The notes under the pieces are model-generated. The model made no database searches and had not been told where the DNA came from. It worked only from the letters and a program-made list of their open reading frames with translations. Positions 1-64,000 of a stretch of DNA of 64,000 bases are shown here, in pieces. The translations under genes and the position numbers were made by a program. The DNA is from Acetofilamentum sp. (GTDB taxonomy: Bacteria; Hydrothermota; 32-111), in NCBI GenBank assembly GCA_020721805.1, contig DYMB01000004.1, forward strand, positions 43,616 to 107,615. The letters run 5' to 3'. How positions within the stretch are numbered: the first letter of the stretch is position 1; every line of letters starts with the position of its first letter.

Positions 1-938
1 ATTTTAAAATTTCTGGAAATGGTATATATAGTGATGGTATAGATTATGTTAGTTGTCTTGCGGATTGTGATATAGATATAAATGGAAACCTTAAGGGTGT
101 CCTTATAAAAGGTGATATATATTTATCGGAAGGAATTTCAAATTTTCCCTTTGTTGTAGATGTATCACCAACAGCTACAACAGATCAAAGATATAAAACG
201 AATTTTGATTTGAAATTTAAAAGTGATGGAAATCTCTGGCTTAAAAATAATTTTGTTGATATTGAACTTAAAGGGGATGTCAATTTTAAAAAGAACGAGT
301 CAAAGTATAACATAACCGGGAATGCTGAAGTGATAAGGGGGATATATTTTTATCTTGATAAAAAATTCAATATAGAAAAAGGAATTTTCAATATGCAACA
401 GACTTCAAGAGAAATCTATCCAACCGTAGATATACAGGCTGCAACGAATGTTTCTTATACGGAGGGGGAAGAAAGAAAGGATGCTATCATAAGGATCAAT
501 GTTAAAGGAAATGTGAACAATCCACAGGTTAGTCTGAGTTCTGAACCAGCAATGTCATTTGAAAATATAGTCAGTATTTTGAATTTTAATACCACTTTAA
601 ACTATATTTCAAATTTTGATGATTTAACAAAAAGCATTCCTGAAAAAGCTTTGCAAATATATTTAAGAAACAGATACCTCAATACGATCTCATCTTCCAT
701 TGGTGTGGATCAACTTGATATTAGTACGGATCTTCTTGGTAATGAGAAAAGCGCAAAACTCTCTATAGGTAAATACATCGGGAAGAAATTTTACATATTC
801 TATACCCACGATATCTTTTCATTTTCCAGAGATATTTTTAAGTTAGAATACAGGATTGGGAAAAATTCAAGTTTCATTACTGAAAAGGATGCAGAGGGTA
901 ATTATAATAGTGGTTTGAAGTTTATTCTGAGGTTTTGA
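1..938 (+). CDS. TamB-like protein, C-terminal part (5' end outside window)
   Basis: The reading frame is open from base 3, so the gene starts upstream; about 311 residues are visible. The sequence is beta-strand rich, with repeated segments such as GDVNFKKNESKYNITGNAEV, a central VKGNVNNPQVSLSSEP stretch and an aromatic-rich end (FYIFYTHDIF, KLEYRIGKNSS, final KFILRF). This is the layout of the TamB/YtfN (DUF490) C-terminal domain. Known TamB proteins span the periplasm and serve outer-membrane protein assembly or lipid transport with a BamA/TamA-type partner, so its presence argues for an outer membrane. The stop codon lies inside the 3' end of the convergent MFS gene (17-base overlap). The family call rests on fold-like patterns, not on a catalytic motif. 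Confidence 0.72.
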   Translation, partial: FKISGNGIYSDGIDYVSCLADCDIDINGNLKGVLIKGDIYLSEGISNFPFVVDVSPTATTDQRYKTNFDLKFKSDGNLWLKNNFVDIELKGDVNFKKNESKYNITGNAEVIRGIYFYLDKKFNIEKGIFNMQQTSREIYPTVDIQAATNVSYTEGEERKDAIIRINVKGNVNNPQVSLSSEPAMSFENIVSILNFNTTLNYISNFDDLTKSIPEKALQIYLRNRYLNTISSSIGVDQLDISTDLLGNEKSAKLSIGKYIGKKFYIFYTHDIFSFSRDIFKLEYRIGKNSSFITEKDAEGNYNSGLKFILRF

Positions 939-2157
939 TATTTTTTTCAAGTGGTTTCAAAAGAAGAAGATAGAGCAAGGATGATAAGAGATAGCAAAAA
1001 ATTGTAAATAGAAAAGGTATTCTATATCCGTGATTCTCGATAAGGTGACCACCTATGTTGGCTGTCAGCCCCCATGATGCCAGCCAGGCTAAAGATAAAA
1101 GTCCACTAATTAAAGGCCTGTCCTCCATGTCTACCAGTTCAAGTGAAAAATTGTTTGATAATGGTGATGACATATTCATAAAAGTATTTCTTATGAAAAA
1201 TGATGCAAGAACGAGAGGGAAAAATGAACTGAAACCAAGAATATAAAGAAAAGGAACGGACAAAAGTTGTGTTGCGATTATCGTATTTATAAGTCCATAC
1301 TTTATTGCAAAAATTGGGGATAAGAGTGAACCCAGGATGGTTAAAAATAGAGCTATTGAAAATATTATTCCGATGGTTGATGATGAAAGGTGAAAATTTG
1401 TTTTAAAATAAAGGTTTAAAAAAGGTATCGTCATCCCCGCACCAAGCCCTATTGTTAGTGGCGGTAAAATCAAGAAGATCAGCAGTTTAACACTGGTTTT
1501 AAAAGTAATTTTATTTTTAAAATTTTGATTGTAAAGTTTTCCAATATTTATTTTTGAAAAAAAGTAGATGGATAGTAAGGCAAAGAAAAGATGTATCAAT
1601 ATGGTATATTTAAAAGCTAAATTTTCCGAAACTCCGGACTGTTTGATCATTCCTGATAAAAATCCGGATAAAAGGTTTCCAGTGATACCAGCGGCGAGCA
1701 TTGTTGCCTGACTGAGGGAAAATAAAACCGTTCTGGTTTTGGTATTTGATACTTTCATTATAAATGGTCCACCAAGAACCGAATTGAATGAGGCTGCAAT
1801 ACCTGCAAGTATAAATCCAATGTATCTTAAAATTTCAGTGTTGGCTTGAACTGCGATAAAATATCCGATCACCGTTATAAGTGGCGAAATTATAAAAAAT
1901 TTTTTTATATCGGTTCTTTTTATTATATATGCTGCAGGTAAAATCAATATTGCGGTTGTGAATGTTGCTGTGGAAAGGAGGCTTCCTATCCGTGATTCCC
2001 CTATGTTTATACTTTTTAAATAAAGGTTAAAAAGAAGTGAAAATGCTGCAAAGCCAAAACCTGTAAAAAAATTACCTATTAGAAAATGATGTGCGTTTTT
2101 GTCAAAATATTTAAATATTTCTCTATAATATTTTATAGTATTTTTAATTTTTTTCAT
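922..2157 (-). CDS. MFS family membrane transporter
   Basis: A 411-residue protein made almost entirely of hydrophobic segments, about 12 membrane spans, with a charged loop between the two halves near residues 205-220 (KINIGKLYNQNFKNKITFK). The N-terminal half has the loop-2 type MFS pattern GSLLSTATFTTAILILPAAYIIKRTDIKK. The substrate cannot be told from the sequence. It is transcribed alone, divergently from the MBL-fold gene. A promoter (TTTACA, 16 bases, TATTAT) ends 8 bases before the ATG and there is no Shine-Dalgarno, so the message is probably leaderless. Its 3' end overlaps the tamB-like gene by 17 bases. Confidence 0.85.
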   Translation of the reverse strand: MKKIKNTIKYYREIFKYFDKNAHHFLIGNFFTGFGFAAFSLLFNLYLKSINIGESRIGSLLSTATFTTAILILPAAYIIKRTDIKKFFIISPLITVIGYFIAVQANTEILRYIGFILAGIAASFNSVLGGPFIMKVSNTKTRTVLFSLSQATMLAAGITGNLLSGFLSGMIKQSGVSENLAFKYTILIHLFFALLSIYFFSKINIGKLYNQNFKNKITFKTSVKLLIFLILPPLTIGLGAGMTIPFLNLYFKTNFHLSSSTIGIIFSIALFLTILGSLLSPIFAIKYGLINTIIATQLLSVPFLYILGFSSFFPLVLASFFIRNTFMNMSSPLSNNFSLELVDMEDRPLISGLLSLAWLASWGLTANIGGHLIENHGYRIPFLFTIFCYLLSSLLYLLLLKPLEKNIKTSE

Positions 2158-2165
2158 AAGTATTA

Positions 2166-2193
2166 ATAATATCGATAAAATTTATAATGTAAA
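2166..2193 (-). promoter_or_regulatory. Promoter of the MFS gene (leaderless type)
   Basis: On the minus strand TTTACA (2193-2188), a 16-base spacer and TATTAT (2171-2166), with 8 bases to the ATG at 2157 and no SD. The predicted transcription start falls at or next to the start codon. It is a weaker match than the other promoters in the window. Confidence 0.5.
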
Positions 2194-2205
2194 GTGTGAT
2201 TTATC

Positions 2206-2233
2206 TTGAATAAATTATAAATTTTGATAAAAT
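2206..2233 (+). promoter_or_regulatory. Promoter of the MBL-fold/beta-CASP/xer operon (leaderless type)
   Basis: TTGAAT (2206-2211), 16-base spacer, TAAAAT (2228-2233), then 8 bases to the ATG at 2242. No SD precedes the ATG. It lies back to back with the MFS promoter, with 12 bases between the two -35 boxes. Confidence 0.6.
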
Positions 2234-2241
2234 AAATAATT

Positions 2242-2886
2242 ATGAAAGAAAATGTGAGACTTTCTGTAGATTGTCTGGTTAATGGGGAACTCGATACCAA
2301 TACTTATTTCATAAAGGATACATCGAAAAATACCCTGATCGTTGATCCGGCAGATGGTGAAGAGATTATTCGTTATATAGAGAAAGAAGAACTGATACCC
2401 AGAATGATAGTCAATACACATGGACATTATGACCATATATCAGGTAATTTAACACTTAAAAACAGATACGATATTCCAATATGTTCCGGATTGAAAGATT
2501 TTGATTTTTTTCAGAATCCTGATTTAAATCTTTCATATTTTATAGGAAAAAATTATATTTCTCCAGAACCTGACATAACTTTTGATGAGAAAGAATCTTT
2601 TGATTTTTCTGGTGAAAAAATAAATATTATCTGGACTCCAGGTCATACACCCGGCTCAATTACTTTAATATTTGATGATATTATTGTTTCCGGGGATCTT
2701 CTTTTTAAGGATGGAGTTGGAAGGACTGATCTGATAGGTGGAGATCCTGTAAAACTGATAGGATCTTTAAAAAAGATTTTCACGAATGTTCCATCATCAC
2801 ATACAATTCTTCCAGGGCATGGGTTCTATGGTAAGGCAAAATATTTTAAAGAAATTTTAAAAGAATTTAAATTAGGGGCTGTTTAA
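2242..2886 (+). CDS. MBL-fold hydrolase, glyoxalase II-like
   Basis: A 214-residue metallo-beta-lactamase-fold protein. The metal-binding motif THGHYDH is at residues 59-65, followed by the downstream ligands His135 (PGHTPGS), Asp152 (SGDLLF) and His193 (LPGHG), the spacing of the glyoxalase II-like subgroup. It lacks the C-terminal helical domain of true glyoxalase II (about 250 residues), so the substrate is open: a thioester or another hydrolysable ester. It is first in an operon running into the beta-CASP gene (1-base overlap of stop and start) and is read from a leaderless-type promoter. Confidence 0.85.
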   Translation: MKENVRLSVDCLVNGELDTNTYFIKDTSKNTLIVDPADGEEIIRYIEKEELIPRMIVNTHGHYDHISGNLTLKNRYDIPICSGLKDFDFFQNPDLNLSYFIGKNYISPEPDITFDEKESFDFSGEKINIIWTPGHTPGSITLIFDDIIVSGDLLFKDGVGRTDLIGGDPVKLIGSLKKIFTNVPSSHTILPGHGFYGKAKYFKEILKEFKLGAV

Positions 2887-4253
2887 TGAGATTAACATTT
2901 TTTGGAGCTGCTAAAGAGGTCACTGGTTCAAAACATCTTCTTGAAACCGATGATAAAAGGTTGCTTATAGATTGTGGATTGTTTCAGGGTAAAAGAAAGG
3001 AGAGCGAATTCCAAAACTTGAATTTCCCATTTGATCCTGAATCTATCGATCTCTTAATTTTAACACATGCTCATATAGACCATTCTGGCAATATCCCGAA
3101 TTTTGTCAAGAAAGGTTATAAGAATCAGATCCTTTCAACATACGCCACGATAGATTTAGTTCAACCGATGTTGATAGATAGTGGACATATACATGAGAAG
3201 GATATCGAATATTTAAAAAAGAAAAAAAATAATCAGGATAAAGTTCCACTCTATACTGTTGAGGATGCAAAAAATTCTTTTAAGTATTTTAAAGGATTTA
3301 ACTATTATTCAGATGTGAATCTTGGCAATGGATTGACTTTGACATTTCTCGATGCGGGACATATTTTAGGTTCCTCTCAACTTTTTTTTGAATATAGGGG
3401 TAAAAAAATAGTTTTTACAGGGGATCTGGGAAGAAAACATTTACCCATAGTTAGAACCCCGGATACGGTTAAAAATGTAGATGTTTTGATAATAGAGTCC
3501 ACTTATGGCGACAGAGTTCACAAAGATATCAGACTGAGTAGAGAAGAATTGAAAAAAGTTCTCGAAAGTGTAAAAGGTAAAGGTGGGAACCTCATCGTTC
3601 CAGCTTTTTCAGTTGGAAGATCACAGGAGTTGATTTTTGATCTTTTTATACTTAAAAATGAAGGTTACGATCTGGGTATGAATATATATGTTGATTCTCC
3701 ATTAACAATAAATGTCACAAAAATTTTTAAAGAACACCCTGAATGTTATGATGAAGAGATGATGGGACTCTTCAATCAATTTAAAGATCCTTTCAATTTT
3801 AAAGGTTTATATTATATAGAGGATGTTGAGGAGTCTAAAAAACTTAACAGTATGAAGGAATCAAAGATAATTATTTCGGCAAGTGGTATGTGTGAATCTG
3901 GAAGAATATTACATCATTTAAAAAACAATGTTGAAAATCCAAACAATACTATTCTAATAACTGGGTTTATGGCGGCAAATACTTTAGGCAGAAAGATAGT
4001 TGAAGGTGAAAAAAAATTAAAAATTTTTGATGAAGAATACGAATTGAATGCAGAAGTTAAAATAATGAATGAATACTCAGCACATGCTGATAGAAATGAT
4101 CTATTAAGTTACATCCAAAAGAGTCGCCCAAAGAAGATTTTTCTTGTTCATGGTGAAGAAGAGCAGATTTTTAAATTTAAGGAATTACTTAACTCGTCAG
4201 GTTTTAAGAATGTGATCGTCCCCTCCAAAGGAGAATCTTTTGAAATTCTTTGA
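2886..4253 (+). CDS. MBL-fold beta-CASP exonuclease-like protein
   Basis: A 455-residue protein with HAHIDHSG at residues 61-68 (zinc ligands His61, His63, Asp65, His66), the FTGDLGR motif, the beta-CASP insert containing DSPLTINVT and SASGMCESGRI, and the C-terminal YSAHADR and FLVHGE motifs of the RMMBL domain. This is the architecture of the YSH1/CPSF-type RNA-processing nucleases found in many bacteria. The expected role is endo- or 5'-exonucleolytic RNA cleavage; the natural substrate of the bacterial members is poorly known. It overlaps the downstream recombinase gene by 14 bases. Confidence 0.9.
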   Translation: MRLTFFGAAKEVTGSKHLLETDDKRLLIDCGLFQGKRKESEFQNLNFPFDPESIDLLILTHAHIDHSGNIPNFVKKGYKNQILSTYATIDLVQPMLIDSGHIHEKDIEYLKKKKNNQDKVPLYTVEDAKNSFKYFKGFNYYSDVNLGNGLTLTFLDAGHILGSSQLFFEYRGKKIVFTGDLGRKHLPIVRTPDTVKNVDVLIIESTYGDRVHKDIRLSREELKKVLESVKGKGGNLIVPAFSVGRSQELIFDLFILKNEGYDLGMNIYVDSPLTINVTKIFKEHPECYDEEMMGLFNQFKDPFNFKGLYYIEDVEESKKLNSMKESKIIISASGMCESGRILHHLKNNVENPNNTILITGFMAANTLGRKIVEGEKKLKIFDEEYELNAEVKIMNEYSAHADRNDLLSYIQKSRPKKIFLVHGEEEQIFKFKELLNSSGFKNVIVPSKGESFEIL

Positions 4254-5133
4254 TGAAGAACTCTTAAAAAATTACAAAAATTATCTTGTGACAGAAAAGG
4301 GATGTTCCGATTTAACTGTAGATTCATATATGAGGGATATATTTCAATATTTGTCATATGTTGAAAAGTATGATCTTGATAAAGTTTTAGTTGATAAAAC
4401 CGTTTTAGAATCTTTTATAGCGGAACTCTCAAAACTAGGTTTAAACAGCAGTTCTATAGCAAGGAAGTTGACTTCTATAAAGAATTTTTATACTTTTCTA
4501 TTTTATGAAAAAAAAATAGAACACGATCCTTCCGAAAATATAATTCCACCAAAACTTTCTAAAAGATTACCTGAAGTTCTTACTTATGAAGAGATAAGAA
4601 AAATTATTAATTCTATTGATGAAAAAAGCCCATACGATTTAAGGGATAAAGCATTGATTGAAGTTATGTATGGCTCAGGCTTAAGAGTTTCCGAGGTTAT
4701 CAATTTAACTATCGAAAATCTTTACAGGGAGGAAGGGTATATTAAGGTTACAGGTAAAAGGATGAAACAGAGAATAGTCCCACTAAATGAAATAGCATTC
4801 GAGTCTATTTTTAGTTATATACATTATGGAAGAAAACATTTTGAAAAGACCAAAAACAATTACCTTTTTCTAAACAAAAGTGGCAATCAACTATCGAGAA
4901 TGGCAGTATGGAACATTTTAAACAAAAGGGTAAAAAATTTAAAAATTCTTAAAAATGTTCATCCACATATTTTAAGGCATTCCTTTGCAACACATCTTCT
5001 TGAAGGTGGTGCCGATCTCAGAAGTGTTCAGGAAATGCTTGGACATTCGAGTATCGTTACAACAGAGATTTACACGCATGTTGATAGAAAAAAATTAATC
5101 ACAATCTATGATACATACCATCCACGTCGTTAA
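4240..5133 (+). CDS. xerD: Tyrosine recombinase XerC/XerD
   Basis: A 297-residue phage-integrase family protein of typical Xer length with an N-terminal SAM-like DNA-binding domain (residues 1-90) and a C-terminal catalytic domain. All six catalytic positions are visible: Arg149 (GSGLRVSE), Lys173, His243 and Arg246 (HILRH), His269 (LGHSS) and the nucleophile Tyr278 (IYTHV). It should resolve chromosome dimers at a dif site during division. XerC and XerD cannot be separated by eye. The start is TTG at 4240, supported by AAAGGAG six to seven bases upstream within the end of the preceding gene; no in-frame ATG is nearby. Confidence 0.9.
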   Translation: MKFFDEELLKNYKNYLVTEKGCSDLTVDSYMRDIFQYLSYVEKYDLDKVLVDKTVLESFIAELSKLGLNSSSIARKLTSIKNFYTFLFYEKKIEHDPSENIIPPKLSKRLPEVLTYEEIRKIINSIDEKSPYDLRDKALIEVMYGSGLRVSEVINLTIENLYREEGYIKVTGKRMKQRIVPLNEIAFESIFSYIHYGRKHFEKTKNNYLFLNKSGNQLSRMAVWNILNKRVKNLKILKNVHPHILRHSFATHLLEGGADLRSVQEMLGHSSIVTTEIYTHVDRKKLITIYDTYHPRR

Positions 5134-5144
5134 AAGGGGGGATA

Positions 5145-8100
5145 ATGTTTTTTAGAAAAAAGAATGAATCTGAAAAAGATGAAAAGGAAACAAGAGAGGA
5201 CAAGCAGAAGATTGTTTTGAAGAAAAAGAAAAAAATAGTTGTTTCAAAAACTAACAAGAAGAATATAGTTGATGAAAAAAAAGATAATATGGATGAGGAA
5301 ATAGTTTCCGATCTCTCAAATATGCTTGAAACTTTTAATAGTTTAGATGATTCCACCGAAAAGAAGGAAACTGAGGAAAAGGACATTGAAAATGAAACAA
5401 AAGAAATAAGAGATGAAAATGTTGAAACTATGGATGATCTACTTGATGTCTTCGATAGGATTGAAAACATAGAAGAAAAGAAAAGTGAAGTTCAAATAGA
5501 GAAAGAAGAACAAAAAGAAAATAAAGAGATTTTTGAGCGATCCGTTGAAAGTGTAGAACAAAAAGAAAAATCAAAGAAAGAGTCTATAAAAAAAGAGGAG
5601 AAAAAGGATCAAATTTTTGAAAGGGAGAAAGAATTTTTTGCCCAGGAATCATCAAAAAAGGATGTTTTAGAAAATATTTCGAGTATCTCACAGGATAAAA
5701 TTACAGAAGTTGAATTGGAAAAATCAGAATCACACAATGAACAAGGTAAAATCCCGGAAGAAGAGAAAAATCTTGAGATTGTCGGTTTTGATGAAAAGAA
5801 AGATGAACCAGAAGTAAAAAAGGATTTAGAAGCAAAATCTGAAATTCAGAAAGAAGAGTTATCCAAAGAAAATATAGAATCTTTTGAAAATGTTGAAAAA
5901 GAGATATTGAGTAAAAATGAAGAGTTGAATAGGTTGGTTTCAACTCTGATGGAAAAATCAATAGAAGAAAAGGAACTCAGCAATAAGATTGAAGAGAATT
6001 CAAAAAAATTGAAATTTATGACAGAAGATATTGAAAAGAGCAAAAATAAAATTGAGATTTTAAAAAAAGAGTATGAAAGAGTAAAAAAAGAGAACGACGA
6101 AAATATTATTTCATTGAATAAAAACCTTGAATCTTTAAATGAAAGATTATCAGAACTTCAGAAAGACATAAAAGAAAAAGAAAAAGAAAAATCAAAAATT
6201 ACCGATGAGATAAACAGATTGAATGAGAATAGAAAGGAACTTATCAAAAGTTTTGATGAGATAAAAAATCGTTATGATATAGAAGAGAAAAACATAGCCG
6301 ACTTAAAAAAGGATAGTGAAAAGTATAAAAATGAAATTAAAATGTTAGAACTTGAAATAGAAGAAAAGCAAAACTCCCTTAAAGGGCTGAACGATGAACT
6401 TTTAAGTTTGAAAGATGAACAGAAAAGTAAAATTACACAGATATCCGAACTTGAAAAGAAATACAATTCTATAAAAAAACTTTTAGAAGATGACGAAAAC
6501 GATTTAAAATTACTCGAACAAAAGATCAATGATAAGAAAAAATATCTTGAAAAGATCGAGAGCGGTGTGGGGATGAATTTAAGTGATGAACTTGAATTGA
6601 CCGAGAAAAAAAATGAGTTGCAGAGTCTTATAGAACAATATGAAAAAGAAAAAGAAAAATTGAAAAATGAAAATAAGAAAATCAATGAGAATCTAAAAGA
6701 ACTTGAAAATCAGGAAACATCTTTAAAATTGAAAATGAAAAATGTTGATGATCGGATAACTGAAAAAAATCAACAGTTAAAAAAACTGGAAATGGAATAC
6801 GATGTGTTGAATGAAAAAATCACAGAAAAAGAAAAGGAAATAAAATCAAAGGAAAATTATTTTAACGAACTGTCATCTTTGATTAAAAATGATGAGAAAA
6901 AAAGGGGGGAACTTGAAAAGGATATAAAAAATAGTAATAAAGAATTACAGATTCTTATCAATTCAATAAAAAAAGAAGAGATTAAACTTGATGAATTGAT
7001 GAAAGAATATTCCGGATTTTCAGATAGATATCGTGAAATAAGAAACGAAATGACAGATTTTGAAAAAGAAAAAAATAATCTGGCACAACAGATAGATATA
7101 TTAAAAAATGATAAGGAAGACCTTGAAGGTTATGTTGAAGAATTAAAAAAGGAAAAGGTTTCTCTTGAAGAAAAACTTTCAGAAGATAAAAAAGAACTTG
7201 GAAGGTTGAAAGCAAACGCTGAGGTTATACTTGAAAATTTCAACGGTAAAGAAAAAGAACGAAAACAACTTGTAGAATATATTGAGAAAAAACAAAAGGA
7301 AAAAAATGATCTTGAAAACGAAATAGATGAGAAAAAGGATCGGATAAAAGAACTTGAACAAAAAATATCTGAAATAGAAAATGAGGTTAATAACAGGGAC
7401 AGAACACTTATATCAAAAGAAGAAGAGTTGAAAAATCGGCTTGAAGATGAAAAGGAAAAAATTCAAAAACTGGATGATGAAATCCAACAAAAAATTCAAA
7501 GACAAGAGGAACTTGAAAACCAGATTAAAAATTTAACCGATAAGAAGGATTCTCTTGAGAACGATTTCCAGAAAAGGATAAAGGAAACCTCCTCAGTAAT
7601 CGAAGAGCTTGAAAATGATAAAAATAGAATTAACGAGGAAATAATAGTTCTTAACAATGAATTTTTATCGCTGAAAAATGATAAAGAGGAAATATCCAAT
7701 TGGATAACACAAAAAGAAAATGAAACAAAGGATATAGAAAAGAGGTTAAAATCTAAAAACCTTAAAATTGAAGAGTTACAGAATAATTTAAGAATGTTAG
7801 AGGTTGATCTGGAAGATATTCAGTTACAGAAAGAATCTCAACTCGTAGAGATAGAAAAATTAAAGAAGGAAGAGATAAGGTTGAATACAAGTATTGAAGA
7901 AAAAAAGGTTGAATTCAAGGAACTTCAGGAAAAGATTCAACAGATTGAAACGGATTTCCCTAATATAAGAGAATATAAACCTGTTCAGGGTGATACTCCA
8001 CAGATAATAGAAACAAAGTTGAGTTTAAATCAGTTGTTAAAAATAAAGAATAAACTCGATGAAATTATTCTTCTCAGAAAGAATCAGGAAAGGAAACTGG

Positions 8101-8972
8101 CAGCCGTTCTTGGGATGGAAAAGATAGAGAATATCAAAAAGAATATAGAATTGGAACTTTCAGAGAAAGAAAATATACTTTTAAATTTAAGGAAGGAAAT
8201 TTTAACTTTTAATGAGGAACTCAATGTAAAGAAAAATGAAATTCAAAAGATCACTGAGACAAAGCAATCACTTCAACAGGAATATGTTGATCAACAGGTA
8301 AAACTTGAAAATTTAAAGAAAGAGTTTAACGAAACCACGCAGAAGATAGTGAAGATAGCAAATATAGAGAAACAAATGCAGAGACAGTATGAGAAAATAA
8401 AAAATGAAATAACCAGATCAAACAGCATTCAACAGAAGTTACAGAATGAAATAGAGAGTGCTAATGCTGAGAAAGAAAAAATATTTTTAGAGAAGGAAAA
8501 AGTTTTAACGGAATTACAAACTTACAAAAAAGAGTTTGAACAGATAAAGGAAAAAGTTGAAAAAACAAAAGATGATATCCATAAAATAAGTGACTTTTCA
8601 GCTGAAGAAATGGTGAAAAAGGATAAAGAGATAGGTGATCTTAAAAATCAAATTGAGATACTTGTAAGGGAAAATAACAGATTAAAGTATAACCTGAATC
8701 AAAGTAAAAATTTAACTAAACAAAATGGAGAAAGACCCAAAGAGAAAGAATCCAAAACTGTTGAAAAAATAGGTATGGAAAAAGAAAACCTACAATTTAT
8801 AAAAAAGGAAGAAAAAGTAAAGGAACATATTGAACCAAAGCCCACGCGGGAAGTTTTCGAAGAGGATGAGGTTTCTCTTGAAAAATGGTTTGAAGAAAAA
8901 AATAGAGAAAGAATAGAAGAGAAAAAAGAAGAAAAAAGAGAAGAGACCTTTGGTGATATATTTTTTGGATGA
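5145..8972 (+). CDS. Giant coiled-coil protein, 1275 residues
   Basis: Extremely rich in Lys and Glu. Residues 1-250 are charged and likely disordered. Residues about 255-1220 are near-continuous heptad-type coiled coil, broken around residues 945-965 by a proline-containing segment (FPNIREYKPVQGDTPQ) and a conserved-looking patch with LLRKNQERKLAAVLGMEKI. A short acidic/basic tail ends in ETFGDIFFG. No Walker A or ABC-signature motif is present, so this is not an SMC ATPase; no signal peptide or membrane span is seen, so it is cytoplasmic. A strong SD (AAAGGGGGG) precedes the ATG. It overlaps the cytidylyltransferase-like gene by four bases (ATGA). A filament, scaffold or polarity role is conceivable but unproven. 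Confidence 0.85.
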   Translation: MFFRKKNESEKDEKETREDKQKIVLKKKKKIVVSKTNKKNIVDEKKDNMDEEIVSDLSNMLETFNSLDDSTEKKETEEKDIENETKEIRDENVETMDDLLDVFDRIENIEEKKSEVQIEKEEQKENKEIFERSVESVEQKEKSKKESIKKEEKKDQIFEREKEFFAQESSKKDVLENISSISQDKITEVELEKSESHNEQGKIPEEEKNLEIVGFDEKKDEPEVKKDLEAKSEIQKEELSKENIESFENVEKEILSKNEELNRLVSTLMEKSIEEKELSNKIEENSKKLKFMTEDIEKSKNKIEILKKEYERVKKENDENIISLNKNLESLNERLSELQKDIKEKEKEKSKITDEINRLNENRKELIKSFDEIKNRYDIEEKNIADLKKDSEKYKNEIKMLELEIEEKQNSLKGLNDELLSLKDEQKSKITQISELEKKYNSIKKLLEDDENDLKLLEQKINDKKKYLEKIESGVGMNLSDELELTEKKNELQSLIEQYEKEKEKLKNENKKINENLKELENQETSLKLKMKNVDDRITEKNQQLKKLEMEYDVLNEKITEKEKEIKSKENYFNELSSLIKNDEKKRGELEKDIKNSNKELQILINSIKKEEIKLDELMKEYSGFSDRYREIRNEMTDFEKEKNNLAQQIDILKNDKEDLEGYVEELKKEKVSLEEKLSEDKKELGRLKANAEVILENFNGKEKERKQLVEYIEKKQKEKNDLENEIDEKKDRIKELEQKISEIENEVNNRDRTLISKEEELKNRLEDEKEKIQKLDDEIQQKIQRQEELENQIKNLTDKKDSLENDFQKRIKETSSVIEELENDKNRINEEIIVLNNEFLSLKNDKEEISNWITQKENETKDIEKRLKSKNLKIEELQNNLRMLEVDLEDIQLQKESQLVEIEKLKKEEIRLNTSIEEKKVEFKELQEKIQQIETDFPNIREYKPVQGDTPQIIETKLSLNQLLKIKNKLDEIILLRKNQERKLAAVLGMEKIENIKKNIELELSEKENILLNLRKEILTFNEELNVKKNEIQKITETKQSLQQEYVDQQVKLENLKKEFNETTQKIVKIANIEKQMQRQYEKIKNEITRSNSIQQKLQNEIESANAEKEKIFLEKEKVLTELQTYKKEFEQIKEKVEKTKDDIHKISDFSAEEMVKKDKEIGDLKNQIEILVRENNRLKYNLNQSKNLTKQNGERPKEKESKTVEKIGMEKENLQFIKKEEKVKEHIEPKPTREVFEEDEVSLEKWFEEKNRERIEEKKEEKREETFGDIFFG

Positions 8973-9589
8973 AAATGATATACGCTATAATACCAGCACG
9001 TAGTGAGAGTAAGAGAGTTAAAAATAAAAATTTTTTAAATTTAAAAAATGATACTTTACTTTCAAAAACATTAGAGGTTGCTCTTAATCTTAATTTTATT
9101 GATAAAATAATCGTTTCTTCGGATAAGAGGTTGAACTTTAAATACAAGGAAAAAGTTATATTCAATAAAAGACCAAAAAGTTTATCAAATGATACTACTA
9201 CAACGGATCGTGTGTTATCCTATCTTATTAACAAATACAAAATAAAAAAAGAGGATGTTATAATTTTACTTCAACCAACATCTCCTTTGCGGGAACCTGT
9301 AAATATAAAGGAATCTTTTGATCTTTTTTTTAAAAAAAGAGAACCTGTTTATTCAGTTGAAATGGTTCAAAATAATGATAGATATTTTATAATGGAGCAT
9401 GATAAAGTGAAGAGTTTACCTTTTAAAATTTTTTTAAAACAGAATGGTGCCATATACATTTTTAAAGTTGTGGATTTCTTAAAGAATAAAAAGATTCCTA
9501 ATGATTTTTATCCTTATGTTATGGAAAAGATCAGATCTATTGACATAGACGACTATTTGGATTATATAACTCTTCTAAATATTTATTAA
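8969..9589 (+). CDS. Acylneuraminate cytidylyltransferase-like protein (NeuA family)
   Basis: A 206-residue nucleotidyltransferase. The N-terminal IPARSESKRVKNKN (about residues 8-21) is the CTP-binding loop of the CMP-NeuAc synthetase family and LLQPTSPLRE is its second signature. Family members activate nonulosonic acids (sialic, legionaminic, pseudaminic) or other sugar acids with CTP. A NeuB-family synthase lies 10 kb downstream on the other strand, which supports a nonulosonate role. It overlaps the coiled-coil gene by ATGA, and the next gene follows after an AAAGGAGG site. Confidence 0.82.
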   Translation: MKMIYAIIPARSESKRVKNKNFLNLKNDTLLSKTLEVALNLNFIDKIIVSSDKRLNFKYKEKVIFNKRPKSLSNDTTTTDRVLSYLINKYKIKKEDVIILLQPTSPLREPVNIKESFDLFFKKREPVYSVEMVQNNDRYFIMEHDKVKSLPFKIFLKQNGAIYIFKVVDFLKNKKIPNDFYPYVMEKIRSIDIDDYLDYITLLNIY

Positions 9590-9606
9590 ATTAAAGGAGG
9601 AATTTA

Positions 9607-10917
9607 ATGTCTCAACTTCTTAAAAAGATAAAAAGAAAGCAAGCGACAATATCCGTGATTGGTCTGGGATATGTGGGACTTCCTCTCGCGATAGAATTTT
9701 CAAAAGAGGGTTTTCTCGTTTATGGTATAGATCTTTTATCCCAAAAAATTGACATGCTTAAAAAAAGTAAATCGTATGTTATAGATGTTTCCAATACGGA
9801 TATTAAAAATGTTATTTCATCTAAAAAGTTTTTACCTACAACAGACTATTCTGTTATTAAAGAGAGCGATTGTGTTCTTATAGCTGTTCCGACACCTCTT
9901 CAAAAGAGTAAGGATCCTGATGTTTCATATATCACAAACGCTATGAATGGGATAAAAAAGTATCTTCACAAAGATATGTTGATTGTTCTTGAGTCAACAA
10001 CTTATCCTGGAACCACAAGAGAACTTATCGTTGATGAGATCAGCAAAAGTGGGTTTAAACCTGGAGTTGATATCTTTGTAGCCTTTTCACCTGAAAGGGT
10101 TGATCCTGGAAATCCTTTATACAAAACAAAGAATACACCAAAAGTGGTTGGGGGTCTTACCCCAAAAGATACTTATATAACGAAAAAACTTTATGGTGCG
10201 GTTATTGAAAAAGTTATTCAGGTTAACTCTCCCGAAGAAGCCGAAATGGTAAAACTGCTCGAGAACACATTCAGATCTATAAACATAGGGCTCGTTAACG
10301 AACTCACAATAATGTGCAGTCGTATGGGAATAAATATCTGGAATGTGATAGATGCTGCGTCTTCCAAACCTTTTGGTTTTATGCCATTTTATCCGGGTCC
10401 TGGAATCGGAGGGCATTGTATCCCTCTCGATCCGATGTATCTTTCATGGAAAGCAAAGATGTTTGATTATTATAGTAGGTTCATAGAACTTGCTTCCGAT
10501 GTTAATAGTAATATGCCACGATATGTTTTAACAAGAGTCAGTGAACTTTTAAACAGTAAAAGAAAATGTTTAAAGGGTTCAAAAATACTTATTATGGGTA
10601 TTACATATAAAAAAGATATTGATGACCTAAGAGAATCACCAGCACTTGAAGTCTATAGCCTTTTAAAAACTGCTGGAGCAAAAATAACGATCTATGACCC
10701 TATGGTTGATAGTTTTATAGATGAAAAGAATGGGAACAAAAAAGTAAAAGTTTTTAAGAGTATAAACTTAAAAAGTATCAAAAATTTTGATTGTGTTATC
10801 CTTTTAACCGACCATTCCTCATTTGATTATAAAAATATCGTAAAGAATGCCAGATTGATTTTTGATACAAAAAATGGGTTTAAAAATATAAAGAGTAAAA
10901 AAATAGTAAGACTTTAA
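9607..10917 (+). CDS. wbpA: UDP-N-acetylglucosamine 6-dehydrogenase-like (WbpA type)
   Basis: A 436-residue UDP-glucose/GDP-mannose dehydrogenase superfamily member. The NAD-binding loop is GLGYVGLP near residue 20, then FSPERVDPGN, typical of WbpA/TviB/WecC-type enzymes, and the catalytic cysteine sits in GIGGHCIPLDP near residue 275. The C-terminal UDP-binding domain starts at about residue 325 with GITYKKDIDDLRESPA. The expected reaction is two-step oxidation of C6 of a UDP-N-acetylhexosamine to the uronic acid. The downstream WbpB- and WbpE-like genes fit the UDP-GlcNAc3NAcA route. A perfect AAAGGAGG site precedes the ATG. Confidence 0.85.
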   Translation: MSQLLKKIKRKQATISVIGLGYVGLPLAIEFSKEGFLVYGIDLLSQKIDMLKKSKSYVIDVSNTDIKNVISSKKFLPTTDYSVIKESDCVLIAVPTPLQKSKDPDVSYITNAMNGIKKYLHKDMLIVLESTTYPGTTRELIVDEISKSGFKPGVDIFVAFSPERVDPGNPLYKTKNTPKVVGGLTPKDTYITKKLYGAVIEKVIQVNSPEEAEMVKLLENTFRSINIGLVNELTIMCSRMGINIWNVIDAASSKPFGFMPFYPGPGIGGHCIPLDPMYLSWKAKMFDYYSRFIELASDVNSNMPRYVLTRVSELLNSKRKCLKGSKILIMGITYKKDIDDLRESPALEVYSLLKTAGAKITIYDPMVDSFIDEKNGNKKVKVFKSINLKSIKNFDCVILLTDHSSFDYKNIVKNARLIFDTKNGFKNIKSKKIVRL

Positions 10918-10927
10918 GGAGTAATAA

Positions 10928-13099
10928 ATGCAGGAGAGGGCCATAGAAGAGGAAAGTAAAGAGTTAAAAAGATATTTTTTTATTCTCGTAGAGAACTGGA
11001 TACTTTTCATTTCTATTTTTTTAATAGTTTATCTTTTCGTCTTTCTGATAACAGAATTTACAAAACCAACATACCAATCCACCTCCCTGATACTTATAGA
11101 AGCACCCGATAAAGGTTTAGCTTTTTTACCCATCAAAGATTTTAACACAAGACAAACCTTTATAAATAACCATATCGAGATGATACAATCGAGAGAACTT
11201 TTCGAAAGGGTTGATAATGTGATTATAAAATATCCTTTTTTTGACTCACTATATATTTCAAAATTTAAAGAAAAAAACAAAAGAATATTTTATTTAAAAA
11301 AGAATCTAACTGTTCTTCCTTTAAAGGATACGGATATTTTAAAAATCATTTACAATGATAGAACACCATCCGATGCTTTTTATATAACCAGTGTGATACT
11401 TCAACAGTATTATGAAATAAATCTTGAGTTAACTAGAAGTGAATTGAGTGAGGTAAGAAAATTTCTTGAAGAACAACTTGTAATGATAGAAAATAATCTT
11501 CAAAAAACTGAAGAGGATCTGAAGAATTATAAAGAAACCAATTACATCATAAAATTATCCGAAGAGACTTCAAAACTTGTTGAGATGACCTCATCATTCG
11601 AAGGTCAACAAAAGCAGTTGAATGTTGAAAAGGAGATGCTTATAGCAAAGTCAAATTATATAAAGGAGGATCTTGACCGATCCTACAGGATCATTGCTGA
11701 TGGAATCATAGATGAATCGAATCCTTTTCTTGAAAGATCTTTTCAGGAACTTGATTCATTACAATCTTCTTATGCCTTTTTTCTATCGATGGGCTATGAC
11801 ACCATGCATCCCAAAATGAAAGAGATACAGTTAAGAGTTGAAAAATTGAAAAACAACATTATATCTAAAGGTAAGGATTTTTTAAACGAGAAGAATCCTG
11901 TTGTTGTAGATCCGGTTCTTCATTCAAAAAATTTGATAGATGAATTATTGGCAGTTCAGATGGAAATTAAAATAAAAGAGTCTATGATCAGGGCATTGAG
12001 CAATGTTATAAATGTTTTAGAACAAAAAATGAAAAAAATTCCATACCATGAGTTGATGCTTGCAAAACTCGAAAGAAACAAAAAGGTTTCCGAAGAACTT
12101 TACCTTATGTTGAAAAGCAAGTATGAAGAATCGAAAGTGGCAGAAGCCGGGAGACTCGGATCGGTAAAAATCATCGATAAACCCGTCTTGAATCCGGTCG
12201 CGGTTTCGCCAAAAAAGAATAGAAACTATTTTTTTGGTTTTTTCCTTGCTCTCTTAACTTCAATGGGAGTAGTTTTTATCAAGGAGTATATGGATGATAC
12301 TGTAAAGGATATAGATGAGATAGAAAGGGAGTTTAAGATCAACATAATAGGTAATATACCCTTGATAAAAGTGAAAAATGGTAAACAACTATTTTCGGGG
12401 AAGGGAAAACTTTTAATCGATCTTCCAGAAAATTCATCCATCATAGAATCGTATAAAATTTTAAGGACAAACATCCTTTATCTTTACGATGAAAATCAAA
12501 CACCCAAGGTTATAGTTGTATCTTCGGCAACAAAAGGGGAAGGTAAATCGACAACCGCTTCAAATCTTGCTTTGGTCTTATCCCAACTTGATAAGAAGGT
12601 TCTTCTCGTTGATGGAGATATGAGAAGACCTGTTCTCGATAAGATTTTTAAGATAGATTTCAATAAAGGATTCGTGCACCTTTTAAGATGTGAGGCAAAC
12701 ATAGACGAAGTTTTATATCCAACGGGTATTAACAATTTATGGTTGCTACCTTATGGAGAAAAAACTTCTCATTCTACCGAACTTCTGGAGGGTAAACTAA
12801 CTCAGAAGATATTTGCTCAATTAAGGGAAAAATTCGATTTTATAGTGATCGATACATCTCCGATCCTTTCAATAGCAGATCCAACGATAATTTCAAGATT
12901 GGCTGATGGATTGGTATGGATAATCCATTTTAAAAAGGCTAAAAAGAGGGAACTGCATTACACAAAAAAATTATTAAAAAATATGAACATAAATATTATG
13001 GGAATCGTTTTTAACAACATAAATACTGAAAGTTTTTACGGGAAATACTACTATTATCATTATTATTATCACTATCAAACTAAAGAAGGTGAAAAATGA
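10928..13099 (+). CDS. Wzz/BY-kinase: polysaccharide chain-length and tyrosine autokinase
   Basis: A 723-residue fused protein. A first membrane span lies near residues 18-42, then the Wzz periplasmic domain with long coiled coil (about 60-420), a second span near 434-455, and a cytoplasmic BY-kinase domain with Walker A ATKGEGKST (about 531-539) and Walker A' VLLVDGDMRRP (about 557-567). The C terminus holds a cluster of eight tyrosines in the last 25 residues (YGKYYYYHYYYHY), the expected autophosphorylation tail. Proteins of this type set polymer length and control export of capsular or exopolysaccharide. It sits among sugar-nucleotide genes; SD AAGGAG precedes the ATG. Confidence 0.93.
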   Translation: MQERAIEEESKELKRYFFILVENWILFISIFLIVYLFVFLITEFTKPTYQSTSLILIEAPDKGLAFLPIKDFNTRQTFINNHIEMIQSRELFERVDNVIIKYPFFDSLYISKFKEKNKRIFYLKKNLTVLPLKDTDILKIIYNDRTPSDAFYITSVILQQYYEINLELTRSELSEVRKFLEEQLVMIENNLQKTEEDLKNYKETNYIIKLSEETSKLVEMTSSFEGQQKQLNVEKEMLIAKSNYIKEDLDRSYRIIADGIIDESNPFLERSFQELDSLQSSYAFFLSMGYDTMHPKMKEIQLRVEKLKNNIISKGKDFLNEKNPVVVDPVLHSKNLIDELLAVQMEIKIKESMIRALSNVINVLEQKMKKIPYHELMLAKLERNKKVSEELYLMLKSKYEESKVAEAGRLGSVKIIDKPVLNPVAVSPKKNRNYFFGFFLALLTSMGVVFIKEYMDDTVKDIDEIEREFKINIIGNIPLIKVKNGKQLFSGKGKLLIDLPENSSIIESYKILRTNILYLYDENQTPKVIVVSSATKGEGKSTTASNLALVLSQLDKKVLLVDGDMRRPVLDKIFKIDFNKGFVHLLRCEANIDEVLYPTGINNLWLLPYGEKTSHSTELLEGKLTQKIFAQLREKFDFIVIDTSPILSIADPTIISRLADGLVWIIHFKKAKKRELHYTKKLLKNMNINIMGIVFNNINTESFYGKYYYYHYYYHYQTKEGEK

Positions 13100-14421
13100 A
13101 AATTGCAGTTTTTGGTCTTGGTTATATAGGCATCATATCTGCCGCCTGTCTTGCTGAACAGGGATATAAGGTTATTGGAGTTGATCCCGATGATGTTAAA
13201 TTGGAAAGTGTAAAAAAGGGTAAGTCACCGGTGATTGAACCTTTTATAAATGAGATAGTATCAAAGGTTATAAAATTAGGGCATCTGGAGGTTACAAAGG
13301 ATTATGATTACGCTGTTAAAAATACCAATATAGCGTTGATATGTGTTGGAACACCTTCACTTGAAAATGGTCAGGTCGATCTTTCATTTATATTTGATAC
13401 CGCCAGACAGATAGGTGATTCTTTAAAAAATAAAAATAATTTTGAAAGAGAATATCTAATACTTATAAGATCAACATCGTTGCCAGGTACCGTTGATAAA
13501 TACGCCGATATAATTCAAAAACATAGCGGTTTGAAATTGAAACATGATTTTGATGTGATCTCAAATCCAGAGTTTTTAAGAGAAGGAAATGCGATAAACG
13601 ATTTTTATAATCCACCATACACTTTGATAGGTTGTGAATGTAAAAAAAGTGAAAGTATAATAAGACAGATGTATTCTTTTATTGAAGCACCTTTTATAGT
13701 TACAAAAATAAAAACTGCTGAAATGCTAAAGTATGTAAACAACACTTTTCACGCATTGAAAGTTGGTTTTGCAAATGAGATCGCAAGATTTTGTAAAAAA
13801 AATGGAATAGATAGTAGAGAAGTTATGAATATTTTCATAATGGATAAAAAATTAAACATTTCTGAATATTATCTAAGACCTGGATTCGCTTTTGGCGGTT
13901 CCTGTCTTCCAAAAGATGTAAAGGCTTTATCCTATGAATCAAAAAGTATACAACTCGATTTACCAATAATTCAAAATATTGTAGATTCCAATCAAAATCA
14001 TATAGAATGGGCTCTAGAATTGATTTTAAAAGAAAAAGTTGAAACCATAGGTGTAATGGGATTGACATTTAAAAATGGAACTGATGATTTAAGGGAATCA
14101 CCATCCATTATGCTCGTAAAAAAATTGATTGAAAATGAAAAGAAAGTTTTTGTTTTCGATCGGAACATTAAAATATCAAAACTCATAGATCAAAATAAAA
14201 AATATTTAGAAGAGCAATTAAAGGATTATTCAAAAATTTTGGTGGATAACCCGGAACATTTTTTTAAGAAAATAGATATGGTTGTTATAACTAATAGAGA
14301 TAACGAATACAGGGAATTGATTATGAATCTTGGTAATGAAAAAAAATTAAAAATATTCGATTTTGTTAATCTTTTCCCTGATTTTAAATCTTCAGATTTA
14401 ATGGAAGGTATAGGATGGTAA
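13096..14421 (+). CDS. Nucleotide-sugar 6-dehydrogenase, GDP-mannose dehydrogenase (AlgD)-like
   Basis: A 441-residue UDP-glucose/GDP-mannose dehydrogenase family protein. N-terminal FGLGYIGIISAACLAEQG, the early GKSPVIEP motif and FAFGGSCLPKDVKAL around the catalytic cysteine (about residue 270) match AlgD more closely than the WbpA-type enzyme two genes upstream. The likely product is GDP-mannuronate, or UDP-glucuronate, which would then feed the following decarboxylase-like enzyme. Overlap with the BY-kinase gene is ATGA. UDP-glucose 6-dehydrogenase is the main alternative, given the UXS-like gene downstream. Confidence 0.85.
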   Translation: MKIAVFGLGYIGIISAACLAEQGYKVIGVDPDDVKLESVKKGKSPVIEPFINEIVSKVIKLGHLEVTKDYDYAVKNTNIALICVGTPSLENGQVDLSFIFDTARQIGDSLKNKNNFEREYLILIRSTSLPGTVDKYADIIQKHSGLKLKHDFDVISNPEFLREGNAINDFYNPPYTLIGCECKKSESIIRQMYSFIEAPFIVTKIKTAEMLKYVNNTFHALKVGFANEIARFCKKNGIDSREVMNIFIMDKKLNISEYYLRPGFAFGGSCLPKDVKALSYESKSIQLDLPIIQNIVDSNQNHIEWALELILKEKVETIGVMGLTFKNGTDDLRESPSIMLVKKLIENEKKVFVFDRNIKISKLIDQNKKYLEEQLKDYSKILVDNPEHFFKKIDMVVITNRDNEYRELIMNLGNEKKLKIFDFVNLFPDFKSSDLMEGIGW

Positions 14422-15356
14422 TAAATCTTATAACAGGTTGTGCCGGTTTTATAGGGACCAATCTTTCCCTTTACCTATTAAGGAAGGGGGAAAGAGTTTT
14501 GGGTATAGATAATTTTTCTTCAGGTTTAAAAAAGAATGTTGAAATGCTGAAAACCTATAAAAATTTTGAATTCAAAGAACTCGATGTTTCAAAAAAGTTT
14601 GTTTTAAATGAAAGAAGAATTTCTAAGATTTTTCATCTTGCATCTATGGCTTCTCCAAAATATTATCAAAAATTTCCCCTTGAAACTTTAAAAACAAATT
14701 TTATTGGAACTATGAATCTACTTGAAATAGCCAAAAAAACCGGTTCAATCTTTATTTTTTCTTCAACATCGGAAATATATGGAGATCCAGCCGTTCACCC
14801 TCAAAAAGAAACTTACTGGGGTAATGTGAACCCTATAGGTTTAAGGGCATGTTACGATGAAGGTAAAAGGGTAGCTGAAACATTATCCTTTGAGTATTAC
14901 AGATTGCATAAAGTGAAGATCAAAGTTGCAAGAATTTTTAACACATTTGGCGAATATATGTCAAAGGATGATGGGAGAGTCGTTTCAAACTTTATTATAC
15001 AGGCTTTAAAAAATGATAACATTACAGTTTATGGTGATGGGAGTCAGACAAGATCTTTCTGCTATGTAGCGGATCTGGTAGATGGTATTTTAAAACTCTC
15101 AGAAACCGATGATCAGTTTACTGGACCTGTAAACCTTGGTTCCGATACTGAGTTAAAAATTTTAGATCTTGCAAAAATTATTTTAAAATTAACAGGTTCA
15201 AAATCAAAGATAATCTTTAAAAGTTTACCATTTGATGATCCGGTTAAAAGAAGACCAGATCTTACCCTTGCAAGAAAAGTGTTAAATTATAAAAATAGTT
15301 TTTCACTCGAAGATGGTTTGTCCAGAACGATAGATTATTTTAAAGGAGAAATATGA
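14415..15356 (+). CDS. UDP-glucuronate decarboxylase-like SDR (UXS type)
   Basis: A 313-residue extended short-chain dehydrogenase. The NAD-binding loop TGCAGFIGTN is at residues 7-16, and the catalytic YxxxK is Tyr147/Lys151 within NVNPIGLRACYDEGKRVAE, a near-diagnostic UXS motif; RIFNTFGEYM follows. UXS enzymes turn UDP-glucuronate into UDP-xylose. Two neighbouring 6-dehydrogenases could supply the substrate. It overlaps the upstream gene by seven bases and the downstream one by four. Confidence 0.85.
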   Translation: MVINLITGCAGFIGTNLSLYLLRKGERVLGIDNFSSGLKKNVEMLKTYKNFEFKELDVSKKFVLNERRISKIFHLASMASPKYYQKFPLETLKTNFIGTMNLLEIAKKTGSIFIFSSTSEIYGDPAVHPQKETYWGNVNPIGLRACYDEGKRVAETLSFEYYRLHKVKIKVARIFNTFGEYMSKDDGRVVSNFIIQALKNDNITVYGDGSQTRSFCYVADLVDGILKLSETDDQFTGPVNLGSDTELKILDLAKIILKLTGSKSKIIFKSLPFDDPVKRRPDLTLARKVLNYKNSFSLEDGLSRTIDYFKGEI

Positions 15357-16372
15357 TTAAAGTTGCTCTTGTTGGTTGTGGAAGAATATCTGAAAAACAT
15401 TTTGAAGTGTTTGAAAAGTTCAACGAAAGGATTAAACTCATTTCGGTATGCGATGTAATACCTGAAAGGGCTAAAAAATATTCGACAAAGTTCAATGTGC
15501 CATATTATACCAATCTTGAGGAAATGCTTGAAAAAGAGGATATTGAACTTTTATCCGTATGTACACCCTCTGGATTACATCCTGTCCATGGAATAATGGC
15601 AGCAAAACGAAGGATAAATGTTTTGACTGAAAAACCGATGGCAATAAATGTTGAAGATGCTGATAGGTTGATAAAAGAATGCAATAACGGAAGAGTTAAA
15701 CTTTTCGTTGTGAAACAGAACAGATTCAATCCAACCATTCAACTCTTAAAGAAGGCTATAGATAAAAAAAGGTTTGGAAAGATATTTTTTATAAATAGTA
15801 CCGTTTTCTGGAACAGACCACAGGAATATTATGATATGGCTAAATGGAGAGGAACAAAAAGACTGGATGGTGGTGCAATAATGAATCAGGCTTCACATTA
15901 TGTTGATCTTATGTTATGGATCGGTGGAGAAGTTAAAGAGGTGGTTTCATTTAAGGATAGACTTGCAAGGAATATTGAGTGCGAGGATACCGGGGCAGCG
16001 ATTTTGAAATATAAAAATGGCTCAATTGGAGTATTACAGGTAACCATGCTAACATACCCTAAAAATTATGAGGGATCCATAACAGTTATAGGAGAAAAGG
16101 GAACCGTAAAAATTGGAGGAACAGCTTTGAACAGAATAGAAAAATGGGAATTTGAAAAATATGATGATGATGATTCTCTTGTTGAAAAAGTTAACTATAT
16201 CCCCCATAATGTTTATGGCGAAGGGCATTTTGCTTTCTATGATAATGTTTTAAAAACACTTGAAGGTAAAGAGCAGCCTATGACCGATGGAGAGGAAGGG
16301 AGAAAATCTCTAGAATTGATATGTGCTATTTATGAATCAGCTGAAAAAGGAAAAAAGATTGAATTGAAATGA
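15353..16372 (+). CDS. wbpB: Gfo/Idh/MocA sugar-nucleotide 3-oxidase (WbpB/WlbA-like)
   Basis: A 339-residue NAD-dependent oxidoreductase with N-terminal GCGRISEKH, the EKPMA motif near residue 94, and KWRGTKRLDGGAIMNQ followed by SHYVD near residue 181, the region that distinguishes WlbA/WbpB enzymes. These oxidise C3 of UDP-N-acetyl-glucosaminuronate so that a partner aminotransferase can add an amino group. That partner follows immediately (four-base overlap), and a WbpA-like dehydrogenase lies upstream. Confidence 0.83.
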   Translation: MIKVALVGCGRISEKHFEVFEKFNERIKLISVCDVIPERAKKYSTKFNVPYYTNLEEMLEKEDIELLSVCTPSGLHPVHGIMAAKRRINVLTEKPMAINVEDADRLIKECNNGRVKLFVVKQNRFNPTIQLLKKAIDKKRFGKIFFINSTVFWNRPQEYYDMAKWRGTKRLDGGAIMNQASHYVDLMLWIGGEVKEVVSFKDRLARNIECEDTGAAILKYKNGSIGVLQVTMLTYPKNYEGSITVIGEKGTVKIGGTALNRIEKWEFEKYDDDDSLVEKVNYIPHNVYGEGHFAFYDNVLKTLEGKEQPMTDGEEGRKSLELICAIYESAEKGKKIELK

Positions 16373-17541
16373 AAACCGAAAAGAGAATACCGTTATCCGG
16401 AGTTTATTTTAAAGGTAAAGAGAAAGAATATCTTAACAAGATTATGGACAGTGAAATGATCAGTATGGGATTCTATACTGAAAAATTTGAGGAATTTTTA
16501 AAAAAAAAGGTGGGAAGAAAATATTGTGTGATGGTTTCATCCGGGACATCAGCACTCTTTCTTCTTTTAAAAGCCTCAGGTATAAAAGAAAATGATGAAA
16601 TAATAACATCCCCATTTTCATTTATAGCGTCAGCAAATTCAATACTTTATTGTAACGCTTATCCATCCTTTGTTGATATCCAACCGGATACCCTGTGTTT
16701 GTCTGAAAATCTATTAAAAGAAAAATTGAAAAAAGATTATATCTATAGGGATAAAAGATTTATAAATAAAAAAACAAAAAGAGTTCTAAAGGGTATCCTT
16801 ACAGTTGATATTCTTGGAAATCTTTGTAATTATGAAAAAATTGAGAATCTCTGTAAAGAATATGATCTTCTTTTGTTTGAAGATTCATCTGAAGCCCTGG
16901 GAAGCAAGATCGATGGTAAAAAGGCTGGAAGTTTTGGTTTAGGATCAGTTTTCGCTTTTTATCCAAACAAACAGATAACGACTGGAGAAGGTGGCGCAGT
17001 TTTAACTGATGATAGAAAGTTGTTTTTGATGATAAAAAGTTTAAGGAATCAGGGGAGAACGGAAACTGATAAATATTTTATTCATAGATATCTTGGTTAT
17101 AATTTTCGTGTTACCGATCTGGTTTCTGCCATAGGACTTGCACAGATGGAGAATCTTGATCTTATACTTAAAAAAAGGAAGGAAGTTGCACAAAGATATT
17201 TTAAACTTCTTGAAAATGTAAAAGAGATAAGACTTCCATCTCTCTTTAACAACATTGAAAATTCATGGTTTCTTTTTTATATATTCATAAACAAGAAGGT
17301 AAGGGATAGATTTATACTCTATTTGAATGAAAGAAACATTTCTTCCAGACGATACTTTTATCCTATACATCTTCAGCCTTTTTATAAAAAAATGTTTTCA
17401 TACAAAAAGGGGGATTTCCCGATAACTGAAAAAATTTCCGAGGAACTTGTAGCGATACCATTCTATACGGGAATGAATTTTAAGGAACAGGAATATGTTA
17501 GTGAAAATATTAAAGAATTTTTTTCAACCAACATACTATAA
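16369..17541 (+). CDS. wbpE: DegT/DnrJ/EryC1/StrS sugar aminotransferase (WbpE-like)
   Basis: A 390-residue PLP-dependent aminotransferase. SSGTSALFLLL near residue 58 binds the cofactor phosphate, and the PLP lysine lies in YPNKQITTGEGG near residue 200, preceded by LLFEDSSEALGS. Context with the WbpB-like oxidase makes 3-amination of a UDP-sugar uronic acid the best guess. No WbpD-type N-acetyltransferase or WbpI-type epimerase is in the window. It overlaps the next gene by 47 bases. Confidence 0.85.
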   Translation: MKTEKRIPLSGVYFKGKEKEYLNKIMDSEMISMGFYTEKFEEFLKKKVGRKYCVMVSSGTSALFLLLKASGIKENDEIITSPFSFIASANSILYCNAYPSFVDIQPDTLCLSENLLKEKLKKDYIYRDKRFINKKTKRVLKGILTVDILGNLCNYEKIENLCKEYDLLLFEDSSEALGSKIDGKKAGSFGLGSVFAFYPNKQITTGEGGAVLTDDRKLFLMIKSLRNQGRTETDKYFIHRYLGYNFRVTDLVSAIGLAQMENLDLILKKRKEVAQRYFKLLENVKEIRLPSLFNNIENSWFLFYIFINKKVRDRFILYLNERNISSRRYFYPIHLQPFYKKMFSYKKGDFPITEKISEELVAIPFYTGMNFKEQEYVSENIKEFFSTNIL

Positions 17542-19339
17542 AAGAGTCTTTTTTTTCATTTTACTTGATATTTTACTCTTCTTTTTATCGTTTCTTTTTT
17601 CCTTTGGAATAAGATTTGGTATAGGTGAGATAGTAAAAAATTTTCATATTTATGAAATTTTCCTTTTTCTCTTTCTTCCTGTAAAAATATTTTTATTTTC
17701 CCTGTCTGATATCTATTCTTTAAATTGGAAATATTTTTCATTGAAGGATGCTTTAAAAATAATTTTTATCTTAACCTTTGCTCTAATCTTTTTATTTTTC
17801 ATTTTCCTTATTTTGTTAAAAAATAGGATAATATCTTTTTTGCCTCGTTCAGTCTTTTTACTTGATTATTTTTTCTCTCTGTGGTTTATTCTATTTCTTA
17901 GAATTTTTAAAAGGGTTTTTCTCATCATTAAAAATAGTTTTGCGCTCAGCGATAAAAAGTCAATAATAATTTATGGAGCCGGTGATGCTGGAGAGAAAAT
18001 TATAAGAAGTATGTTCTCTTCTGAAAGCAAATATTCACCGGTTGCTATAATCGATGATGATCCCATAAAAAAAGGAACAAAAATTCATGGTATAAAAGTC
18101 TTTGGTGGTATAGAAGTTTTAAAGAAATTAAAAAATGAATTTAACTGTGATTCCATCCTTATCGCTATTCCTTCTATAGATAAAGATAGTTTAAAAAAAA
18201 TCTATGATTTTGTTCAAAAGATAGGTTTCAGAGAAATAAAGATATTACCCTCAATGGAAAAGATCATCGATGGGGAAGTAACTCAACACAATATCAAGAA
18301 TGTTGATATCACTGACCTTCTTGGGAGAGAAAAAGTTAAAGTGAATATAGAACTCATCACAGGATACTTAAAGGATGAAAACATTCTTGTAACCGGTGCT
18401 GCGGGATCGATAGGAAGTGAAATTGTCCATCAGTTGATCAGGTTTCAGCCTGGGAAAATTTATGCCCTTGATATAAATGAAACTGAACTTTTTTATCTTA
18501 AAGAAAGAATTAAGAGAAAATTTTCAAAAGATATTGAAATAATTTTATCCGATATCAGGGATTTTGAATCTATTAAAAAAATTATTGATGAGAGGAAGAT
18601 AAGCGTAATTTTTCATGCGGCTGCTTTAAAACATGTTCCAATATGCGAAGAGTTCCCATTAGAAGCTGTAAAAACTAATATATTTGGAACCTACAATCTG
18701 CTAAAATCTTCAAAAGGAAAGGTTAAAAGGTTTTTATACATATCTACCGATAAGGCTGTTAATCCTGTTTCTATAATGGGTGCATCCAAAAGAATAGGAG
18801 AGATCCTTGTTAATTCACAGAGCGATCCTTACACAAAATTTTTTGTGGTAAGGTTCGGAAATGTTCTTGGCTCAAGGGGTAGTGTGATACCAATTTTTGA
18901 AGAACAGTTGAAAAATGGCGGACCAATAACCGTTACCGATGAAAATATGGCAAGATATTTTATGACAATATCAGAAGCTGTAATTTTATCTATTGAAGCG
19001 GCGGGATCTGGTAAAGGTGGTGAAACCTTTATGCTGGATATGGGCAAACCGGTAAAGATTAAGGATGTGGCTGAAAATATAATAAGAATGTATGGATACC
19101 AACCCAACAGGGATATAAAAATTGTTTATACCGGTATAAGAAAAGGAGAAAAACTTTTCGAAGAGTTATTCACTCAAAAAGATATTGTCGAAAAAACTGA
19201 ATTTGACAAAATTTTCAAAATAAAAAATAGCAAAGAATTTAGCGAAGAAGAAATAGAAAAAATGTTAAAAGATTTCAACGATGAGAATAGAATAATTGAT
19301 ACATTTAAGTTTTATTTGAAAGAATTCAAACATGAATAA
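17495..19339 (+). CDS. Membrane nucleotide-sugar 4,6-dehydratase (WbpM/FlaA1/CapD family)
   Basis: A 614-residue protein with four to five N-terminal membrane spans (residues 15-145), a first Rossmann-like domain (IIYGAGDAGEKI near 157) and a catalytic SDR domain from about residue 297 (VTGAAGSIGSE). The catalytic tyrosine is replaced by methionine (STDKAVNPVSIMGASKR near 418), which is normal for the WbpM/PglF/FlaA1 dehydratases. These convert UDP-GlcNAc to the 4-keto-6-deoxy sugar and initiate many surface-glycan pathways. The start chosen overlaps the aminotransferase by 47 bases; AAGGAAC eight bases upstream supports it, and no other in-frame ATG occurs before residue 160. Confidence 0.88.
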   Translation: MLVKILKNFFQPTYYKRVFFFILLDILLFFLSFLFSFGIRFGIGEIVKNFHIYEIFLFLFLPVKIFLFSLSDIYSLNWKYFSLKDALKIIFILTFALIFLFFIFLILLKNRIISFLPRSVFLLDYFFSLWFILFLRIFKRVFLIIKNSFALSDKKSIIIYGAGDAGEKIIRSMFSSESKYSPVAIIDDDPIKKGTKIHGIKVFGGIEVLKKLKNEFNCDSILIAIPSIDKDSLKKIYDFVQKIGFREIKILPSMEKIIDGEVTQHNIKNVDITDLLGREKVKVNIELITGYLKDENILVTGAAGSIGSEIVHQLIRFQPGKIYALDINETELFYLKERIKRKFSKDIEIILSDIRDFESIKKIIDERKISVIFHAAALKHVPICEEFPLEAVKTNIFGTYNLLKSSKGKVKRFLYISTDKAVNPVSIMGASKRIGEILVNSQSDPYTKFFVVRFGNVLGSRGSVIPIFEEQLKNGGPITVTDENMARYFMTISEAVILSIEAAGSGKGGETFMLDMGKPVKIKDVAENIIRMYGYQPNRDIKIVYTGIRKGEKLFEELFTQKDIVEKTEFDKIFKIKNSKEFSEEEIEKMLKDFNDENRIIDTFKFYLKEFKHE

Positions 19340-19910
19340 AAGTTTAGACATCCTTGGTTTATCCGCCCTTTATCATGATTCTTCAATCACTTATATAAAG
19401 AATGGTAAACCTCGCTTCTCCGTTCAGGAGGAGAGGTTCTCTAAAAAAAAATTTGATCAAAATTTTCCATCCTTTTCTTTGGAAACTTTGAAAAAAAATT
19501 TTGATTTTAAACCAGAAGATTTAACCGCTGTTGTTTTTTATGATAAACCAATTTTAAAATTTGAAAGGATAGTGGAAAATCTGATCTACTCTTCACCAAA
19601 GAATTTCAATTTTGCATACTCCTCTCTTTCCCTGTGGCTTAAAAATAAAATGTTCATTGAATCACAGATCAGAAAAATGATAAAAGGAAATTATAAAATT
19701 TTTTATGTTCCACACCATATATCTCATAATATTATACCAACAGATCGAAAAATCTTTAAAGGAACTTAAAACGATTTATCAGAAAACGGATAATCCAACA
19801 TCGCATCAAAAGAAATAAGTAAAAGAAGAGTCGTGGGATGGTTTCAGGGTAGAATGGAGGTTGGACCGAGAGCACCTGGTAATATAAGCATTCTGGGTGA
19901 TACAATTTGA
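19332..19910 (+). pseudogene. Carbamoyltransferase (NodU/CmcH family) remnant
   Basis: Residues 1-130 of the first frame are a clear NodU/CmcH N terminus: ILGLSALYHDSSITY, then SVQEERFSKKKFDQNFPS, then a late HHISHN. The frame stops at 19767. After about 60 bases with frame slips, a second piece at 19797-19910 encodes VVGWFQGRMEVGPRA, the C-terminal active-site motif of the same family. An intact enzyme has about 550-600 residues, so some 400 residues of the middle are deleted. It overlaps the dehydratase by eight bases and would have ended the sugar operon by O-carbamoylating a sugar. The remnant cannot be active. Confidence 0.88.
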
Positions 19911-19943
19911 TGAAAATCTTGAAAACTTTAAAATCACTTTTTT

Positions 19944-20951
19944 TTATTTCACATCCTCTGGGAATATGGGTTTGAACCTGTTTTTTTTGCTTTTTATTTT
20001 TGAACCATAATATTGAATAGCTTTATCGGCTCTGATTCCAATTTCAGGTCTTAAAAGTATCGTATTTTCTGTTGTGATGATACTCCCTTTACTCAGGGGT
20101 ATTTTTGAAAATAAAGATTTTCTTACGAATTTTCTTATCCTGTCCTCTTCTTCACTGATTTTTCTTATATCTTTTCCAAGGGCAATTTGGGTCATTTTTA
20201 AAATTTCTACCATATCTTTAAATTCTTTAAAATCAAGCGATGATGAATGGTCTGGACCTGGTAAATTTTTATCTAATGTAAAATGTTTTTCTATTACACA
20301 GGCACCAAGAGTTAAAGCGATGGAAGGTGTAAAAATTGATGTTGTATGATCAGAAAAACCTATGGGACAATCATACTTCTTTATCAATTTCTTTATAAAA
20401 TTAAGATTCAATGAAGAGATTTGTGCTGGATATTCGGATATGCAGTGCATCAGAACCAATTTTTTGTTTAAAGGATAAATGAGTTTATAGATTCTATCTA
20501 TTTCCTCTTCCGTACAGGTACCTGTTGAAACAAGTAGAATTTTTTTGGTCTTTGCAACCTTCAAAAGGAAATCGTAATTGTTTGATTCTCCTGAACCTAT
20601 TTTGATCGCTGGTGGGTTTAAAGAAAGTAAAAAATTCAAAGATTCCTCTTCGTCTGGAGTTGAAAGAAAAATTATATCATTTTTTATCGCAAAATCTTTA
20701 AGTTCAACAAAATCATCATATTTCAATTCAAGATTTTTTATCATATTAAAGAAATTTTCAGTTTTTTTGTTTTTTATAATGAGATGCTCAGTTTTATATG
20801 TTTGAAACTTAACAGCATCAGCTCCAGCCTCTTTAGCCCTTACTATCAGCTCCTTTGCCATATTTATATCACCATTATGGTTAACACCAGCTTCAGCGAT
20901 GATGAATATATTACCTTTTTTTATCGTATGCTCTTTAATTTTTATTTTCAT
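19944..20951 (-). CDS. neuB: N-acetylneuraminate/legionaminate-type synthase (NeuB family)
   Basis: A 335-residue protein with IIAEAGVNHNGD near residue 17, ADAVKFQTYK, KIGSGESNNYDFL, and GFSDHT followed by CVIEKHFTLDK, all signatures of the NeuB PEP-condensing domain, and a C-terminal SAF (antifreeze-like) domain from about residue 275. It condenses PEP with an N-acylated hexosamine to give a nonulosonic acid; the exact acid cannot be told. SD AGGAGAA precedes the ATG. It overlaps the CYTH gene by 17 bases and is co-transcribed with it. The NeuA-like activator is at 8969. Confidence 0.9.
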   Translation of the reverse strand: MKIKIKEHTIKKGNIFIIAEAGVNHNGDINMAKELIVRAKEAGADAVKFQTYKTEHLIIKNKKTENFFNMIKNLELKYDDFVELKDFAIKNDIIFLSTPDEEESLNFLLSLNPPAIKIGSGESNNYDFLLKVAKTKKILLVSTGTCTEEEIDRIYKLIYPLNKKLVLMHCISEYPAQISSLNLNFIKKLIKKYDCPIGFSDHTTSIFTPSIALTLGACVIEKHFTLDKNLPGPDHSSSLDFKEFKDMVEILKMTQIALGKDIRKISEEEDRIRKFVRKSLFSKIPLSKGSIITTENTILLRPEIGIRADKAIQYYGSKIKSKKNRFKPIFPEDVK

Positions 20952-21498
20952 ACAATTCTCCTATTAGATTGAAAATTTTTTTTTCATCGGAAAGATAAAG
21001 ATTAAGATTTGACAATTCTTTTACGGATGTTATTTCTATGAAATCTTTACAAGGGATAAATTTTTCTGCCTGATTTTTATCATCAAATTCGATTTCAACT
21101 ATTTTCAATCCTCTATACCTTTTCATAAATCTATCTAAAATAATTTTTTGCTTTTTAATGTAAAATTCGCTTCTATGTTTTGTAATAATCTTTTTGTCAT
21201 CTATCAAAAAATCGTATAGTTCTTTTTCAAAGTCAAGTTCAATCTCATATTCCTTTCTTATGAGTCCATCACCAATTTTTATGGTTAGAAAAACCCTTCT
21301 TTTGTCTTCAACTCTTACCCTGATAATTTTATCTACAAAAAAATTGTTTTCTTTTAAAATATTTTTTAAACAATTGAATTTTTTCAATCTTTTGTAATGG
21401 TAATAACCCTGAATGATTCTTATTTCGTTTTTTAAGTTAATTTTTTCTAAAATATTATTTTTGATTAAGAATCTTCTTTCTATTTCCGATTTTTCCAT
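20935..21498 (-). CDS. CYTH-domain protein
   Basis: A 187-residue protein starting MEKSEIERRFL, the ExExR/K-type motif that opens CYTH (class IV adenylate cyclase/thiamine triphosphatase/tripolyphosphatase) domains. Alternating charged strands follow, such as RVRVEDKRRVFLTIKIGDG and EYEIELDFE, consistent with the triphosphate tunnel; LKIVEIEFDDKNQAEKFIP is the family's late strand. The likely substrate is a triphosphate, but cyclase or phosphatase activity cannot be chosen. ATG at 21498 is preferred over TTG at 21534, because that TTG lies in the -35 box of a perfect promoter. It is followed by neuB. Confidence 0.8.
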   Translation of the reverse strand: MEKSEIERRFLIKNNILEKINLKNEIRIIQGYYHYKRLKKFNCLKNILKENNFFVDKIIRVRVEDKRRVFLTIKIGDGLIRKEYEIELDFEKELYDFLIDDKKIITKHRSEFYIKKQKIILDRFMKRYRGLKIVEIEFDDKNQAEKFIPCKDFIEITSVKELSNLNLYLSDEKKIFNLIGELYENKN

Positions 21499-21505
21499 CA
21501 ACTCG

Positions 21506-21534
21506 ATTATACTTATTTTTAATCTTGCTTTCAA
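21506..21534 (-). promoter_or_regulatory. Promoter of the CYTH-neuB operon (leaderless type)
   Basis: Minus strand TTGAAA (21534-21529), 17-base spacer, TATAAT (21511-21506), then seven bases to the ATG at 21498. No SD. The predicted transcription start coincides with the A of ATG. Confidence 0.7.
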
Positions 21535-21544
21535 GTTAAAATTG

Positions 21545-21573
21545 TTGAAAAGAAATCAAGAATAAGTTATAAT
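21545..21573 (+). promoter_or_regulatory. Promoter of the GIDE-lemA operon (leaderless type)
   Basis: TTGAAA (21545-21550), 17-base spacer, TATAAT (21568-21573), then six bases (C and five A) to the ATG at 21580. No SD. It is back to back with the CYTH promoter, with ten bases between the two -35 boxes. Confidence 0.72.
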
Positions 21574-21579
21574 CAAAAA

Positions 21580-23277
21580 ATGAATTATCTCGTAATAAAA
21601 TGTATTTCGAATTTTATAAAGGATGTTGAACCTTCATTCTTCGACGAGATTTCGAAAGCATCCAATATCGACCTTTACACTTTAAAACAAAAATTTATCG
21701 GTTATGGATGGGCTATACTTAAAAAATCAGATAGGGAAGAGGAACTTTCGGAAATAAAACGAAAACTTGATTCTTTGAATATTTTTTCTATCCTTTTTTC
21801 GGATGCCGATCTTATCAATAAAGAGATTGTAAAAGTTTCATCTATAAAAGAAAATAATGAACTTTTTTTATTTTCTTCAAGAGAAAAATATATTATCGAA
21901 TCTGGTGATAAAATATTATTTATCGCTGGAGTTGATAGCAAAAAGATTGAAAATGTTAACATAAAAAAACTACTTTTGGAGAACCAATTCACATATTTTA
22001 TCTACTCGGTAAAAAATGGAAAACTCTTTAAATTTGAACATGAAAAAGTAAACTATGCTGGTCTGCAAAATTTTTCAAAATATTCCAAGAGTGAAAATTT
22101 TTTAAAACTCAAAGAGATTCTTAAAACAAAAGCAAGTCAATTTTTCGAAGATCTGTTCTATTGTGAAAATTTTGTTAATGAACTCTATTTTGATTTTGAC
22201 ACATATTCTTTAATATCGTCTTTGCTTGTTGAATCGGGATTTTATACTTTTTCATATGATTCAAAATTTTACAATAAAGAAAGAAGAGAAAAGAATGAGA
22301 ATCTCGTATATGATTTTGACTATAAAATTTATAAACCTGGAGATATTCTTACAAAAAAGAGAAAATTGATCAATAGATTGAATCTTCTTGAAATATTTCT
22401 TTTCCCAATGGGGATATTATTATTCATAATCCTATTTTTCCTAAGAATTGAGGATATAAGATTTCTGCCTTATATATTTTTCCTCTTTCTTATGTACTAT
22501 CTATTTTATTTTGTTAAAATTTTTAAACTGAAGATTTTTTTAGAATCTATTCCATTTTCAAAGATTGAGTCCATAAGTGTTGGTCTAAATGAGATAAAGG
22601 GAAGAGTATGTGATTTGAATTCGATACCTTCCCCAATTTCCGGTACAAAATGTGTTTATTTTATGTATAAAAAATTTGTTAAAGTAAGTGATGGCAAAGG
22701 TAATAGTAAATGGAAAGTCGAACATATTGGAGAGTATCTTCCAGATCTTTTTTTTGTAAAGGATGAAAAAGATAACACTATCGGGATTAGAACCGACTAT
22801 GCGACTTTCCATCTACAAAACAAAACAACTTACAGAAAAACCTTTTATAATTTTTTTTCAATGGAAGAGCCAAAGGATGTAAAATATGAAGAAGAAATAT
22901 TACCCGTTGATAGCGATGTTTTTGTGGTTGGTTCCGTTATAGATAAAAACTATTTACTTGAAAAGACAGAGTATATAAAAAGCAAAAAATCTGATAGAAA
23001 CTTTATCAAAAAGTTTGATATTAATAATGACAATATTATCGATCAGGATGAATGGGAAACTGCCAGGAGCCATATCGAGAAAGATTTTGAGAGAATACTC
23101 AGTAATAGGAAAGAACATGAAAATCTTGAGCTAGTTTATTCGAAAGATGATGGGATACTTTTTATTTCAGATATCAGTGAAAAGACTTTTATTAAATATG
23201 CAAATATTTTTCTTCTCTCATCATCGCTTGCCATAATCATTTTGATAATTTTGATCATTATATCCGGAGGAAATTGA
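21580..23277 (+). CDS. Membrane protein with GIDE-type domain and EF-hand-like loop
   Basis: A 565-residue protein. Residues 1-250 are an unrecognised soluble region. Two membrane spans lie near 268-310. They are followed by a GIDE (E3-ligase-like, BAM) region: KIESISVGLNEIKGRV, then LNSIPSPISGTKCVYF, then the WKVEHIGEYLPDLFFVKDE segment and VDSDVFVVGSV. Near residues 480-491, DINNDNIIDQDE reads as an EF-hand-type calcium loop. A final span is at about 543-562. It lacks any RING domain. The overlapping lemA gene (ATGA) matches the known prokaryotic GIDE-LemA linkage. The function is presumably in membrane stress or surface remodelling; this is inference. Confidence 0.72.
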   Translation: MNYLVIKCISNFIKDVEPSFFDEISKASNIDLYTLKQKFIGYGWAILKKSDREEELSEIKRKLDSLNIFSILFSDADLINKEIVKVSSIKENNELFLFSSREKYIIESGDKILFIAGVDSKKIENVNIKKLLLENQFTYFIYSVKNGKLFKFEHEKVNYAGLQNFSKYSKSENFLKLKEILKTKASQFFEDLFYCENFVNELYFDFDTYSLISSLLVESGFYTFSYDSKFYNKERREKNENLVYDFDYKIYKPGDILTKKRKLINRLNLLEIFLFPMGILLFIILFFLRIEDIRFLPYIFFLFLMYYLFYFVKIFKLKIFLESIPFSKIESISVGLNEIKGRVCDLNSIPSPISGTKCVYFMYKKFVKVSDGKGNSKWKVEHIGEYLPDLFFVKDEKDNTIGIRTDYATFHLQNKTTYRKTFYNFFSMEEPKDVKYEEEILPVDSDVFVVGSVIDKNYLLEKTEYIKSKKSDRNFIKKFDINNDNIIDQDEWETARSHIEKDFERILSNRKEHENLELVYSKDDGILFISDISEKTFIKYANIFLLSSSLAIIILIILIIISGGN

Positions 23278-23795
23278 TGCCTTTAATACCAATCATATCG
23301 ATCGTTATCGTTAGTTTCATTTTAATAGTTTTTGTAACGATGTATAATGACATTGTTTTTTTAAAAAATAGAATTTTTCAAGCACTCTCTAACATAGATG
23401 TTCTTTTAAAACAGAGAAACGACGAAATCGGCAACCTTGTAAAGGTGGTCAAGAATTATGCAATTTATGAACAGGAGACGCTGACAAAAATAATCAACAT
23501 AAGAAGTGGCTATTCCGAGAATATGGATGTTAAAGAAAAATCGATTTATGATGAAAAAATAACGAATGAAATGAAAACCCTTTTTGCATTGGCTGAAAAA
23601 TATCCAGAATTAAAAGCGAATGAAAATTTTTTAAATCTTCAAAAAAGGATAACCACGATAGAAAATCATATAGCGGATAGAAGGGAAAATTACAACTGGT
23701 CTGTTACAAACTACAATACAAAAATCCAGCAATTCCCATATACCATCATATCTTCACTTTTTAAATACAATAGATATCCGCTTTTCAGGAAATGA
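23274..23795 (+). CDS. lemA: LemA family protein
   Basis: A 173-residue protein with one N-terminal membrane span (residues 3-24), then MYNDIVFLKNRIFQALSNID and LKQRNDEIGNLVKVVKNYA, the hallmark LemA helix. NFLNLQKRITTIENHIADRR and YNTKIQQFPYTIIS near the C terminus complete the family pattern. LemA proteins are membrane-anchored helical bundles of uncertain function. ATGA overlap with the GIDE gene indicates translational coupling. The 3' end overlaps rlmN by 11 bases. Confidence 0.92.
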   Translation: MMPLIPIISIVIVSFILIVFVTMYNDIVFLKNRIFQALSNIDVLLKQRNDEIGNLVKVVKNYAIYEQETLTKIINIRSGYSENMDVKEKSIYDEKITNEMKTLFALAEKYPELKANENFLNLQKRITTIENHIADRRENYNWSVTNYNTKIQQFPYTIISSLFKYNRYPLFRK

Positions 23796-24807
23796 TAAAT
23801 TTACCCCTCAGTTGGCCACAGGCACCGTTAATATCTTTCCCCTTACTTTTTCTTATTGAAACAGCGTTTTTAAATTTTGATAATCTTTCATAAAATTGTT
23901 TTATCTCTTTTTCAGTAGGCTCTCTAAAATCTTCGACTGTTTTATTGTAAGGGATTATGTTCAATTTACAATCTATATCTTTCAAATAATCAAAAAGTGC
24001 CTCGACATCCTCTTTTCCATCATTGATTCCGGGTAAGATTATATACTCAAAAGTTATCCTTTTATTTTTAATCTTTTGATAATCTTTAAGAATTTTTTTA
24101 AGGTCATAAATGTTGTTCGTTTTTGAAACGGGCATCAATTTTTCCCTCTTCTCTTGAATGGCACTGTTTAAAGAAACCGCCAATTTTATCTGTAATGGGA
24201 ATTTGATCAGTTGTTCTATGCCTTTGATTATACCGGCTGTTGATACGGTAATTTTTCTTGCACCTATATTTATTCCTTTATCCGAATTGATGATTTTTAT
24301 TGCTGGTAGAAGATTTTGAAGGTTCAACAGAGGTTCCCCCATACCCATAAAAACTATGTTTGTTATCCTTTGGGGATTGTTATAAAATATTGTAAGAAAC
24401 TGTCTTACTATTTCATCAACCGTTAAATCTCTTCCAGATTCTTTACCTGTTGCACAGAATTTACATCCCAGAGAACATCCAGTTTGTGAAGAAAGACAAA
24501 CCGTAACTCTCTTATTTTCCACCATAAAAACTGATTCTATAAAATTTTTTGAGTCGATTCTGAAAAGATACTTTTTTGTGTTATCTATCTTTGAAACCAA
24601 TTCGGTAAAATCGTATAGTAAAGATGTATCGTAAATCTGACCAAGTTTTATTCTATCGTTTGTTGAAATATCGGTCATTTTTGTAAAATCGTTTACTTTT
24701 TTACAATATATCCATTTAAAAATTTGTCCTGCTCGAAATTTTTCAAATCCTTTAAGATTTAAATCTTTTTGAAGTTCTAAAAATTCAAAACCAAAGATAG
24801 AATCCAT
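23785..24807 (-). CDS. rlmN: Dual-specificity RNA methyltransferase RlmN
   Basis: A 340-residue radical SAM enzyme. The cluster motif CSLGCKFCATGK (CxxxCxxC) is near residues 111-122, followed by NIVFMGMGEPLLN, VSTAGI and LAVSLNS. The C-terminal cysteine that forms the methyl adduct is in NGACGQLRG. It methylates C2 of A2503 in 23S rRNA and A37 of some tRNAs. The length is normal. It is monocistronic and divergent from the por operon. Confidence 0.95.
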   Translation of the reverse strand: MDSIFGFEFLELQKDLNLKGFEKFRAGQIFKWIYCKKVNDFTKMTDISTNDRIKLGQIYDTSLLYDFTELVSKIDNTKKYLFRIDSKNFIESVFMVENKRVTVCLSSQTGCSLGCKFCATGKESGRDLTVDEIVRQFLTIFYNNPQRITNIVFMGMGEPLLNLQNLLPAIKIINSDKGINIGARKITVSTAGIIKGIEQLIKFPLQIKLAVSLNSAIQEKREKLMPVSKTNNIYDLKKILKDYQKIKNKRITFEYIILPGINDGKEDVEALFDYLKDIDCKLNIIPYNKTVEDFREPTEKEIKQFYERLSKFKNAVSIRKSKGKDINGACGQLRGKFIIS

Positions 24808-24816
24808 AATATGAAA

Positions 24817-24845
24817 AGTTTATTGGTTAATCAAAAAAAAATCAA
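24817..24845 (-). promoter_or_regulatory. Possible rlmN promoter (leaderless type)
   Basis: Minus strand TTGATT (24845-24840), 17-base spacer, TAAACT (24822-24817), nine bases to the ATG at 24807, no SD. The -10 box is a poor match. TATTAT overlapping the ATG is an alternative -10, but it would put the transcript start inside the gene. Confidence 0.4.
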
Positions 24846-24872
24846 TACTTTTTTAATAGTTTAAACTTTTAC

Positions 24873-24901
24873 TTGACAGATTATGTTAGATAAAATATAA
24901 T
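24873..24901 (+). promoter_or_regulatory. Promoter of the por operon
   Basis: Consensus TTGACA (24873-24878), 17-base spacer, consensus TATAAT (24896-24901). A leader of about 20 bases with a strong TTGGAGG site precedes the ATG at 24928. This is the best consensus promoter in the window and, unlike most others here, gives a leadered mRNA. Confidence 0.85.
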
Positions 24902-24927
24902 AAGACTTTAAAATATTGGAGGTTTAA

Positions 24928-25509
24928 ATGAAGGATCATTTTGAGATAAGGTGGCATGGCCGTGGTGGGCAGGGAGCAAAAACTGTTGCTCTGCTTTTCG
25001 CTGATTCGGCACTCGCAACTGGGAAATTTATTCAAGCATTTCCTGAATATGGACCAGAGAGAATGGGAGCACCTGTGCAATCTTTCAATAGATTATCCGA
25101 TAGGGAAATTTTTATACATTCACCAGTCAAAAATCCAGATGTTGTTGTTGTTCTCGATCAATCTCTTATGGATACGGTTGATACTCTTGCTGGTATGATG
25201 TCTGGAGGGATACTGATTGTAAATACCAAAAAAAAACCAAAAGAAATAAGGGAAAAGTATAAAATAGATGATAAAATTAAGGTTTTTACAGTTAATGCTT
25301 CAAAAATTGCACTTGAAGAGATAGGTGTGAACAAACCGAATACTCCAATGTTTGGTGCTCTTGTAAAAGTAACAGGAATACTTGATTTTGAAAAGATGCT
25401 GGTTGATACTGAAAAAAAATTAAAGTTGAAATTTGCGAATAAGCCTGAAGTTATAGAAGGCAACATAAGGTCCATTAAAAGGGCTTACGAGGAGGTTGTT
25501 TCAGAATGA
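24928..25509 (+). CDS. porC: 2-oxoacid:ferredoxin oxidoreductase, gamma subunit
   Basis: A 193-residue protein with WHGRGGQGAKTVALLFADSA at residues 9-28 and PEYGPERMGAPVQSFNRLSD, the standard start of the gamma domain of pyruvate (or other 2-oxoacid):ferredoxin oxidoreductase. PNTPMFGALVKVTGILD lies near residue 137. It is first in a four-gene operon (gamma, delta, alpha, beta) that oxidatively decarboxylates a 2-oxoacid to acyl-CoA, reducing ferredoxin. Pyruvate is the likely substrate. Confidence 0.92.
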   Translation: MKDHFEIRWHGRGGQGAKTVALLFADSALATGKFIQAFPEYGPERMGAPVQSFNRLSDREIFIHSPVKNPDVVVVLDQSLMDTVDTLAGMMSGGILIVNTKKKPKEIREKYKIDDKIKVFTVNASKIALEEIGVNKPNTPMFGALVKVTGILDFEKMLVDTEKKLKLKFANKPEVIEGNIRSIKRAYEEVVSE

Positions 25510-25781
25510 AAAAAAACTGGAAAGAACTCGATATAGCACTTATTCTAAAAGGAGAAACCTCTAAAGATTTTAAGACAGGTGATTGGAGATCCGAAAAGCC
25601 TATCTTTAAAGAGGATAAGTGTAAACAATGTTTACAGTGCTGGTTATTTTGTCCGGATTCTTCCATCATAGTTAATGATGGCAAGATGATGGGAATCGAT
25701 TATGATCATTGTAAAGGTTGTGGAATATGTAGTAAGGTTTGTCCATTCGATGCGATTGATATGGAAAAAGAAGAAAAATGA
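25506..25781 (+). CDS. porD: 2-oxoacid:ferredoxin oxidoreductase, delta (ferredoxin-like) subunit
   Basis: A 91-residue protein with two [4Fe-4S] motifs: CKQCLQCWLFCP and CKGCGICSKVCP. It carries electrons from the thiamine-diphosphate centre to external ferredoxin. It overlaps porC by four bases, and the alpha subunit begins 14 bases after its stop. Confidence 0.93.
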   Translation: MKKNWKELDIALILKGETSKDFKTGDWRSEKPIFKEDKCKQCLQCWLFCPDSSIIVNDGKMMGIDYDHCKGCGICSKVCPFDAIDMEKEEK

Positions 25782-25795
25782 TCTGGAGGCAAAAG

Positions 25796-26968
25796 ATGAG
25801 AAAAATTGTAGCGAAAACTGGAAATGAAGCGATGGCTGAAGCGATGAGGCAGATAAATCCAGATGTTGTTGCTGCATATCCCATAACTCCAGCCACTGAG
25901 ATAGTGCAGATATTTTCAAACTTTGTAAACAACGGGCAGGTCGATACAATATTTGTTCCAACCGAATCTGAACATTCAGCTATATCAGCCTGCGTTGGTG
26001 CTTCCGCTTCCGGTGCAAGGGTTATGACTGGAACATCATCCCAGGGACTTGCTTTAATGCATGAGATCCTATTTGTAGCTGGTGGATTGAGGTTACCGAT
26101 TGTGATATGTGAGGTCAACAGGGCTTTATCGTCCCCGATAAATATACATTGTGATCACTCTGATACTATGGCTTCAAGGGATGCGGGATGGATACAGATT
26201 TTTTCCGAAAATCCCCAGGAGGCTTATGATCAGACGATATTGGCGATGAAACTTTCAGAAGATCTTTTCCTGCCATCAATGGTAACAACAGATGGGTTTA
26301 TAATATCCCATGCAATGCAAAAATTAGAAATGTATGATGATAAAGAGGTAAAGGATTATTTAGGGGAGCCAAAAACTCCATTCAATTTTCTAAACCTGGA
26401 TGATCCTATAACCGTTGGACCGCTTGCTTTACAGGATTACTATATGGAGATAAAGGTTCAGCAATCAAAGTTTATAAACGAATCAAAGAAAAAAATAATA
26501 AATATACTACAGGATTTCAATAAAAGGATGGGCAGAAATTATAAGGTTGTTGAAGATTACTTTATGGAGGATGCGGAATACGCAATAGTATGTCTCGGTT
26601 CAACTGCTGGAACAGCAAGATATGTTGTTGAGAATTTAAGGAAAAAAGGCGAAAAAGTGGGTTTACTCAAAATAAGATTCTACAGGCCTTTCTTTGATGA
26701 ACAGATAATGGATATTTTGAAAAATTTAAAAGGATGCGCTGTTCTTGACAGAAGTGATATGTTCGCTTCCACCGGTGGACATCTTTTCAACGATGTAAAA
26801 TCAGCACTCTATGCTTCCCAAAAACATCCCATAATAAGAGATTATATTTATGGACTCGGTGGAAGAGATATTGATATTGAGGATATAGAAGAAGTTTTTA
26901 AAGATATAAAAGAGTTTTCAACTAATAAAAATGAAGAGTTTGTAAAATATATAACAGTGAGAGAGTAG
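25796..26968 (+). CDS. porA: 2-oxoacid:ferredoxin oxidoreductase, alpha subunit
   Basis: A 390-residue protein. YPITPATEIVQIFS near residue 26 is the family signature, followed by ESEHSAISACVGASASGARV and GLALMHEILFVAGG. The domain order is that of a free-standing PorA (domains I and II). The ATG at 25796 is chosen over the one at 25778 because GGAGG lies six bases before it; the earlier ATG overlaps the porD stop. Confidence 0.93.
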   Translation: MRKIVAKTGNEAMAEAMRQINPDVVAAYPITPATEIVQIFSNFVNNGQVDTIFVPTESEHSAISACVGASASGARVMTGTSSQGLALMHEILFVAGGLRLPIVICEVNRALSSPINIHCDHSDTMASRDAGWIQIFSENPQEAYDQTILAMKLSEDLFLPSMVTTDGFIISHAMQKLEMYDDKEVKDYLGEPKTPFNFLNLDDPITVGPLALQDYYMEIKVQQSKFINESKKKIINILQDFNKRMGRNYKVVEDYFMEDAEYAIVCLGSTAGTARYVVENLRKKGEKVGLLKIRFYRPFFDEQIMDILKNLKGCAVLDRSDMFASTGGHLFNDVKSALYASQKHPIIRDYIYGLGGRDIDIEDIEEVFKDIKEFSTNKNEEFVKYITVRE

Positions 26969-26977
26969 GAGTTTATT

Positions 26978-27901
26978 ATGGCAAGTATTAAAGAATTGGC
27001 AAGTAAAGGAAACCTTTTTGCACCAGGACATAGAGCATGTGCTGGATGTGGTGGAACGATAATATTGAGACTTGTTGCCGCTGCGGCAGGGGAGAATACA
27101 GTCTTTATCGGTGCAACTGGCTGTATGGAAGTTGCTTCAACGATATATCCTTACTCAGCATGGAAGGTGCCTTTTCTTCATAACGCTTTTGAAAATTCTG
27201 CAGCAACCGCAAGTGGTGTAGAGAGTGCTTACAGGGCTTTAAAAAAGAAAGGTAAAATAACAAAAGATATAAATATTATAGCTTTTGGTGGAGATGGCGG
27301 AACATACGATATAGGGTTGCAATCTCTTTCTGGTGCTATGGAAAGGGGACATAAACTCCTTTACATATGTTATGATAATGGTGCTTATATGAACACAGGT
27401 ATACAGAGATCCTCTGCTACACCATTTGGTGCCAACACCACTACGAGTCCAGCCGGAAGCGTTATTAAGGGTAAGACTCAACAAAGAAAAGATTTATCCG
27501 AAATAATGGTAGCTCACAATATTCCATATGTTGCACAGGCATCACTCTTTTATTGGAACGATTTAGTTGAGAAGGTCAAAAAAGCTTTAAAAGTTGATGG
27601 ACCCTCTTTTATCAATATTCTTTCTCCCTGTCCTCTTGGCTGGGGATACGATCCATCCGAGACTATAGAACTTTCAGAACTTGCTGTAGCAACACATTTT
27701 TGGAATGTCTATGAATGTGAAAATGGTAAATATAAAGTCAATATAAAACCAAAGAAGGAAAAACCACTGGAAGATTTTCTTTTCAAACAACAGAGGTTTA
27801 AACATTTAAAGAACAATCCTGAAATTTTAGAACAGTTAAGAGCATTTTTAAAAGAAAAATATGAAAATCTCTTGAAAAAAGAAGAGATCTCTGCCAGATA
27901 G
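26978..27901 (+). CDS. porB: 2-oxoacid:ferredoxin oxidoreductase, beta subunit (thiamine diphosphate binding)
   Basis: A 307-residue protein. The N terminus has HRACAGCGG, with cluster-ligand cysteines, and the TPP/Mg motif GDGGTYDIGLQSLSGAMERG begins near residue 105, followed by YDNGAYMNTGIQRS. SPCPLGW near residue 212 supplies another conserved cysteine. This is the standard length. The roadblock-type gene follows after eight bases. Confidence 0.94.
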   Translation: MASIKELASKGNLFAPGHRACAGCGGTIILRLVAAAAGENTVFIGATGCMEVASTIYPYSAWKVPFLHNAFENSAATASGVESAYRALKKKGKITKDINIIAFGGDGGTYDIGLQSLSGAMERGHKLLYICYDNGAYMNTGIQRSSATPFGANTTTSPAGSVIKGKTQQRKDLSEIMVAHNIPYVAQASLFYWNDLVEKVKKALKVDGPSFINILSPCPLGWGYDPSETIELSELAVATHFWNVYECENGKYKVNIKPKKEKPLEDFLFKQQRFKHLKNNPEILEQLRAFLKEKYENLLKKEEISAR

Positions 27902-27909
27902 GAGGATGT

Positions 27910-28407
27910 TTGGGTTATGAAAATCTGAGCATCTTTGAACAAGATTTCTGGGATATAAATAACACATTGAATAAACTTTTAACTGCAACAAATTCAACGG
28001 CACTTTTACTTGTTGATAAAGCAGGACAACTGATCACTTCGGTTGGAAATATTTCGAATCTTGACCTTGTATCCTTTGGTTCTCTTGCAGCCGCTGATTT
28101 TGCTGCAACAAGCCAACTTGCATTACTTGTAGGAGAGGATGAATTTACAGAGTTGTTTCATCAGGGGAAGCAGGAGAATATTTATATAACGGTAATCCTT
28201 TCAAGGATAATCCTTGTGGTAATTTTTGGAAAGACTACAAATCTTGGACTGATAAGGATAAAAATAAAGACTACGGTTAGTGAACTTGAACAAATTTTCA
28301 ATAACATTTTTAAAAAACTTAACGCTGGTGATAAAAAGATGAAAGAGACATTTGATGATGACTTTAGAAAGGCAGCGGAGAATGAACTTGATGATCTGTT
28401 CAAGTAA
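27910..28407 (+). CDS. Roadblock/LC7-domain protein (MglB-like)
   Basis: A 165-residue protein with an N-terminal helix, a roadblock fold (TNSTALLLVDKAGQLITSVG, then AAADFAATSQLA, then FHQGKQENIYITVIL) and a charged C-terminal tail. MglB-type roadblock proteins are GTPase-activating partners of MglA GTPases and set cell polarity in Myxococcus and Thermus; a GTPase follows directly. The start is TTG at 27910, four bases after AGGAGG; no in-frame ATG is near. Confidence 0.82.
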   Translation: MGYENLSIFEQDFWDINNTLNKLLTATNSTALLLVDKAGQLITSVGNISNLDLVSFGSLAAADFAATSQLALLVGEDEFTELFHQGKQENIYITVILSRIILVVIFGKTTNLGLIRIKIKTTVSELEQIFNNIFKKLNAGDKKMKETFDDDFRKAAENELDDLFK

Positions 28408-28422
28408 AAATTGGAGGAAAGA

Positions 28423-28998
28423 TTGTCGGTTATAAACTATTCATCAAGAGAGATCACATTCAAAATAGTCTACTATGGAACTGGTCTTGGAGGGAAAACA
28501 ACAAATTTAAAAATGATATATAATAAAATAAGTCCAGAAACAAGAGGTAAGATGATATCTCTTGCAACCGAAATGGATAGAACATTATTTTTTGATTTTT
28601 TACCGATGGACATAGGTTCGGTCAAAGGTTTTAAAACAAAATTTCAACTATATACTGTCCCTGGTCAGATATATTATAATGCCTCAAGGAAATTGATTTT
28701 AAAAGGTGTTGATGGTATAGTATTCGTTGCGGATTCTCAAATTGAAAGATTTGAAGATAATATAGAGAGTGTTGATAACCTTCTTGAAAATTTAGCAGAA
28801 CATAATCTTAAAATTGAAGATATACCTTTCGTGATGCAATACAATAAAAGAGATCTTCCAAACATATCATCGATAGAGGATCTTCAGAATGCCATCAACC
28901 CATGGAATGTCCCTTATTTTGAAGCGGTTGCAACTCAAGGGATAGGTGTTTTTGAAACTCTCAAATCCGTTTCAAAGATGATCCTTCAAAGATTATGA
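28423..28998 (+). CDS. mglA: MglA-like small Ras-type GTPase
   Basis: A 191-residue GTPase. The P-loop is [13 protein letters not shown] near residue 15; [15 protein letters not shown] is the switch II region with the MglA-type TVPGQ motif, and MQYNKRDL is the NKxD element. MglA controls motility and polarity. The start is taken as TTG at 28423 because GGAGG lies five bases before it; a TTG at 28411 would put the SD inside the gene. The 3' end overlaps the chemoreceptor gene by six bases. Confidence 0.9.
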
Positions 28999-30675
28999 TG
29001 TTTTCTTAAACCTTTCAACTATATCTTTTAATTTACCAGCGGTCGTATAAAGATGCTGTGTGCTTGATGCAAGTTCTTCTATTGAGGCACCCTCCTGTTC
29101 AACAGCTGAAGTTATCTCTTCACTTGCGGATGCGTTGTTTTCGGAAATTTTTAAAATTTCATTTATTGTTTTACTGAAAAGTTCCATCGATTCCTTTACA
29201 GTTTTTATCTGGTTGGTTGCATTCTTGTTGTTTTCGTTGATGTTTTCAATATTGTTACTTATTTCTTCAAGCGTTTCGAATGTTTTTGTTAGTGCATTTT
29301 TCCCATCGACTATGATCTCCTCATTTGACTTACTCTTTTCTATAAGTATTTTTATTGCCTCATTAATTTCTTCTATTATCTCATGGATGGATATTGCTGA
29401 TTCCTGAGATTTTTCAGCCAATTTTCTTATCTCTTCAGCAACGACCTGAAAACCTTTTCCGTACTCTCCAGCCCTTGCCGCTTCTATTGATGCATTCAAA
29501 GAAAGTATATTTGTTCTGTTTGTTATCGCTTTTATCGTTTCAGTTATTAAGGATATTTTTTCCTGTTTTTCTGTTATATCTTTAATAGTTTTATAAAGTT
29601 CATTTGATGAACTCAAAATCATTTCTGATGCCCGGGAAGAATTCTCTGATATCTCTTTTCCTTTTTTAGCCATCAGGTTTATTTTAGTTGAAAATTCCTC
29701 ATTCTTTTTTATCATTTCGAATGAAGAGACAATTATATTTTTTGTTTCTTTGGTTCCCTTATAAACCTCTTCCATCTTTTTAGCCTGTTCATAAGAGTTA
29801 TGAGAAATTTCCTGAATACTGGATGTTATTTCCTCTGAAGATGCTGTTAATTCTTCCGATGAGGAGGAAAGAAGTTCTATATGTTCTGTAATCAGTTTGG
29901 TGGCATCGGTCAGTTCATTTCTAATTGTATAGAGAAGTTCAAAAATTTTGTTGAATTCAAGTATTAGACCTATATATTCTCTGTAAGGTATAGTCATATC
30001 TTTAGGTTTTAAATCACTTTTACCCTCATTTATCATTTTTAGCTCTTTGGTAATTAAAATTATAGGATTTACAATTCTTTTATAGAGGTGAAAGATTATA
30101 AAAAGAAGAATGATAGATACTAAGCCTACAATTAAAAGACTTTTTAATGAATTTGAAAGCATAATCTTAAAAAAAGATTTTCTTGAAATAGAAAGGATAA
30201 ATCCACCAAGAAATCTTTTCTCTCCACCATAGTCTGATGTTATCGCATAGTAATAATTATCGGTACTGTTCTTTGGTTGAAATTCTTCAATAACCTTTTC
30301 TTCACTCAAAGATTTTTCAATAAACTTTCTTTCATACTCAATAGGTATATCATCTTTCGCTTTAATATAACTTCTAACCGTATATGATGAGTCAACATAT
30401 AAAGCATAGTAGAAATTATCTATATTTTTAAAATTGTTCAAAATATAGTTTAACTCATCTATATGTTCGGTATCGGATACTTCAAGAAAATGGGAGGAGA
30501 ATGCTGAAATCATCTTTACAATATTTTGAAAATATTTTTCATTCTCCCTGTTTCTGTTCAAAATATTTTGTGCTTCAATGGAAAATCTTGTGATAAAAGC
30601 TATAGCAAAAAAATATGGTATTATCCAGAATATCATAATGGTTAAGAGACTTTTTCTTTTATCCTTTTTTTTCAT
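28993..30675 (-). CDS. Methyl-accepting chemotaxis protein
   Basis: A 560-residue receptor. Membrane span 1 is near residues 12-32, followed by a periplasmic sensor of about 140 residues, span 2 near 172-195 and a HAMP-like linker. The long signalling coiled coil carries the conserved hairpin tip [20 protein letters not shown] near residue 390. Glu/Gln/Ser-rich stretches ([31 protein letters not shown]) are candidate methylation regions. No che genes lie in the window. It is last in the nadB-hpf-hprK-PTS operon and overlaps the EIIB gene by 17 bases, so it may sense a signal tied to that PTS. Confidence 0.93.
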
Positions 30676-31141
30676 CTTTACTCCTTTTCAACAAAATATT
30701 TTTTATATCATATGATTCTGTTGAAGGTATCTGCTGAGCGTTTATTTGTCTAAAATCAAATTTTGAAATTGTTTCAAGAAATATATTCACATCATCCTTA
30801 TCCATATAGATAAAATCTAAAAATTTTTCTTTATCTTCTCTGTTTCTTAATCCACCAAGGTTAAAAATATCAAACTTGATTTTTTTTAAACCTTGAAAAA
30901 AAAATTTTAAAATTTTTAAATTTTCAACTATGTAAATTGAAAAATCCTTATCCGGAATATCATCTTTTGGATCTATTATATATAGTTTGATATCTGGAGA
31001 CATCATATTTTTATAAATTTCAACCATCTCTTCTGGAAGGTTGTAATTCAAAAGTATTAAATTTGAAATGTTATAAAAAGGTATTAAACCGGAAATTATC
31101 TGACCATGTATCAATCTATCATCAACTCTTAAAATTTTCAT
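30659..31141 (-). CDS. PTS mannose-family EIIB component
   Basis: A 160-residue protein starting with [14 protein letters not shown]; His13 in that motif is the phosphorylation site of the mannose-family EIIB domain. [15 protein letters not shown] and [11 protein letters not shown] follow the family pattern. No EIIC or EIID membrane subunits are encoded nearby, so a regulatory rather than transport role is suggested. It overlaps the EIIA gene by four bases. Confidence 0.88.
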
Positions 31142-31518
31142 CTTATACCTCTTTTACCTACTTCGATAAGTTTCCTGTAAAGTTTCTCACCGTTAAGTTT
31201 GGTTCGATGGATAAAAAAATCTATTATCATTGGTAGATTGTATCCAAAAAGGATAAAAATTGAATTTGAACTATTCTGTATTAGTTTTATTATAGGTAGT
31301 GATACGGATGAACCATAAAAGTCTATGAAGATGAAAAATTCTTTGTTATTTTTACCATTCTCTTTTAAAGATTTTTCTAAAAGTTTATAGATATCATCAT
31401 TTGAAAGATCGGTGTTGGTAATTATAGTATAATTTTCCTGTTTTCCTATTATGGTTTCACAAGTGTTTACAATTTCAAAAGGTAGATTCGCATGACCTGT
31501 GAAGATTCCATGTATCAT
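31138..31518 (-). CDS. PTS mannose-family EIIA component
   Basis: A 126-residue protein. GIFTGHANLPFEIV aligns with the THG phosphorylation site of EIIA-Man (His9), and ILFGYNLPMIIDF with the conserved GVNLPM. It would take phosphate from HPr and pass it to the adjacent EIIB. It lies between hprK and EIIB with four-base overlaps on both sides. No HPr or enzyme I gene is in the window. Confidence 0.85.
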   Translation of the reverse strand: MIHGIFTGHANLPFEIVNTCETIIGKQENYTIITNTDLSNDDIYKLLEKSLKENGKNNKEFFIFIDFYGSSVSLPIIKLIQNSSNSIFILFGYNLPMIIDFFIHRTKLNGEKLYRKLIEVGKRGIR

Positions 31519-32513
31519 TCTTCATCCTCTTCAAGTCTTGCAAGTTTTTTTGCTTTTTCCTGCATCAATTTTATAAGAGTGGCATTGAAAACTTTACTTG
31601 TATCATAACCGATTATCTTCAAAAGGTGGTTTAAAGCAACCACTTCTGCGATAACAGAGATATTCTTTCCGGGTAACAGTGGAATCTTAACCAGCGGGAT
31701 TTCGACTTCGAGAATGTTTGACACCTCCTCTTTTAAACCGACTCTTTCAATATCGGTATCAGGTTTCCATTCTACAAGATTTATCTCTATTTCAATCCTT
31801 TTATGTAATCTTACCCCTCTTATGCCAAAAATCTTTGCTATATCGAGTATCCCAACCCCTCTTACTTCCATATGGTATTGTAAAGAGGAATCTGGAGCGA
31901 TCCCTGTTCCCATAAGTATGTGTTCACCTTTTTTGTATATTTTTATAACATCGTCAGCAACGAGTCTATGTCCTCTATCTACAAGATCCAATGCACATTC
32001 ACTTTTACCTATTCCACTTTTACCTGTGAGCATAACGCCTACACCATATATATCAACAAGCGTTCCATGTCTGGTAATTGATGGGGCGAGTTTATTTGTC
32101 AAATATATTGAGAGTCTGTTTGTAATGGTGAAAACAGATTTGGGAGAAACTATAACTGGCATATTGTATCTGTTTGAAAACATTTTAATTATTTTTGGAA
32201 CCTGATTCTGTGTTGAAATGAAAAGAGCAGAATATCCTTTATCAAAAATTGAAGAGAGGAAAATTTTTCTCTTTTTATAACTTAGCCCAGATAGAAATTT
32301 TAACTCATGATCATCTGCAATAAGTACCGAATTTTTTAAAAGATGATCAGTATAACCTACAAAAGCCAGACCACACTTGATAACCTCTTTATTCTTTATA
32401 TGATTTCCAAGGCCATTCTTACCCGATAAGATTGTTAAAGATAATTCTTCTCTGTTTTCGTTAACAATTTCTTCAACGGTTACGAAAGAGTTTATAGATG
32501 ATTCATCTGTCAT
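31515..32513 (-). CDS. hprK: HPr kinase/phosphorylase
   Basis: A 332-residue protein with the N-terminal HprK domain and a C-terminal kinase core: Walker A GKSGIGKSECALDLVDRGH near residue 155, then LVADD and the signature MEVRGVGILDI. It phosphorylates Ser46 of HPr and reverses the reaction. The ATG at 32513 is preferred because GAGGAG lies seven bases upstream; an earlier in-frame start is five codons away. It overlaps hpf by 11 bases. HprK placed directly before EIIA/EIIB of mannose type is a known arrangement in several diderm phyla. Confidence 0.94.
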   Translation of the reverse strand: MTDESSINSFVTVEEIVNENREELSLTILSGKNGLGNHIKNKEVIKCGLAFVGYTDHLLKNSVLIADDHELKFLSGLSYKKRKIFLSSIFDKGYSALFISTQNQVPKIIKMFSNRYNMPVIVSPKSVFTITNRLSIYLTNKLAPSITRHGTLVDIYGVGVMLTGKSGIGKSECALDLVDRGHRLVADDVIKIYKKGEHILMGTGIAPDSSLQYHMEVRGVGILDIAKIFGIRGVRLHKRIEIEINLVEWKPDTDIERVGLKEEVSNILEVEIPLVKIPLLPGKNISVIAEVVALNHLLKIIGYDTSKVFNATLIKLMQEKAKKLARLEEDEE

Positions 32514-32790
32514 GTTTCTTCTCCTCAAATTTTTTCAATTGAGTCTTCATTTTATCTATTACATGATCTATCGATGTCATAAGTTCATAAGATTCATCGG
32601 AGGATGTAAACCTGTGTTTTTTCACATCGACTTCAAGTTCAACCTTATATCTTTTTCCATTCAATTCAATGGTGAAATTTGCATCAAAAATATTATGTTC
32701 AAATTTTTCCAGCACCTTTAATGAGTCTTCAATAAAAGTTTTTATTTCTGGAGAAATCTCTAAGTGTCTTCCGGTAATTTTGATGTTCAT
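32503..32790 (-). CDS. hpf: Ribosome hibernation-promoting factor, short form
   Basis: A 95-residue protein: MNIKITGRHLEISPEIKTFI, later DANFTIELNGKRYKVELEV and a charged tail. The length matches the short HPF/YfiA type without the C-terminal dimerisation domain. It binds the ribosomal A/P sites in stationary phase. SD AAAGGAGG precedes the ATG. It overlaps nadB by four bases and hprK by 11. Confidence 0.92.
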   Translation of the reverse strand: MNIKITGRHLEISPEIKTFIEDSLKVLEKFEHNIFDANFTIELNGKRYKVELEVDVKKHRFTSSDESYELMTSIDHVIDKMKTQLKKFEEKKHDR

Positions 32791-34358
32791 AAAACCTCCT
32801 TTTGAATTATGGTGTCGTGTAAAAATTCATTTTTTTCCTCTGGAAAATCAACAAGGTAATGAAGTCCTCTCGACTCCTTTCTTTTTAGAGCGGAATTTAT
32901 TATTATTTTTGAGACGATTATCATATTCCTCAATTCGAAATATTCTACAGTGTTAAAACTTTCATAACTGAAAAAAGTTTCAGATATCATATTTATCATT
33001 TGATCGGCTTCTTTTAAAGATTTAAGAGTTTTAACGATTGAAACTTTTTTCCACATAATCTCTTTTATTTTTTTTCTTAAACTCAAAAATGATTCTTGAA
33101 TTTGTAAAGGTATGTTGAGTGGTTGATTGTAGAAACCAGGGACAGTTGTTTCAAAAGGTGTCTGTATCTTTTCTTTAACATCCTGATAACATCTATCGGC
33201 GAAGACGAGTGCTTCAAGCAAAGAATTGGAAGCAAGCCTGTTTGCACCATGGATTCCAGTGCAGGCTACCTCTCCTATAGCATAAAGATTTTCAATCGAT
33301 GTCCTCGCGTTGGTATCCGTGTAAATACCACCACAGGAATAGTGTGCTGCAGGAACGACCGGTATAGGTTCGTATGGAACATTTATATTCATCTCTTTAC
33401 ATTTTTCATATATTTGAGGGAATCTTTCTTTAAATTTTTTTTCGGTAAAAGGTGCGAGATCAAGTAATACATAATCTTCTCCTGATAATTTTAATTCAGC
33501 ATCGATAGCCCTCGCAACTATATCCCTGGGAGCAAGAGATTTTCTTTCACTGTATTTGTGCATAAATTGTCGGTTATCTTTCAATTTTAAAAAAGCGCCT
33601 TCTCCCCTGACAGCTTCCGAAATCAGAAAGGATCTTCCATTCTTTTCAGAATTGTAAAGTGCTGTGGGGTGAAATTGAAAAAATTCCATATTACCAATTT
33701 TTGCGTTGGCAAGGTATGCCATCGCGATACCATCTCCGGTCGCTATTATTGGGTTTGTGGTAAATTTGTAAACTTGACCGGCACCTCCGGTAGCAAGAAC
33801 CACAAACTGTGAAAAATAGGGTTCGATCTCGTTAGATTCTAAATCAAGAACATAAACTCCCTGACAGAGATTATTTTCATCGACTATGAGATCACATACA
33901 AAATGATTATTTAACATTGAAACATTTCTATATGTTTTAATATGATTCAGTAAAGTTTTTTCTATCTCATAACCGGTATAATCTCCAGCATAAACTATTC
34001 TCCTTTTCGAATGTCCACCCTCTTTACTAAGTTTAAAATTTCCTTTTTCATCCATCTCAAATTTTGCGCCAAGTTCTTTCAATTCGCGAACAAGCTTTGG
34101 ACCGTTGGTAACCATTATTTCAACAGCATCCCTGTGCGAGAGGTATCTACCTGTTTCCATGGTATCTCTAATATGATCCTCAAAAGAATCATCTTCACCA
34201 AAGACGGCGGCGATACCACCCTGGGCGTAATTCGTATTCGTGTCATCAGCATTTTTTTTCGTGATGATACAAAGCCTGTTAACATATGGTGCAATTTTGA
34301 ATGCGAAAGTCAAACCTGCTATTCCAGAACCTATAACGATTATATCAAATGTTTTCAT
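32787..34358 (-). CDS. nadB: L-aspartate oxidase
   Basis: A 523-residue flavoprotein with the FAD loop VIGSGIAGL near residue 9, NYAQGGIAAV near residue 42, and QFHPTALY, SEAVRGEGA and HYSCGGIYTD, then ANRLASNSLLEALVF, all succinate dehydrogenase/NadB family motifs. It makes iminoaspartate for NAD synthesis; in anaerobes fumarate is the probable acceptor. The ATG at 34358 is preferred over TTG at 34394, which is part of the -35 box. No nadA or nadC is in the window. It heads the operon running to the chemoreceptor. Confidence 0.94.
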   Translation of the reverse strand: MKTFDIIVIGSGIAGLTFAFKIAPYVNRLCIITKKNADDTNTNYAQGGIAAVFGEDDSFEDHIRDTMETGRYLSHRDAVEIMVTNGPKLVRELKELGAKFEMDEKGNFKLSKEGGHSKRRIVYAGDYTGYEIEKTLLNHIKTYRNVSMLNNHFVCDLIVDENNLCQGVYVLDLESNEIEPYFSQFVVLATGGAGQVYKFTTNPIIATGDGIAMAYLANAKIGNMEFFQFHPTALYNSEKNGRSFLISEAVRGEGAFLKLKDNRQFMHKYSERKSLAPRDIVARAIDAELKLSGEDYVLLDLAPFTEKKFKERFPQIYEKCKEMNINVPYEPIPVVPAAHYSCGGIYTDTNARTSIENLYAIGEVACTGIHGANRLASNSLLEALVFADRCYQDVKEKIQTPFETTVPGFYNQPLNIPLQIQESFLSLRKKIKEIMWKKVSIVKTLKSLKEADQMINMISETFFSYESFNTVEYFELRNMIIVSKIIINSALKRKESRGLHYLVDFPEEKNEFLHDTIIQKEVL

Positions 34359-34359
34359 T

Positions 34360-35679
34360 TTAATTTCTATAGAATTGTATAATATTTGTATCAAAAATAT
34401 AGTTCCGCCAGTTTTGCGGAATATCCTCTTCTAAAACGTTTGTGTATATCAACTCGTATTTCCCGAAACCTTTAACATCAACGAATATGAACTGCATACC
34501 ACCCCTTGAATAGTAAATCCATGAATCGTAATTTTTACTTTCCTTGCTCATAGGTATAAGCAAAGTTTCATCTGGAGGACCATACTTAAGATAGATTTTT
34601 CCCCTTGCGGATCTGTAGCCTTCTTCACCACCCGATGAAAATTTCTCATTTACATATTTAACCTTTTTAATAAAATCGTCAAGTGCTTCAAGTTTTTGAT
34701 TGGTTTTATCCGGATCCCTTCTTTCCCAGAAATCAATTAAAAAATTATGTCTGGCTCTTTTTTCTTTCAAAGATTTGAATTGTGATAATTCAGATGTGGT
34801 TGCTATGTAATCTATAAGAGAATAATATTTCAACTGTTCATCCGAAAGGTTATATTTAACCTGCTGGGATTTAAACATTGTTGAACTTTTAAAAAAGTTT
34901 ATAGATTTTTTTAAAATGTTGGTATCAGAGTATATCAGATTGACATCAACTCTATATTTACCATCTTTAAATCCAAGGGTGTTAAAATAATTTATTACAA
35001 CAAAATCAAAAGCTGGGGAGAATCTTTTCTGACCTGAAATTGTTGAAACAAGAGAATCTTTTTCATCGAAAATCTTATATTCTATCCTGTACTCTTTATT
35101 ATGTAAATTGTATATTTCAAAAAAAAGATAAATTAAGGGATTGATCAAATTATAATTTTTCGATGGATTGGGAATCACAACATATCCGTTTCTTGAAAAT
35201 TTGTCTTCGATGGAGTCTTTTCTAACAGTATAACCAACTATGATATCAGACAAAAACGGATTCAGACTATCCATTTTTGAAAGTTCAACGGTATCAACCC
35301 TGCTATATTCTTTTTGGGAGAACGAATCTATTATAAGACTTTTAAATTCATATTTTGCAGGGGAGAGTAAGAATGATGCTCTATCAAGTAAAAACATATC
35401 TTCATTTAAGATCTGATTCTTTGTTATATAGGATATTGAATTCCACTCATCATATACCTCTTGAGAATTCTCAAGATTTTTAACAAAAACTTTAATATGC
35501 AATATACCCTTATTATTGTCATCCAACTCTTTGTAGGTGATATTTTTTGAATAGAACTGAATATCATAGAAAATTTGATATATATTTTTCTGAGATTTAA
35601 ATGCTGTTATGGAAAGATCATATTGTGGAAAAATCAAAATTGACACGAAAAATAAAATAATAGTAAAAAATTTTTTCAT
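34360..35679 (-). CDS. GWxTD-domain exported protein (second of pair)
   Basis: A 439-residue protein with an N-terminal signal peptide (KKFFTIILFFVSILIFPQY). The C-terminal 120 residues match the GWxTD domain: FWERRDPD, GGEEGYRSARGKIYLKYGPP, SWIYYSRGGMQFIFVDVKGF. The name-giving GWxTD has decayed to GYRSA here. The middle is beta-rich. The domain is known from Bacteroidota, Gemmatimonadota and related candidate phyla and has no established function. It is paired with a homologue upstream (three-base gap). Confidence 0.8.
   Translation of the reverse strand: MKKFFTIILFFVSILIFPQYDLSITAFKSQKNIYQIFYDIQFYSKNITYKELDDNNKGILHIKVFVKNLENSQEVYDEWNSISYITKNQILNEDMFLLDRASFLLSPAKYEFKSLIIDSFSQKEYSRVDTVELSKMDSLNPFLSDIIVGYTVRKDSIEDKFSRNGYVVIPNPSKNYNLINPLIYLFFEIYNLHNKEYRIEYKIFDEKDSLVSTISGQKRFSPAFDFVVINYFNTLGFKDGKYRVDVNLIYSDTNILKKSINFFKSSTMFKSQQVKYNLSDEQLKYYSLIDYIATTSELSQFKSLKEKRARHNFLIDFWERRDPDKTNQKLEALDDFIKKVKYVNEKFSSGGEEGYRSARGKIYLKYGPPDETLLIPMSKESKNYDSWIYYSRGGMQFIFVDVKGFGKYELIYTNVLEEDIPQNWRNYIFDTNIIQFYRN
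34366..34394 (-). promoter_or_regulatory. Promoter of nadB operon inside the end of the GWxTD gene (leaderless type)
   Basis: Minus strand TTGATA (34394-34389), 17-base spacer, TATAGA (34371-34366), seven bases to the ATG at 34358, no SD. The whole promoter lies within the last 12 codons of the upstream gene, whose stop codon ends two bases before the nadB ATG. Confidence 0.6.
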
Positions 35680-35682
35680 AGA

Positions 35683-36846
35683 TTATCTCATCTGTTCAAG
35701 ATAATTTTGTAAAACATATTCTCCATAACCATTTATATCGATAAAAACAAAATTGAGATTTTTACCATAATAATACCAGATTTCATAAGGTTTACTATCC
35801 TTATCAAAAGGATGCTTTTCTATTTCATCAGGTTGACCATAGATTATATAAATTCTTCCAAAATCTGTTTTATACCCCTTCTTGAAACCTGAGAAATTTT
35901 TATTCGCATAATTGTATCTTTCAAAAAATTCATTATAACCTATTCCCATAGTTATGGATGGATTTGATAACTGTTTTAACCAGAAATTGTTCCACTCTTT
36001 CTCTCTATTTTCTTTTGAAACATTTTTCAATTTATCCAATTCATCCCATTTTGCGATATAAGATAGAGCGTTTATCATATCCTGGTATTCGATTTCAGAT
36101 TTTAAAAAAGAAAATTTGATCAAAACTTCAGTTGTTAAAAAATTTATAATTTTGTTATCTTCTATGTATTCGACTCTCAAGAGATATTTGCCTCCGTACA
36201 GATCCTTTACAAAAAATAAGGTATCGGTTTGTTTTGTTAAATTTGTTTTTTGTTTGTAAACGACCCTGTTCTTTGGATCCATAAGTATAATGTTAAAATG
36301 CCCCCTTTTTTCATTTTTCAAACTCATAATCGTTTCGAATTGAACCGTATCGGTGGAAGAGAAAAAATTATCTTTGTCGTTTATCAATTTTAATGAACTT
36401 AAAAAATTTCCATTCTGGGGAACGGATGGTATTTTAATATCTATGGTAAATTTTTTTGATCTACCGTTAAGTATATCATAGATATCAAAAAATATTTTTT
36501 TTGTTTCCGCAGGGATTTTTAAATTTGTCAGATTAAAACTAACATTCATAGTTTCAAGATCCTGTGGAATGGTGGTAAAATTAAAAATCGTATCGAAGGT
36601 TAGCGTGTGTATTGGTAAATCCTTTTCTTTAAGAAATGTGAACCTCAGTGAAGTCTTTGCTATGTATCCTGAAGAATCTTTCTCAAAAATCAATTCTTTC
36701 AAAAAAAGATTGATCTTAAAATTTATAACAGGCTGGTAAGTTGAATCTATAATTAAATTTGAAGTGAATGATAGTTCATCGAAATCTGCCTGTAAAAATA
36801 TAATAGAAAAGAAAAAGAACAAAAAAGAAAAAATTTTAAATTTCAT
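35683..36846 (-). CDS. GWxTD-domain exported protein (first of pair)
   Basis: A 387-residue protein with a signal peptide (residues 1-21, ending LQADFDE). The C-terminal GWxTD region has NNFWLKQLSNPS, then FKKGYKTDFGRIYIIYGQPD and EIWYYYGKNLNFVFIDINGY. The tryptophan is replaced by tyrosine (GYKTD). It overlaps asd by 11 bases, so it is probably the last-but-one gene of the lysine operon. It shares the overall layout with the following gene, suggesting an old tandem duplication. Confidence 0.82.
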   Translation of the reverse strand: MKFKIFSFLFFFFSIIFLQADFDELSFTSNLIIDSTYQPVINFKINLFLKELIFEKDSSGYIAKTSLRFTFLKEKDLPIHTLTFDTIFNFTTIPQDLETMNVSFNLTNLKIPAETKKIFFDIYDILNGRSKKFTIDIKIPSVPQNGNFLSSLKLINDKDNFFSSTDTVQFETIMSLKNEKRGHFNIILMDPKNRVVYKQKTNLTKQTDTLFFVKDLYGGKYLLRVEYIEDNKIINFLTTEVLIKFSFLKSEIEYQDMINALSYIAKWDELDKLKNVSKENREKEWNNFWLKQLSNPSITMGIGYNEFFERYNYANKNFSGFKKGYKTDFGRIYIIYGQPDEIEKHPFDKDSKPYEIWYYYGKNLNFVFIDINGYGEYVLQNYLEQMR

Positions 36847-37813
36847 CTCTCAACCTTTCCGCTATTTTGATTCCGTTTAATGCTGCTCCGATTCTCAAAT
36901 TATCTGCCGTGATTATAAAATGGATTCGGTTTTTGAAAAATGGATCTTTTCTGAGTCTTGAAACAAAAACTAAATTTGTTCCCGAGACCGATATCGGATC
37001 GATAGTATCGGTTAAAACTATACCTGAAGACTTATTTATAATTTTTTTAACTTTATCTATACCAACATTTTTTTTAAATTCAGCCATAACACTCTGGGTA
37101 TGGGAGTTCAGAACCGGAACCCTTATCGTTGTCGCTGTAATCTTCAATTTTTTATTTTCAAGTATTTTTTTTGTTTCATTTATAATCTTATGTTCCTCTT
37201 CACAAAACCCGTTTTTGAATTTACCTATGAATTGTATCAGATTGTTGAAAACCACAGGTTCGTTTTCCGTATATATACCTTTTTGTTGTTTTAAAAATAT
37301 ATTCATAAGTTCTTTACCACCACCGGAGATAGCCTGATATGTTGAAACTACAACTGAATTTATTTTATCTATCCTTTCCAAAAGATAAAGAACGGTTACC
37401 AACTGGATCGTTGAGCAGTTTGGATTAGCGATAATTTTAGTCCCCTTCTTTATTTTATGAAAATTCACTTCTGGAACAACAAGTGGAATATTTTCTTTCA
37501 TTCTGAAAGCTGATGAGTTATCTATGGAAACAGTTTTTTTATTTTTGATCATCTTTATCATCTCTAAAGAATCTTTTGTGGAAGTAGCAAAAAAAGCTAT
37601 ATCTATATCATCAAAATATTTTTCATCAAATCTGTTCACGGTATATACACTATCTTTAACTTTTATCTTTTTACCAAAATTTTTTTCAGAAGCGAATAGG
37701 AAAAGTTTATTGAAAGGAAAATCTCTCTCATTTAAAATTTTTATAAATTCAATGCCAACAAGCCCTGTTGCTCCAACAAGGGCAAGATTCACTTTTTTAT
37801 TCTGTGAGTTCAA
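36836..37813 (-). CDS. asd: Aspartate-semialdehyde dehydrogenase
   Basis: A 325-residue protein: VGATGLVG at residues 13-20, FATSTKDSLEM, then ANPNCSTIQLV with the catalytic cysteine near 133, and a HTQSVMAEF region with the conserved histidine. It reduces aspartyl phosphate to aspartate semialdehyde. The TTG at 37813 has AGGAG six bases upstream and gives a 17-base overlap with lysC. A GTG at 37792 would begin nearer the Rossmann motif but lacks an SD. Confidence 0.93.
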   Translation of the reverse strand: MNSQNKKVNLALVGATGLVGIEFIKILNERDFPFNKLFLFASEKNFGKKIKVKDSVYTVNRFDEKYFDDIDIAFFATSTKDSLEMIKMIKNKKTVSIDNSSAFRMKENIPLVVPEVNFHKIKKGTKIIANPNCSTIQLVTVLYLLERIDKINSVVVSTYQAISGGGKELMNIFLKQQKGIYTENEPVVFNNLIQFIGKFKNGFCEEEHKIINETKKILENKKLKITATTIRVPVLNSHTQSVMAEFKKNVGIDKVKKIINKSSGIVLTDTIDPISVSGTNLVFVSRLRKDPFFKNRIHFIITADNLRIGAALNGIKIAERLRDEI

Positions 37814-38978
37814 ATTTCTCTCCTGCTTCTTTAACTATCTTTTCCTTGTAGATCTTTTTTGTGATGATGGTATAGGATATCTTGTTTGTGACTACTCCGA
37901 AAACATCGTTTTCATATTTTGATATCATATTCAAAATCGTTTCTGTGATACCCCTATCTTCTGAAATACCTTCTCCTATAAAAGTTATCAATGAGATATC
38001 GGTGTTAGCACTTATTGGTAGAGAAGGATAATTTTTTTCAATTATCGAGAGTAGGGAGTTGACGGAATCCTGATTCACAACGAGAGAGATATTATCAAAC
38101 CCTTTGGTAATAAAAAGTTCAATGTTGAGATTATCTTTGTTTAATTCTTTGAGAAGTTTGACTATGTTTTGTTCAGATGTTTTTAAATTCACCAATGCAA
38201 GATCATCTTTAACACATATACTGTTGACTTTTGTGGATTCGATATTTTCCATATTCGTGACCATTGTTCCTTCTCCTTCATTAAATGAGGATTTTATAAC
38301 AACAGGAATTTTATATTTTTTGGCTATTTCCACAGATCTTGGATGTAGGACTTTTGACCCGAAATATGCCATAAGAAGCATTTCATCGTAGGATATTCTT
38401 TTAAGGAGCTTTGAGTTCGGTACTATTCTTGGATCGGTTTTGAAAACTCCATCAACATCTGTATAAATTTCACATATATCGGCTTTAAGAAAAGCGGCAA
38501 GAGCGATGGCGGTTGTATCAGAGCCTCCTCTACCAAGAGTTGTTATCTCCTTTGTGGATGATATACCCTGAAAACCAGCAACTATTGGAACTATGTTGTT
38601 TGAAAGAGCCTCAAGCAATCTTTCACCCTTAACTGTGATTATTTTTGCATTGGTATGTGATGATGTTGTTATGATTCCAACCTGTGAACCTGTGAAAGAA
38701 TATGATTTAATATTCATAGAATTTAAAGCCATCGAGAATAAAGACATCGATATCCTTTCACCTGCGGTAAGAAGCATATCCATCTCTCTTTGATCTGGAT
38801 TTGAGGTCAGAGATCTTGCCATGGAAATTAGTTCATTTGTAGTCTTACCCATAGCGGATACAACGACAACCACCCTGTTACCGTCGTTAACATCCTTTGC
38901 AACTTTTTTTGCAAGATTTTTAATTAAATCAACCGTGGCGAGTGATGTGCCACCAAATTTTTTTACTATTAAAGCCAT
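37797..38978 (-). CDS. lysC: Aspartate kinase
   Basis: A 393-residue monofunctional aspartokinase: VKKFGGTSLA at residues 5-14, SAMGKTTNEL, TLGRGGSDTTAIAL and YTDVDGVFKTDPR, followed by two ACT domains (VNLKTSEQN, then ADTDISLITFIGEG-like ISANTDISLITFIG). It begins the aspartate pathway toward lysine/DAP and threonine. It lies between dapL and asd in one operon; no clear SD precedes its ATG, and the start follows the dapL stop by one base. Confidence 0.95.
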   Translation of the reverse strand: MALIVKKFGGTSLATVDLIKNLAKKVAKDVNDGNRVVVVVSAMGKTTNELISMARSLTSNPDQREMDMLLTAGERISMSLFSMALNSMNIKSYSFTGSQVGIITTSSHTNAKIITVKGERLLEALSNNIVPIVAGFQGISSTKEITTLGRGGSDTTAIALAAFLKADICEIYTDVDGVFKTDPRIVPNSKLLKRISYDEMLLMAYFGSKVLHPRSVEIAKKYKIPVVIKSSFNEGEGTMVTNMENIESTKVNSICVKDDLALVNLKTSEQNIVKLLKELNKDNLNIELFITKGFDNISLVVNQDSVNSLLSIIEKNYPSLPISANTDISLITFIGEGISEDRGITETILNMISKYENDVFGVVTNKISYTIITKKIYKEKIVKEAGEKFELTE

Positions 38979-38979
38979 T

Positions 38980-40125
38980 TTATAATTTAAATTTTTTTAT
39001 CCTTTCAACACCTTTGTAAAAATCTGTATCGTTTAGTGTTATTGAGAATCTTATATAACCTTCACCATCTTTACCGAATCCCAACCCCGGGGTAACAATT
39101 ATTCCAGTTTTCCTTAATAATAATTTTGTGAATGATAGGGAATCCATATTGTTGGGGGTTTTTGGAAAAATATAATATGTGGAGAGGGGTTTGTGAAAAA
39201 CAAATCCTTTTTCATACAAAACATCGGAAAGAATATCCAGTCTTTTTTTGAAAATTGAAATGTTGAATTCTCTTATCCTTTCAATATTTTTTAATGCTTC
39301 CACTGCTGCCATCTGGATTGGAACGAAAACACCAGAATCGGTATTAGTTTTTATCTTTTTCAATTTTTCAATCATCTTTCTATTGCCCACTATAAAGCCT
39401 ATTCTCCATCCGGTCATATTAAAAGTTTTGGAAAAAGAATGAAATTCGCAGGAAATGTTTTTTTCAATATCAGCCTGTAGAAAGGATGGAGGCTTTATGT
39501 TATCGTAATAAATTTCGCAGTAAACATTATCGTTAAGAACCATAACATTCTTTCTTTCACAAAGCTTATAAACTTCCTCATAAAATTTTTTATCAACGGT
39601 TGCACCTGTCGGGTTGTTTGGATAATTCAAGAAAAGAATTTTTGTTTTATCATCGATATTCTTTTCAATATCTTCGATATCCGGTATAAAATTTTTCTCA
39701 AATCTAATTGGGTATTCAACGGGTATTCCTCCTTTCAATATCGTCTGATTTTTGTAGACCGGATAACAGATTGAAGGAATAAGGACTTTATCCTTTTTGT
39801 TTAAAAATGCCTCAAGGGAAGTGGCTATACCCTCTTTTGATCCGATCAATATAAGGATCTCATTTTCAGGATCCAGTTTTACCTTAAATCTTTTTTTAAA
39901 ATATTTTGCTATGCTTGACTTTAATTCATATATTCCATCATAAGGTGGATATTTATGGTTTGAGGGATTTGTCAAATGTTTTGTCATCGAATCGATTATC
40001 GTGGTATCGGTTGGTATATCTGGATCACCTATACCAAAATCTATAGGGTTTTTAACTTTTTTTTTCATCCTGTCTATTTCTGAAAAAAGATATGGGGGTA
40101 ATTTTTCAAGGTTTTTTGAAAACAT
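38980..40125 (-). CDS. dapL: LL-diaminopimelate aminotransferase-like class I/II aminotransferase
   Basis: A 381-residue PLP enzyme: FGIGDPDIPT near residue 30, YPPYDGIYELKSSIAKYF, LNYPNNPTGA near 168 and the PLP lysine in FHSFSKTFNMTGWRIGF near 232. The DapL-type sequence and the neighbours dapB, lysC and asd argue for conversion of tetrahydrodipicolinate to LL-DAP in one step, bypassing the acylated route. A general aspartate aminotransferase is the alternative. Confidence 0.82.
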   Translation of the reverse strand: MFSKNLEKLPPYLFSEIDRMKKKVKNPIDFGIGDPDIPTDTTIIDSMTKHLTNPSNHKYPPYDGIYELKSSIAKYFKKRFKVKLDPENEILILIGSKEGIATSLEAFLNKKDKVLIPSICYPVYKNQTILKGGIPVEYPIRFEKNFIPDIEDIEKNIDDKTKILFLNYPNNPTGATVDKKFYEEVYKLCERKNVMVLNDNVYCEIYYDNIKPPSFLQADIEKNISCEFHSFSKTFNMTGWRIGFIVGNRKMIEKLKKIKTNTDSGVFVPIQMAAVEALKNIERIREFNISIFKKRLDILSDVLYEKGFVFHKPLSTYYIFPKTPNNMDSLSFTKLLLRKTGIIVTPGLGFGKDGEGYIRFSITLNDTDFYKGVERIKKFKL

Positions 40126-40128
40126 TAT

Positions 40129-40914
40129 TCAGTCTCCCTCAACATCAGAGAATGAAAAAAGACCATTTTTTTTATCCATTATAAATTTTATAGCCTTTAT
40201 AACCCCGTTTGCAAAAGTTTCCCTTGAAAGAGCCGAATGCGATATTTCAATTGTTTCACCGTTACCTGAGATGATGATTTTATGATAACCATAGATTTCA
40301 CCGATTCGTAAAGAATGAATTCTAATTTCATCTTTTCTTGGATACGAGATTTCAAAATTTTTGTTTATAGGTCTCTTTGTTATTCTGGAAATTTTTTCAG
40401 CTATCAGAAGAGCGGTACCACTTGGAGCATCTTTTTTTTGATTATGATGGTATTCTATTATCTCTATATCCCTCTTTCTATCATTAAGTATATCTTTTAA
40501 ATTATCAAGTAAATTCAATATGGAATTTATACCGATTGACATATTCGATGAATAGAAGATTGGAATAGTTTTTGAACATTCTTTCATTTTTTTAATTGTA
40601 GATTTTGAAAGCCCGGTTGTACCCGAAACAAATGGAATTTGATGTTTTAAAGAGTATTCAAGAGCATTCAAAAAGCCTTCCTCATTTGAGAAATCGACGA
40701 GAAGATCAATGTTGTAATTTTCTTTTATATTCAGTTCCTTCAATTTTATTTTCCATTCTTCTATACCAATGGAAATACCATAATCGCTACCAAGAAATTG
40801 TGAATCTTTTCTTTCAAAGACTTCGGTTAAAGCCATATCATCACTGGAAAGTATTTTTATTGCTAAAATTCTTCCCATTTTTCCCAAACTGCCATTTAAC
40901 CCTATTTTTATCAT
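40129..40914 (-). CDS. dapB: 4-hydroxy-tetrahydrodipicolinate reductase
   Basis: A 261-residue protein: GLNGSLGKMGR near residue 4, VDFSNEEG, VSGTTGLS, the catalytic IIEYHHNQKKDAPSGTAL near residue 150 and a C-terminal SRETFANGVIKAI. It reduces the DapA product. No dapA is in the window. It heads the operon dapB-dapL-lysC-asd-GWxTD-GWxTD. Confidence 0.95.
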   Translation of the reverse strand: MIKIGLNGSLGKMGRILAIKILSSDDMALTEVFERKDSQFLGSDYGISIGIEEWKIKLKELNIKENYNIDLLVDFSNEEGFLNALEYSLKHQIPFVSGTTGLSKSTIKKMKECSKTIPIFYSSNMSIGINSILNLLDNLKDILNDRKRDIEIIEYHHNQKKDAPSGTALLIAEKISRITKRPINKNFEISYPRKDEIRIHSLRIGEIYGYHKIIISGNGETIEISHSALSRETFANGVIKAIKFIMDKKNGLFSFSDVEGD

Positions 40915-40920
40915 ATTTTA

Positions 40921-40949
40921 TTTATACCATAATAACCATTAATAGTCAA
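40921..40949 (-). promoter_or_regulatory. Promoter of dapB operon (leaderless type)
   Basis: Minus strand TTGACT (40949-40944), 17-base spacer, TATAAA (40926-40921), six bases to the ATG at 40914, no SD. Confidence 0.68.
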
Positions 40950-40968
40950 TACAACGATTTTATTATTG

Positions 40969-40996
40969 TTGACTGAAATAAAAACTCTGTTAAAAT
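40969..40996 (+). promoter_or_regulatory. Promoter of the Wzm/Wzt polysaccharide operon (leaderless type)
   Basis: TTGACT (40969-40974), 16-base spacer, TAAAAT (40991-40996), eight bases to the ATG at 41005, no SD. It is back to back with the dapB promoter, with 19 bases between the -35 boxes. Confidence 0.66.
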
Positions 40997-41004
40997 ACAT
41001 ATTT

Positions 41005-41760
41005 ATGTGGAAAAATTCCAATCTTATTTTTGAACTGATCAAGTCCGATCTTAAAACAAAATATAAAAATTCTCTCCTTGGTTTCTTATGGATAATTTTT
41101 GAACCGCTTTTTTTGATGCTCATCATTTATACCGTTTTCAGTAAATTTATAAGATTCAATATGCAGAACTATCCGCTCTTTATTCTTTCCGGGACAATTC
41201 TCTGGAGATTTTTTGTAAATACTACCAATCAATCTTTACAACTATTTCAAAGAAACAAAGATCTTATTTTAAAAGTAAAAATAGAAAGAATGATACTTCC
41301 ATTTTCTTTAGTTCTTTCCAATCTTATAATGGTTTTTTTTGAATACGCCATTTATATCGGTATTTATTTCATTGTAAAGAAAAGTATACCATTAACTTCA
41401 ATAATTTTTTTCCCATATATTATCATATTTTCCCTATTCTTATTTGGTCTTTCCACCATCCTTTCCACATTCTATGTTTTTATAAAAGATTTAAAGGCTG
41501 GTTGGGAGATCTTTGCGCAGGGTCTGTTTTTCCTCTGTCCTATTTTTTATCCATATGAAATAGTCCCATACAATCTGATCCAATTTTATATGATAAATCC
41601 GGTTGCAGTTTTTATTATGGGAATGCAGGACATACTCTTTTATTCAAATATCCCTGATCCGACTGTAACGATAAACTCTTTACTATTTTCTTTGATCTTT
41701 TCACTTATTGGCTATGTTGTTTTTATTGTAAATGAGGATAGAATGGTAAAAAGTCTATGA
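41005..41760 (+). CDS. wzm: Polysaccharide ABC exporter permease (Wzm/TagG family)
   Basis: A 251-residue ABC-2 permease with about six membrane spans. SDLKTKYKNSLLGFLWIIFE near residues 12-31 is the conserved N-terminal amphipathic helix of O-antigen/teichoic-type exporters, and LFFLCPIFYPYEIVP precedes the last spans. It starts at ATG 41005; the TTG 13 codons upstream overlaps the -35 region. It overlaps the ATPase gene by ATGA. Confidence 0.92.
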   Translation: MWKNSNLIFELIKSDLKTKYKNSLLGFLWIIFEPLFLMLIIYTVFSKFIRFNMQNYPLFILSGTILWRFFVNTTNQSLQLFQRNKDLILKVKIERMILPFSLVLSNLIMVFFEYAIYIGIYFIVKKSIPLTSIIFFPYIIIFSLFLFGLSTILSTFYVFIKDLKAGWEIFAQGLFFLCPIFYPYEIVPYNLIQFYMINPVAVFIMGMQDILFYSNIPDPTVTINSLLFSLIFSLIGYVVFIVNEDRMVKSL

Positions 41761-42887
41761 ACAGGAATTTTGTTGTTTCATTAAAAGATGTTTCACTCAG
41801 CTATTATCCTGTAGTTGGTATTTTTAAAAAGAAAAGGATAGATGCTTTGAAAAATGTTAATTTAAACATAGAAAAAAATGAATTTTTTTCCATAATAGGT
41901 TCAAACGGATCAGGTAAAACGACGCTTCTTTCTTTGGTAGCGAGTATTCTAAAACCTGATGATGGCAGGATAAATGTTTTTGGAAGGGTTGCTTCCTTTT
42001 TGGGACTCGGGATAGGTTTCAATCCTGAACTTACTGGAAGAGAAAATATTTTTCTCTATGGAGCGATAATGGGGCTATCGAAAAAAACGATAAGGGAAAA
42101 TTTAGAAAAGATAATTGAATTTTCAGAATTGAAAAATTTTATGGATATGAAAATAAAAGACTATTCTACAGGTATGTATGTTAGATTGGGATTTTCCGTT
42201 GCTGTTTTTACTAAGCCAGAAATATTGATAATAGATGAGGTTCTGGCTGTTGGGGATGCCCATTTTCAAAGAAAATGTCTTGATAAGATACAGAACATTA
42301 AAAAAGAGGGTGTTACCATTCTTTTTGTTTCACATGATATGGGACTAGTTACAAGATTTTCAGATAGGGTGGCTTTACTCGATAGTGGTGTTTTGGTTGA
42401 TGTTGGTGAACCGGATAGGATCGTTGAACTATACCTTTCAAAAACAGAAAACGATCCTTCATTCAATATGATCAGAAAAGGTTCGAGAGAGATCGAAATA
42501 GTTGAAATAGTTCCTATAAACAATAAATATAGTTCCCACATACAGAATGAAATCCGTTTTAGAATAAAGTATAAAAACAATGGCAAAATAAAAAAATCTA
42601 TATTTGGGTTTTCAATAACCGATCAGTTTTTAAATGTGATTTCTGGTCCCAACACTTACGATTATCTTGGAGAGTATGTTGATCTGAAAAATTATGGTGA
42701 GATTGAATTTTCTTTTTTACCAATCAATTTTAACCCGGGAAAATATTTTCTCTCTGTAGCCTTCTATGATCTTTATAATAGATTCCCTTATGATCACATG
42801 GATTATGCATCATATTTTATTGTGGAAGGAGAAAAGAAACCATATCTTGGATACATAAAAACTTTGGTAAAATGGAAAATAGATTAA
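41757..42887 (+). CDS. wzt: Polysaccharide ABC exporter ATPase with C-terminal glycan-binding domain (Wzt)
   Basis: A 376-residue protein. The ATPase domain has Walker A GSNGSGKTTLL near residue 49, the signature YSTGMYVRLGF near 136 and Walker B ILIIDEVLAVGD. Residues about 240-376 form a beta-rich Wzt_C domain that in O-antigen exporters recognises the capped glycan end. Together with Wzm it should flip a finished polysaccharide across the inner membrane. Confidence 0.93.
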   Translation: MNRNFVVSLKDVSLSYYPVVGIFKKKRIDALKNVNLNIEKNEFFSIIGSNGSGKTTLLSLVASILKPDDGRINVFGRVASFLGLGIGFNPELTGRENIFLYGAIMGLSKKTIRENLEKIIEFSELKNFMDMKIKDYSTGMYVRLGFSVAVFTKPEILIIDEVLAVGDAHFQRKCLDKIQNIKKEGVTILFVSHDMGLVTRFSDRVALLDSGVLVDVGEPDRIVELYLSKTENDPSFNMIRKGSREIEIVEIVPINNKYSSHIQNEIRFRIKYKNNGKIKKSIFGFSITDQFLNVISGPNTYDYLGEYVDLKNYGEIEFSFLPINFNPGKYFLSVAFYDLYNRFPYDHMDYASYFIVEGEKKPYLGYIKTLVKWKID

Positions 42888-42904
42888 AATAAAAGGAAGG
42901 AATT

Positions 42905-43750
42905 ATGAACATTTTAATTCTTGGAAGTGGTGGTTTACTGGGTAAATATCTTGTAAAAACTCTTGGTATGAAAAGAAAAATTTTTGCAACAACACATAAA
43001 GAATTAAATATACTCGATAGTGATTCCTACTACAATTTTATAAAAAAAAATAAAATCGATGTGACTATAAACTGTGCCGCTTTAACAAATATCTACAAAT
43101 GTGAAAATAATAAAGAAGAGGCTTTAAAAATCAACGCTTATGCACCTGCAAAACTTTCACTCATTTCAAAAGATTTGAATGTTAAATTTATCCATTTTTC
43201 AACAGGATTTGTTTTTGATGGTAGAAAGGAGAGTGAATATTGTGAGGATGATATCCCTTCTCCCCAAACTCTCTATGGATATTCAAAATATAGGGGGGAA
43301 GAAATGATTATAAAGGAAAACCAAAATTCTTTGATCATAAGAACCGATGAAATTTTTGGTTATGCAGATTTTGTTCCGGGACACAATGTAATAGGTTTCA
43401 CAATAAAACATATTCTTGAGGATAAACCTGTAGCCCTTTACGATATATATACTTCACCCACTTACGCTCTCGATCTTTCAAAAAAAATAGATGAGATTTT
43501 TCAAAAAAATATTGATATAGATGGTATCCTCCATATAGTAAACAGAGGAAAATTTACTTACATCCAGGTTGCAAAGATGATAAACAAAATATTAAAAAAA
43601 GATATTGAAATCAATGTTAGAAACGACGAACTGAATAAAAATCTTCCAAAAAATTGTTCTATGAAAAGTATAAGGTTGAATAGTTTAAATCTTGAAGAAC
43701 TACCAGATTTTGAAGATGCTCTCAAAAGGTGTATAAAAGAATTCCTATGA
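42905..43750 (+). CDS. dTDP-4-dehydrorhamnose reductase-like SDR (RmlD family)
   Basis: A 281-residue protein: ILGSGGLLGKYLVKTLG near residue 4, NCAALTNIYKCE, FSTGFVFDGRKES, and the catalytic YGYSKYRGE (YxxxK). The C-terminal half matches the RmlD substrate-binding domain. The other dTDP-rhamnose genes (rmlA, B, C) are not in the window, so it may reduce another 4-keto sugar. SD AAGGAAGG precedes the ATG. It overlaps the next gene by ATGA. Confidence 0.82.
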   Translation: MNILILGSGGLLGKYLVKTLGMKRKIFATTHKELNILDSDSYYNFIKKNKIDVTINCAALTNIYKCENNKEEALKINAYAPAKLSLISKDLNVKFIHFSTGFVFDGRKESEYCEDDIPSPQTLYGYSKYRGEEMIIKENQNSLIIRTDEIFGYADFVPGHNVIGFTIKHILEDKPVALYDIYTSPTYALDLSKKIDEIFQKNIDIDGILHIVNRGKFTYIQVAKMINKILKKDIEINVRNDELNKNLPKNCSMKSIRLNSLNLEELPDFEDALKRCIKEFL

Positions 43751-45063
43751 GGAAAAATCTCTATATATTCCAGATCCTTAACTATAATGGAATTTCCCTT
43801 TTAAATGAAGTTTTTATTGAATCTATATCTTCAATATTCAAACAATCCTATAAAAATTATATTGTTCATCTTATAGATAACAGGTCAACGGATTCTTCAG
43901 TAGAAGAGATCCATAGGTTGTTTCCAGCAGTTAAAATAACAAGGGTCAATAAGAATTACGGTTATGTTTCACACAATTTTGGCTTGAAATATTTTTATTA
44001 TTCCGATGCTGATGGACTCATTGTAATGAATAACGATATAGTGCTTGAATTTGATTTTCTTGAAAATATCGATAGAGTTTTCAGAAAAAGTGATGTTGGT
44101 GTTGTTATGCCTATGATAAAATTTAACAACAAAAAAGATATGATAAATTCCACCGGTTTGATATTGAATCTTGGTGGATTCGCAAAAAATAGAGATTACG
44201 GTATAAACGATCATTTAAAAAAAACTTTCGATTCTAACATTTTTCTTTCTGGAGCCTGTTTCTGTATAAAAAAAGATCTTTTAGAAAAGATTGGACTTTT
44301 TGATTATACATATTCATCTTTTTATGAGGATGCCGATCTGTCAGCGAGAATCTTGACTGAAACCGATTACAGGATAGAGTTTTTAAAGGATGCGGTTTGT
44401 TATCATGAATATTCTGGAAGTTATAAAAAATTCTCTCAAAAAAAAGAGTTTTTAATTTTGAGAAACCAGTATCTTTTCCTTTTAAAATACTTATCTTTTA
44501 AAACTCTACTAAAAGCAAAATTATTTTTTTTAAAAACCAGATTTTTAAAAAAACCCTTTTTACATTTAAAAGTTTTATTCTCATTGTTTTTACTACTACC
44601 ACGGATTTTTTTTGTAAGATTTAAACGGAAATTTATTTTAAAGGCTAAAATTATAGAAAATTTTCTACAAAAAAATTTCGAACCTTTCAAGGTTGAGGAG
44701 AATTTTTCTGAAAGAACTTCTATCGTCTCAAGTTTTGAAGAGATTTTAAAACCTCAAAGATCTATTACATTCGGTATAGATGATGAATATATTGGAAAAG
44801 GATTTTCATTCATTGATAGAAATTTCCCAATAGGAAGAAAAATAATAGGTGAGGCTGAACTTTTTCTTGAGAGTGATAAAGATGGTGAATATGTTATCAT
44901 ATACTATCCTGAAAATTCTATTTTAAAACTTATCTGTAATAATGAAGAATTTTATTCTCAAAATTCTCCATTTTATTTTAAAGCTAAAAAGGGTAAACTA
45001 AAAATAACATTAGAAACAACAGAGGAAATAAAAATAACACATATAGGGCAAAAGGATGGCTAA
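43747..45063 (+). CDS. Family 2 glycosyltransferase with C-terminal extension
   Basis: A 438-residue protein. The GT-A domain has VHLIDNRSTDSSVEEI near residue 42, VMNNDIVLEFDF (metal-binding DxD-like) and FLSGACFCIKKDLLEKIGLF then YEDADLSARI, the pattern of rhamnosyl-type transferases. A basic hydrophobic stretch near 240-300 may touch the membrane. Residues about 320-438 are a beta-rich extension I do not recognise. The ATG at 43747 (ATGA overlap) is preferred to a GTG six codons earlier. Confidence 0.85.
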   Translation: MRKNLYIFQILNYNGISLLNEVFIESISSIFKQSYKNYIVHLIDNRSTDSSVEEIHRLFPAVKITRVNKNYGYVSHNFGLKYFYYSDADGLIVMNNDIVLEFDFLENIDRVFRKSDVGVVMPMIKFNNKKDMINSTGLILNLGGFAKNRDYGINDHLKKTFDSNIFLSGACFCIKKDLLEKIGLFDYTYSSFYEDADLSARILTETDYRIEFLKDAVCYHEYSGSYKKFSQKKEFLILRNQYLFLLKYLSFKTLLKAKLFFLKTRFLKKPFLHLKVLFSLFLLLPRIFFVRFKRKFILKAKIIENFLQKNFEPFKVEENFSERTSIVSSFEEILKPQRSITFGIDDEYIGKGFSFIDRNFPIGRKIIGEAELFLESDKDGEYVIIYYPENSILKLICNNEEFYSQNSPFYFKAKKGKLKITLETTEEIKITHIGQKDG

Positions 45064-46261
45064 AAGAGTTTTAATGGTTTTCAACAGGTTTTATCCTATT
45101 CTATCAGGTTCCGAAAATTTTTCCAGAATGATATACGACCATCTTGTCGATTCTAAAATAGAGACTGATGTATGCACTTTGAAGGTTTCAGATGATTCTT
45201 ATCATATCAACGATAAAAATTTGAAAACTGAGGAATATTATAAGAATTCGGTGATAAAAAGGTTTGAAATAGTTAATTTTCCTTATAAAGATAGATTGTT
45301 TAACATTTTTGAAGAATATGGACTATTCAAATTTTACTCTTTAAATTTTAAAATTTTATCCCCATCGATGATTCTCTATTTAAAAAATAACATAAAAAGA
45401 TACGATCTGATTATAACGGGATATCTACCTTTCTCATCTATAATTTATCCAGCATTATATTATTCAAAAAAACAGAATAAAAAATCAATTTTTATCCCAC
45501 TGATACATTCCTCCATCCCTTTTTCACAAAGGTTTGAATATGAGTTTTTTCATCCACTCTATAAAGAATTTTATGAACTTTCAGATTATTTTATATCTTT
45601 GAACAAAAGAGAGCAGAATTATTTGAAAAATTTTAAGAAAAAAATCTTTAGCCTTAATGCTTTTATTGAAACACCTGAAAAAATCACAAAAAAGGTTAAA
45701 AAGGATTTTAACATACTCTCCATAGGAACACAGAATTATGAAAAGGGAACTGAAACGACACTGAAAGCTTTAGATATGATACACAAAGAATTTAAAGATG
45801 TAAAGTTAACGATAGTTGGCAGGATGGATAAAAAGTACAAAGAAAAGATAAAATCTAAAGATTATATAATATATTATGAAAAGGTCAGTGAAGAAAAGAA
45901 AAGGGAACTTTTTCTTCAGACCGATCTTTTTGTTTTACCATCGATTGCAGAGGCATTTGGTATCGTGACTGTTGAGGCTCATTCCTATGGTATACCAACG
46001 ATTAACGCTTACTGCTGGGGATCCGAATATATCGTGAAAAATGGTGTCAACGGTTTTCTTGTTCCATTCGGTGATCATCAACTCGTTTATAACTATATAA
46101 GACAACTCTATCTAAATCCAGAATTGAAAGAGATGATGGGCAAAAATGCGAGAGAGATATCTTTGTATGGAAGTGAACTGATAGAAGGTTATAAGGTTGG
46201 TCCTTTTGATAAGAAAAGATTTAAAAAGGGTATGGATAGAATCCTTGAAGAAGTTTTATGA
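45056..46261 (+). CDS. Family 4 glycosyltransferase
   Basis: A 401-residue GT-B protein. The N-terminal VFNRFYPILSGSENF is the acceptor-binding loop; the C-terminal half has ILSIGTQNYEKGTETTLKAL, then TIVGRMD, and the donor-binding FVLPSIAEAFGIVTVEAHSY (EX7E motif) near residue 300. It presumably adds a hexose to the glycan exported by Wzm/Wzt. It overlaps both neighbours by four to eight bases. Confidence 0.88.
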   Translation: MAKRVLMVFNRFYPILSGSENFSRMIYDHLVDSKIETDVCTLKVSDDSYHINDKNLKTEEYYKNSVIKRFEIVNFPYKDRLFNIFEEYGLFKFYSLNFKILSPSMILYLKNNIKRYDLIITGYLPFSSIIYPALYYSKKQNKKSIFIPLIHSSIPFSQRFEYEFFHPLYKEFYELSDYFISLNKREQNYLKNFKKKIFSLNAFIETPEKITKKVKKDFNILSIGTQNYEKGTETTLKALDMIHKEFKDVKLTIVGRMDKKYKEKIKSKDYIIYYEKVSEEKKRELFLQTDLFVLPSIAEAFGIVTVEAHSYGIPTINAYCWGSEYIVKNGVNGFLVPFGDHQLVYNYIRQLYLNPELKEMMGKNAREISLYGSELIEGYKVGPFDKKRFKKGMDRILEEVL

Positions 46262-47400
46262 AGTTTTTACATTATATAGATGAATTAAATTACGATAAAG
46301 GTTCATCACTTTTTGTTTATGAACTGGCATATGGTGATGAAACGATTTTAACCACATTTAGTGATATTCAGGAAAAAAGAGTAAAGATTCTTCCAAAAAG
46401 AGGTAAGTTTTTAAATCCTGAAAAATTTTCCACTATTTTAGATGATAAAGATTTTGATGTTTTTGTTTTACACTCTTTAAAATATATTTCTCCCGATATT
46501 TTGATGAGAGTAAAGAAAAAAAATGTTAAGATCATCTTTATTTCACATGATTATTATTCTATATGTGAAAGAGTGAATCTTATAAATAATAGAAATATGT
46601 TGTGTTCCGGACCGTATGGGAAAAACTGTATATATTGCTACCTTGATAAATTTCCCTTTTTACCTATCACTCGAGAGTTGAGAGATCTTTTACTTCCATT
46701 TTTTTTTCTGTTTCTACCAAGGCTAAAATGGTATAAGAGAAGAAAAGAATTTTTTTCTGAAATTTTAAGTTTTGTAGACAGGGTGATCTATCCTTCAAAA
46801 AAATCTTTTATGATCGCTGATAGATTTTTAAATCTAAAAGAGAAAAGTATTGTGATAAAAAATTTTCAGAGGGATATAAGATGTCAGAAAAGAGTAAAGG
46901 GAAAATATCCAATTTTTGGATTCATAGGTCATTCAGCCTATCATAAGGGGCTTTTTACGGTTTTAAAAAGTTTCAAAGAGATTAAAAGTGAGAATATAAA
47001 ACTTTTGTTGTGGGGTGATGTGAAGACAAAGATAAAGGATAAAAGGATCATTTTGAAGGGAAAATTTAAAAATGATGAGATAGAAAAAGTGTTGAATAGT
47101 TTTGATGTCTTAATATTCCCTTCAATATGGCCCGAAACATCCGGAAGGGTTATGTTTGAAGCAGCAACTTGTGGTAAAATTATACTCTCTTCGAATATAA
47201 CACCTGCAAGGGAATTGCTTGAAAATTATGAGAACCTTTATCTTTTCGAAAACAGAAACCATATTAGTTTAAAAATGTTGATTGAGAAAATAATTAAAAA
47301 TTGGAATTCAAAAGAGATTTCAAAAAGTTATAAAAATTTTTATACTCCAGATATTTATAGGGATAAAATAAAAGAGGTGATATATGATAATAAAAACTGA
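46258..47400 (+). CDS. Family 4 glycosyltransferase (divergent N terminus)
   Basis: A 380-residue GT-B protein. FGFIGHSAYHKGLFTVLKSF near residue 220 and FPSIWPETSGRVMFEAATCG near 285 are the donor-site motifs. The middle contains a cysteine-rich stretch, LCSGPYGKNCIYCYLD near residue 118, which several GT4 enzymes of this subgroup carry and which may bind a metal. ATGA overlap with the upstream transferase; the next gene overlaps its end by 17 bases. Confidence 0.86.
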   Translation: MKFLHYIDELNYDKGSSLFVYELAYGDETILTTFSDIQEKRVKILPKRGKFLNPEKFSTILDDKDFDVFVLHSLKYISPDILMRVKKKNVKIIFISHDYYSICERVNLINNRNMLCSGPYGKNCIYCYLDKFPFLPITRELRDLLLPFFFLFLPRLKWYKRRKEFFSEILSFVDRVIYPSKKSFMIADRFLNLKEKSIVIKNFQRDIRCQKRVKGKYPIFGFIGHSAYHKGLFTVLKSFKEIKSENIKLLLWGDVKTKIKDKRIILKGKFKNDEIEKVLNSFDVLIFPSIWPETSGRVMFEAATCGKIILSSNITPARELLENYENLYLFENRNHISLKMLIEKIIKNWNSKEISKSYKNFYTPDIYRDKIKEVIYDNKN

Positions 47401-47797
47401 ATATCTTAAAATCAAAACAAAAAAAAGAAAGGATATAGTTCATCTTACTGATAGCGTTGAAGAATTCTTAAAAAGGACTGGTATTATAGAGGGTTTTATT
47501 CTGGTGTCGAGCATGCACATAACCTCTGGAATAGTGATAAACGACTATGAAGAAGGGTTATGGGAAGATATTTATAAGTGGCTTGAAGATCTTGCCCCTG
47601 AGAAAAGTGATTACAAACATCATAGAACGGGTGAAACAAATGGAGATGCTCATCTAAAAAGAATACTTGTCAACCATCAAGTTATCGTTCCCATAACTGA
47701 TGGCAAACTCGATCTGGGAAGATGGGAAAAAATTTTTTATTTTGAATTTGATGGACAGAGAGAAAAAAGAATCATATTAAAAGCTTTTGGAGAATGA
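47384..47797 (+). CDS. yjbQ: YjbQ family protein (UPF0047)
   Basis: A 137-residue protein: LVSSMHITSGIVINDYEEGL near residue 41, then HHRTGETNGDAHLKRIL and a LDLGRWEKIFYFEFDGQREK end. These are the conserved histidine-rich motifs of YjbQ, reported to have secondary thiamine-phosphate synthase activity. A thiamine pyrophosphokinase lies 4 kb downstream. The stop codon abuts the end of the OmpA-type pseudogene on the other strand. Confidence 0.93.
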   Translation: MIIKTEYLKIKTKKRKDIVHLTDSVEEFLKRTGIIEGFILVSSMHITSGIVINDYEEGLWEDIYKWLEDLAPEKSDYKHHRTGETNGDAHLKRILVNHQVIVPITDGKLDLGRWEKIFYFEFDGQREKRIILKAFGE

Positions 47798-48796
47798 TCA
47801 TCGAAAAAAGGTAATTTCAATTCTTCTGTTCTTTTCCCGGTTTTCTTTCTTCTCATTATCTTAAAGGTTCATCGTTTCTCCAAAGCCTTTAATAAAGATT
47901 CTTTCTTCCGAAATACCGTTCTCAACGAAAAATTCCCTAACCGTTTCACATCTCTTTTCGGTTAAAATCAAATTATCCTTCGCTTTACCTGAATCATCAG
48001 TGAAAGATTTTATTTTGATTTTAAAATCCGGATAATCTTTCAGTATTGTTATTATCTTAAAAAGTTCTTCAAAAGAGTTTTTCTCAAGAACCGATCCATT
48101 CTTTTTAAATTTTATTGAATAAAAATTTTTAGTTAAATTCTCTTCAAGAATGAAAATATTCAAAACCGTTGTATCATTATTTCCCATTGTTACAATTTTT
48201 GTTAGAGGAATATGGTTGTCGTTAGGAAAGATGTGGAGATCGCACGATCCTTCCTTACCTGAAATTGTGAATATATCTTTTAATGAATCATATCATATTC
48301 AAGATCATAATAATTCTTACCATTTGAGGCTTCCATTTTTACAGGTAAAGGTTCTAAGGTTTTAAAATCAAGTACTTTTAACTTTAAATTATATTTTCTT
48401 ATAAAGGAGTAAAATAAAATATTTTTACAGTTGTGGATTCACTTTTTATTTCTATTCTTTCCTGAATAGGTATCATTTCATCGGAGAGAATTTTTATATT
48501 ATATTTTCCTTTTTTTAATTTTATTTTTTTGTTGCCTTCCTCTATGAAATATTTTTTGTTTTCAACGAATAAAAGAGCATCAACATCTTCATCATCATAT
48601 TCGTTTATTAAATTTATCACCAAAAACCCTTCGTTATTTTTTTGAGAGAAAAAGCCAAAAGGGGAGGAAAGAAGGTTAGAGAAAATATTCCCCCCATAAC
48701 CGATCAAATACTCGTAAGATTCGATCTTTCCCAACCCCCCCATAAATGATATGACAAAAAGAAAAAAATTAAAGTAAAAATATTTTTTCTTTTCAC
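47798..48796 (-). pseudogene. OmpA-family lipo/outer-membrane protein, multiply frameshifted
   Basis: Reading on the minus strand, a GTG at 48796 behind a leaderless-type promoter opens a signal peptide (KRKNIFTLIFFFLS). The frame slips at a run of seven G (48735-48741), then encodes a PEGA-like region to a stop at 48399. A second frame continues (LKVLDFKTLEPLPVKME) to a stop at 48280, and a third carries the OmpA-C domain (KIKSFTDDSGKAKDNLILT, then RCETVREFF and GISEERIFIKGFGE). TAA at 47861 interrupts this last domain, beyond which the frame still reads REKNRRIEITFF to a TGA at 47798. Three frameshifts and one nonsense codon in about 333 codons show decay, unless the assembly is wrong. Confidence 0.88.
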
Positions 48797-48803
48797 AAAA
48801 ATT

Positions 48804-48831
48804 ATTTTACAAGAAAACTTTTTTTTGTCAA
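48804..48831 (-). promoter_or_regulatory. Promoter of the OmpA-type pseudogene (leaderless type)
   Basis: Minus strand consensus TTGACA (48831-48826), 16-base spacer, TAAAAT (48809-48804), seven bases to the GTG at 48796, no SD. The promoter is still intact although the gene is broken. Confidence 0.6.
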
Positions 48832-48896
48832 TAAGTTATTTTTATTTTACACAAAAATTTTCAAATAGGATTCTATCGATAATTTATTGTAGAGTA

Positions 48897-48924
48897 TTGA
48901 CAAATAGAGCAAATTCAATATAAT
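48897..48924 (+). promoter_or_regulatory. Promoter of rpsU operon
   Basis: Consensus TTGACA (48897-48902), 16-base spacer, TATAAT (48919-48924), then a leader of about 28 bases with AAGGAAGGTG before the ATG at 48959. Leadered, unlike most operon heads here. Confidence 0.8.
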
Positions 48925-48958
48925 CTTTAAAAATTTAAAAGAAGGAAGGTGATTTTTA

Positions 48959-49153
48959 ATGCCAGGTGTTAAATTAAGAGATGGTGAATCTTTTGATGGT
49001 GCTTTAAAAAGATTTAAAAGATTATGTGAAAGGGCTGGTATTTTAAGTGAAATAAAACAGCATCAATTTTATGAAAAACCCAGCGAAATCAAAAAAAGGA
49101 AAAAGATAGAGGCAAGAAGAAAAAGTCTTCGTTCCAGTAAAATAAAGGATTAA
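48959..49153 (+). CDS. rpsU: 30S ribosomal protein bS21
   Basis: A 64-residue basic protein: [20 protein letters not shown] near residue 4, [18 protein letters not shown], then a Lys/Arg-rich tail. Length and motifs are typical of bS21, which helps the 30S subunit initiate on leadered mRNAs. It heads an operon with cvpA and mutS2 and has its own strong promoter and SD. Confidence 0.96.
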
Positions 49154-49159
49154 ACGAAG

Positions 49160-49624
49160 ATGAATTTGGTCGATATAGTATCATCGACTATAATTCTAAT
49201 TTCTTTAATAGTAGGTTTTTTTCAAGGTATTCTAAAACCTGTTGGTTATATTTTCGCCATATTATTTTCTTTTTTATTTTCTTATAAATATTATCTGGAC
49301 ATATCCGTATTTTTGAAAAGATTTTTAAAATTGGATGGTGGACTTTTATCAATAATCTCATTTGTTTTTACTTTTTTATTGATTTTTGGGGCAATGATTT
49401 TAATTGTTCTTATTCTTATAAATATTCTAAAAAAGACTCCACTGATGATTTTTGATAAAATCGCTGGTGTATTTGTGTGGGGTATTATTACACTTTTAAT
49501 TATCGGTTTTATTTTAAACCTTTTAAACGATTTAAAATTTAGCAAAGAATTATCTCTACTCTTAGATGGAAGTTTTATTTTTAAATTATATAAAATCTTA
49601 ATTCATACCAGATACGCAAAATAA
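49160..49624 (+). CDS. cvpA: CvpA family membrane protein
   Basis: A 154-residue protein with four membrane spans. The N-terminal NLVDIVSSTIILISLIVGFF and GILKPVGYIFAI fit the CvpA/colicin V production family, and GVFVWGIITLLIIGFIL forms the last span. It starts six bases after rpsU. Its cellular role is unclear; membrane homeostasis and biofilm roles are reported for relatives. Confidence 0.82.
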   Translation: MNLVDIVSSTIILISLIVGFFQGILKPVGYIFAILFSFLFSYKYYLDISVFLKRFLKLDGGLLSIISFVFTFLLIFGAMILIVLILINILKKTPLMIFDKIAGVFVWGIITLLIIGFILNLLNDLKFSKELSLLLDGSFIFKLYKILIHTRYAK

Positions 49625-49632
49625 GCAAAAAA

Positions 49633-51936
49633 ATGTTAGAAAGTTTTAAAGAGAGGGAAATATTAGAGATTCCATTGATCATTGAAGAGTTTAAAAAACA
49701 CTCTCTTTTAGAGTTGACTAAAAAAAAGTTTGATAGTTTAGTTTATCTCGAATCAACTGAAGAATATTACAGGATAAAAGAAAAAATATCAAACTATTCT
49801 TCAAAAATCTTTCAAAGATTACATTTTGATGGTTTTAAAAGCATAGATAAAATATATGAAAAAATTGAAACAAAAAAAGGTTTTCTGGAAGAAAATGATC
49901 TTAAAGAGATAAAAAATTCTTTTGATTACTCTTTAAATTTTAGTGGACTCGATAAAAATTTCTTCAAAAGTTTTTTTTACTTTGAAATTGATTTGAAAGA
50001 AATAAAAACTTTTAGAGATTATCTTTATAATCTTTTAGACAAAGAGGGAAAAATAAAAGATGATGCATCGTTGAGACTTAAAGAGATAAGAGAGAGGATA
50101 AATAATGTGATAGCATCACAGGATAGAATCCTTTCAAAAATTTTAAAAAAGTATGAAAAGTTTTTGACAGAGAAAAATATTACAATAGTTGACAACAGAT
50201 TGGTTTTACAGGTGGATATTCATTTTAAAAATAAAGTTGAGGGTGTTTTCCATTCTTTTTCGAATACAAAAAAGAGTATTTTCATAGAACCAGAGGAACT
50301 TGTCTTTTTGAACAATAATCTTGGAGAGTTAAGGGAGGAAGAAAAGATTGAGATGGATAGGATTCTTGACGAAATAAAATTAAAAATCCTATCGATTTCA
50401 TCCTTAACATCAATTATAGGTGATTTCATCCCAACAGTGGATTTTATCAATTCTATACTGCTTTTTATGCATCAATATGATGCCAGTTATATATACATAG
50501 ATAATGATATTGAACTTTTTAATGTTTATCATCCTATTATAAAAAGATCAAAAGGAAAGGATGCTAAACCTTTCAACATAAAGATTCAAAAAGGGAAATC
50601 CCTTATGATAACGGGTCCCAATATGGGAGGAAAAACAGCAGTGCTTAAAACAACAGGGGTTTGTGCAATACTTGTAAAAATGGGTCTTCCAATATGTGCC
50701 AATGAATTTTCAAAAATAAGATTTTACGATAACATTTTTTGTGATATAGGAGATGAACAATCTTTGGTCGATGGGGTCTCCTCCTTCGCTTCACATGTTT
50801 TTAATTATAAAAGATTTGTGGAAAATTCAAATGAAAATTCTTTGATACTTCTTGATGAAATTGGAACCGGAACATCTATTTCTGAAGGAACAGCCTTCTC
50901 CATTTCTCTGATAAATCATTTTCTTGAAAAAAATGTTACCGTAATTTTTACAACACATTATGATACCATAAAAGATTTTGCTTTAAAAAATGAAAAGATA
51001 ATCTGCTCTTCTATGAAATATGATTATGAAAAAAATATTCCATTCTATGAACTTGAATATGATTCCATTGGACAATCTGGAATGTTCTTTCTTTTAAAAA
51101 GGTATGATTTCCCTGAAAAAATTATTAAGGAAAGTTATAATCTTGCTGGAAAAGATTTTGTTGATTACATCGATCTTGTTAGAGAGTATAAAATTAAACT
51201 TGATGAACTGGATAAACTTAAACAAAAATATGATCTCTTGACAAGAAGTCTTGAAAAAATTAAAGAAATAAATGAAAGGGAAGCGAAGGAATATCAAGAG
51301 AAAAAAGCGGAGATTTTAAAAGAGTATAGAAAAAAATTGAAAGAGGAAATAGCAGTTTTAAGATCGGAATTTGAACTCACTTTAAAAAGAATAAAAGAAG
51401 AGGAAAACTATGAAAAACATATCAAAGAGTTTAAAACTCTCATAAATGAGAAAGAAAAAAATATACCTGTTTTCGATAGAGAACTTTTTTTTGATGATAC
51501 TCTTAAAATAAAAGAAAAGGATCTCGTAAAACTTAAAAATGGAGTAGAGGGGATCGTTGAAAAGGTTGATGGGATTAATGTTGTTATTGATGTGAACGGT
51601 GTCAAGTTGAAAACCTCATTGAGTAATGTAATCTATAAACTTGAAGGTCAGAAGGAGAAGAAAAAAATTTATAGTTTTTATGAAGAATCAAATGATATTA
51701 TAGATTTAAGAGGTAAATTTCTTGATGATGCTATGGAAGAACTCGATAGGTTCATTTTACAAGCAAAAAGTTCTCTTATTAAAAGAATAAAAATAATCCA
51801 TGGACATGGTAAAGGAATTTTAAAAGAAAACATAAGATCCTATTTAAAAAATTTAAAATTTATAAAAAGATTCTATCCTGCAGAAATACAGGATGGTGGT
51901 GATGGTGTAACGATCGTTGAATTTGAAGATTATTGA
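49633..51936 (+). CDS. mutS2: Endonuclease MutS2
   Basis: A 767-residue protein. The core has Walker A TGPNMGGKTAVLKTTG near residue 325, then DIGDEQSLVDGVSSFASH and LILLDEIGTGTS (Walker B), with FTTHYDTIK. A long coiled-coil clamp (about 515-605) leads to a KOW-like strand and a C-terminal Smr nuclease domain with IDLRG near residue 691 and IHGHGKG near 719. It has no N-terminal mismatch-recognition domain, as expected for MutS2. It acts in recombination control or ribosome-collision rescue in characterised species. No SD precedes the ATG. Confidence 0.95.
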   Translation: MLESFKEREILEIPLIIEEFKKHSLLELTKKKFDSLVYLESTEEYYRIKEKISNYSSKIFQRLHFDGFKSIDKIYEKIETKKGFLEENDLKEIKNSFDYSLNFSGLDKNFFKSFFYFEIDLKEIKTFRDYLYNLLDKEGKIKDDASLRLKEIRERINNVIASQDRILSKILKKYEKFLTEKNITIVDNRLVLQVDIHFKNKVEGVFHSFSNTKKSIFIEPEELVFLNNNLGELREEEKIEMDRILDEIKLKILSISSLTSIIGDFIPTVDFINSILLFMHQYDASYIYIDNDIELFNVYHPIIKRSKGKDAKPFNIKIQKGKSLMITGPNMGGKTAVLKTTGVCAILVKMGLPICANEFSKIRFYDNIFCDIGDEQSLVDGVSSFASHVFNYKRFVENSNENSLILLDEIGTGTSISEGTAFSISLINHFLEKNVTVIFTTHYDTIKDFALKNEKIICSSMKYDYEKNIPFYELEYDSIGQSGMFFLLKRYDFPEKIIKESYNLAGKDFVDYIDLVREYKIKLDELDKLKQKYDLLTRSLEKIKEINEREAKEYQEKKAEILKEYRKKLKEEIAVLRSEFELTLKRIKEEENYEKHIKEFKTLINEKEKNIPVFDRELFFDDTLKIKEKDLVKLKNGVEGIVEKVDGINVVIDVNGVKLKTSLSNVIYKLEGQKEKKKIYSFYEESNDIIDLRGKFLDDAMEELDRFILQAKSSLIKRIKIIHGHGKGILKENIRSYLKNLKFIKRFYPAEIQDGGDGVTIVEFEDY

Positions 51937-51946
51937 ATAGGCAGGG

Positions 51947-51974
51947 TTGACTTGTTGTGGTAATTTTGTATAGT
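51947..51974 (+). promoter_or_regulatory. Promoter of thiamine pyrophosphokinase gene (leaderless type)
   Basis: TTGACT (51947-51952), 16-base spacer, TATAGT (51969-51974), six bases to the ATG at 51981, no SD. It lies in the 44-base gap after mutS2. Confidence 0.66.
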
Positions 51975-51980
51975 TTGAGT

Positions 51981-52601
51981 ATGAAAAACTCTAAGGAAGT
52001 AATTCTTGTCGGTAATGGTGAAAATCTATGTTCAAATAAAATAATAAAACAATTTAAAAAAGTGGTTGCACTTGATGGTGGTTATAAGTATATTGGTGAA
52101 GATTCTTTGATAGAGGTTGTGATCGGTGATTTTGACTCAATGGATTTAAAAAAAATACCCTCAAAAATAAAAAAGTTGAAATTTCCCAAAAAGAAAGATT
52201 TTTCGGATCTTGAACTTGGCATCATCTATTCTATTGAAAATGGTTATGATAACATTTATGTAACAGGTGTAACCGGAACAAGGATGGATCATTTTTACAC
52301 CTCAATTATGCTTCTAAAAAAATATAGTGATAAAAACATTCACATACTTACGAAGACTGAAGATATATTTTTGTTGAAACATAATATCCTTTATACTTTT
52401 AAAGGTATGAGAGGTAAAAGGGTCTCCTTTTTTTCTATAAGTAAAAAAAGTTCCGGTATCGATTCTTCTGGGCTGGAATATGAATACGATGATGATGAAC
52501 TTTTATTTGAAATCCCTATAGGGTTAAGCAACAATTTTAGAAAAAATAAGGTATTTTTTAAATTCAAAAAAGGAATGATTCTATGCTTTTTAGAAATTTA
52601 A
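51981..52601 (+). CDS. thiN: Thiamine pyrophosphokinase
   Basis: A 206-residue protein: VALDGGYKYI near residue 30, VVIGDFDSM, KKKDFSDLELGIIYSIENG and VTGVTGTRMDHFYTSIMLL are the substrate-binding motifs of the family. It makes thiamine diphosphate from thiamine and ATP, the cofactor used by the POR encoded at 24928-27901. ATG 51981 is chosen over an upstream GTG that overlaps the promoter. It overlaps the next gene by 19 bases. Confidence 0.9.
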   Translation: MKNSKEVILVGNGENLCSNKIIKQFKKVVALDGGYKYIGEDSLIEVVIGDFDSMDLKKIPSKIKKLKFPKKKDFSDLELGIIYSIENGYDNIYVTGVTGTRMDHFYTSIMLLKKYSDKNIHILTKTEDIFLLKHNILYTFKGMRGKRVSFFSISKKSSGIDSSGLEYEYDDDELLFEIPIGLSNNFRKNKVFFKFKKGMILCFLEI

Positions 52602-55153
52602 TTTTTATACTCTTTCTTTTTTCTTTTGTTTTTGGAAATATATCTGAAGATGACAATAGTATAATTGTGGAAACGAGTAAAAATTTTGGGTTTGATTTAA
52701 AGGATTTTAATTTTAAAAAAGATTTTCTTGTTAACGATTCTTTCTCTTTTTCATTAGCCGATACACTTTTGAACGATCCACTTTTACTTGTAAAAAAAAG
52801 GGAATTCTATATAGATTCTGTCGTTGAACTTAAATTTTACAAAAACAAACAGAATGATTTTGGGAAGATAAAAGATCCGTTTGAACTGATCAAAACATAC
52901 GATAAAAATGTAAACCAGATCTTACGAGAAGATATAAGAATAAATGTTCAAGACGGAAAAAACATTTTACAGGTAATTCCATTATTTTTTTTTGATGAGT
53001 CTCTTTCCTTTATCTATAAAGGTAAGATAGAACAATCTATGGGATTATTTATCGATACTAACAATTTTACCGTTGATTCACTTATAACACATTGTCACAA
53101 CATTGATCCCGACTTTGAAAAAATAAAAATTTTGACTGAAAATTTAAAAAAAAGATTGGTTGAATTTTATACAGAAGGGTTACTTTATCCGATAGATACA
53201 ATGATAGAAAATTTTAGGTTGGTAATCGGTGATGTGAGTTCAAACACATATTATGATGAATACGATTTTATAATTGATCTCGGGGGTGATGACAAATATA
53301 TCAATTGTGCTGGAGTAGTCTATCCTTATACGAACAGGTTGAAATTTATAGTTGATTTTGATGGTAATGATCAGTATCTTTCCACTGATAGTTTCAGGGT
53401 TTCCTATGGTAGTATAAATGGTGTCTCAATAGTTTATGATCTTGCGGGCGAGGATATCTATAGAAGTTCAAATTTTTCTCTTGGAAGCGCTTTCATAGGT
53501 TATTCACAACTACATGATCAGAATGGAAACGATTTTTATTCTTCTGGATTTTTTTCTCAGGGTGCTGGATTCTTTGGAAGAGGTGAACTGATAGATGGGT
53601 TTGGTAACGATATATATTATTCTTCAGCATTTTCGCAAGGGTTTGGTTTTGTGAAAGGTGTTGGTATAACGATCGATTCGTCGGGTGATGATTATTATAT
53701 GTCTGGAAATTTTTTTAAACATTCTCCATTGCTTGAAAACGATTATCTGTCGATGAGTCAGGGATTCGGTTTTGGCTTGAGACCAAGAACTTGTGGAGGC
53801 TTTGGAATTCTTCTGGATTATTCGGGAAACGATAACTATTTTTCGTCAGTTTTTGGACAGGGAGCAAGTTATTGGCATAGTCTCGGTTTACTTTATGATT
53901 TTGAAGGAAACGATTATTATTCATCAGCAGAATACGCTCAGGGAGCTGGAATCCATCTTTCAGTGGGTGGGCTTTTCGATTATTCTGGTGATGATATGTT
54001 CTTTTCGAGGTACGGACCTTCACAGGGTGAAGGGCATGATTTCTCTTATGGTATTCTTATAGATCAGAAGGGTGATGATAATTATACCGTTTCTGGAGGA
54101 CAGGGTGTTGGGCTCAACAACTCTGTTGGTATATTACTTGATAAAAAAGGTAACGATTCTTACTATACAAGAGAAAAACTCGCAAATGGAGATGCCAACG
54201 AATCGAGGGGATTTTCAGGAATAGGCTTGTTCATCGATTCCGAAGGAAAAGATTTTTATTCGAGAAATGGAAGTAAAGATTCTATAAAATGGATCAACAA
54301 ATACTATGGTTATGGAGTTGATGTGGGTTTTGTTGAAGAGAAAAAAAATGTTGATACTTTCAACATATCTTCAAATTTAACGATAGAAAAATTGTTTAAA
54401 ATTTCTTCTGAATGGGCGGTAAGGGAGAACAGTTTCAAGGTTAACAAAGCAAGAAAGATACTTTTGGAAAGAGAGAATGAGGCTGTTGATTATATATTAA
54501 AAAATAAGATTTCAACCGATAATGGACTTGAACTTGAAGCGATAAAATATGTTTTTCAGAATTCCTCGTTTAAATCAAAAAATAAACTTCTTGAAAGTTT
54601 TAATAACTCTGACAAAAAAACAAAGAAAAATATAATTTATATTCTTTCCCAGATTAAATATAACAATTCTTTTAATCTTTTAAAAGAGAATGTTTGTAGC
54701 TTGGATAAAAAGATAAAAGAACTATCCATATATGCTATAGGAAACCTTGATACCATAATCGATCTATCATTTTTAAAAGAACATTTTTTTGAAAAGGAGT
54801 ACAGGATAAAGGTCGAAATACTTGAAGCTTTAAGAAAACATAAATTCGATATGGTTGAATTTTTTGTAAAAAGATTATCAAGAGAGGATGACAGAGTTGT
54901 AAGAGAGGCGATTTCAAATTATCTTTCAGAATTTCCTTCCACTTTGAAATATCTTTCAAAAAATGAGAATTTAAAATATTATGAAGAGTTTATAACAGTT
55001 TACAGGATAATCACAAAAGATGATAATTCTTATCTTGTTGGACTTTATAAAGATTTTCTTTTAAAGATATCCAAATTTGATAAAATGGATAATATATCTA
55101 TAAAAGGTTTAAAGAAAAAAATTTTTTCAATTATCGAAAAGTATAAAGACTGA
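52583..55153 (+). CDS. Exported protein with 12 GxDxY repeats and HEAT-like C terminus
   Basis: An 856-residue protein. A signal peptide (FRNLIFILFLFSFVFGN) is followed by about 210 residues without recognised motifs. Residues 230-560 hold twelve copies of a repeat of about 27 residues with a core G-[DNEK]-D-x-[YF], usually followed by SS, then QGxG and a hydrophobic pair plus Asp (for example GNDFYSSGFFSQGAGF). Residues about 600-830 form HEAT-like helical pairs (IYILSQI, LSIYAIGNLD, EILEALRKHK, REAISNYLSE). No enzyme motif is seen. The Asp/Asn/Gly-rich turns resemble calcium-binding or beta-solenoid repeats, but they do not match the RTX nonapeptide. It is translationally coupled to thiN. 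Confidence 0.8.
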   Translation: MLFRNLIFILFLFSFVFGNISEDDNSIIVETSKNFGFDLKDFNFKKDFLVNDSFSFSLADTLLNDPLLLVKKREFYIDSVVELKFYKNKQNDFGKIKDPFELIKTYDKNVNQILREDIRINVQDGKNILQVIPLFFFDESLSFIYKGKIEQSMGLFIDTNNFTVDSLITHCHNIDPDFEKIKILTENLKKRLVEFYTEGLLYPIDTMIENFRLVIGDVSSNTYYDEYDFIIDLGGDDKYINCAGVVYPYTNRLKFIVDFDGNDQYLSTDSFRVSYGSINGVSIVYDLAGEDIYRSSNFSLGSAFIGYSQLHDQNGNDFYSSGFFSQGAGFFGRGELIDGFGNDIYYSSAFSQGFGFVKGVGITIDSSGDDYYMSGNFFKHSPLLENDYLSMSQGFGFGLRPRTCGGFGILLDYSGNDNYFSSVFGQGASYWHSLGLLYDFEGNDYYSSAEYAQGAGIHLSVGGLFDYSGDDMFFSRYGPSQGEGHDFSYGILIDQKGDDNYTVSGGQGVGLNNSVGILLDKKGNDSYYTREKLANGDANESRGFSGIGLFIDSEGKDFYSRNGSKDSIKWINKYYGYGVDVGFVEEKKNVDTFNISSNLTIEKLFKISSEWAVRENSFKVNKARKILLERENEAVDYILKNKISTDNGLELEAIKYVFQNSSFKSKNKLLESFNNSDKKTKKNIIYILSQIKYNNSFNLLKENVCSLDKKIKELSIYAIGNLDTIIDLSFLKEHFFEKEYRIKVEILEALRKHKFDMVEFFVKRLSREDDRVVREAISNYLSEFPSTLKYLSKNENLKYYEEFITVYRIITKDDNSYLVGLYKDFLLKISKFDKMDNISIKGLKKKIFSIIEKYKD
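53279..54258 (+). repeat. Twelve tandem GxDxY protein repeats, about 81 bases each
   Basis: Within the preceding gene the motif occurs as GDDKY, GNDQY, GEDIY, GNDFY, GNDIY, GDDYY, GNDNY, GNDYY, GDDMF, GDDNY, GNDSY and GKDFY. Spacing is 25-31 residues, most often 27, with one 46-residue interval between repeats six and seven. The DNA copies have diverged, so the array is old. Confidence 0.85.
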
Positions 55154-55498
55154 AGCTATAGCGTAATTTTTTTCATGTGATATGGATAATGATATTTCCT
55201 TTATATAATATTTTTTCGCTAATTTTTCACTTATTTTTATCTCCGGTTTTCCACTGATATCATTCAAAATCGAAAGATCCTTCCAATCGAGTTCTGAACC
55301 GATACCGGTTCCAAGAGCTTTGGAAAACGCCTCTTTTGCAGCCCATTTTCCAGCAAGAACAGTATATTCTATTTCAATTCCTTCAACCTGTTCTAATTCG
55401 TATTCTGTAAATATCCTTTTTTTAAAATCTTCATTTTTTGAAAATTTTTCTTTTATTCTATTTATATCGATTATATCTATACCAGTTGAAATTTTCAT
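55127..55498 (-). CDS. acpS: Holo-[acyl-carrier-protein] synthase
   Basis: A 123-residue protein beginning MKISTGIDIIDINRIKE, with GKWAAKEAFSKALGTG (catalytic Glu) near residue 53 and SISHEKNYAIASV at the end, all AcpS motifs. It transfers phosphopantetheine to ACP. The ATG at 55498 overlaps the murJ stop as ATGA and fits the family start; an in-frame start 18 codons upstream would lie inside murJ. Its 3' end overlaps the repeat-protein gene by 27 bases. Confidence 0.94.
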   Translation of the reverse strand: MKISTGIDIIDINRIKEKFSKNEDFKKRIFTEYELEQVEGIEIEYTVLAGKWAAKEAFSKALGTGIGSELDWKDLSILNDISGKPEIKISEKLAKKYYIKEISLSISHEKNYAIASVFILFDN

Positions 55499-56832
55499 AT
55501 TCTGTTCAAATAACTTTTTAATTTTAGAAAAAGGTATAAAGCGTTGATCCAATATGATATTGAAGTTGCAAGTGCTATACCACCTATGTTAAATTTAGGT
55601 ACCAGGATAATGTTCAAAAGAATGTTCAAAATCATAGAAAATGTTGAAATGAATAGGGGAGTTCTTGTATTTAGAAGTGAATAAAAACTTTTAACAAAAA
55701 CCTGTATTATTCCCATAGGTATGAGTCCGAGAGTGTAATAGATAAAAGGAGTTGAAGTTAATTCGACGGATCTTTGAGTGAATACTCCCCTCTGATAAAC
55801 TATTCTTATTATATCTTTTGAAAATATTATAAAAATTAATGTTATGGGTAAAAGTATCAGTATGTTCAAATATAAGCCTTTTTTTATAAAACCTTTGAAA
55901 TTTTCTTTTGAGGTGTAAACATTCTTTTCGGAAATATAGGGATGTAACACCTTTGATATAGCTATAGAAAAAATTGCAAATGGTAGATCTATCAGAAGGA
56001 AAGAAAAATGTAATGCTGATATTGCACCTGTGCCAAGAAGGGATCCTACTATTCTATCAATATAGATCGCACTTTTTTCGATAAAACTTGTAAATATAAT
56101 TGGGAGAAATAAAAGAAAAGATTTTTTCATCCTTTCATCTTTAAAGGAAATGAAGAATCTATATTTAATGGGTAATTTTTTCAGGCCTAAAAGTAAAATA
56201 GCACTTTGAAGTATAACGCCAACAAGCACCGAGAAAGAGATCGTGTAAATAGGGTATTTTTTAAAGAATATTGGAATGGAGATTATCATAACTATGTTGA
56301 AAATAACAGGTGAAATATTGTAAAGAGTAAATTTTTTAAAACTCTCAAGAAGTGTCCCCATAAAGGAGTAGAGTGTTATAAAAAACATATATGGCAGAAT
56401 CAGATATGTAATTTTCAAAGATATCTGGTAAGTTTCAGAATCAAAACCGGGTGCAAGTATTTTTAAAATGAAGGGTGAGAGTATATAAAGGATGATTGTT
56501 CCCGCTAAAGATAAAATGGAAACGGTTGTAAAAACATTTGAGAGATAGGAGTTGCCTTCAGATTCCCCCTTTTCCCTTTCCCTTATATACATAGGTAGAA
56601 AAACTGATTCAGCCACTCTTTCACCAAGTATCCTTCTAAAGAAATTCGGTAACAGAAATGCAACAAGAAAACCATCCATAATTTTGCTTGTTCCAAGAAA
56701 TGCTGAATAGACAACTTCTCTGAAAAAGCCGGAAATCCTTGAAATGCCTATAAATATTGATGTTGAAAGGACCGATCTTAGAAATTTGCTTTTAAATTTC
56801 TCTAACAATGATGATCGAAGTTTTTTCATCAT
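55495..56832 (-). CDS. murJ: Lipid II flippase MurJ
   Basis: A 445-residue protein with about 12-13 membrane spans. STSIFIGISRISGFFREVVY near residue 24 and FLLPNFFRRILGE near 60 are the conserved MurJ/MviN starts, and VYQRGVFTQRS is the later family motif. It is shorter than most MurJ (about 510 residues), probably missing the last one or two spans. It flips the peptidoglycan precursor. It overlaps the upstream gene by 41 bases and acpS by four. Confidence 0.93.
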   Translation of the reverse strand: MMKKLRSSLLEKFKSKFLRSVLSTSIFIGISRISGFFREVVYSAFLGTSKIMDGFLVAFLLPNFFRRILGERVAESVFLPMYIREREKGESEGNSYLSNVFTTVSILSLAGTIILYILSPFILKILAPGFDSETYQISLKITYLILPYMFFITLYSFMGTLLESFKKFTLYNISPVIFNIVMIISIPIFFKKYPIYTISFSVLVGVILQSAILLLGLKKLPIKYRFFISFKDERMKKSFLLFLPIIFTSFIEKSAIYIDRIVGSLLGTGAISALHFSFLLIDLPFAIFSIAISKVLHPYISEKNVYTSKENFKGFIKKGLYLNILILLPITLIFIIFSKDIIRIVYQRGVFTQRSVELTSTPFIYYTLGLIPMGIIQVFVKSFYSLLNTRTPLFISTFSMILNILLNIILVPKFNIGGIALATSISYWINALYLFLKLKSYLNRI

Positions 56833-57595
56833 TTTGACCTGCTGGATTACCTTTCATAATTTTTAAGAGTTTGTTTTCCAAATCTTTATCATAAGGATAC
56901 AAAGCGAGAATATCAACCGATACATTGTTTGCATCGACAACGGCAACATATATCTTTTTTGTAAATCTTTTTGAAAGTTTTCTTGCAAATTTTTCCGGTT
57001 CCTTTGGAGAAAGAACTATATAGTTATGAGAGCCTTTGAAAGGTATGGGATGATTTTTTTTGAAATCTATACTTTTTACCTCTTTACCTGCAATTTTGTA
57101 AAATGAACCGCTCTTTTTTTTCAATCTATCTAAAAATGAATAAACAGAAGCCTTTAATATTCTTTTCAAACCAACTTCCCTTAAAGCACACTCCATTGTT
57201 TCTGGCATACCTATACCCGTGCCATAATCAACATTTGAAACCCATGGGTAAAGTAAATATGCCCAGATGGAAGGTTTTATCTCATCGAGTCTATACGCTC
57301 TATTCTGAGTTATTCCTATTATGGACTCTGCTACGGTTATGATATCGTTTTCTAAAATTAAATCTTTTACCTGTTCTTCGATATATTTTATCAGATCCTC
57401 ACCACCATAAAAAATTTTTGTTTTGATTTTTATCAAACGAAATTTTTTTGTTTCATATTCTATTATATCTTTATCTTTATATAGAAGAAAATCTTTATAT
57501 CCATTTTGAAGCGAAACCGGCATCTTTTTGATACTCTTTTTTTTATTTATAAACTTCCTGACGAACAAACCATAAAATTTTAAAATTTTTTCCAT
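56792..57595 (-). CDS. Coenzyme F420-0:L-glutamate ligase-like (CofE-fold) protein
   Basis: A 267-residue protein. LENDIITVAESIIGITQNRA near residue 85 matches the GDILVIAQKIVSK-type element of CofE, followed by YGTGIGMPETMECALREVG, VAVVDANNVSVDI, and GNPAGQNDEKTSI near the C terminus. Many bacteria without F420 carry such paralogues, whose substrate is unknown; glutamate or amino-acid ligation to a phosphorylated acceptor is the family chemistry. ATG 57595 is preferred over TTG 57631, which falls in the -35 box. It heads the murJ-acpS operon. Confidence 0.72.
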   Translation of the reverse strand: MEKILKFYGLFVRKFINKKKSIKKMPVSLQNGYKDFLLYKDKDIIEYETKKFRLIKIKTKIFYGGEDLIKYIEEQVKDLILENDIITVAESIIGITQNRAYRLDEIKPSIWAYLLYPWVSNVDYGTGIGMPETMECALREVGLKRILKASVYSFLDRLKKKSGSFYKIAGKEVKSIDFKKNHPIPFKGSHNYIVLSPKEPEKFARKLSKRFTKKIYVAVVDANNVSVDILALYPYDKDLENKLLKIMKGNPAGQNDEKTSIIIVREI

Positions 57596-57603
57596 ATTTT
57601 GAA

Positions 57604-57631
57604 AGTATAAAGATAAATTTTTTGATTTCAA
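57604..57631 (-). promoter_or_regulatory. Promoter of the CofE-like/murJ/acpS operon (leaderless type)
   Basis: Minus strand TTGAAA (57631-57626), 16-base spacer, TATACT (57609-57604), eight bases to the ATG at 57595, no SD. Confidence 0.6.
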
Positions 57632-57667
57632 GAAGAAAAGTGTAATTTAATAGAAGGTTTCGGTCTC

Positions 57668-57696
57668 TTGACATTAACGGTTTATTATGTTATTTT
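57668..57696 (+). promoter_or_regulatory. Promoter of the cDPG-synthetase-like operon
   Basis: TTGACA (57668-57673), 17-base spacer, TATTTT (57691-57696), then a leader of about 35 bases with a full TAGGAGG site before the ATG at 57736. Confidence 0.72.
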
Positions 57697-57735
57697 AATT
57701 TTCTAAAACTTAAATCAATCTTAGGAGGTTAAACT

Positions 57736-59061
57736 ATGAAAAAGCGTGTTTTGATACTTGGTGCTGCTGGAAGAGATTTTCATAATTTTAATGTATACTT
57801 TAGAGATAATGAAGAATACGAAGTGGTTGGTTTTACCGCGACTCAGATACCTGACATAGATGGTAGATTGTATCCTCCAACACTTGCTGGTAAACTTTAT
57901 AAAAAAGGTATACCAATCTATGATGAAAAGGATATGACAAAAATAATAAAGGAGAAGAAAATAGATCTGGTAGTATTTTCTTATTCGGATATTTCCAACC
58001 AGTATGTTATGACAAAAGGTGCGGAAGTGATGGCATCTGGAGCGAGTTATATGTTGTTGGGACCAGAACAGACTTATATCAAGTCTTCAAAACCTGTTGT
58101 TGCTATAGTTGCGGTCAGAACCGGATCAGGGAAATCCCAAACAACAAGAGCTGTTTCATCGATATTGAGAGGAATGGGATATAAACTCGTTGCCATAAGA
58201 CATCCCATGCCATATGGAAATCTTGAAAAACAGAGAGTTCAAAGATTTGCTACCATAAAGGATCTTGAAAAGCAAAATTGCACAATCGAAGAGATGGAAG
58301 AGTATGAACCACACATAAGCAATGGAACGGTTGTCTATGCTGGAGTAGATTATCAGGATATAATAAGAGAGGCGGAGAAGGAAGCCGATATAATTCTCTG
58401 GGATGGAGGAAACAACGATTTTTCTTTTTACAAACCAGATCTTGTAATAACTGTTGCCGATCCACATAGACCTGGACACGAACTAACATATTATCCTGGA
58501 TGTGTTAATATAAGAATGGCTGATGTTGTCATCATAAACAAGATAGATTCAGCAAAACCTGAAAATATTGAAATCGTAAGAGAGAATATTTCAAAGGTAA
58601 ATCCTGATGCCACTATAATTGAGGCTGCTTCTCCAGTATCCGTTGAAAAGATTGATTTGATAAAAGGGAAAAGTGTTACCGTGATTGAGGACGGACCAAC
58701 ACTTACACATGGTGAAATGAAGTATGGAGCTGGCGTTGTGGCTGCGAAAAGGTTTGGAGCAAAAGAGATTATAGATCCACATCCATACGCTGTTGGTGAT
58801 ATAAAAAAAACATATGAAAAATATCAAGAAGCAGGACCGATACTTCCCGCTATGGGCTATTCAAAAAAGCAGATAGAGGATCTTGAAAAGACCATAAACA
58901 AAATTCCATGTGATACGGTTGTTATAGCAACCCCTATAAACCTTGGAAGGTTGATACAGATAAATAAACCATCCGTAAGAGTAGGCTATGATCTTCAGGA
59001 GATAGGAAAACCTGATCTTGAAGATGTGTTAAAACAATTTGTTAAAAAGATAAAAAAATAA
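57736..59061 (+). CDS. Cyclic 2,3-diphosphoglycerate synthetase-like GTPase/ATPase
   Basis: A 441-residue protein. The N terminus has a Rossmann-like ILGAAGRDFHNFNVYFRDN; a P-loop VRTGSGKSQTTRAVS lies near residue 130, followed by IRHPMPYGNL, WDGGNNDFSFYKPDL, VINKIDSA and KSVTVIEDGPTLTHG. This set of motifs defines the family annotated as cyclic 2,3-diphosphoglycerate synthetase, which in thermophilic methanogens closes 2,3-DPG into a thermoprotectant. In bacteria the role is not settled. It is followed by carbamate kinase after five bases. Confidence 0.82.
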   Translation: MKKRVLILGAAGRDFHNFNVYFRDNEEYEVVGFTATQIPDIDGRLYPPTLAGKLYKKGIPIYDEKDMTKIIKEKKIDLVVFSYSDISNQYVMTKGAEVMASGASYMLLGPEQTYIKSSKPVVAIVAVRTGSGKSQTTRAVSSILRGMGYKLVAIRHPMPYGNLEKQRVQRFATIKDLEKQNCTIEEMEEYEPHISNGTVVYAGVDYQDIIREAEKEADIILWDGGNNDFSFYKPDLVITVADPHRPGHELTYYPGCVNIRMADVVIINKIDSAKPENIEIVRENISKVNPDATIIEAASPVSVEKIDLIKGKSVTVIEDGPTLTHGEMKYGAGVVAAKRFGAKEIIDPHPYAVGDIKKTYEKYQEAGPILPAMGYSKKQIEDLEKTINKIPCDTVVIATPINLGRLIQINKPSVRVGYDLQEIGKPDLEDVLKQFVKKIKK

Positions 59062-59066
59062 AACTT

Positions 59067-60008
59067 ATGACAAAAATAGCGGTAGTTGCTTTAGGTGGTA
59101 ATGCACTTATACAGGATGGTCAAAAGGGAACGATAACCGAACAGTTTGCAAATACAAGGATGTCACTTGACGGAGTAATAGAATTACTCCGTCAGGATTT
59201 TTCCGTCGTCATAACACATGGTAATGGACCTCAAGCTGGTTTTGAACTTTTAAAAAATGAAATGTGTGAAAATGAGGTCCCAACATTACCTCTCGGAGTT
59301 ATAGATGCTGAAACTCAGGGCTCGATTGGTTATATGATCTCACAATCTCTAACAAACAGATTGAAGAAAGAAAAAATAGAAAAAAATGTTGCTGTAATAA
59401 TAACTCAGGTTCTTGTGGATCCGGATGATTTATCCATAAAAAATCCATCAAAATTTGTTGGGAAATTTTATAAAGAAGATGAGGTCCCTGCACTTTTAAA
59501 AAAAGGATGGATTGTTAAACATGATATAGGTAGAGGTTACAGGAGAGTTGTTCCATCTCCAGAACCAAAAGATATAGTTGAGAAAGATGTTATAAAAGAT
59601 TTACTTGAAAAAGGATATGTTGTTATTGCATCTGGAGGTGGAGGGATACCTGTATACTATGATTCAAAAGGTAATCTTGAAGGCCTTGATGCGGTTATAG
59701 ATAAAGATAAAGCCTCCGCATTACTTGCCGAACAGATAGGAGCTGATGAATTTTATATTTTAACTGCTGTAAAACGGGTCTGCATAAATTTTAGAAAGGC
59801 TAATGAAAAAGAGTTGTCTGAGTTGACACTCTCCGAAGCAAGGAAATATTTTATAGAAGGTCAATTTCCACCTGGTTCTATGGGTCCAAAAATAGAATCT
59901 ATGATAAGATTCGTTGAAAATACAGGCAAAAGAGCATTGATAGGTTCAGTTGAACTTGGAAAGGATGTGGTAAGGGGATTTTCTGGAACATTGATAAAAA
60001 GGGGGTAA
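59067..60008 (+). CDS. arcC: Carbamate kinase
   Basis: A 313-residue protein: VALGGNALIQDGQKGT at residues 7-22, THGNGPQAGFELL near 51, ASGGGGIPV near 189, DKDKASALLAEQ near 212 and FPPGSMGPKIE near 269, all carbamate kinase motifs. It makes ATP from carbamoyl phosphate. No arginine deiminase or ornithine carbamoyltransferase is in the window. Codons 34-43 contain a perfect 12-base inverted repeat (see separate entry). Confidence 0.95.
   Translation: MTKIAVVALGGNALIQDGQKGTITEQFANTRMSLDGVIELLRQDFSVVITHGNGPQAGFELLKNEMCENEVPTLPLGVIDAETQGSIGYMISQSLTNRLKKEKIEKNVAVIITQVLVDPDDLSIKNPSKFVGKFYKEDEVPALLKKGWIVKHDIGRGYRRVVPSPEPKDIVEKDVIKDLLEKGYVVIASGGGGIPVYYDSKGNLEGLDAVIDKDKASALLAEQIGADEFYILTAVKRVCINFRKANEKELSELTLSEARKYFIEGQFPPGSMGPKIESMIRFVENTGKRALIGSVELGKDVVRGFSGTLIKRG
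59168..59194 (+). other. Perfect 12-bp inverted repeat with 3-base loop inside arcC
   Basis: TGACGGAGTAAT (59168-59179), loop AGA, ATTACTCCGTCA (59183-59194), followed directly by GGATTTTT. It reads as an intrinsic-terminator-like hairpin, but lies inside the coding sequence near codon 35-43. Confidence 0.7.
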
Positions 60009-60009
60009 T

Positions 60010-60417
60010 CTGGAAAGAACCCTTATGCTTATTAAACCTGATGCAACCGAGAGAAATCTCACAGGTAAGATTCTTTCAATAGTTGAAGAGAATGGTTTCA
60101 AAATAGTAAAAATAAAATCCATGAAAATGACAAAAAAGATAGCAAAAGAGTTTTATGCAATCCACAGAAGAAAAGAATTTTTTAAACATCTTGTAGATTA
60201 TATGTGCAGCGGTTTGACCGTTGGTGTTATACTTGAAAGAAAAAATGGTATAGAAAGGTTAAGAGAACTTGTTGGCGCAACCGATCCAAAAGAAGCCAGT
60301 AAAAATACTATAAGACATATATTTGGCCAGACTTTCAGAAGGAATTCTGTTCATGCTTCGGATTCAAAAAAATCTTTTTTATATGAGAAAAGAGTCTTTT
60401 TTAAGGAGATAAAATGA
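60010..60417 (+). CDS. ndk: Nucleoside-diphosphate kinase (probable CTG start)
   Basis: A 135-residue protein: MLIKPDATERNLTGKI, then MSGLTV-like MCSGLTVGVILE, GATDPKEASKNTIRHIFGQT and NSVHASDS with the phospho-acceptor histidine. In frame upstream of the first ATG (60025) the codons CTG GAA AGA ACC CTT give ERTL, the conserved family N terminus, and an AAAGGGGG site lies four bases before the CTG. I therefore start the gene at CTG 60010; ATG 60025 would remove part of the first beta strand. It balances nucleoside triphosphates. Confidence 0.85.
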   Translation: MERTLMLIKPDATERNLTGKILSIVEENGFKIVKIKSMKMTKKIAKEFYAIHRRKEFFKHLVDYMCSGLTVGVILERKNGIERLRELVGATDPKEASKNTIRHIFGQTFRRNSVHASDSKKSFLYEKRVFFKEIK

Positions 60418-61271
60418 TCAGGATAACAAAAATTGGATTTTATGGGATAAGAAATTTGGGGCCGGGGCTTGTCCAATCTGTCCTGAATAAAGGCTTAACC
60501 GCAGTGATCTATGAAAAAGATTATGATGTCTTTCAGGCCGGTCTTAACATAATAGAAAGAAATATAGATTATGAGATAGAACATTGGGGATTAACTCTCA
60601 AGGATAAAAAGGTGATGCTTTCCAGAATTGAGCATATAGAAAATTTACAGGATTTTATAAAACATGATATTGATATTTTAATAGAATCCGTCGAGGAAAG
60701 GTTACAAAGAAAAATCGAGGTAAGGGAAAAGATAAAGAAAGAAGTTCCACTCAATATCCCAATAATCTTTACATCCCAAACCAACAGGTTATCCAGCATA
60801 GTTGAAAATGATATTCTAGAAACAAAATCTGTAAATATTCATCCAGTTCCATCCGTTCCGATATATTCACTTGTTGAACTTTTTAGGTTAGAAAAATGTT
60901 CTGATATAACTTTGGAAATAGTGAAAGAATTTTTCTCTAAACTCGATTTAAAGATTTTTGAATTGAAAGATGGTGCTGGTTTGATAGGTCCAAGAGTTTT
61001 AATTTCGACGATACTTGAAGCTTGTGATGTTATTAAAGAGTCAAATATCTCTACAGAAGAGTTCGATATGGTTGTAAAAAAAGGTTTAAAAATGTATAAG
61101 GGACCACTTACAATGGCGGATGAAATAGGATTGGACAACATTAAAATGTGGATAGAAGAATTGTCTAAAATGGATAGTTCAGTTTATAAAGTGCCAGAAA
61201 TTTTAAAAAATTTACTTGATAAAGGTTATACTGGAATAAAAACCAGAGAAGGGTTTTTAAAATACAGGTAG
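60414..61271 (+). CDS. Divergent 3-hydroxyacyl-CoA dehydrogenase-like protein
   Basis: A 285-residue protein with the two-domain layout of 3-hydroxybutyryl-CoA dehydrogenase. The NAD loop is degenerate (KIGFYGIRNLGPGLV in place of IGAGTMGxGI). Of the active-site residues, Ser (TSQTNRL) and His (NIHPVPS) remain; the usual asparagine in IVNR is proline (LIGPRVL). The C-terminal domain keeps KGPLTMADEIGLDN and IKTREGFLKY. It overlaps ndk by four bases and precedes acetate kinase. It may use a different substrate or no longer bind NAD well. Confidence 0.75.
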   Translation: MIRITKIGFYGIRNLGPGLVQSVLNKGLTAVIYEKDYDVFQAGLNIIERNIDYEIEHWGLTLKDKKVMLSRIEHIENLQDFIKHDIDILIESVEERLQRKIEVREKIKKEVPLNIPIIFTSQTNRLSSIVENDILETKSVNIHPVPSVPIYSLVELFRLEKCSDITLEIVKEFFSKLDLKIFELKDGAGLIGPRVLISTILEACDVIKESNISTEEFDMVVKKGLKMYKGPLTMADEIGLDNIKMWIEELSKMDSSVYKVPEILKNLLDKGYTGIKTREGFLKYR

Positions 61272-61277
61272 GTAAAA

Positions 61278-62489
61278 ATGAAAGTTTTAGTTCTCAATTC
61301 TGGTAGTTCATCTTTAAAATACCAAATAATAGATACTTCCAGTGGCGAATCACTCATAAGGGGATTGGTTGATAGGATAGGATTGAATCTCTCTATAATA
61401 AAACAGAAAAGATACGATGGCAATGTTTATGAAGTTGAAAAGGAAATTATAAGTCATTCTGTCGCAATCGAGATGGTTTTAAAATTGATCGTTGACAAAC
61501 AACATGGTGTTTTGATGTCAATTGGGGAGATAGATGCGGTTGGACACAGGGTTGTCCATGGTGGAGAAAAATTCTCACGATCCGTTTTGATAGATGATAA
61601 TGTTATAAAAGCTATAGAAGAGTATTCTGAAATTGCACCCTTACATAATCCTTACAATTTAAGAGGAATAAACGCAGCTATGAAGGCCCTCCCTTCAGTT
61701 CCTCAAGTTGCAGTTTTTGATACCGCTTTTCATCAGACTTTACCTGAAATAGCATACATTTTCCCAATTCCTTATATTTTTTATGAAAAATATAAAATAA
61801 GAAGATACGGATTTCATGGAACAAGTCATTATTATGTGTCAAAAAGAAGTTGTGAAATACTTTCAAGAAATATAAACGATTTTTCAGTTATAACCTGCCA
61901 TCTTGGTAACGGTTCTTCCATAAGTGCTGTGAAGAATGGTAAATCTATTGAAACCTCACTTGGTTTTTCGACGATAGCCGGTGTTATGATGGGGACAAGA
62001 TCTGGTGATTTTGATCCATATGTTATATTAAAGATAATGGAAAAAGAAGAATTAACTATAGATCAGGCGGTCTCATTGCTTACAAAACATTCTGGACTTC
62101 TTGGGGTTTCGGGAGTCTCATCGGATATGAGAGAAATTAAAAATGCATCAAAAAATGGAAACAGAAGAGCGGAACTTGCTTTTAAAATGTTTTGTTATAC
62201 CATTAAAAAATTTATAGGTGCCTATTCAGCGGTTCTCGAAGGACCCGATGCTATTGTCTTTACAGCAGGTATAGGTGAAAATGATCCCGATGTAAGAGAA
62301 CTATCATTATCAGGTATGGAATATATGGGAATTAAAATAGATAAAGTTAAAAATAACTCTTGTTTTGGAAAGGAGATGGTCATCTCTACCGATGATTCAA
62401 AAGTAAAAGTTCTTGTTATACCAACAAATGAGGAACTTGTTATCGCTGAGGATGTTGTAAAAATTATAAAGGAGAATGAGAATGAGTGA
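61278..62489 (+). CDS. ackA: Acetate kinase
   Basis: A 403-residue protein: LVLNSGSSSLKYQI at residues 4-17, VGHRVVHGG near 91, FDTAFHQTLPEIAY near 148, RRYGFHGTSHYYVS near 177, HLGNGSSISAV near 208 and GTRSGDFDP near 240. It makes ATP and acetate from acetyl phosphate, a natural sink for acetyl-CoA from the POR. No phosphotransacetylase is in the window. Confidence 0.95.
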   Translation: MKVLVLNSGSSSLKYQIIDTSSGESLIRGLVDRIGLNLSIIKQKRYDGNVYEVEKEIISHSVAIEMVLKLIVDKQHGVLMSIGEIDAVGHRVVHGGEKFSRSVLIDDNVIKAIEEYSEIAPLHNPYNLRGINAAMKALPSVPQVAVFDTAFHQTLPEIAYIFPIPYIFYEKYKIRRYGFHGTSHYYVSKRSCEILSRNINDFSVITCHLGNGSSISAVKNGKSIETSLGFSTIAGVMMGTRSGDFDPYVILKIMEKEELTIDQAVSLLTKHSGLLGVSGVSSDMREIKNASKNGNRRAELAFKMFCYTIKKFIGAYSAVLEGPDAIVFTAGIGENDPDVRELSLSGMEYMGIKIDKVKNNSCFGKEMVISTDDSKVKVLVIPTNEELVIAEDVVKIIKENENE

Positions 62490-62718
62490 AATAAAGATCA
62501 CCCCTGATATGGAAGTCGAAGATATTGTTAAAAACTATCCTCAATCGGTATCCTACCTTATGGATAGAGATATAATTTGTATAAGATGTGGTGCTCCAGT
62601 TTGGGGTAGTTTAAGGGATCTTCTTTTGAGTAAGGGGATAGATGATATCGATGGGTTTGTTTCAGAATTAAACTCTTATCTTGAAAACCCTACCGTTGAA
62701 AACCCTGATGATCGGTAA
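62482..62718 (+). CDS. DUF1858-domain protein
   Basis: A 78-residue protein: SEIKITPDMEVEDIVKNYPQ, then DIICIRCGAPVWGSL, the short helical DUF1858 domain with a conserved CxxC. Such domains occur alone or fused to redox proteins and their function is unknown. The ATG at 62482 has AGGAG seven bases upstream and overlaps the ackA end. The 3' end overlaps the convergent polyferredoxin gene by 29 bases. Confidence 0.86.
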   Translation: MSEIKITPDMEVEDIVKNYPQSVSYLMDRDIICIRCGAPVWGSLRDLLLSKGIDDIDGFVSELNSYLENPTVENPDDR

Positions 62719-63565
62719 TTGTTTTTGAGTTTAAGATTACCTTTTTCACTTTAAAAATATTGGATACCTTTAATGCCGAAGAAGGACAACTGTTAACACA
62801 ATTAAAACATCTTATACAATCGATATCCGTTGTATTTTCGTATATATTTATATCCATTGGACATACCTGTCGACATATTCCACATTTGGTGCATTTTTTT
62901 GGGTCATATTTTATCTGTAGTAAACTTATTTTGTTGAATAAACCATATATAGCACCTATAGGACATAAGACCGAGCAAAAAAATCTTTTCGTTGTGATCG
63001 AAAAAAAAACAAAAAGTATAGCTATGGAAATTTTAAGATAGAAAACCCATGAAATGTTTACAAGAAGCGCAGGGTTAAATATTATCTGGGGGAGACTCGC
63101 TTCGATGGTTCCAGCAGGGCATATGAATTTACAGAAAAAAGTCTCTTTATAAAAGAATGGAACAAGAAAAGAAAGAAGAAGAATTACATACTTTGTATAT
63201 CTAAAAATTCTTTTTATTCTGAATTTAAAAAATTTGATTTTGTAAAGAATTTCCTGAAAAAAACCAAAAGGACAAAAATTGCCACAGGGATATCTTCCTA
63301 TAAAAAGACCGATCGTGCCAAAAAATCCAAGAATAAGGACAGGAATCTGATTTAATTTTAATGTCTGTTGTAATGCCCCAATTGGACAGCTTCCAACAGC
63401 CAAAGGACATGAATAACAATTTAATATTGGGACACATAAAGATTTCATTTTCCCCTGATAAAGTATCTTTCCAGCCTTTGGATTTAGTAAAATATAAGGG
63501 TTGAAAAGAGCAAAGGAAAAAATCTGTATTAACCTTCTTGAAGAATTTTTTAATCTCTTTATCAT
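62690..63565 (-). CDS. NapH/YccM-like membrane polyferredoxin
   Basis: A 291-residue protein with four to five membrane spans. Cysteine motifs are CYSCPLAVGSCP, CGNFCPFGF (CxxxCP), CKFICPAG, CSVLCPIG, and a C-terminal ferredoxin pair CTKCGICRQVCPM and CIRCFNCVNSCPS. This is the NapH/CcoG/RnfC-neighbour type of electron-transfer protein; its partner is not visible. The ATG at 63565 overlaps the small CXXC gene as ATGA. Confidence 0.88.
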   Translation of the reverse strand: MIKRLKNSSRRLIQIFSFALFNPYILLNPKAGKILYQGKMKSLCVPILNCYSCPLAVGSCPIGALQQTLKLNQIPVLILGFFGTIGLFIGRYPCGNFCPFGFFQEILYKIKFFKFRIKRIFRYTKYVILLLSFLVPFFYKETFFCKFICPAGTIEASLPQIIFNPALLVNISWVFYLKISIAILFVFFSITTKRFFCSVLCPIGAIYGLFNKISLLQIKYDPKKCTKCGICRQVCPMDINIYENTTDIDCIRCFNCVNSCPSSALKVSNIFKVKKVILNSKTITDHQGFQR

Positions 63566-63693
63566 AATCCTATACAATCAAAACAGATGAATCTTCCGAA
63601 ATTGTATATATCCTCATACTGTTTAAGAATAATACCTGTTATTAGCAATATAAAAAAAATTATTAAAAAAATAAAGAAAAGAGTCTTTTTCAT
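63562..63693 (-). CDS. Small CXXC membrane protein (CD1871A-like), 43 residues
   Basis: Minus-strand ATG at 63693 gives 43 residues: a short basic start, one membrane span (TLFFIFLIIFFILLITGII), a charged linker and a C-terminal GRFICFDCIGL. The ending matches the pattern of the CD1871A-family CXXC proteins (ICxxCIGI), which are found next to polyferredoxin genes like the one here. ATGA overlaps at both ends make a tight operon. It is below usual gene-calling length. Confidence 0.78.
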   Translation of the reverse strand: MKKTLFFIFLIIFFILLITGIILKQYEDIYNFGRFICFDCIGL

Positions 63694-64000
63694 CTATATA
63701 TTACATCAAGTTTTTTTATTTTTGAAGAAATTAAAGCATCGATAGTCAAACCTTTTATTTCAATGCTATCAGGTAAATAGATATTGTATTTAAGTTTTCT
63801 ATAAGAAACTATTTTTATAAGTAGTAGATCATAAAAAGTTTTTATAGCCAGCTCTTTGAGGTTATAATTGTTGTCAATTTTTATATATGTCAATGGCTCA
63901 TTTTTTTTCTCATTCTTTATGGTGATAAGTCCATTATCATATTTAACGGTAAAGGAATCTGGAAGTAGATATTTTATATTTAGTCCTCTATAAATGTTTT
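63690..64000 (-). CDS. Hypothetical protein, C-terminal part (5' end outside window)
   Basis: The frame is open from the window edge to a TGA at 63690, about 103 visible residues. Two similar strands recur (YLLPDSFTVKYDNGLITIK and IYLPDSIEIKGLTIDALIS), suggesting a beta-rich repeat domain. I do not recognise the family. It overlaps the small CXXC gene by ATGA and so belongs to the polyferredoxin operon. Confidence 0.6.
   Translation of the reverse strand, partial: NIYRGLNIKYLLPDSFTVKYDNGLITIKNEKKNEPLTYIKIDNNYNLKELAIKTFYDLLLIKIVSYRKLKYNIYLPDSIEIKGLTIDALISSKIKKLDVIYR

Follow-up and report, generated by a model that had tools for sequence, protein, structure and literature searches.

What is the long reading frame that lies directly behind a xer gene in this DNA, and what might its product do for the cell? 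The window (the whole stretch of 64,000 nucleotides that was analysed) comes from a WOR-3 genome of 1.70 Mb and 99.8% completeness; NCBI taxonomy places the WOR-3 name in the phylum Caldifarciminota. An earlier note had described a 1275-residue soluble coiled-coil protein, encoded between xer and a cluster of sugar genes and free of ATPase, membrane and DNA-binding motifs. We found that the open reading frame is real. It starts with ATG, encodes 1275 residues with strong heptads, and shares 30-52% identity with relatives in four other genomes, which is beyond chance. The protein contains no cysteine, and its highest 19-residue Kyte-Doolittle mean is 0.53, with no membrane-like stretch. A Pfam search at E 0.01 returned no family match, ATPase and DNA-binding families included, and neither Pfam nor NCBIfam matched the protein to a reductase or flagellar family. 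The NCBIfam matches were all sub-cut-off and of coil type (SMC/Rad50 type), and a PDB sequence search gave five coil-type matches, the best at E 0.0025. Among nine stretches of viral contigs with a pattern match, none encoded a relative. Pfam also confirmed the position of the gene, with a Xer-type integrase upstream and a cytidylyltransferase and a UDP-sugar dehydrogenase downstream. On all these points the earlier description was borne out.

Next, we followed the gene through the window's own family (f1; genomes G000 to G004, G000 being that of the window) and a second family of the same class (f2; G005 to G008). The full protein matched 5 of 40 relatives, its own genome included, and these were the five f1 genomes. 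Identity to the full protein was 52% in G001, 37% in G003 and 30-45% over pieces in G002 and G004, whose orthologs are each split over contigs. A named relative, contig DJVI01000009.1 of candidate division WOR-3 bacterium UBA6260, was 70% identical across the searched stretch. By region, identity to the four f1 orthologs was 23-39% in the head, 28-52% in the rod at residues 258-880, 18-36% at residues 1091-1175 and 25-45% in the tail; the node between those two rod sections is the most conserved part (Table 1). A profile built from this node (A1; six rows, covering the five f1 genomes) matched, at E 0.001, the same five among 147 genomes of the phylum.

Table 1. Features of the coiled-coil gene and its neighbours, with positions in the window; residue numbers refer to the coiled-coil protein.
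Feature	Position	Strand	Evidence or remark
Beta-CASP metallo-hydrolase	2886..4253	+	Precedes xer in both families; orthologs identified by eye
Xer-type tyrosine recombinase	4240..5133	+	Constant upstream neighbour
Ribosome-binding site AAGGGGGGATA, 11 nt from xer stop to ATG	5134..5144	+	G-rich stretch at same spot in 5/5 f1 genomes
Coiled-coil ORF	5145..8972, stop included	+	ORF reading; orthologs
Basic leader, residues 1-40 (MFFRKK...VLKKKKK), pI 10.1	5145..5264	+	MFF[KR]K in 5/5 f1; MFK..K in 3/3 f2
Head motif 1, residues 54-69, VSDLSNMLETFNSLDD	5304..5351	+	Pattern composed after sequences were seen
Head motif 2, residues 93-108, VETMDDLLDVFDRIEN	5421..5468	+	12-residue core is the top f1-f2 match
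Rod part 1, residues 258-936, ~97 heptads	5916..7952	+	Periodicity; three full-length f1 proteins align without indels; model helix from residue 701
Landmark ESGVG, residues 472-476	6558..6572	+	216 residues ahead of K[AV]NAE in 5/5 f1 proteins
Conserved node, residues 881-1090	7785..8414	+	47-76% identity to orthologs
Proline-bearing break, residues 937-960 (DFPNIREYKPVQGDTP...)	7953..8024	+	Prolines; low-confidence loop 937-960 in model
Rod part 2, residues 961-1175	8025..8669	+	Periodicity; model helices
Tail, residues 1176-1275	8670..8969	+	25-45% identity to f1 orthologs
C-terminal GDIFFG	8952..8969	+	DI[LMF]FG in 5/5 f1 proteins
Cytidylyltransferase (PF02348)	8969..9589	+	ATG at 8969 overlaps the coiled-coil stop; second ATG at 8975, 2 nt past the stop
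MglB-like (Roadblock) and MglA-like (Ras/Arf) pair	27910..28998	+	No specific link to the coiled-coil gene found

The second family came to light in an SMC profile search, in which coil-rich frames of 913 (G005) and 937 (G007) codons surfaced; the best Xer matches of these two genomes sit directly upstream of the frames. In G005, G006 and G007 the order is beta-CASP hydrolase, xer, coiled coil, and the proteins have 905, 890 and 929 residues, respectively. All three begin with MFK..KKKK and finish with ILF, ends similar to those of f1. A profile of the last 330 residues of the f2 proteins (A2), at E 1e-6, matched 3 of the 147 genomes and none of the f1 genomes. In G008 (77% complete) neither profile matched, and the sole Xer match follows a gene that we take to be TrmFO-like. 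Together, the coiled coil was detected in 8 of 147 WOR-3 genomes, five of f1 and three of f2, and the other 139 gave no match to either family profile.

Since the profiles do not link the rods, the family could be followed across the class by place and ends only. The head motif, DLLDVFDRIENI in f1 and DLMDLTDNLDNI in f2, scored 20.9 between the families; the highest of 100 heptad-block shuffles reached 19.8, and a reversed profile 14.6. The f1-f2 profile-profile score was 151, compared with 95 for reversed f2 and 61-82 for SMC controls. Rod comparisons in windows of 20 and 28 residues with a coil background did not outscore either reversed f2 or heptad-block shuffles, and an unweighted ungapped scan of the rods gave 37.4, below reversed f2 at 40.9. 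Rod modules that had seemed, by eye, common to both families were dropped after these controls. We conclude that the f1 and f2 proteins are likely homologous, judging from gene place and protein ends and not from the rod.

The same searches bear on whether the protein is a degenerate member of the SMC/Rad50 type. Models of SMC and Rad50 do match it, and it resembles their arms in heptad composition and in constancy of length. However, the matched stretches lie in coils, the best SMC match reached 126.4 bits against a curated cut-off of 567.35, and neither an ATPase head (Pfam) nor a hinge domain was found. Furthermore, the SMC controls scored below the reversed f2 control, and the genome has a full-length SMC of its own elsewhere (G000:C69). 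An SMC origin is therefore extremely improbable.

We then examined the rod. Hydrophobic-residue power at a period of 3.5 was measured in 84-residue windows, step 42, and compared with the 95th percentile of 200 shuffles. All 15 windows from 253-336 through 841-924 exceeded this level, as did all four from 967-1050 through 1093-1176. Of the two windows that span the break, 883-966 tied with it to two decimals and 925-1008 did not exceed it. Head windows 43-126, 85-168 and 127-210 were likewise above the shuffle level. Over residues 258-935 the best hydrophobic period was 3.505. From the window results, the rod therefore covers about residues 258-936 and 961-1175, ~890 residues in two pieces, so that the heptads of the earlier note stand but its ~950 uninterrupted residues do not. 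The single proline-bearing break that it had noticed was indeed found inside the rod: between residues 223 and 1197, prolines occur at 939, 946 and 952 and nowhere else. AlphaFold2 on single sequences gave weak models that are silent on pairing. For residues 700-1200 it predicted helices at 701-937, 961-1149 and 1154-1192 around the low-confidence loop (mean pLDDT 74.5, pTM 0.27). For residues 1-330 the helices were 51-181 and 223-329, and confidence was low for 186-221 and for a large part of 1-41 (pTM 0.26).

The rod of f1 keeps its length while its sequence drifts. In the three full-length f1 proteins, ~833 rod residues aligned without indels at a rod identity of 34-52%, and in the fourth (G002) one 14-residue deletion shortened the rod by exactly two heptads. 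The landmark spacings agree with this: ESG/EQG to NAE is 216 residues in every f1 protein, and NAE to DFPNI is 249 in G000, G001 and G003 and 235, two heptads fewer, in G002 (G004, with a contig break between these two landmarks, was left out of the second count). The head and tail vary freely, with 19-35 gap runs per alignment row. The combination of kept length and diverging sequence is confined to f1, as the f2 rods carry indels among themselves (7, 7, 4 and 1). SMC proteins of the same genomes vary in length just as little (gaps of 1-2), so a fixed length suits every functional rod and does not tell which one.

In the available part of one report, coiled coils that conserve length and diverge in sequence are described as molecular spacers, at ~1 nm per heptad (PMC5082667). 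Fast sequence drift together with fixed length and fixed tips suits such a spacer. Our best explanation, to which we give an about even chance, is that the protein is a cytoplasmic coiled-coil spacer or scaffold with a docking head and tail, made by one WOR-3 class. Two chains would pair into a rod of ~125 nm, with ~97 heptads ahead of the break and 27-31 beyond it, each contributing ~1 nm, and residues 937-960 would form one flexible joint. In this orientation the basic leader may hold one end of the rod to an acidic surface, either membrane or nucleoid, and the acid-hydrophobic motifs of the head may dock a partner. The C-terminal DI[LMF]FG peptide could dock another partner at the far end, with the conserved node as a third likely contact.

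The sequence ends on which such docking would depend were examined as well. The earlier note had called them short and distinctive; their tips are conserved, but they are not short, with a head of 257 residues and a tail of ~100. Behind the leader, head section 41-250 is acidic (pI 4.4). The acid-hydrophobic head motifs number 2-5 per protein in f1 and 0-1 in f2, G006 having none, by a post hoc pattern; because this pattern was made after viewing the sequences, its P values were not counted as evidence. The tail pattern had ten matches in the nine class genomes. Five were the coiled-coil genes and five end frames of 10-31 codons, and no longer frame ended in the pattern apart from the coiled-coil genes. 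The tail also resembles the C-terminal tip of SSB in being acidic and hydrophobic, and SSB ends in DLPF or IPF in 8 of 9 genomes (those read to the end). SSB-tail and clamp-binding motifs need Pro or Gln at set positions. The coiled-coil tail lacks both at the motif positions and, in f1, has a glycine after the phenylalanine, and a role as SSB mimic or clamp-binding tail was put aside; the likeness is probably a coincidence. The six FtsZ tails read to their end in these genomes showed no resemblance to the coiled-coil tail.

The gene neighbourhood gave a further indication. Pfam and NCBIfam were run on the window proteins, and neighbour genes outside the window were named by inspection of their translated ends. 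In G000, G001 and G003 a single contig carries xer, coiled coil, cytidylyltransferase and UDP-sugar dehydrogenase in this order; in G002 and G004 each half of the series has a contig of its own. Only in f1 do sugar genes come after the coiled coil. By contrast, the coiled coil stands directly behind xer in all eight class genomes with an assembled locus, and xer, not mgl, is the steady neighbour. Xer identity between f1 (G000) and f2 is 43-46%. Outside the class, the nine xer loci examined in eight genomes (G009 to G013, with two in G013, and G016, G017 and G022; the G009 locus reaches 2 kb downstream only) had no coiled-coil frame behind xer. A literature search for a coiled coil in an operon downstream of xerD returned nothing.

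This coupling to xer hints weakly at a chromosome- or division-linked role, and at nothing beyond that. One version is that the protein is a partner of Xer or of chromosome segregation and division, a tether from nucleoid or terminus to divisome or pole. The spacing of the genes fits it: a single nucleotide separates the coiled coil from xer in the three f2 genomes, and 11-12 nt do so in f1 (in G001, where two ATGs adjoin, 8 or 11). Of the neighbours that both families retain, xer lies nearest, with the beta-CASP gene upstream of it, and the leader is rich in lysine. However, operon linkage may mean co-expression only, and no DNA-binding family was found in Pfam. Moreover, G012, the sole outside-class locus seen with both beta-CASP and xer, lacks a coiled coil behind xer, so xer does not need one. 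We therefore regard a Xer or segregation partner as unlikely. A bolder form, in which a class-specific molecular ruler of ~125 nm shares one operon with Xer, its basic head holding Xer, terminus or nucleoid, its DI[LMF]FG peptide holding divisome or pole and its rod length setting the distance, is a long shot. If true, bacteria would have their own counterpart to spacers of the golgin or kinetochore type.

The earlier note had pointed to an MglA/MglB-like pair in the window, which is present, and had thought a polarity scaffold or filament conceivable. The scaffold half of that suggestion agrees with the lack of domain and membrane features, the fixed-length rod and the conserved tips, but the polarity half is not supported by the phylogenetic profile. 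All eight coiled-coil genomes have MglA, as this idea expects; MglA is found in 96 of the 147 WOR-3 genomes, and in 88 of these no coiled coil was detected, so that co-occurrence is uninformative. The two loci are also 19 kb apart in the window (the distance is known for the window and G001 only, and the loci are on different contigs in some genomes). A scaffold for MglA/MglB polarity is very unlikely.

Finally, we compared the protein with known coiled-coil systems. Like crescentin, FilP, Scy and the cyanobacterial CCRPs, as the accessible parts of two reports portray them (PMC10873595, PMC7002697), it is soluble and lineage-restricted, with a non-coil, domain-less head and tail on either side of a long heptad rod, and no enzymatic domain. 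It differs from them in having no sequence family match to these proteins and in its true proline break, as the rod of crescentin has no such linker in the same partial account (PMC10873595). By analogy, it might, like crescentin and FilP, form an intermediate-filament-like polymer whose assembly is driven by head and tail and which shapes or stiffens the cell. The head-rod-tail plan, the basic leader and the break in the rod are compatible with this, and the accessible account of crescentin states that its short end segments are needed for assembly (PMC10873595). Against it, the rod of ~890 residues is more than twice that of crescentin (~364 residues; PMC10873595). Polymerisation, according to the available text of another report, is not predictable from coiled-coil-rich sequence alone (PMC7002697). 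A filament is thus possible but rather doubtful. Golgins and other spacer coiled coils resemble the protein in a rod whose length is kept while its sequence diverges and in candidate docking tips (PMC5082667, from the part available); unlike golgins, it is bacterial and has neither a transmembrane anchor nor a demonstrated small-GTPase link.

The coiled coil is a real, class-restricted new family of a known kind, the bacterial coiled-coil-rich proteins. We found no earlier description of the family, and literature under the phylum name Caldifarciminota yielded nothing; the one paper retrieved for coiled coils in WOR-3 dealt with the evolution of FtsZ/tubulin. If the protein is a spacer or a filament, rod length could be tested against function in a single gene whose tips are defined and which has a natural variant differing by two heptads. 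Two antisense open reading frames also run across the gene; both are Ser/Phe-rich mirror frames.

In G012, a WOR-3 genome outside the class that carries the coiled coil, we found that a beta-CASP-like gene adjoins xer without the coiled coil (locus L058, 1-1958). Therefore, the beta-CASP/xer pair seems to be older than the coiled coil. Two antisense ORFs over the coiled-coil gene were rejected as genes, their Ser/Phe richness being that of mirror frames of Lys/Glu codons.

The row adjoining mglBA, the MglB-like/MglA-like pair, encodes an MCP-like protein, PTS proteins resembling EIIB and EIIA, and an HPr kinase. The HPr kinase match reached 301.9 bits against an NCBIfam cut-off of 240, and both PTS matches fell below theirs. 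This row looks regulatory more than transport-related.

The 145-aa ORF covers only positions 2-136 of the 346 in the carbamoyltransferase N-terminal family and is, on this match, a truncated or short form. The 856-aa protein matched nothing in Pfam at E 0.001, and its sole NCBIfam match was weak (E 0.00033). We also observed a short open reading frame (21 protein letters not shown), presumably ribosomal protein bS21, and two GWxTD-domain proteins side by side.

Features in the window, with the basis of each
Feature	Position	Strand	Basis
Ser/Phe-rich antisense ORF over coiled-coil gene	5099-5470	-	ORF listing
Ser/Phe-rich antisense ORF over coiled-coil gene	6272-6685	-	ORF listing
Carbamoyltransferase N-terminal-type ORF, 145 aa	19332-19769	+	family match
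MCP-like/EIIB-like/EIIA-like/HPr kinase row	28993-32528	-	NCBIfam matches
Two adjacent GWxTD-domain proteins	34363-36846	-	domain match
Short frame, putative bS21	48960-49154	+	reading by eye
856-aa protein	52583-55153	+	weak NCBIfam match
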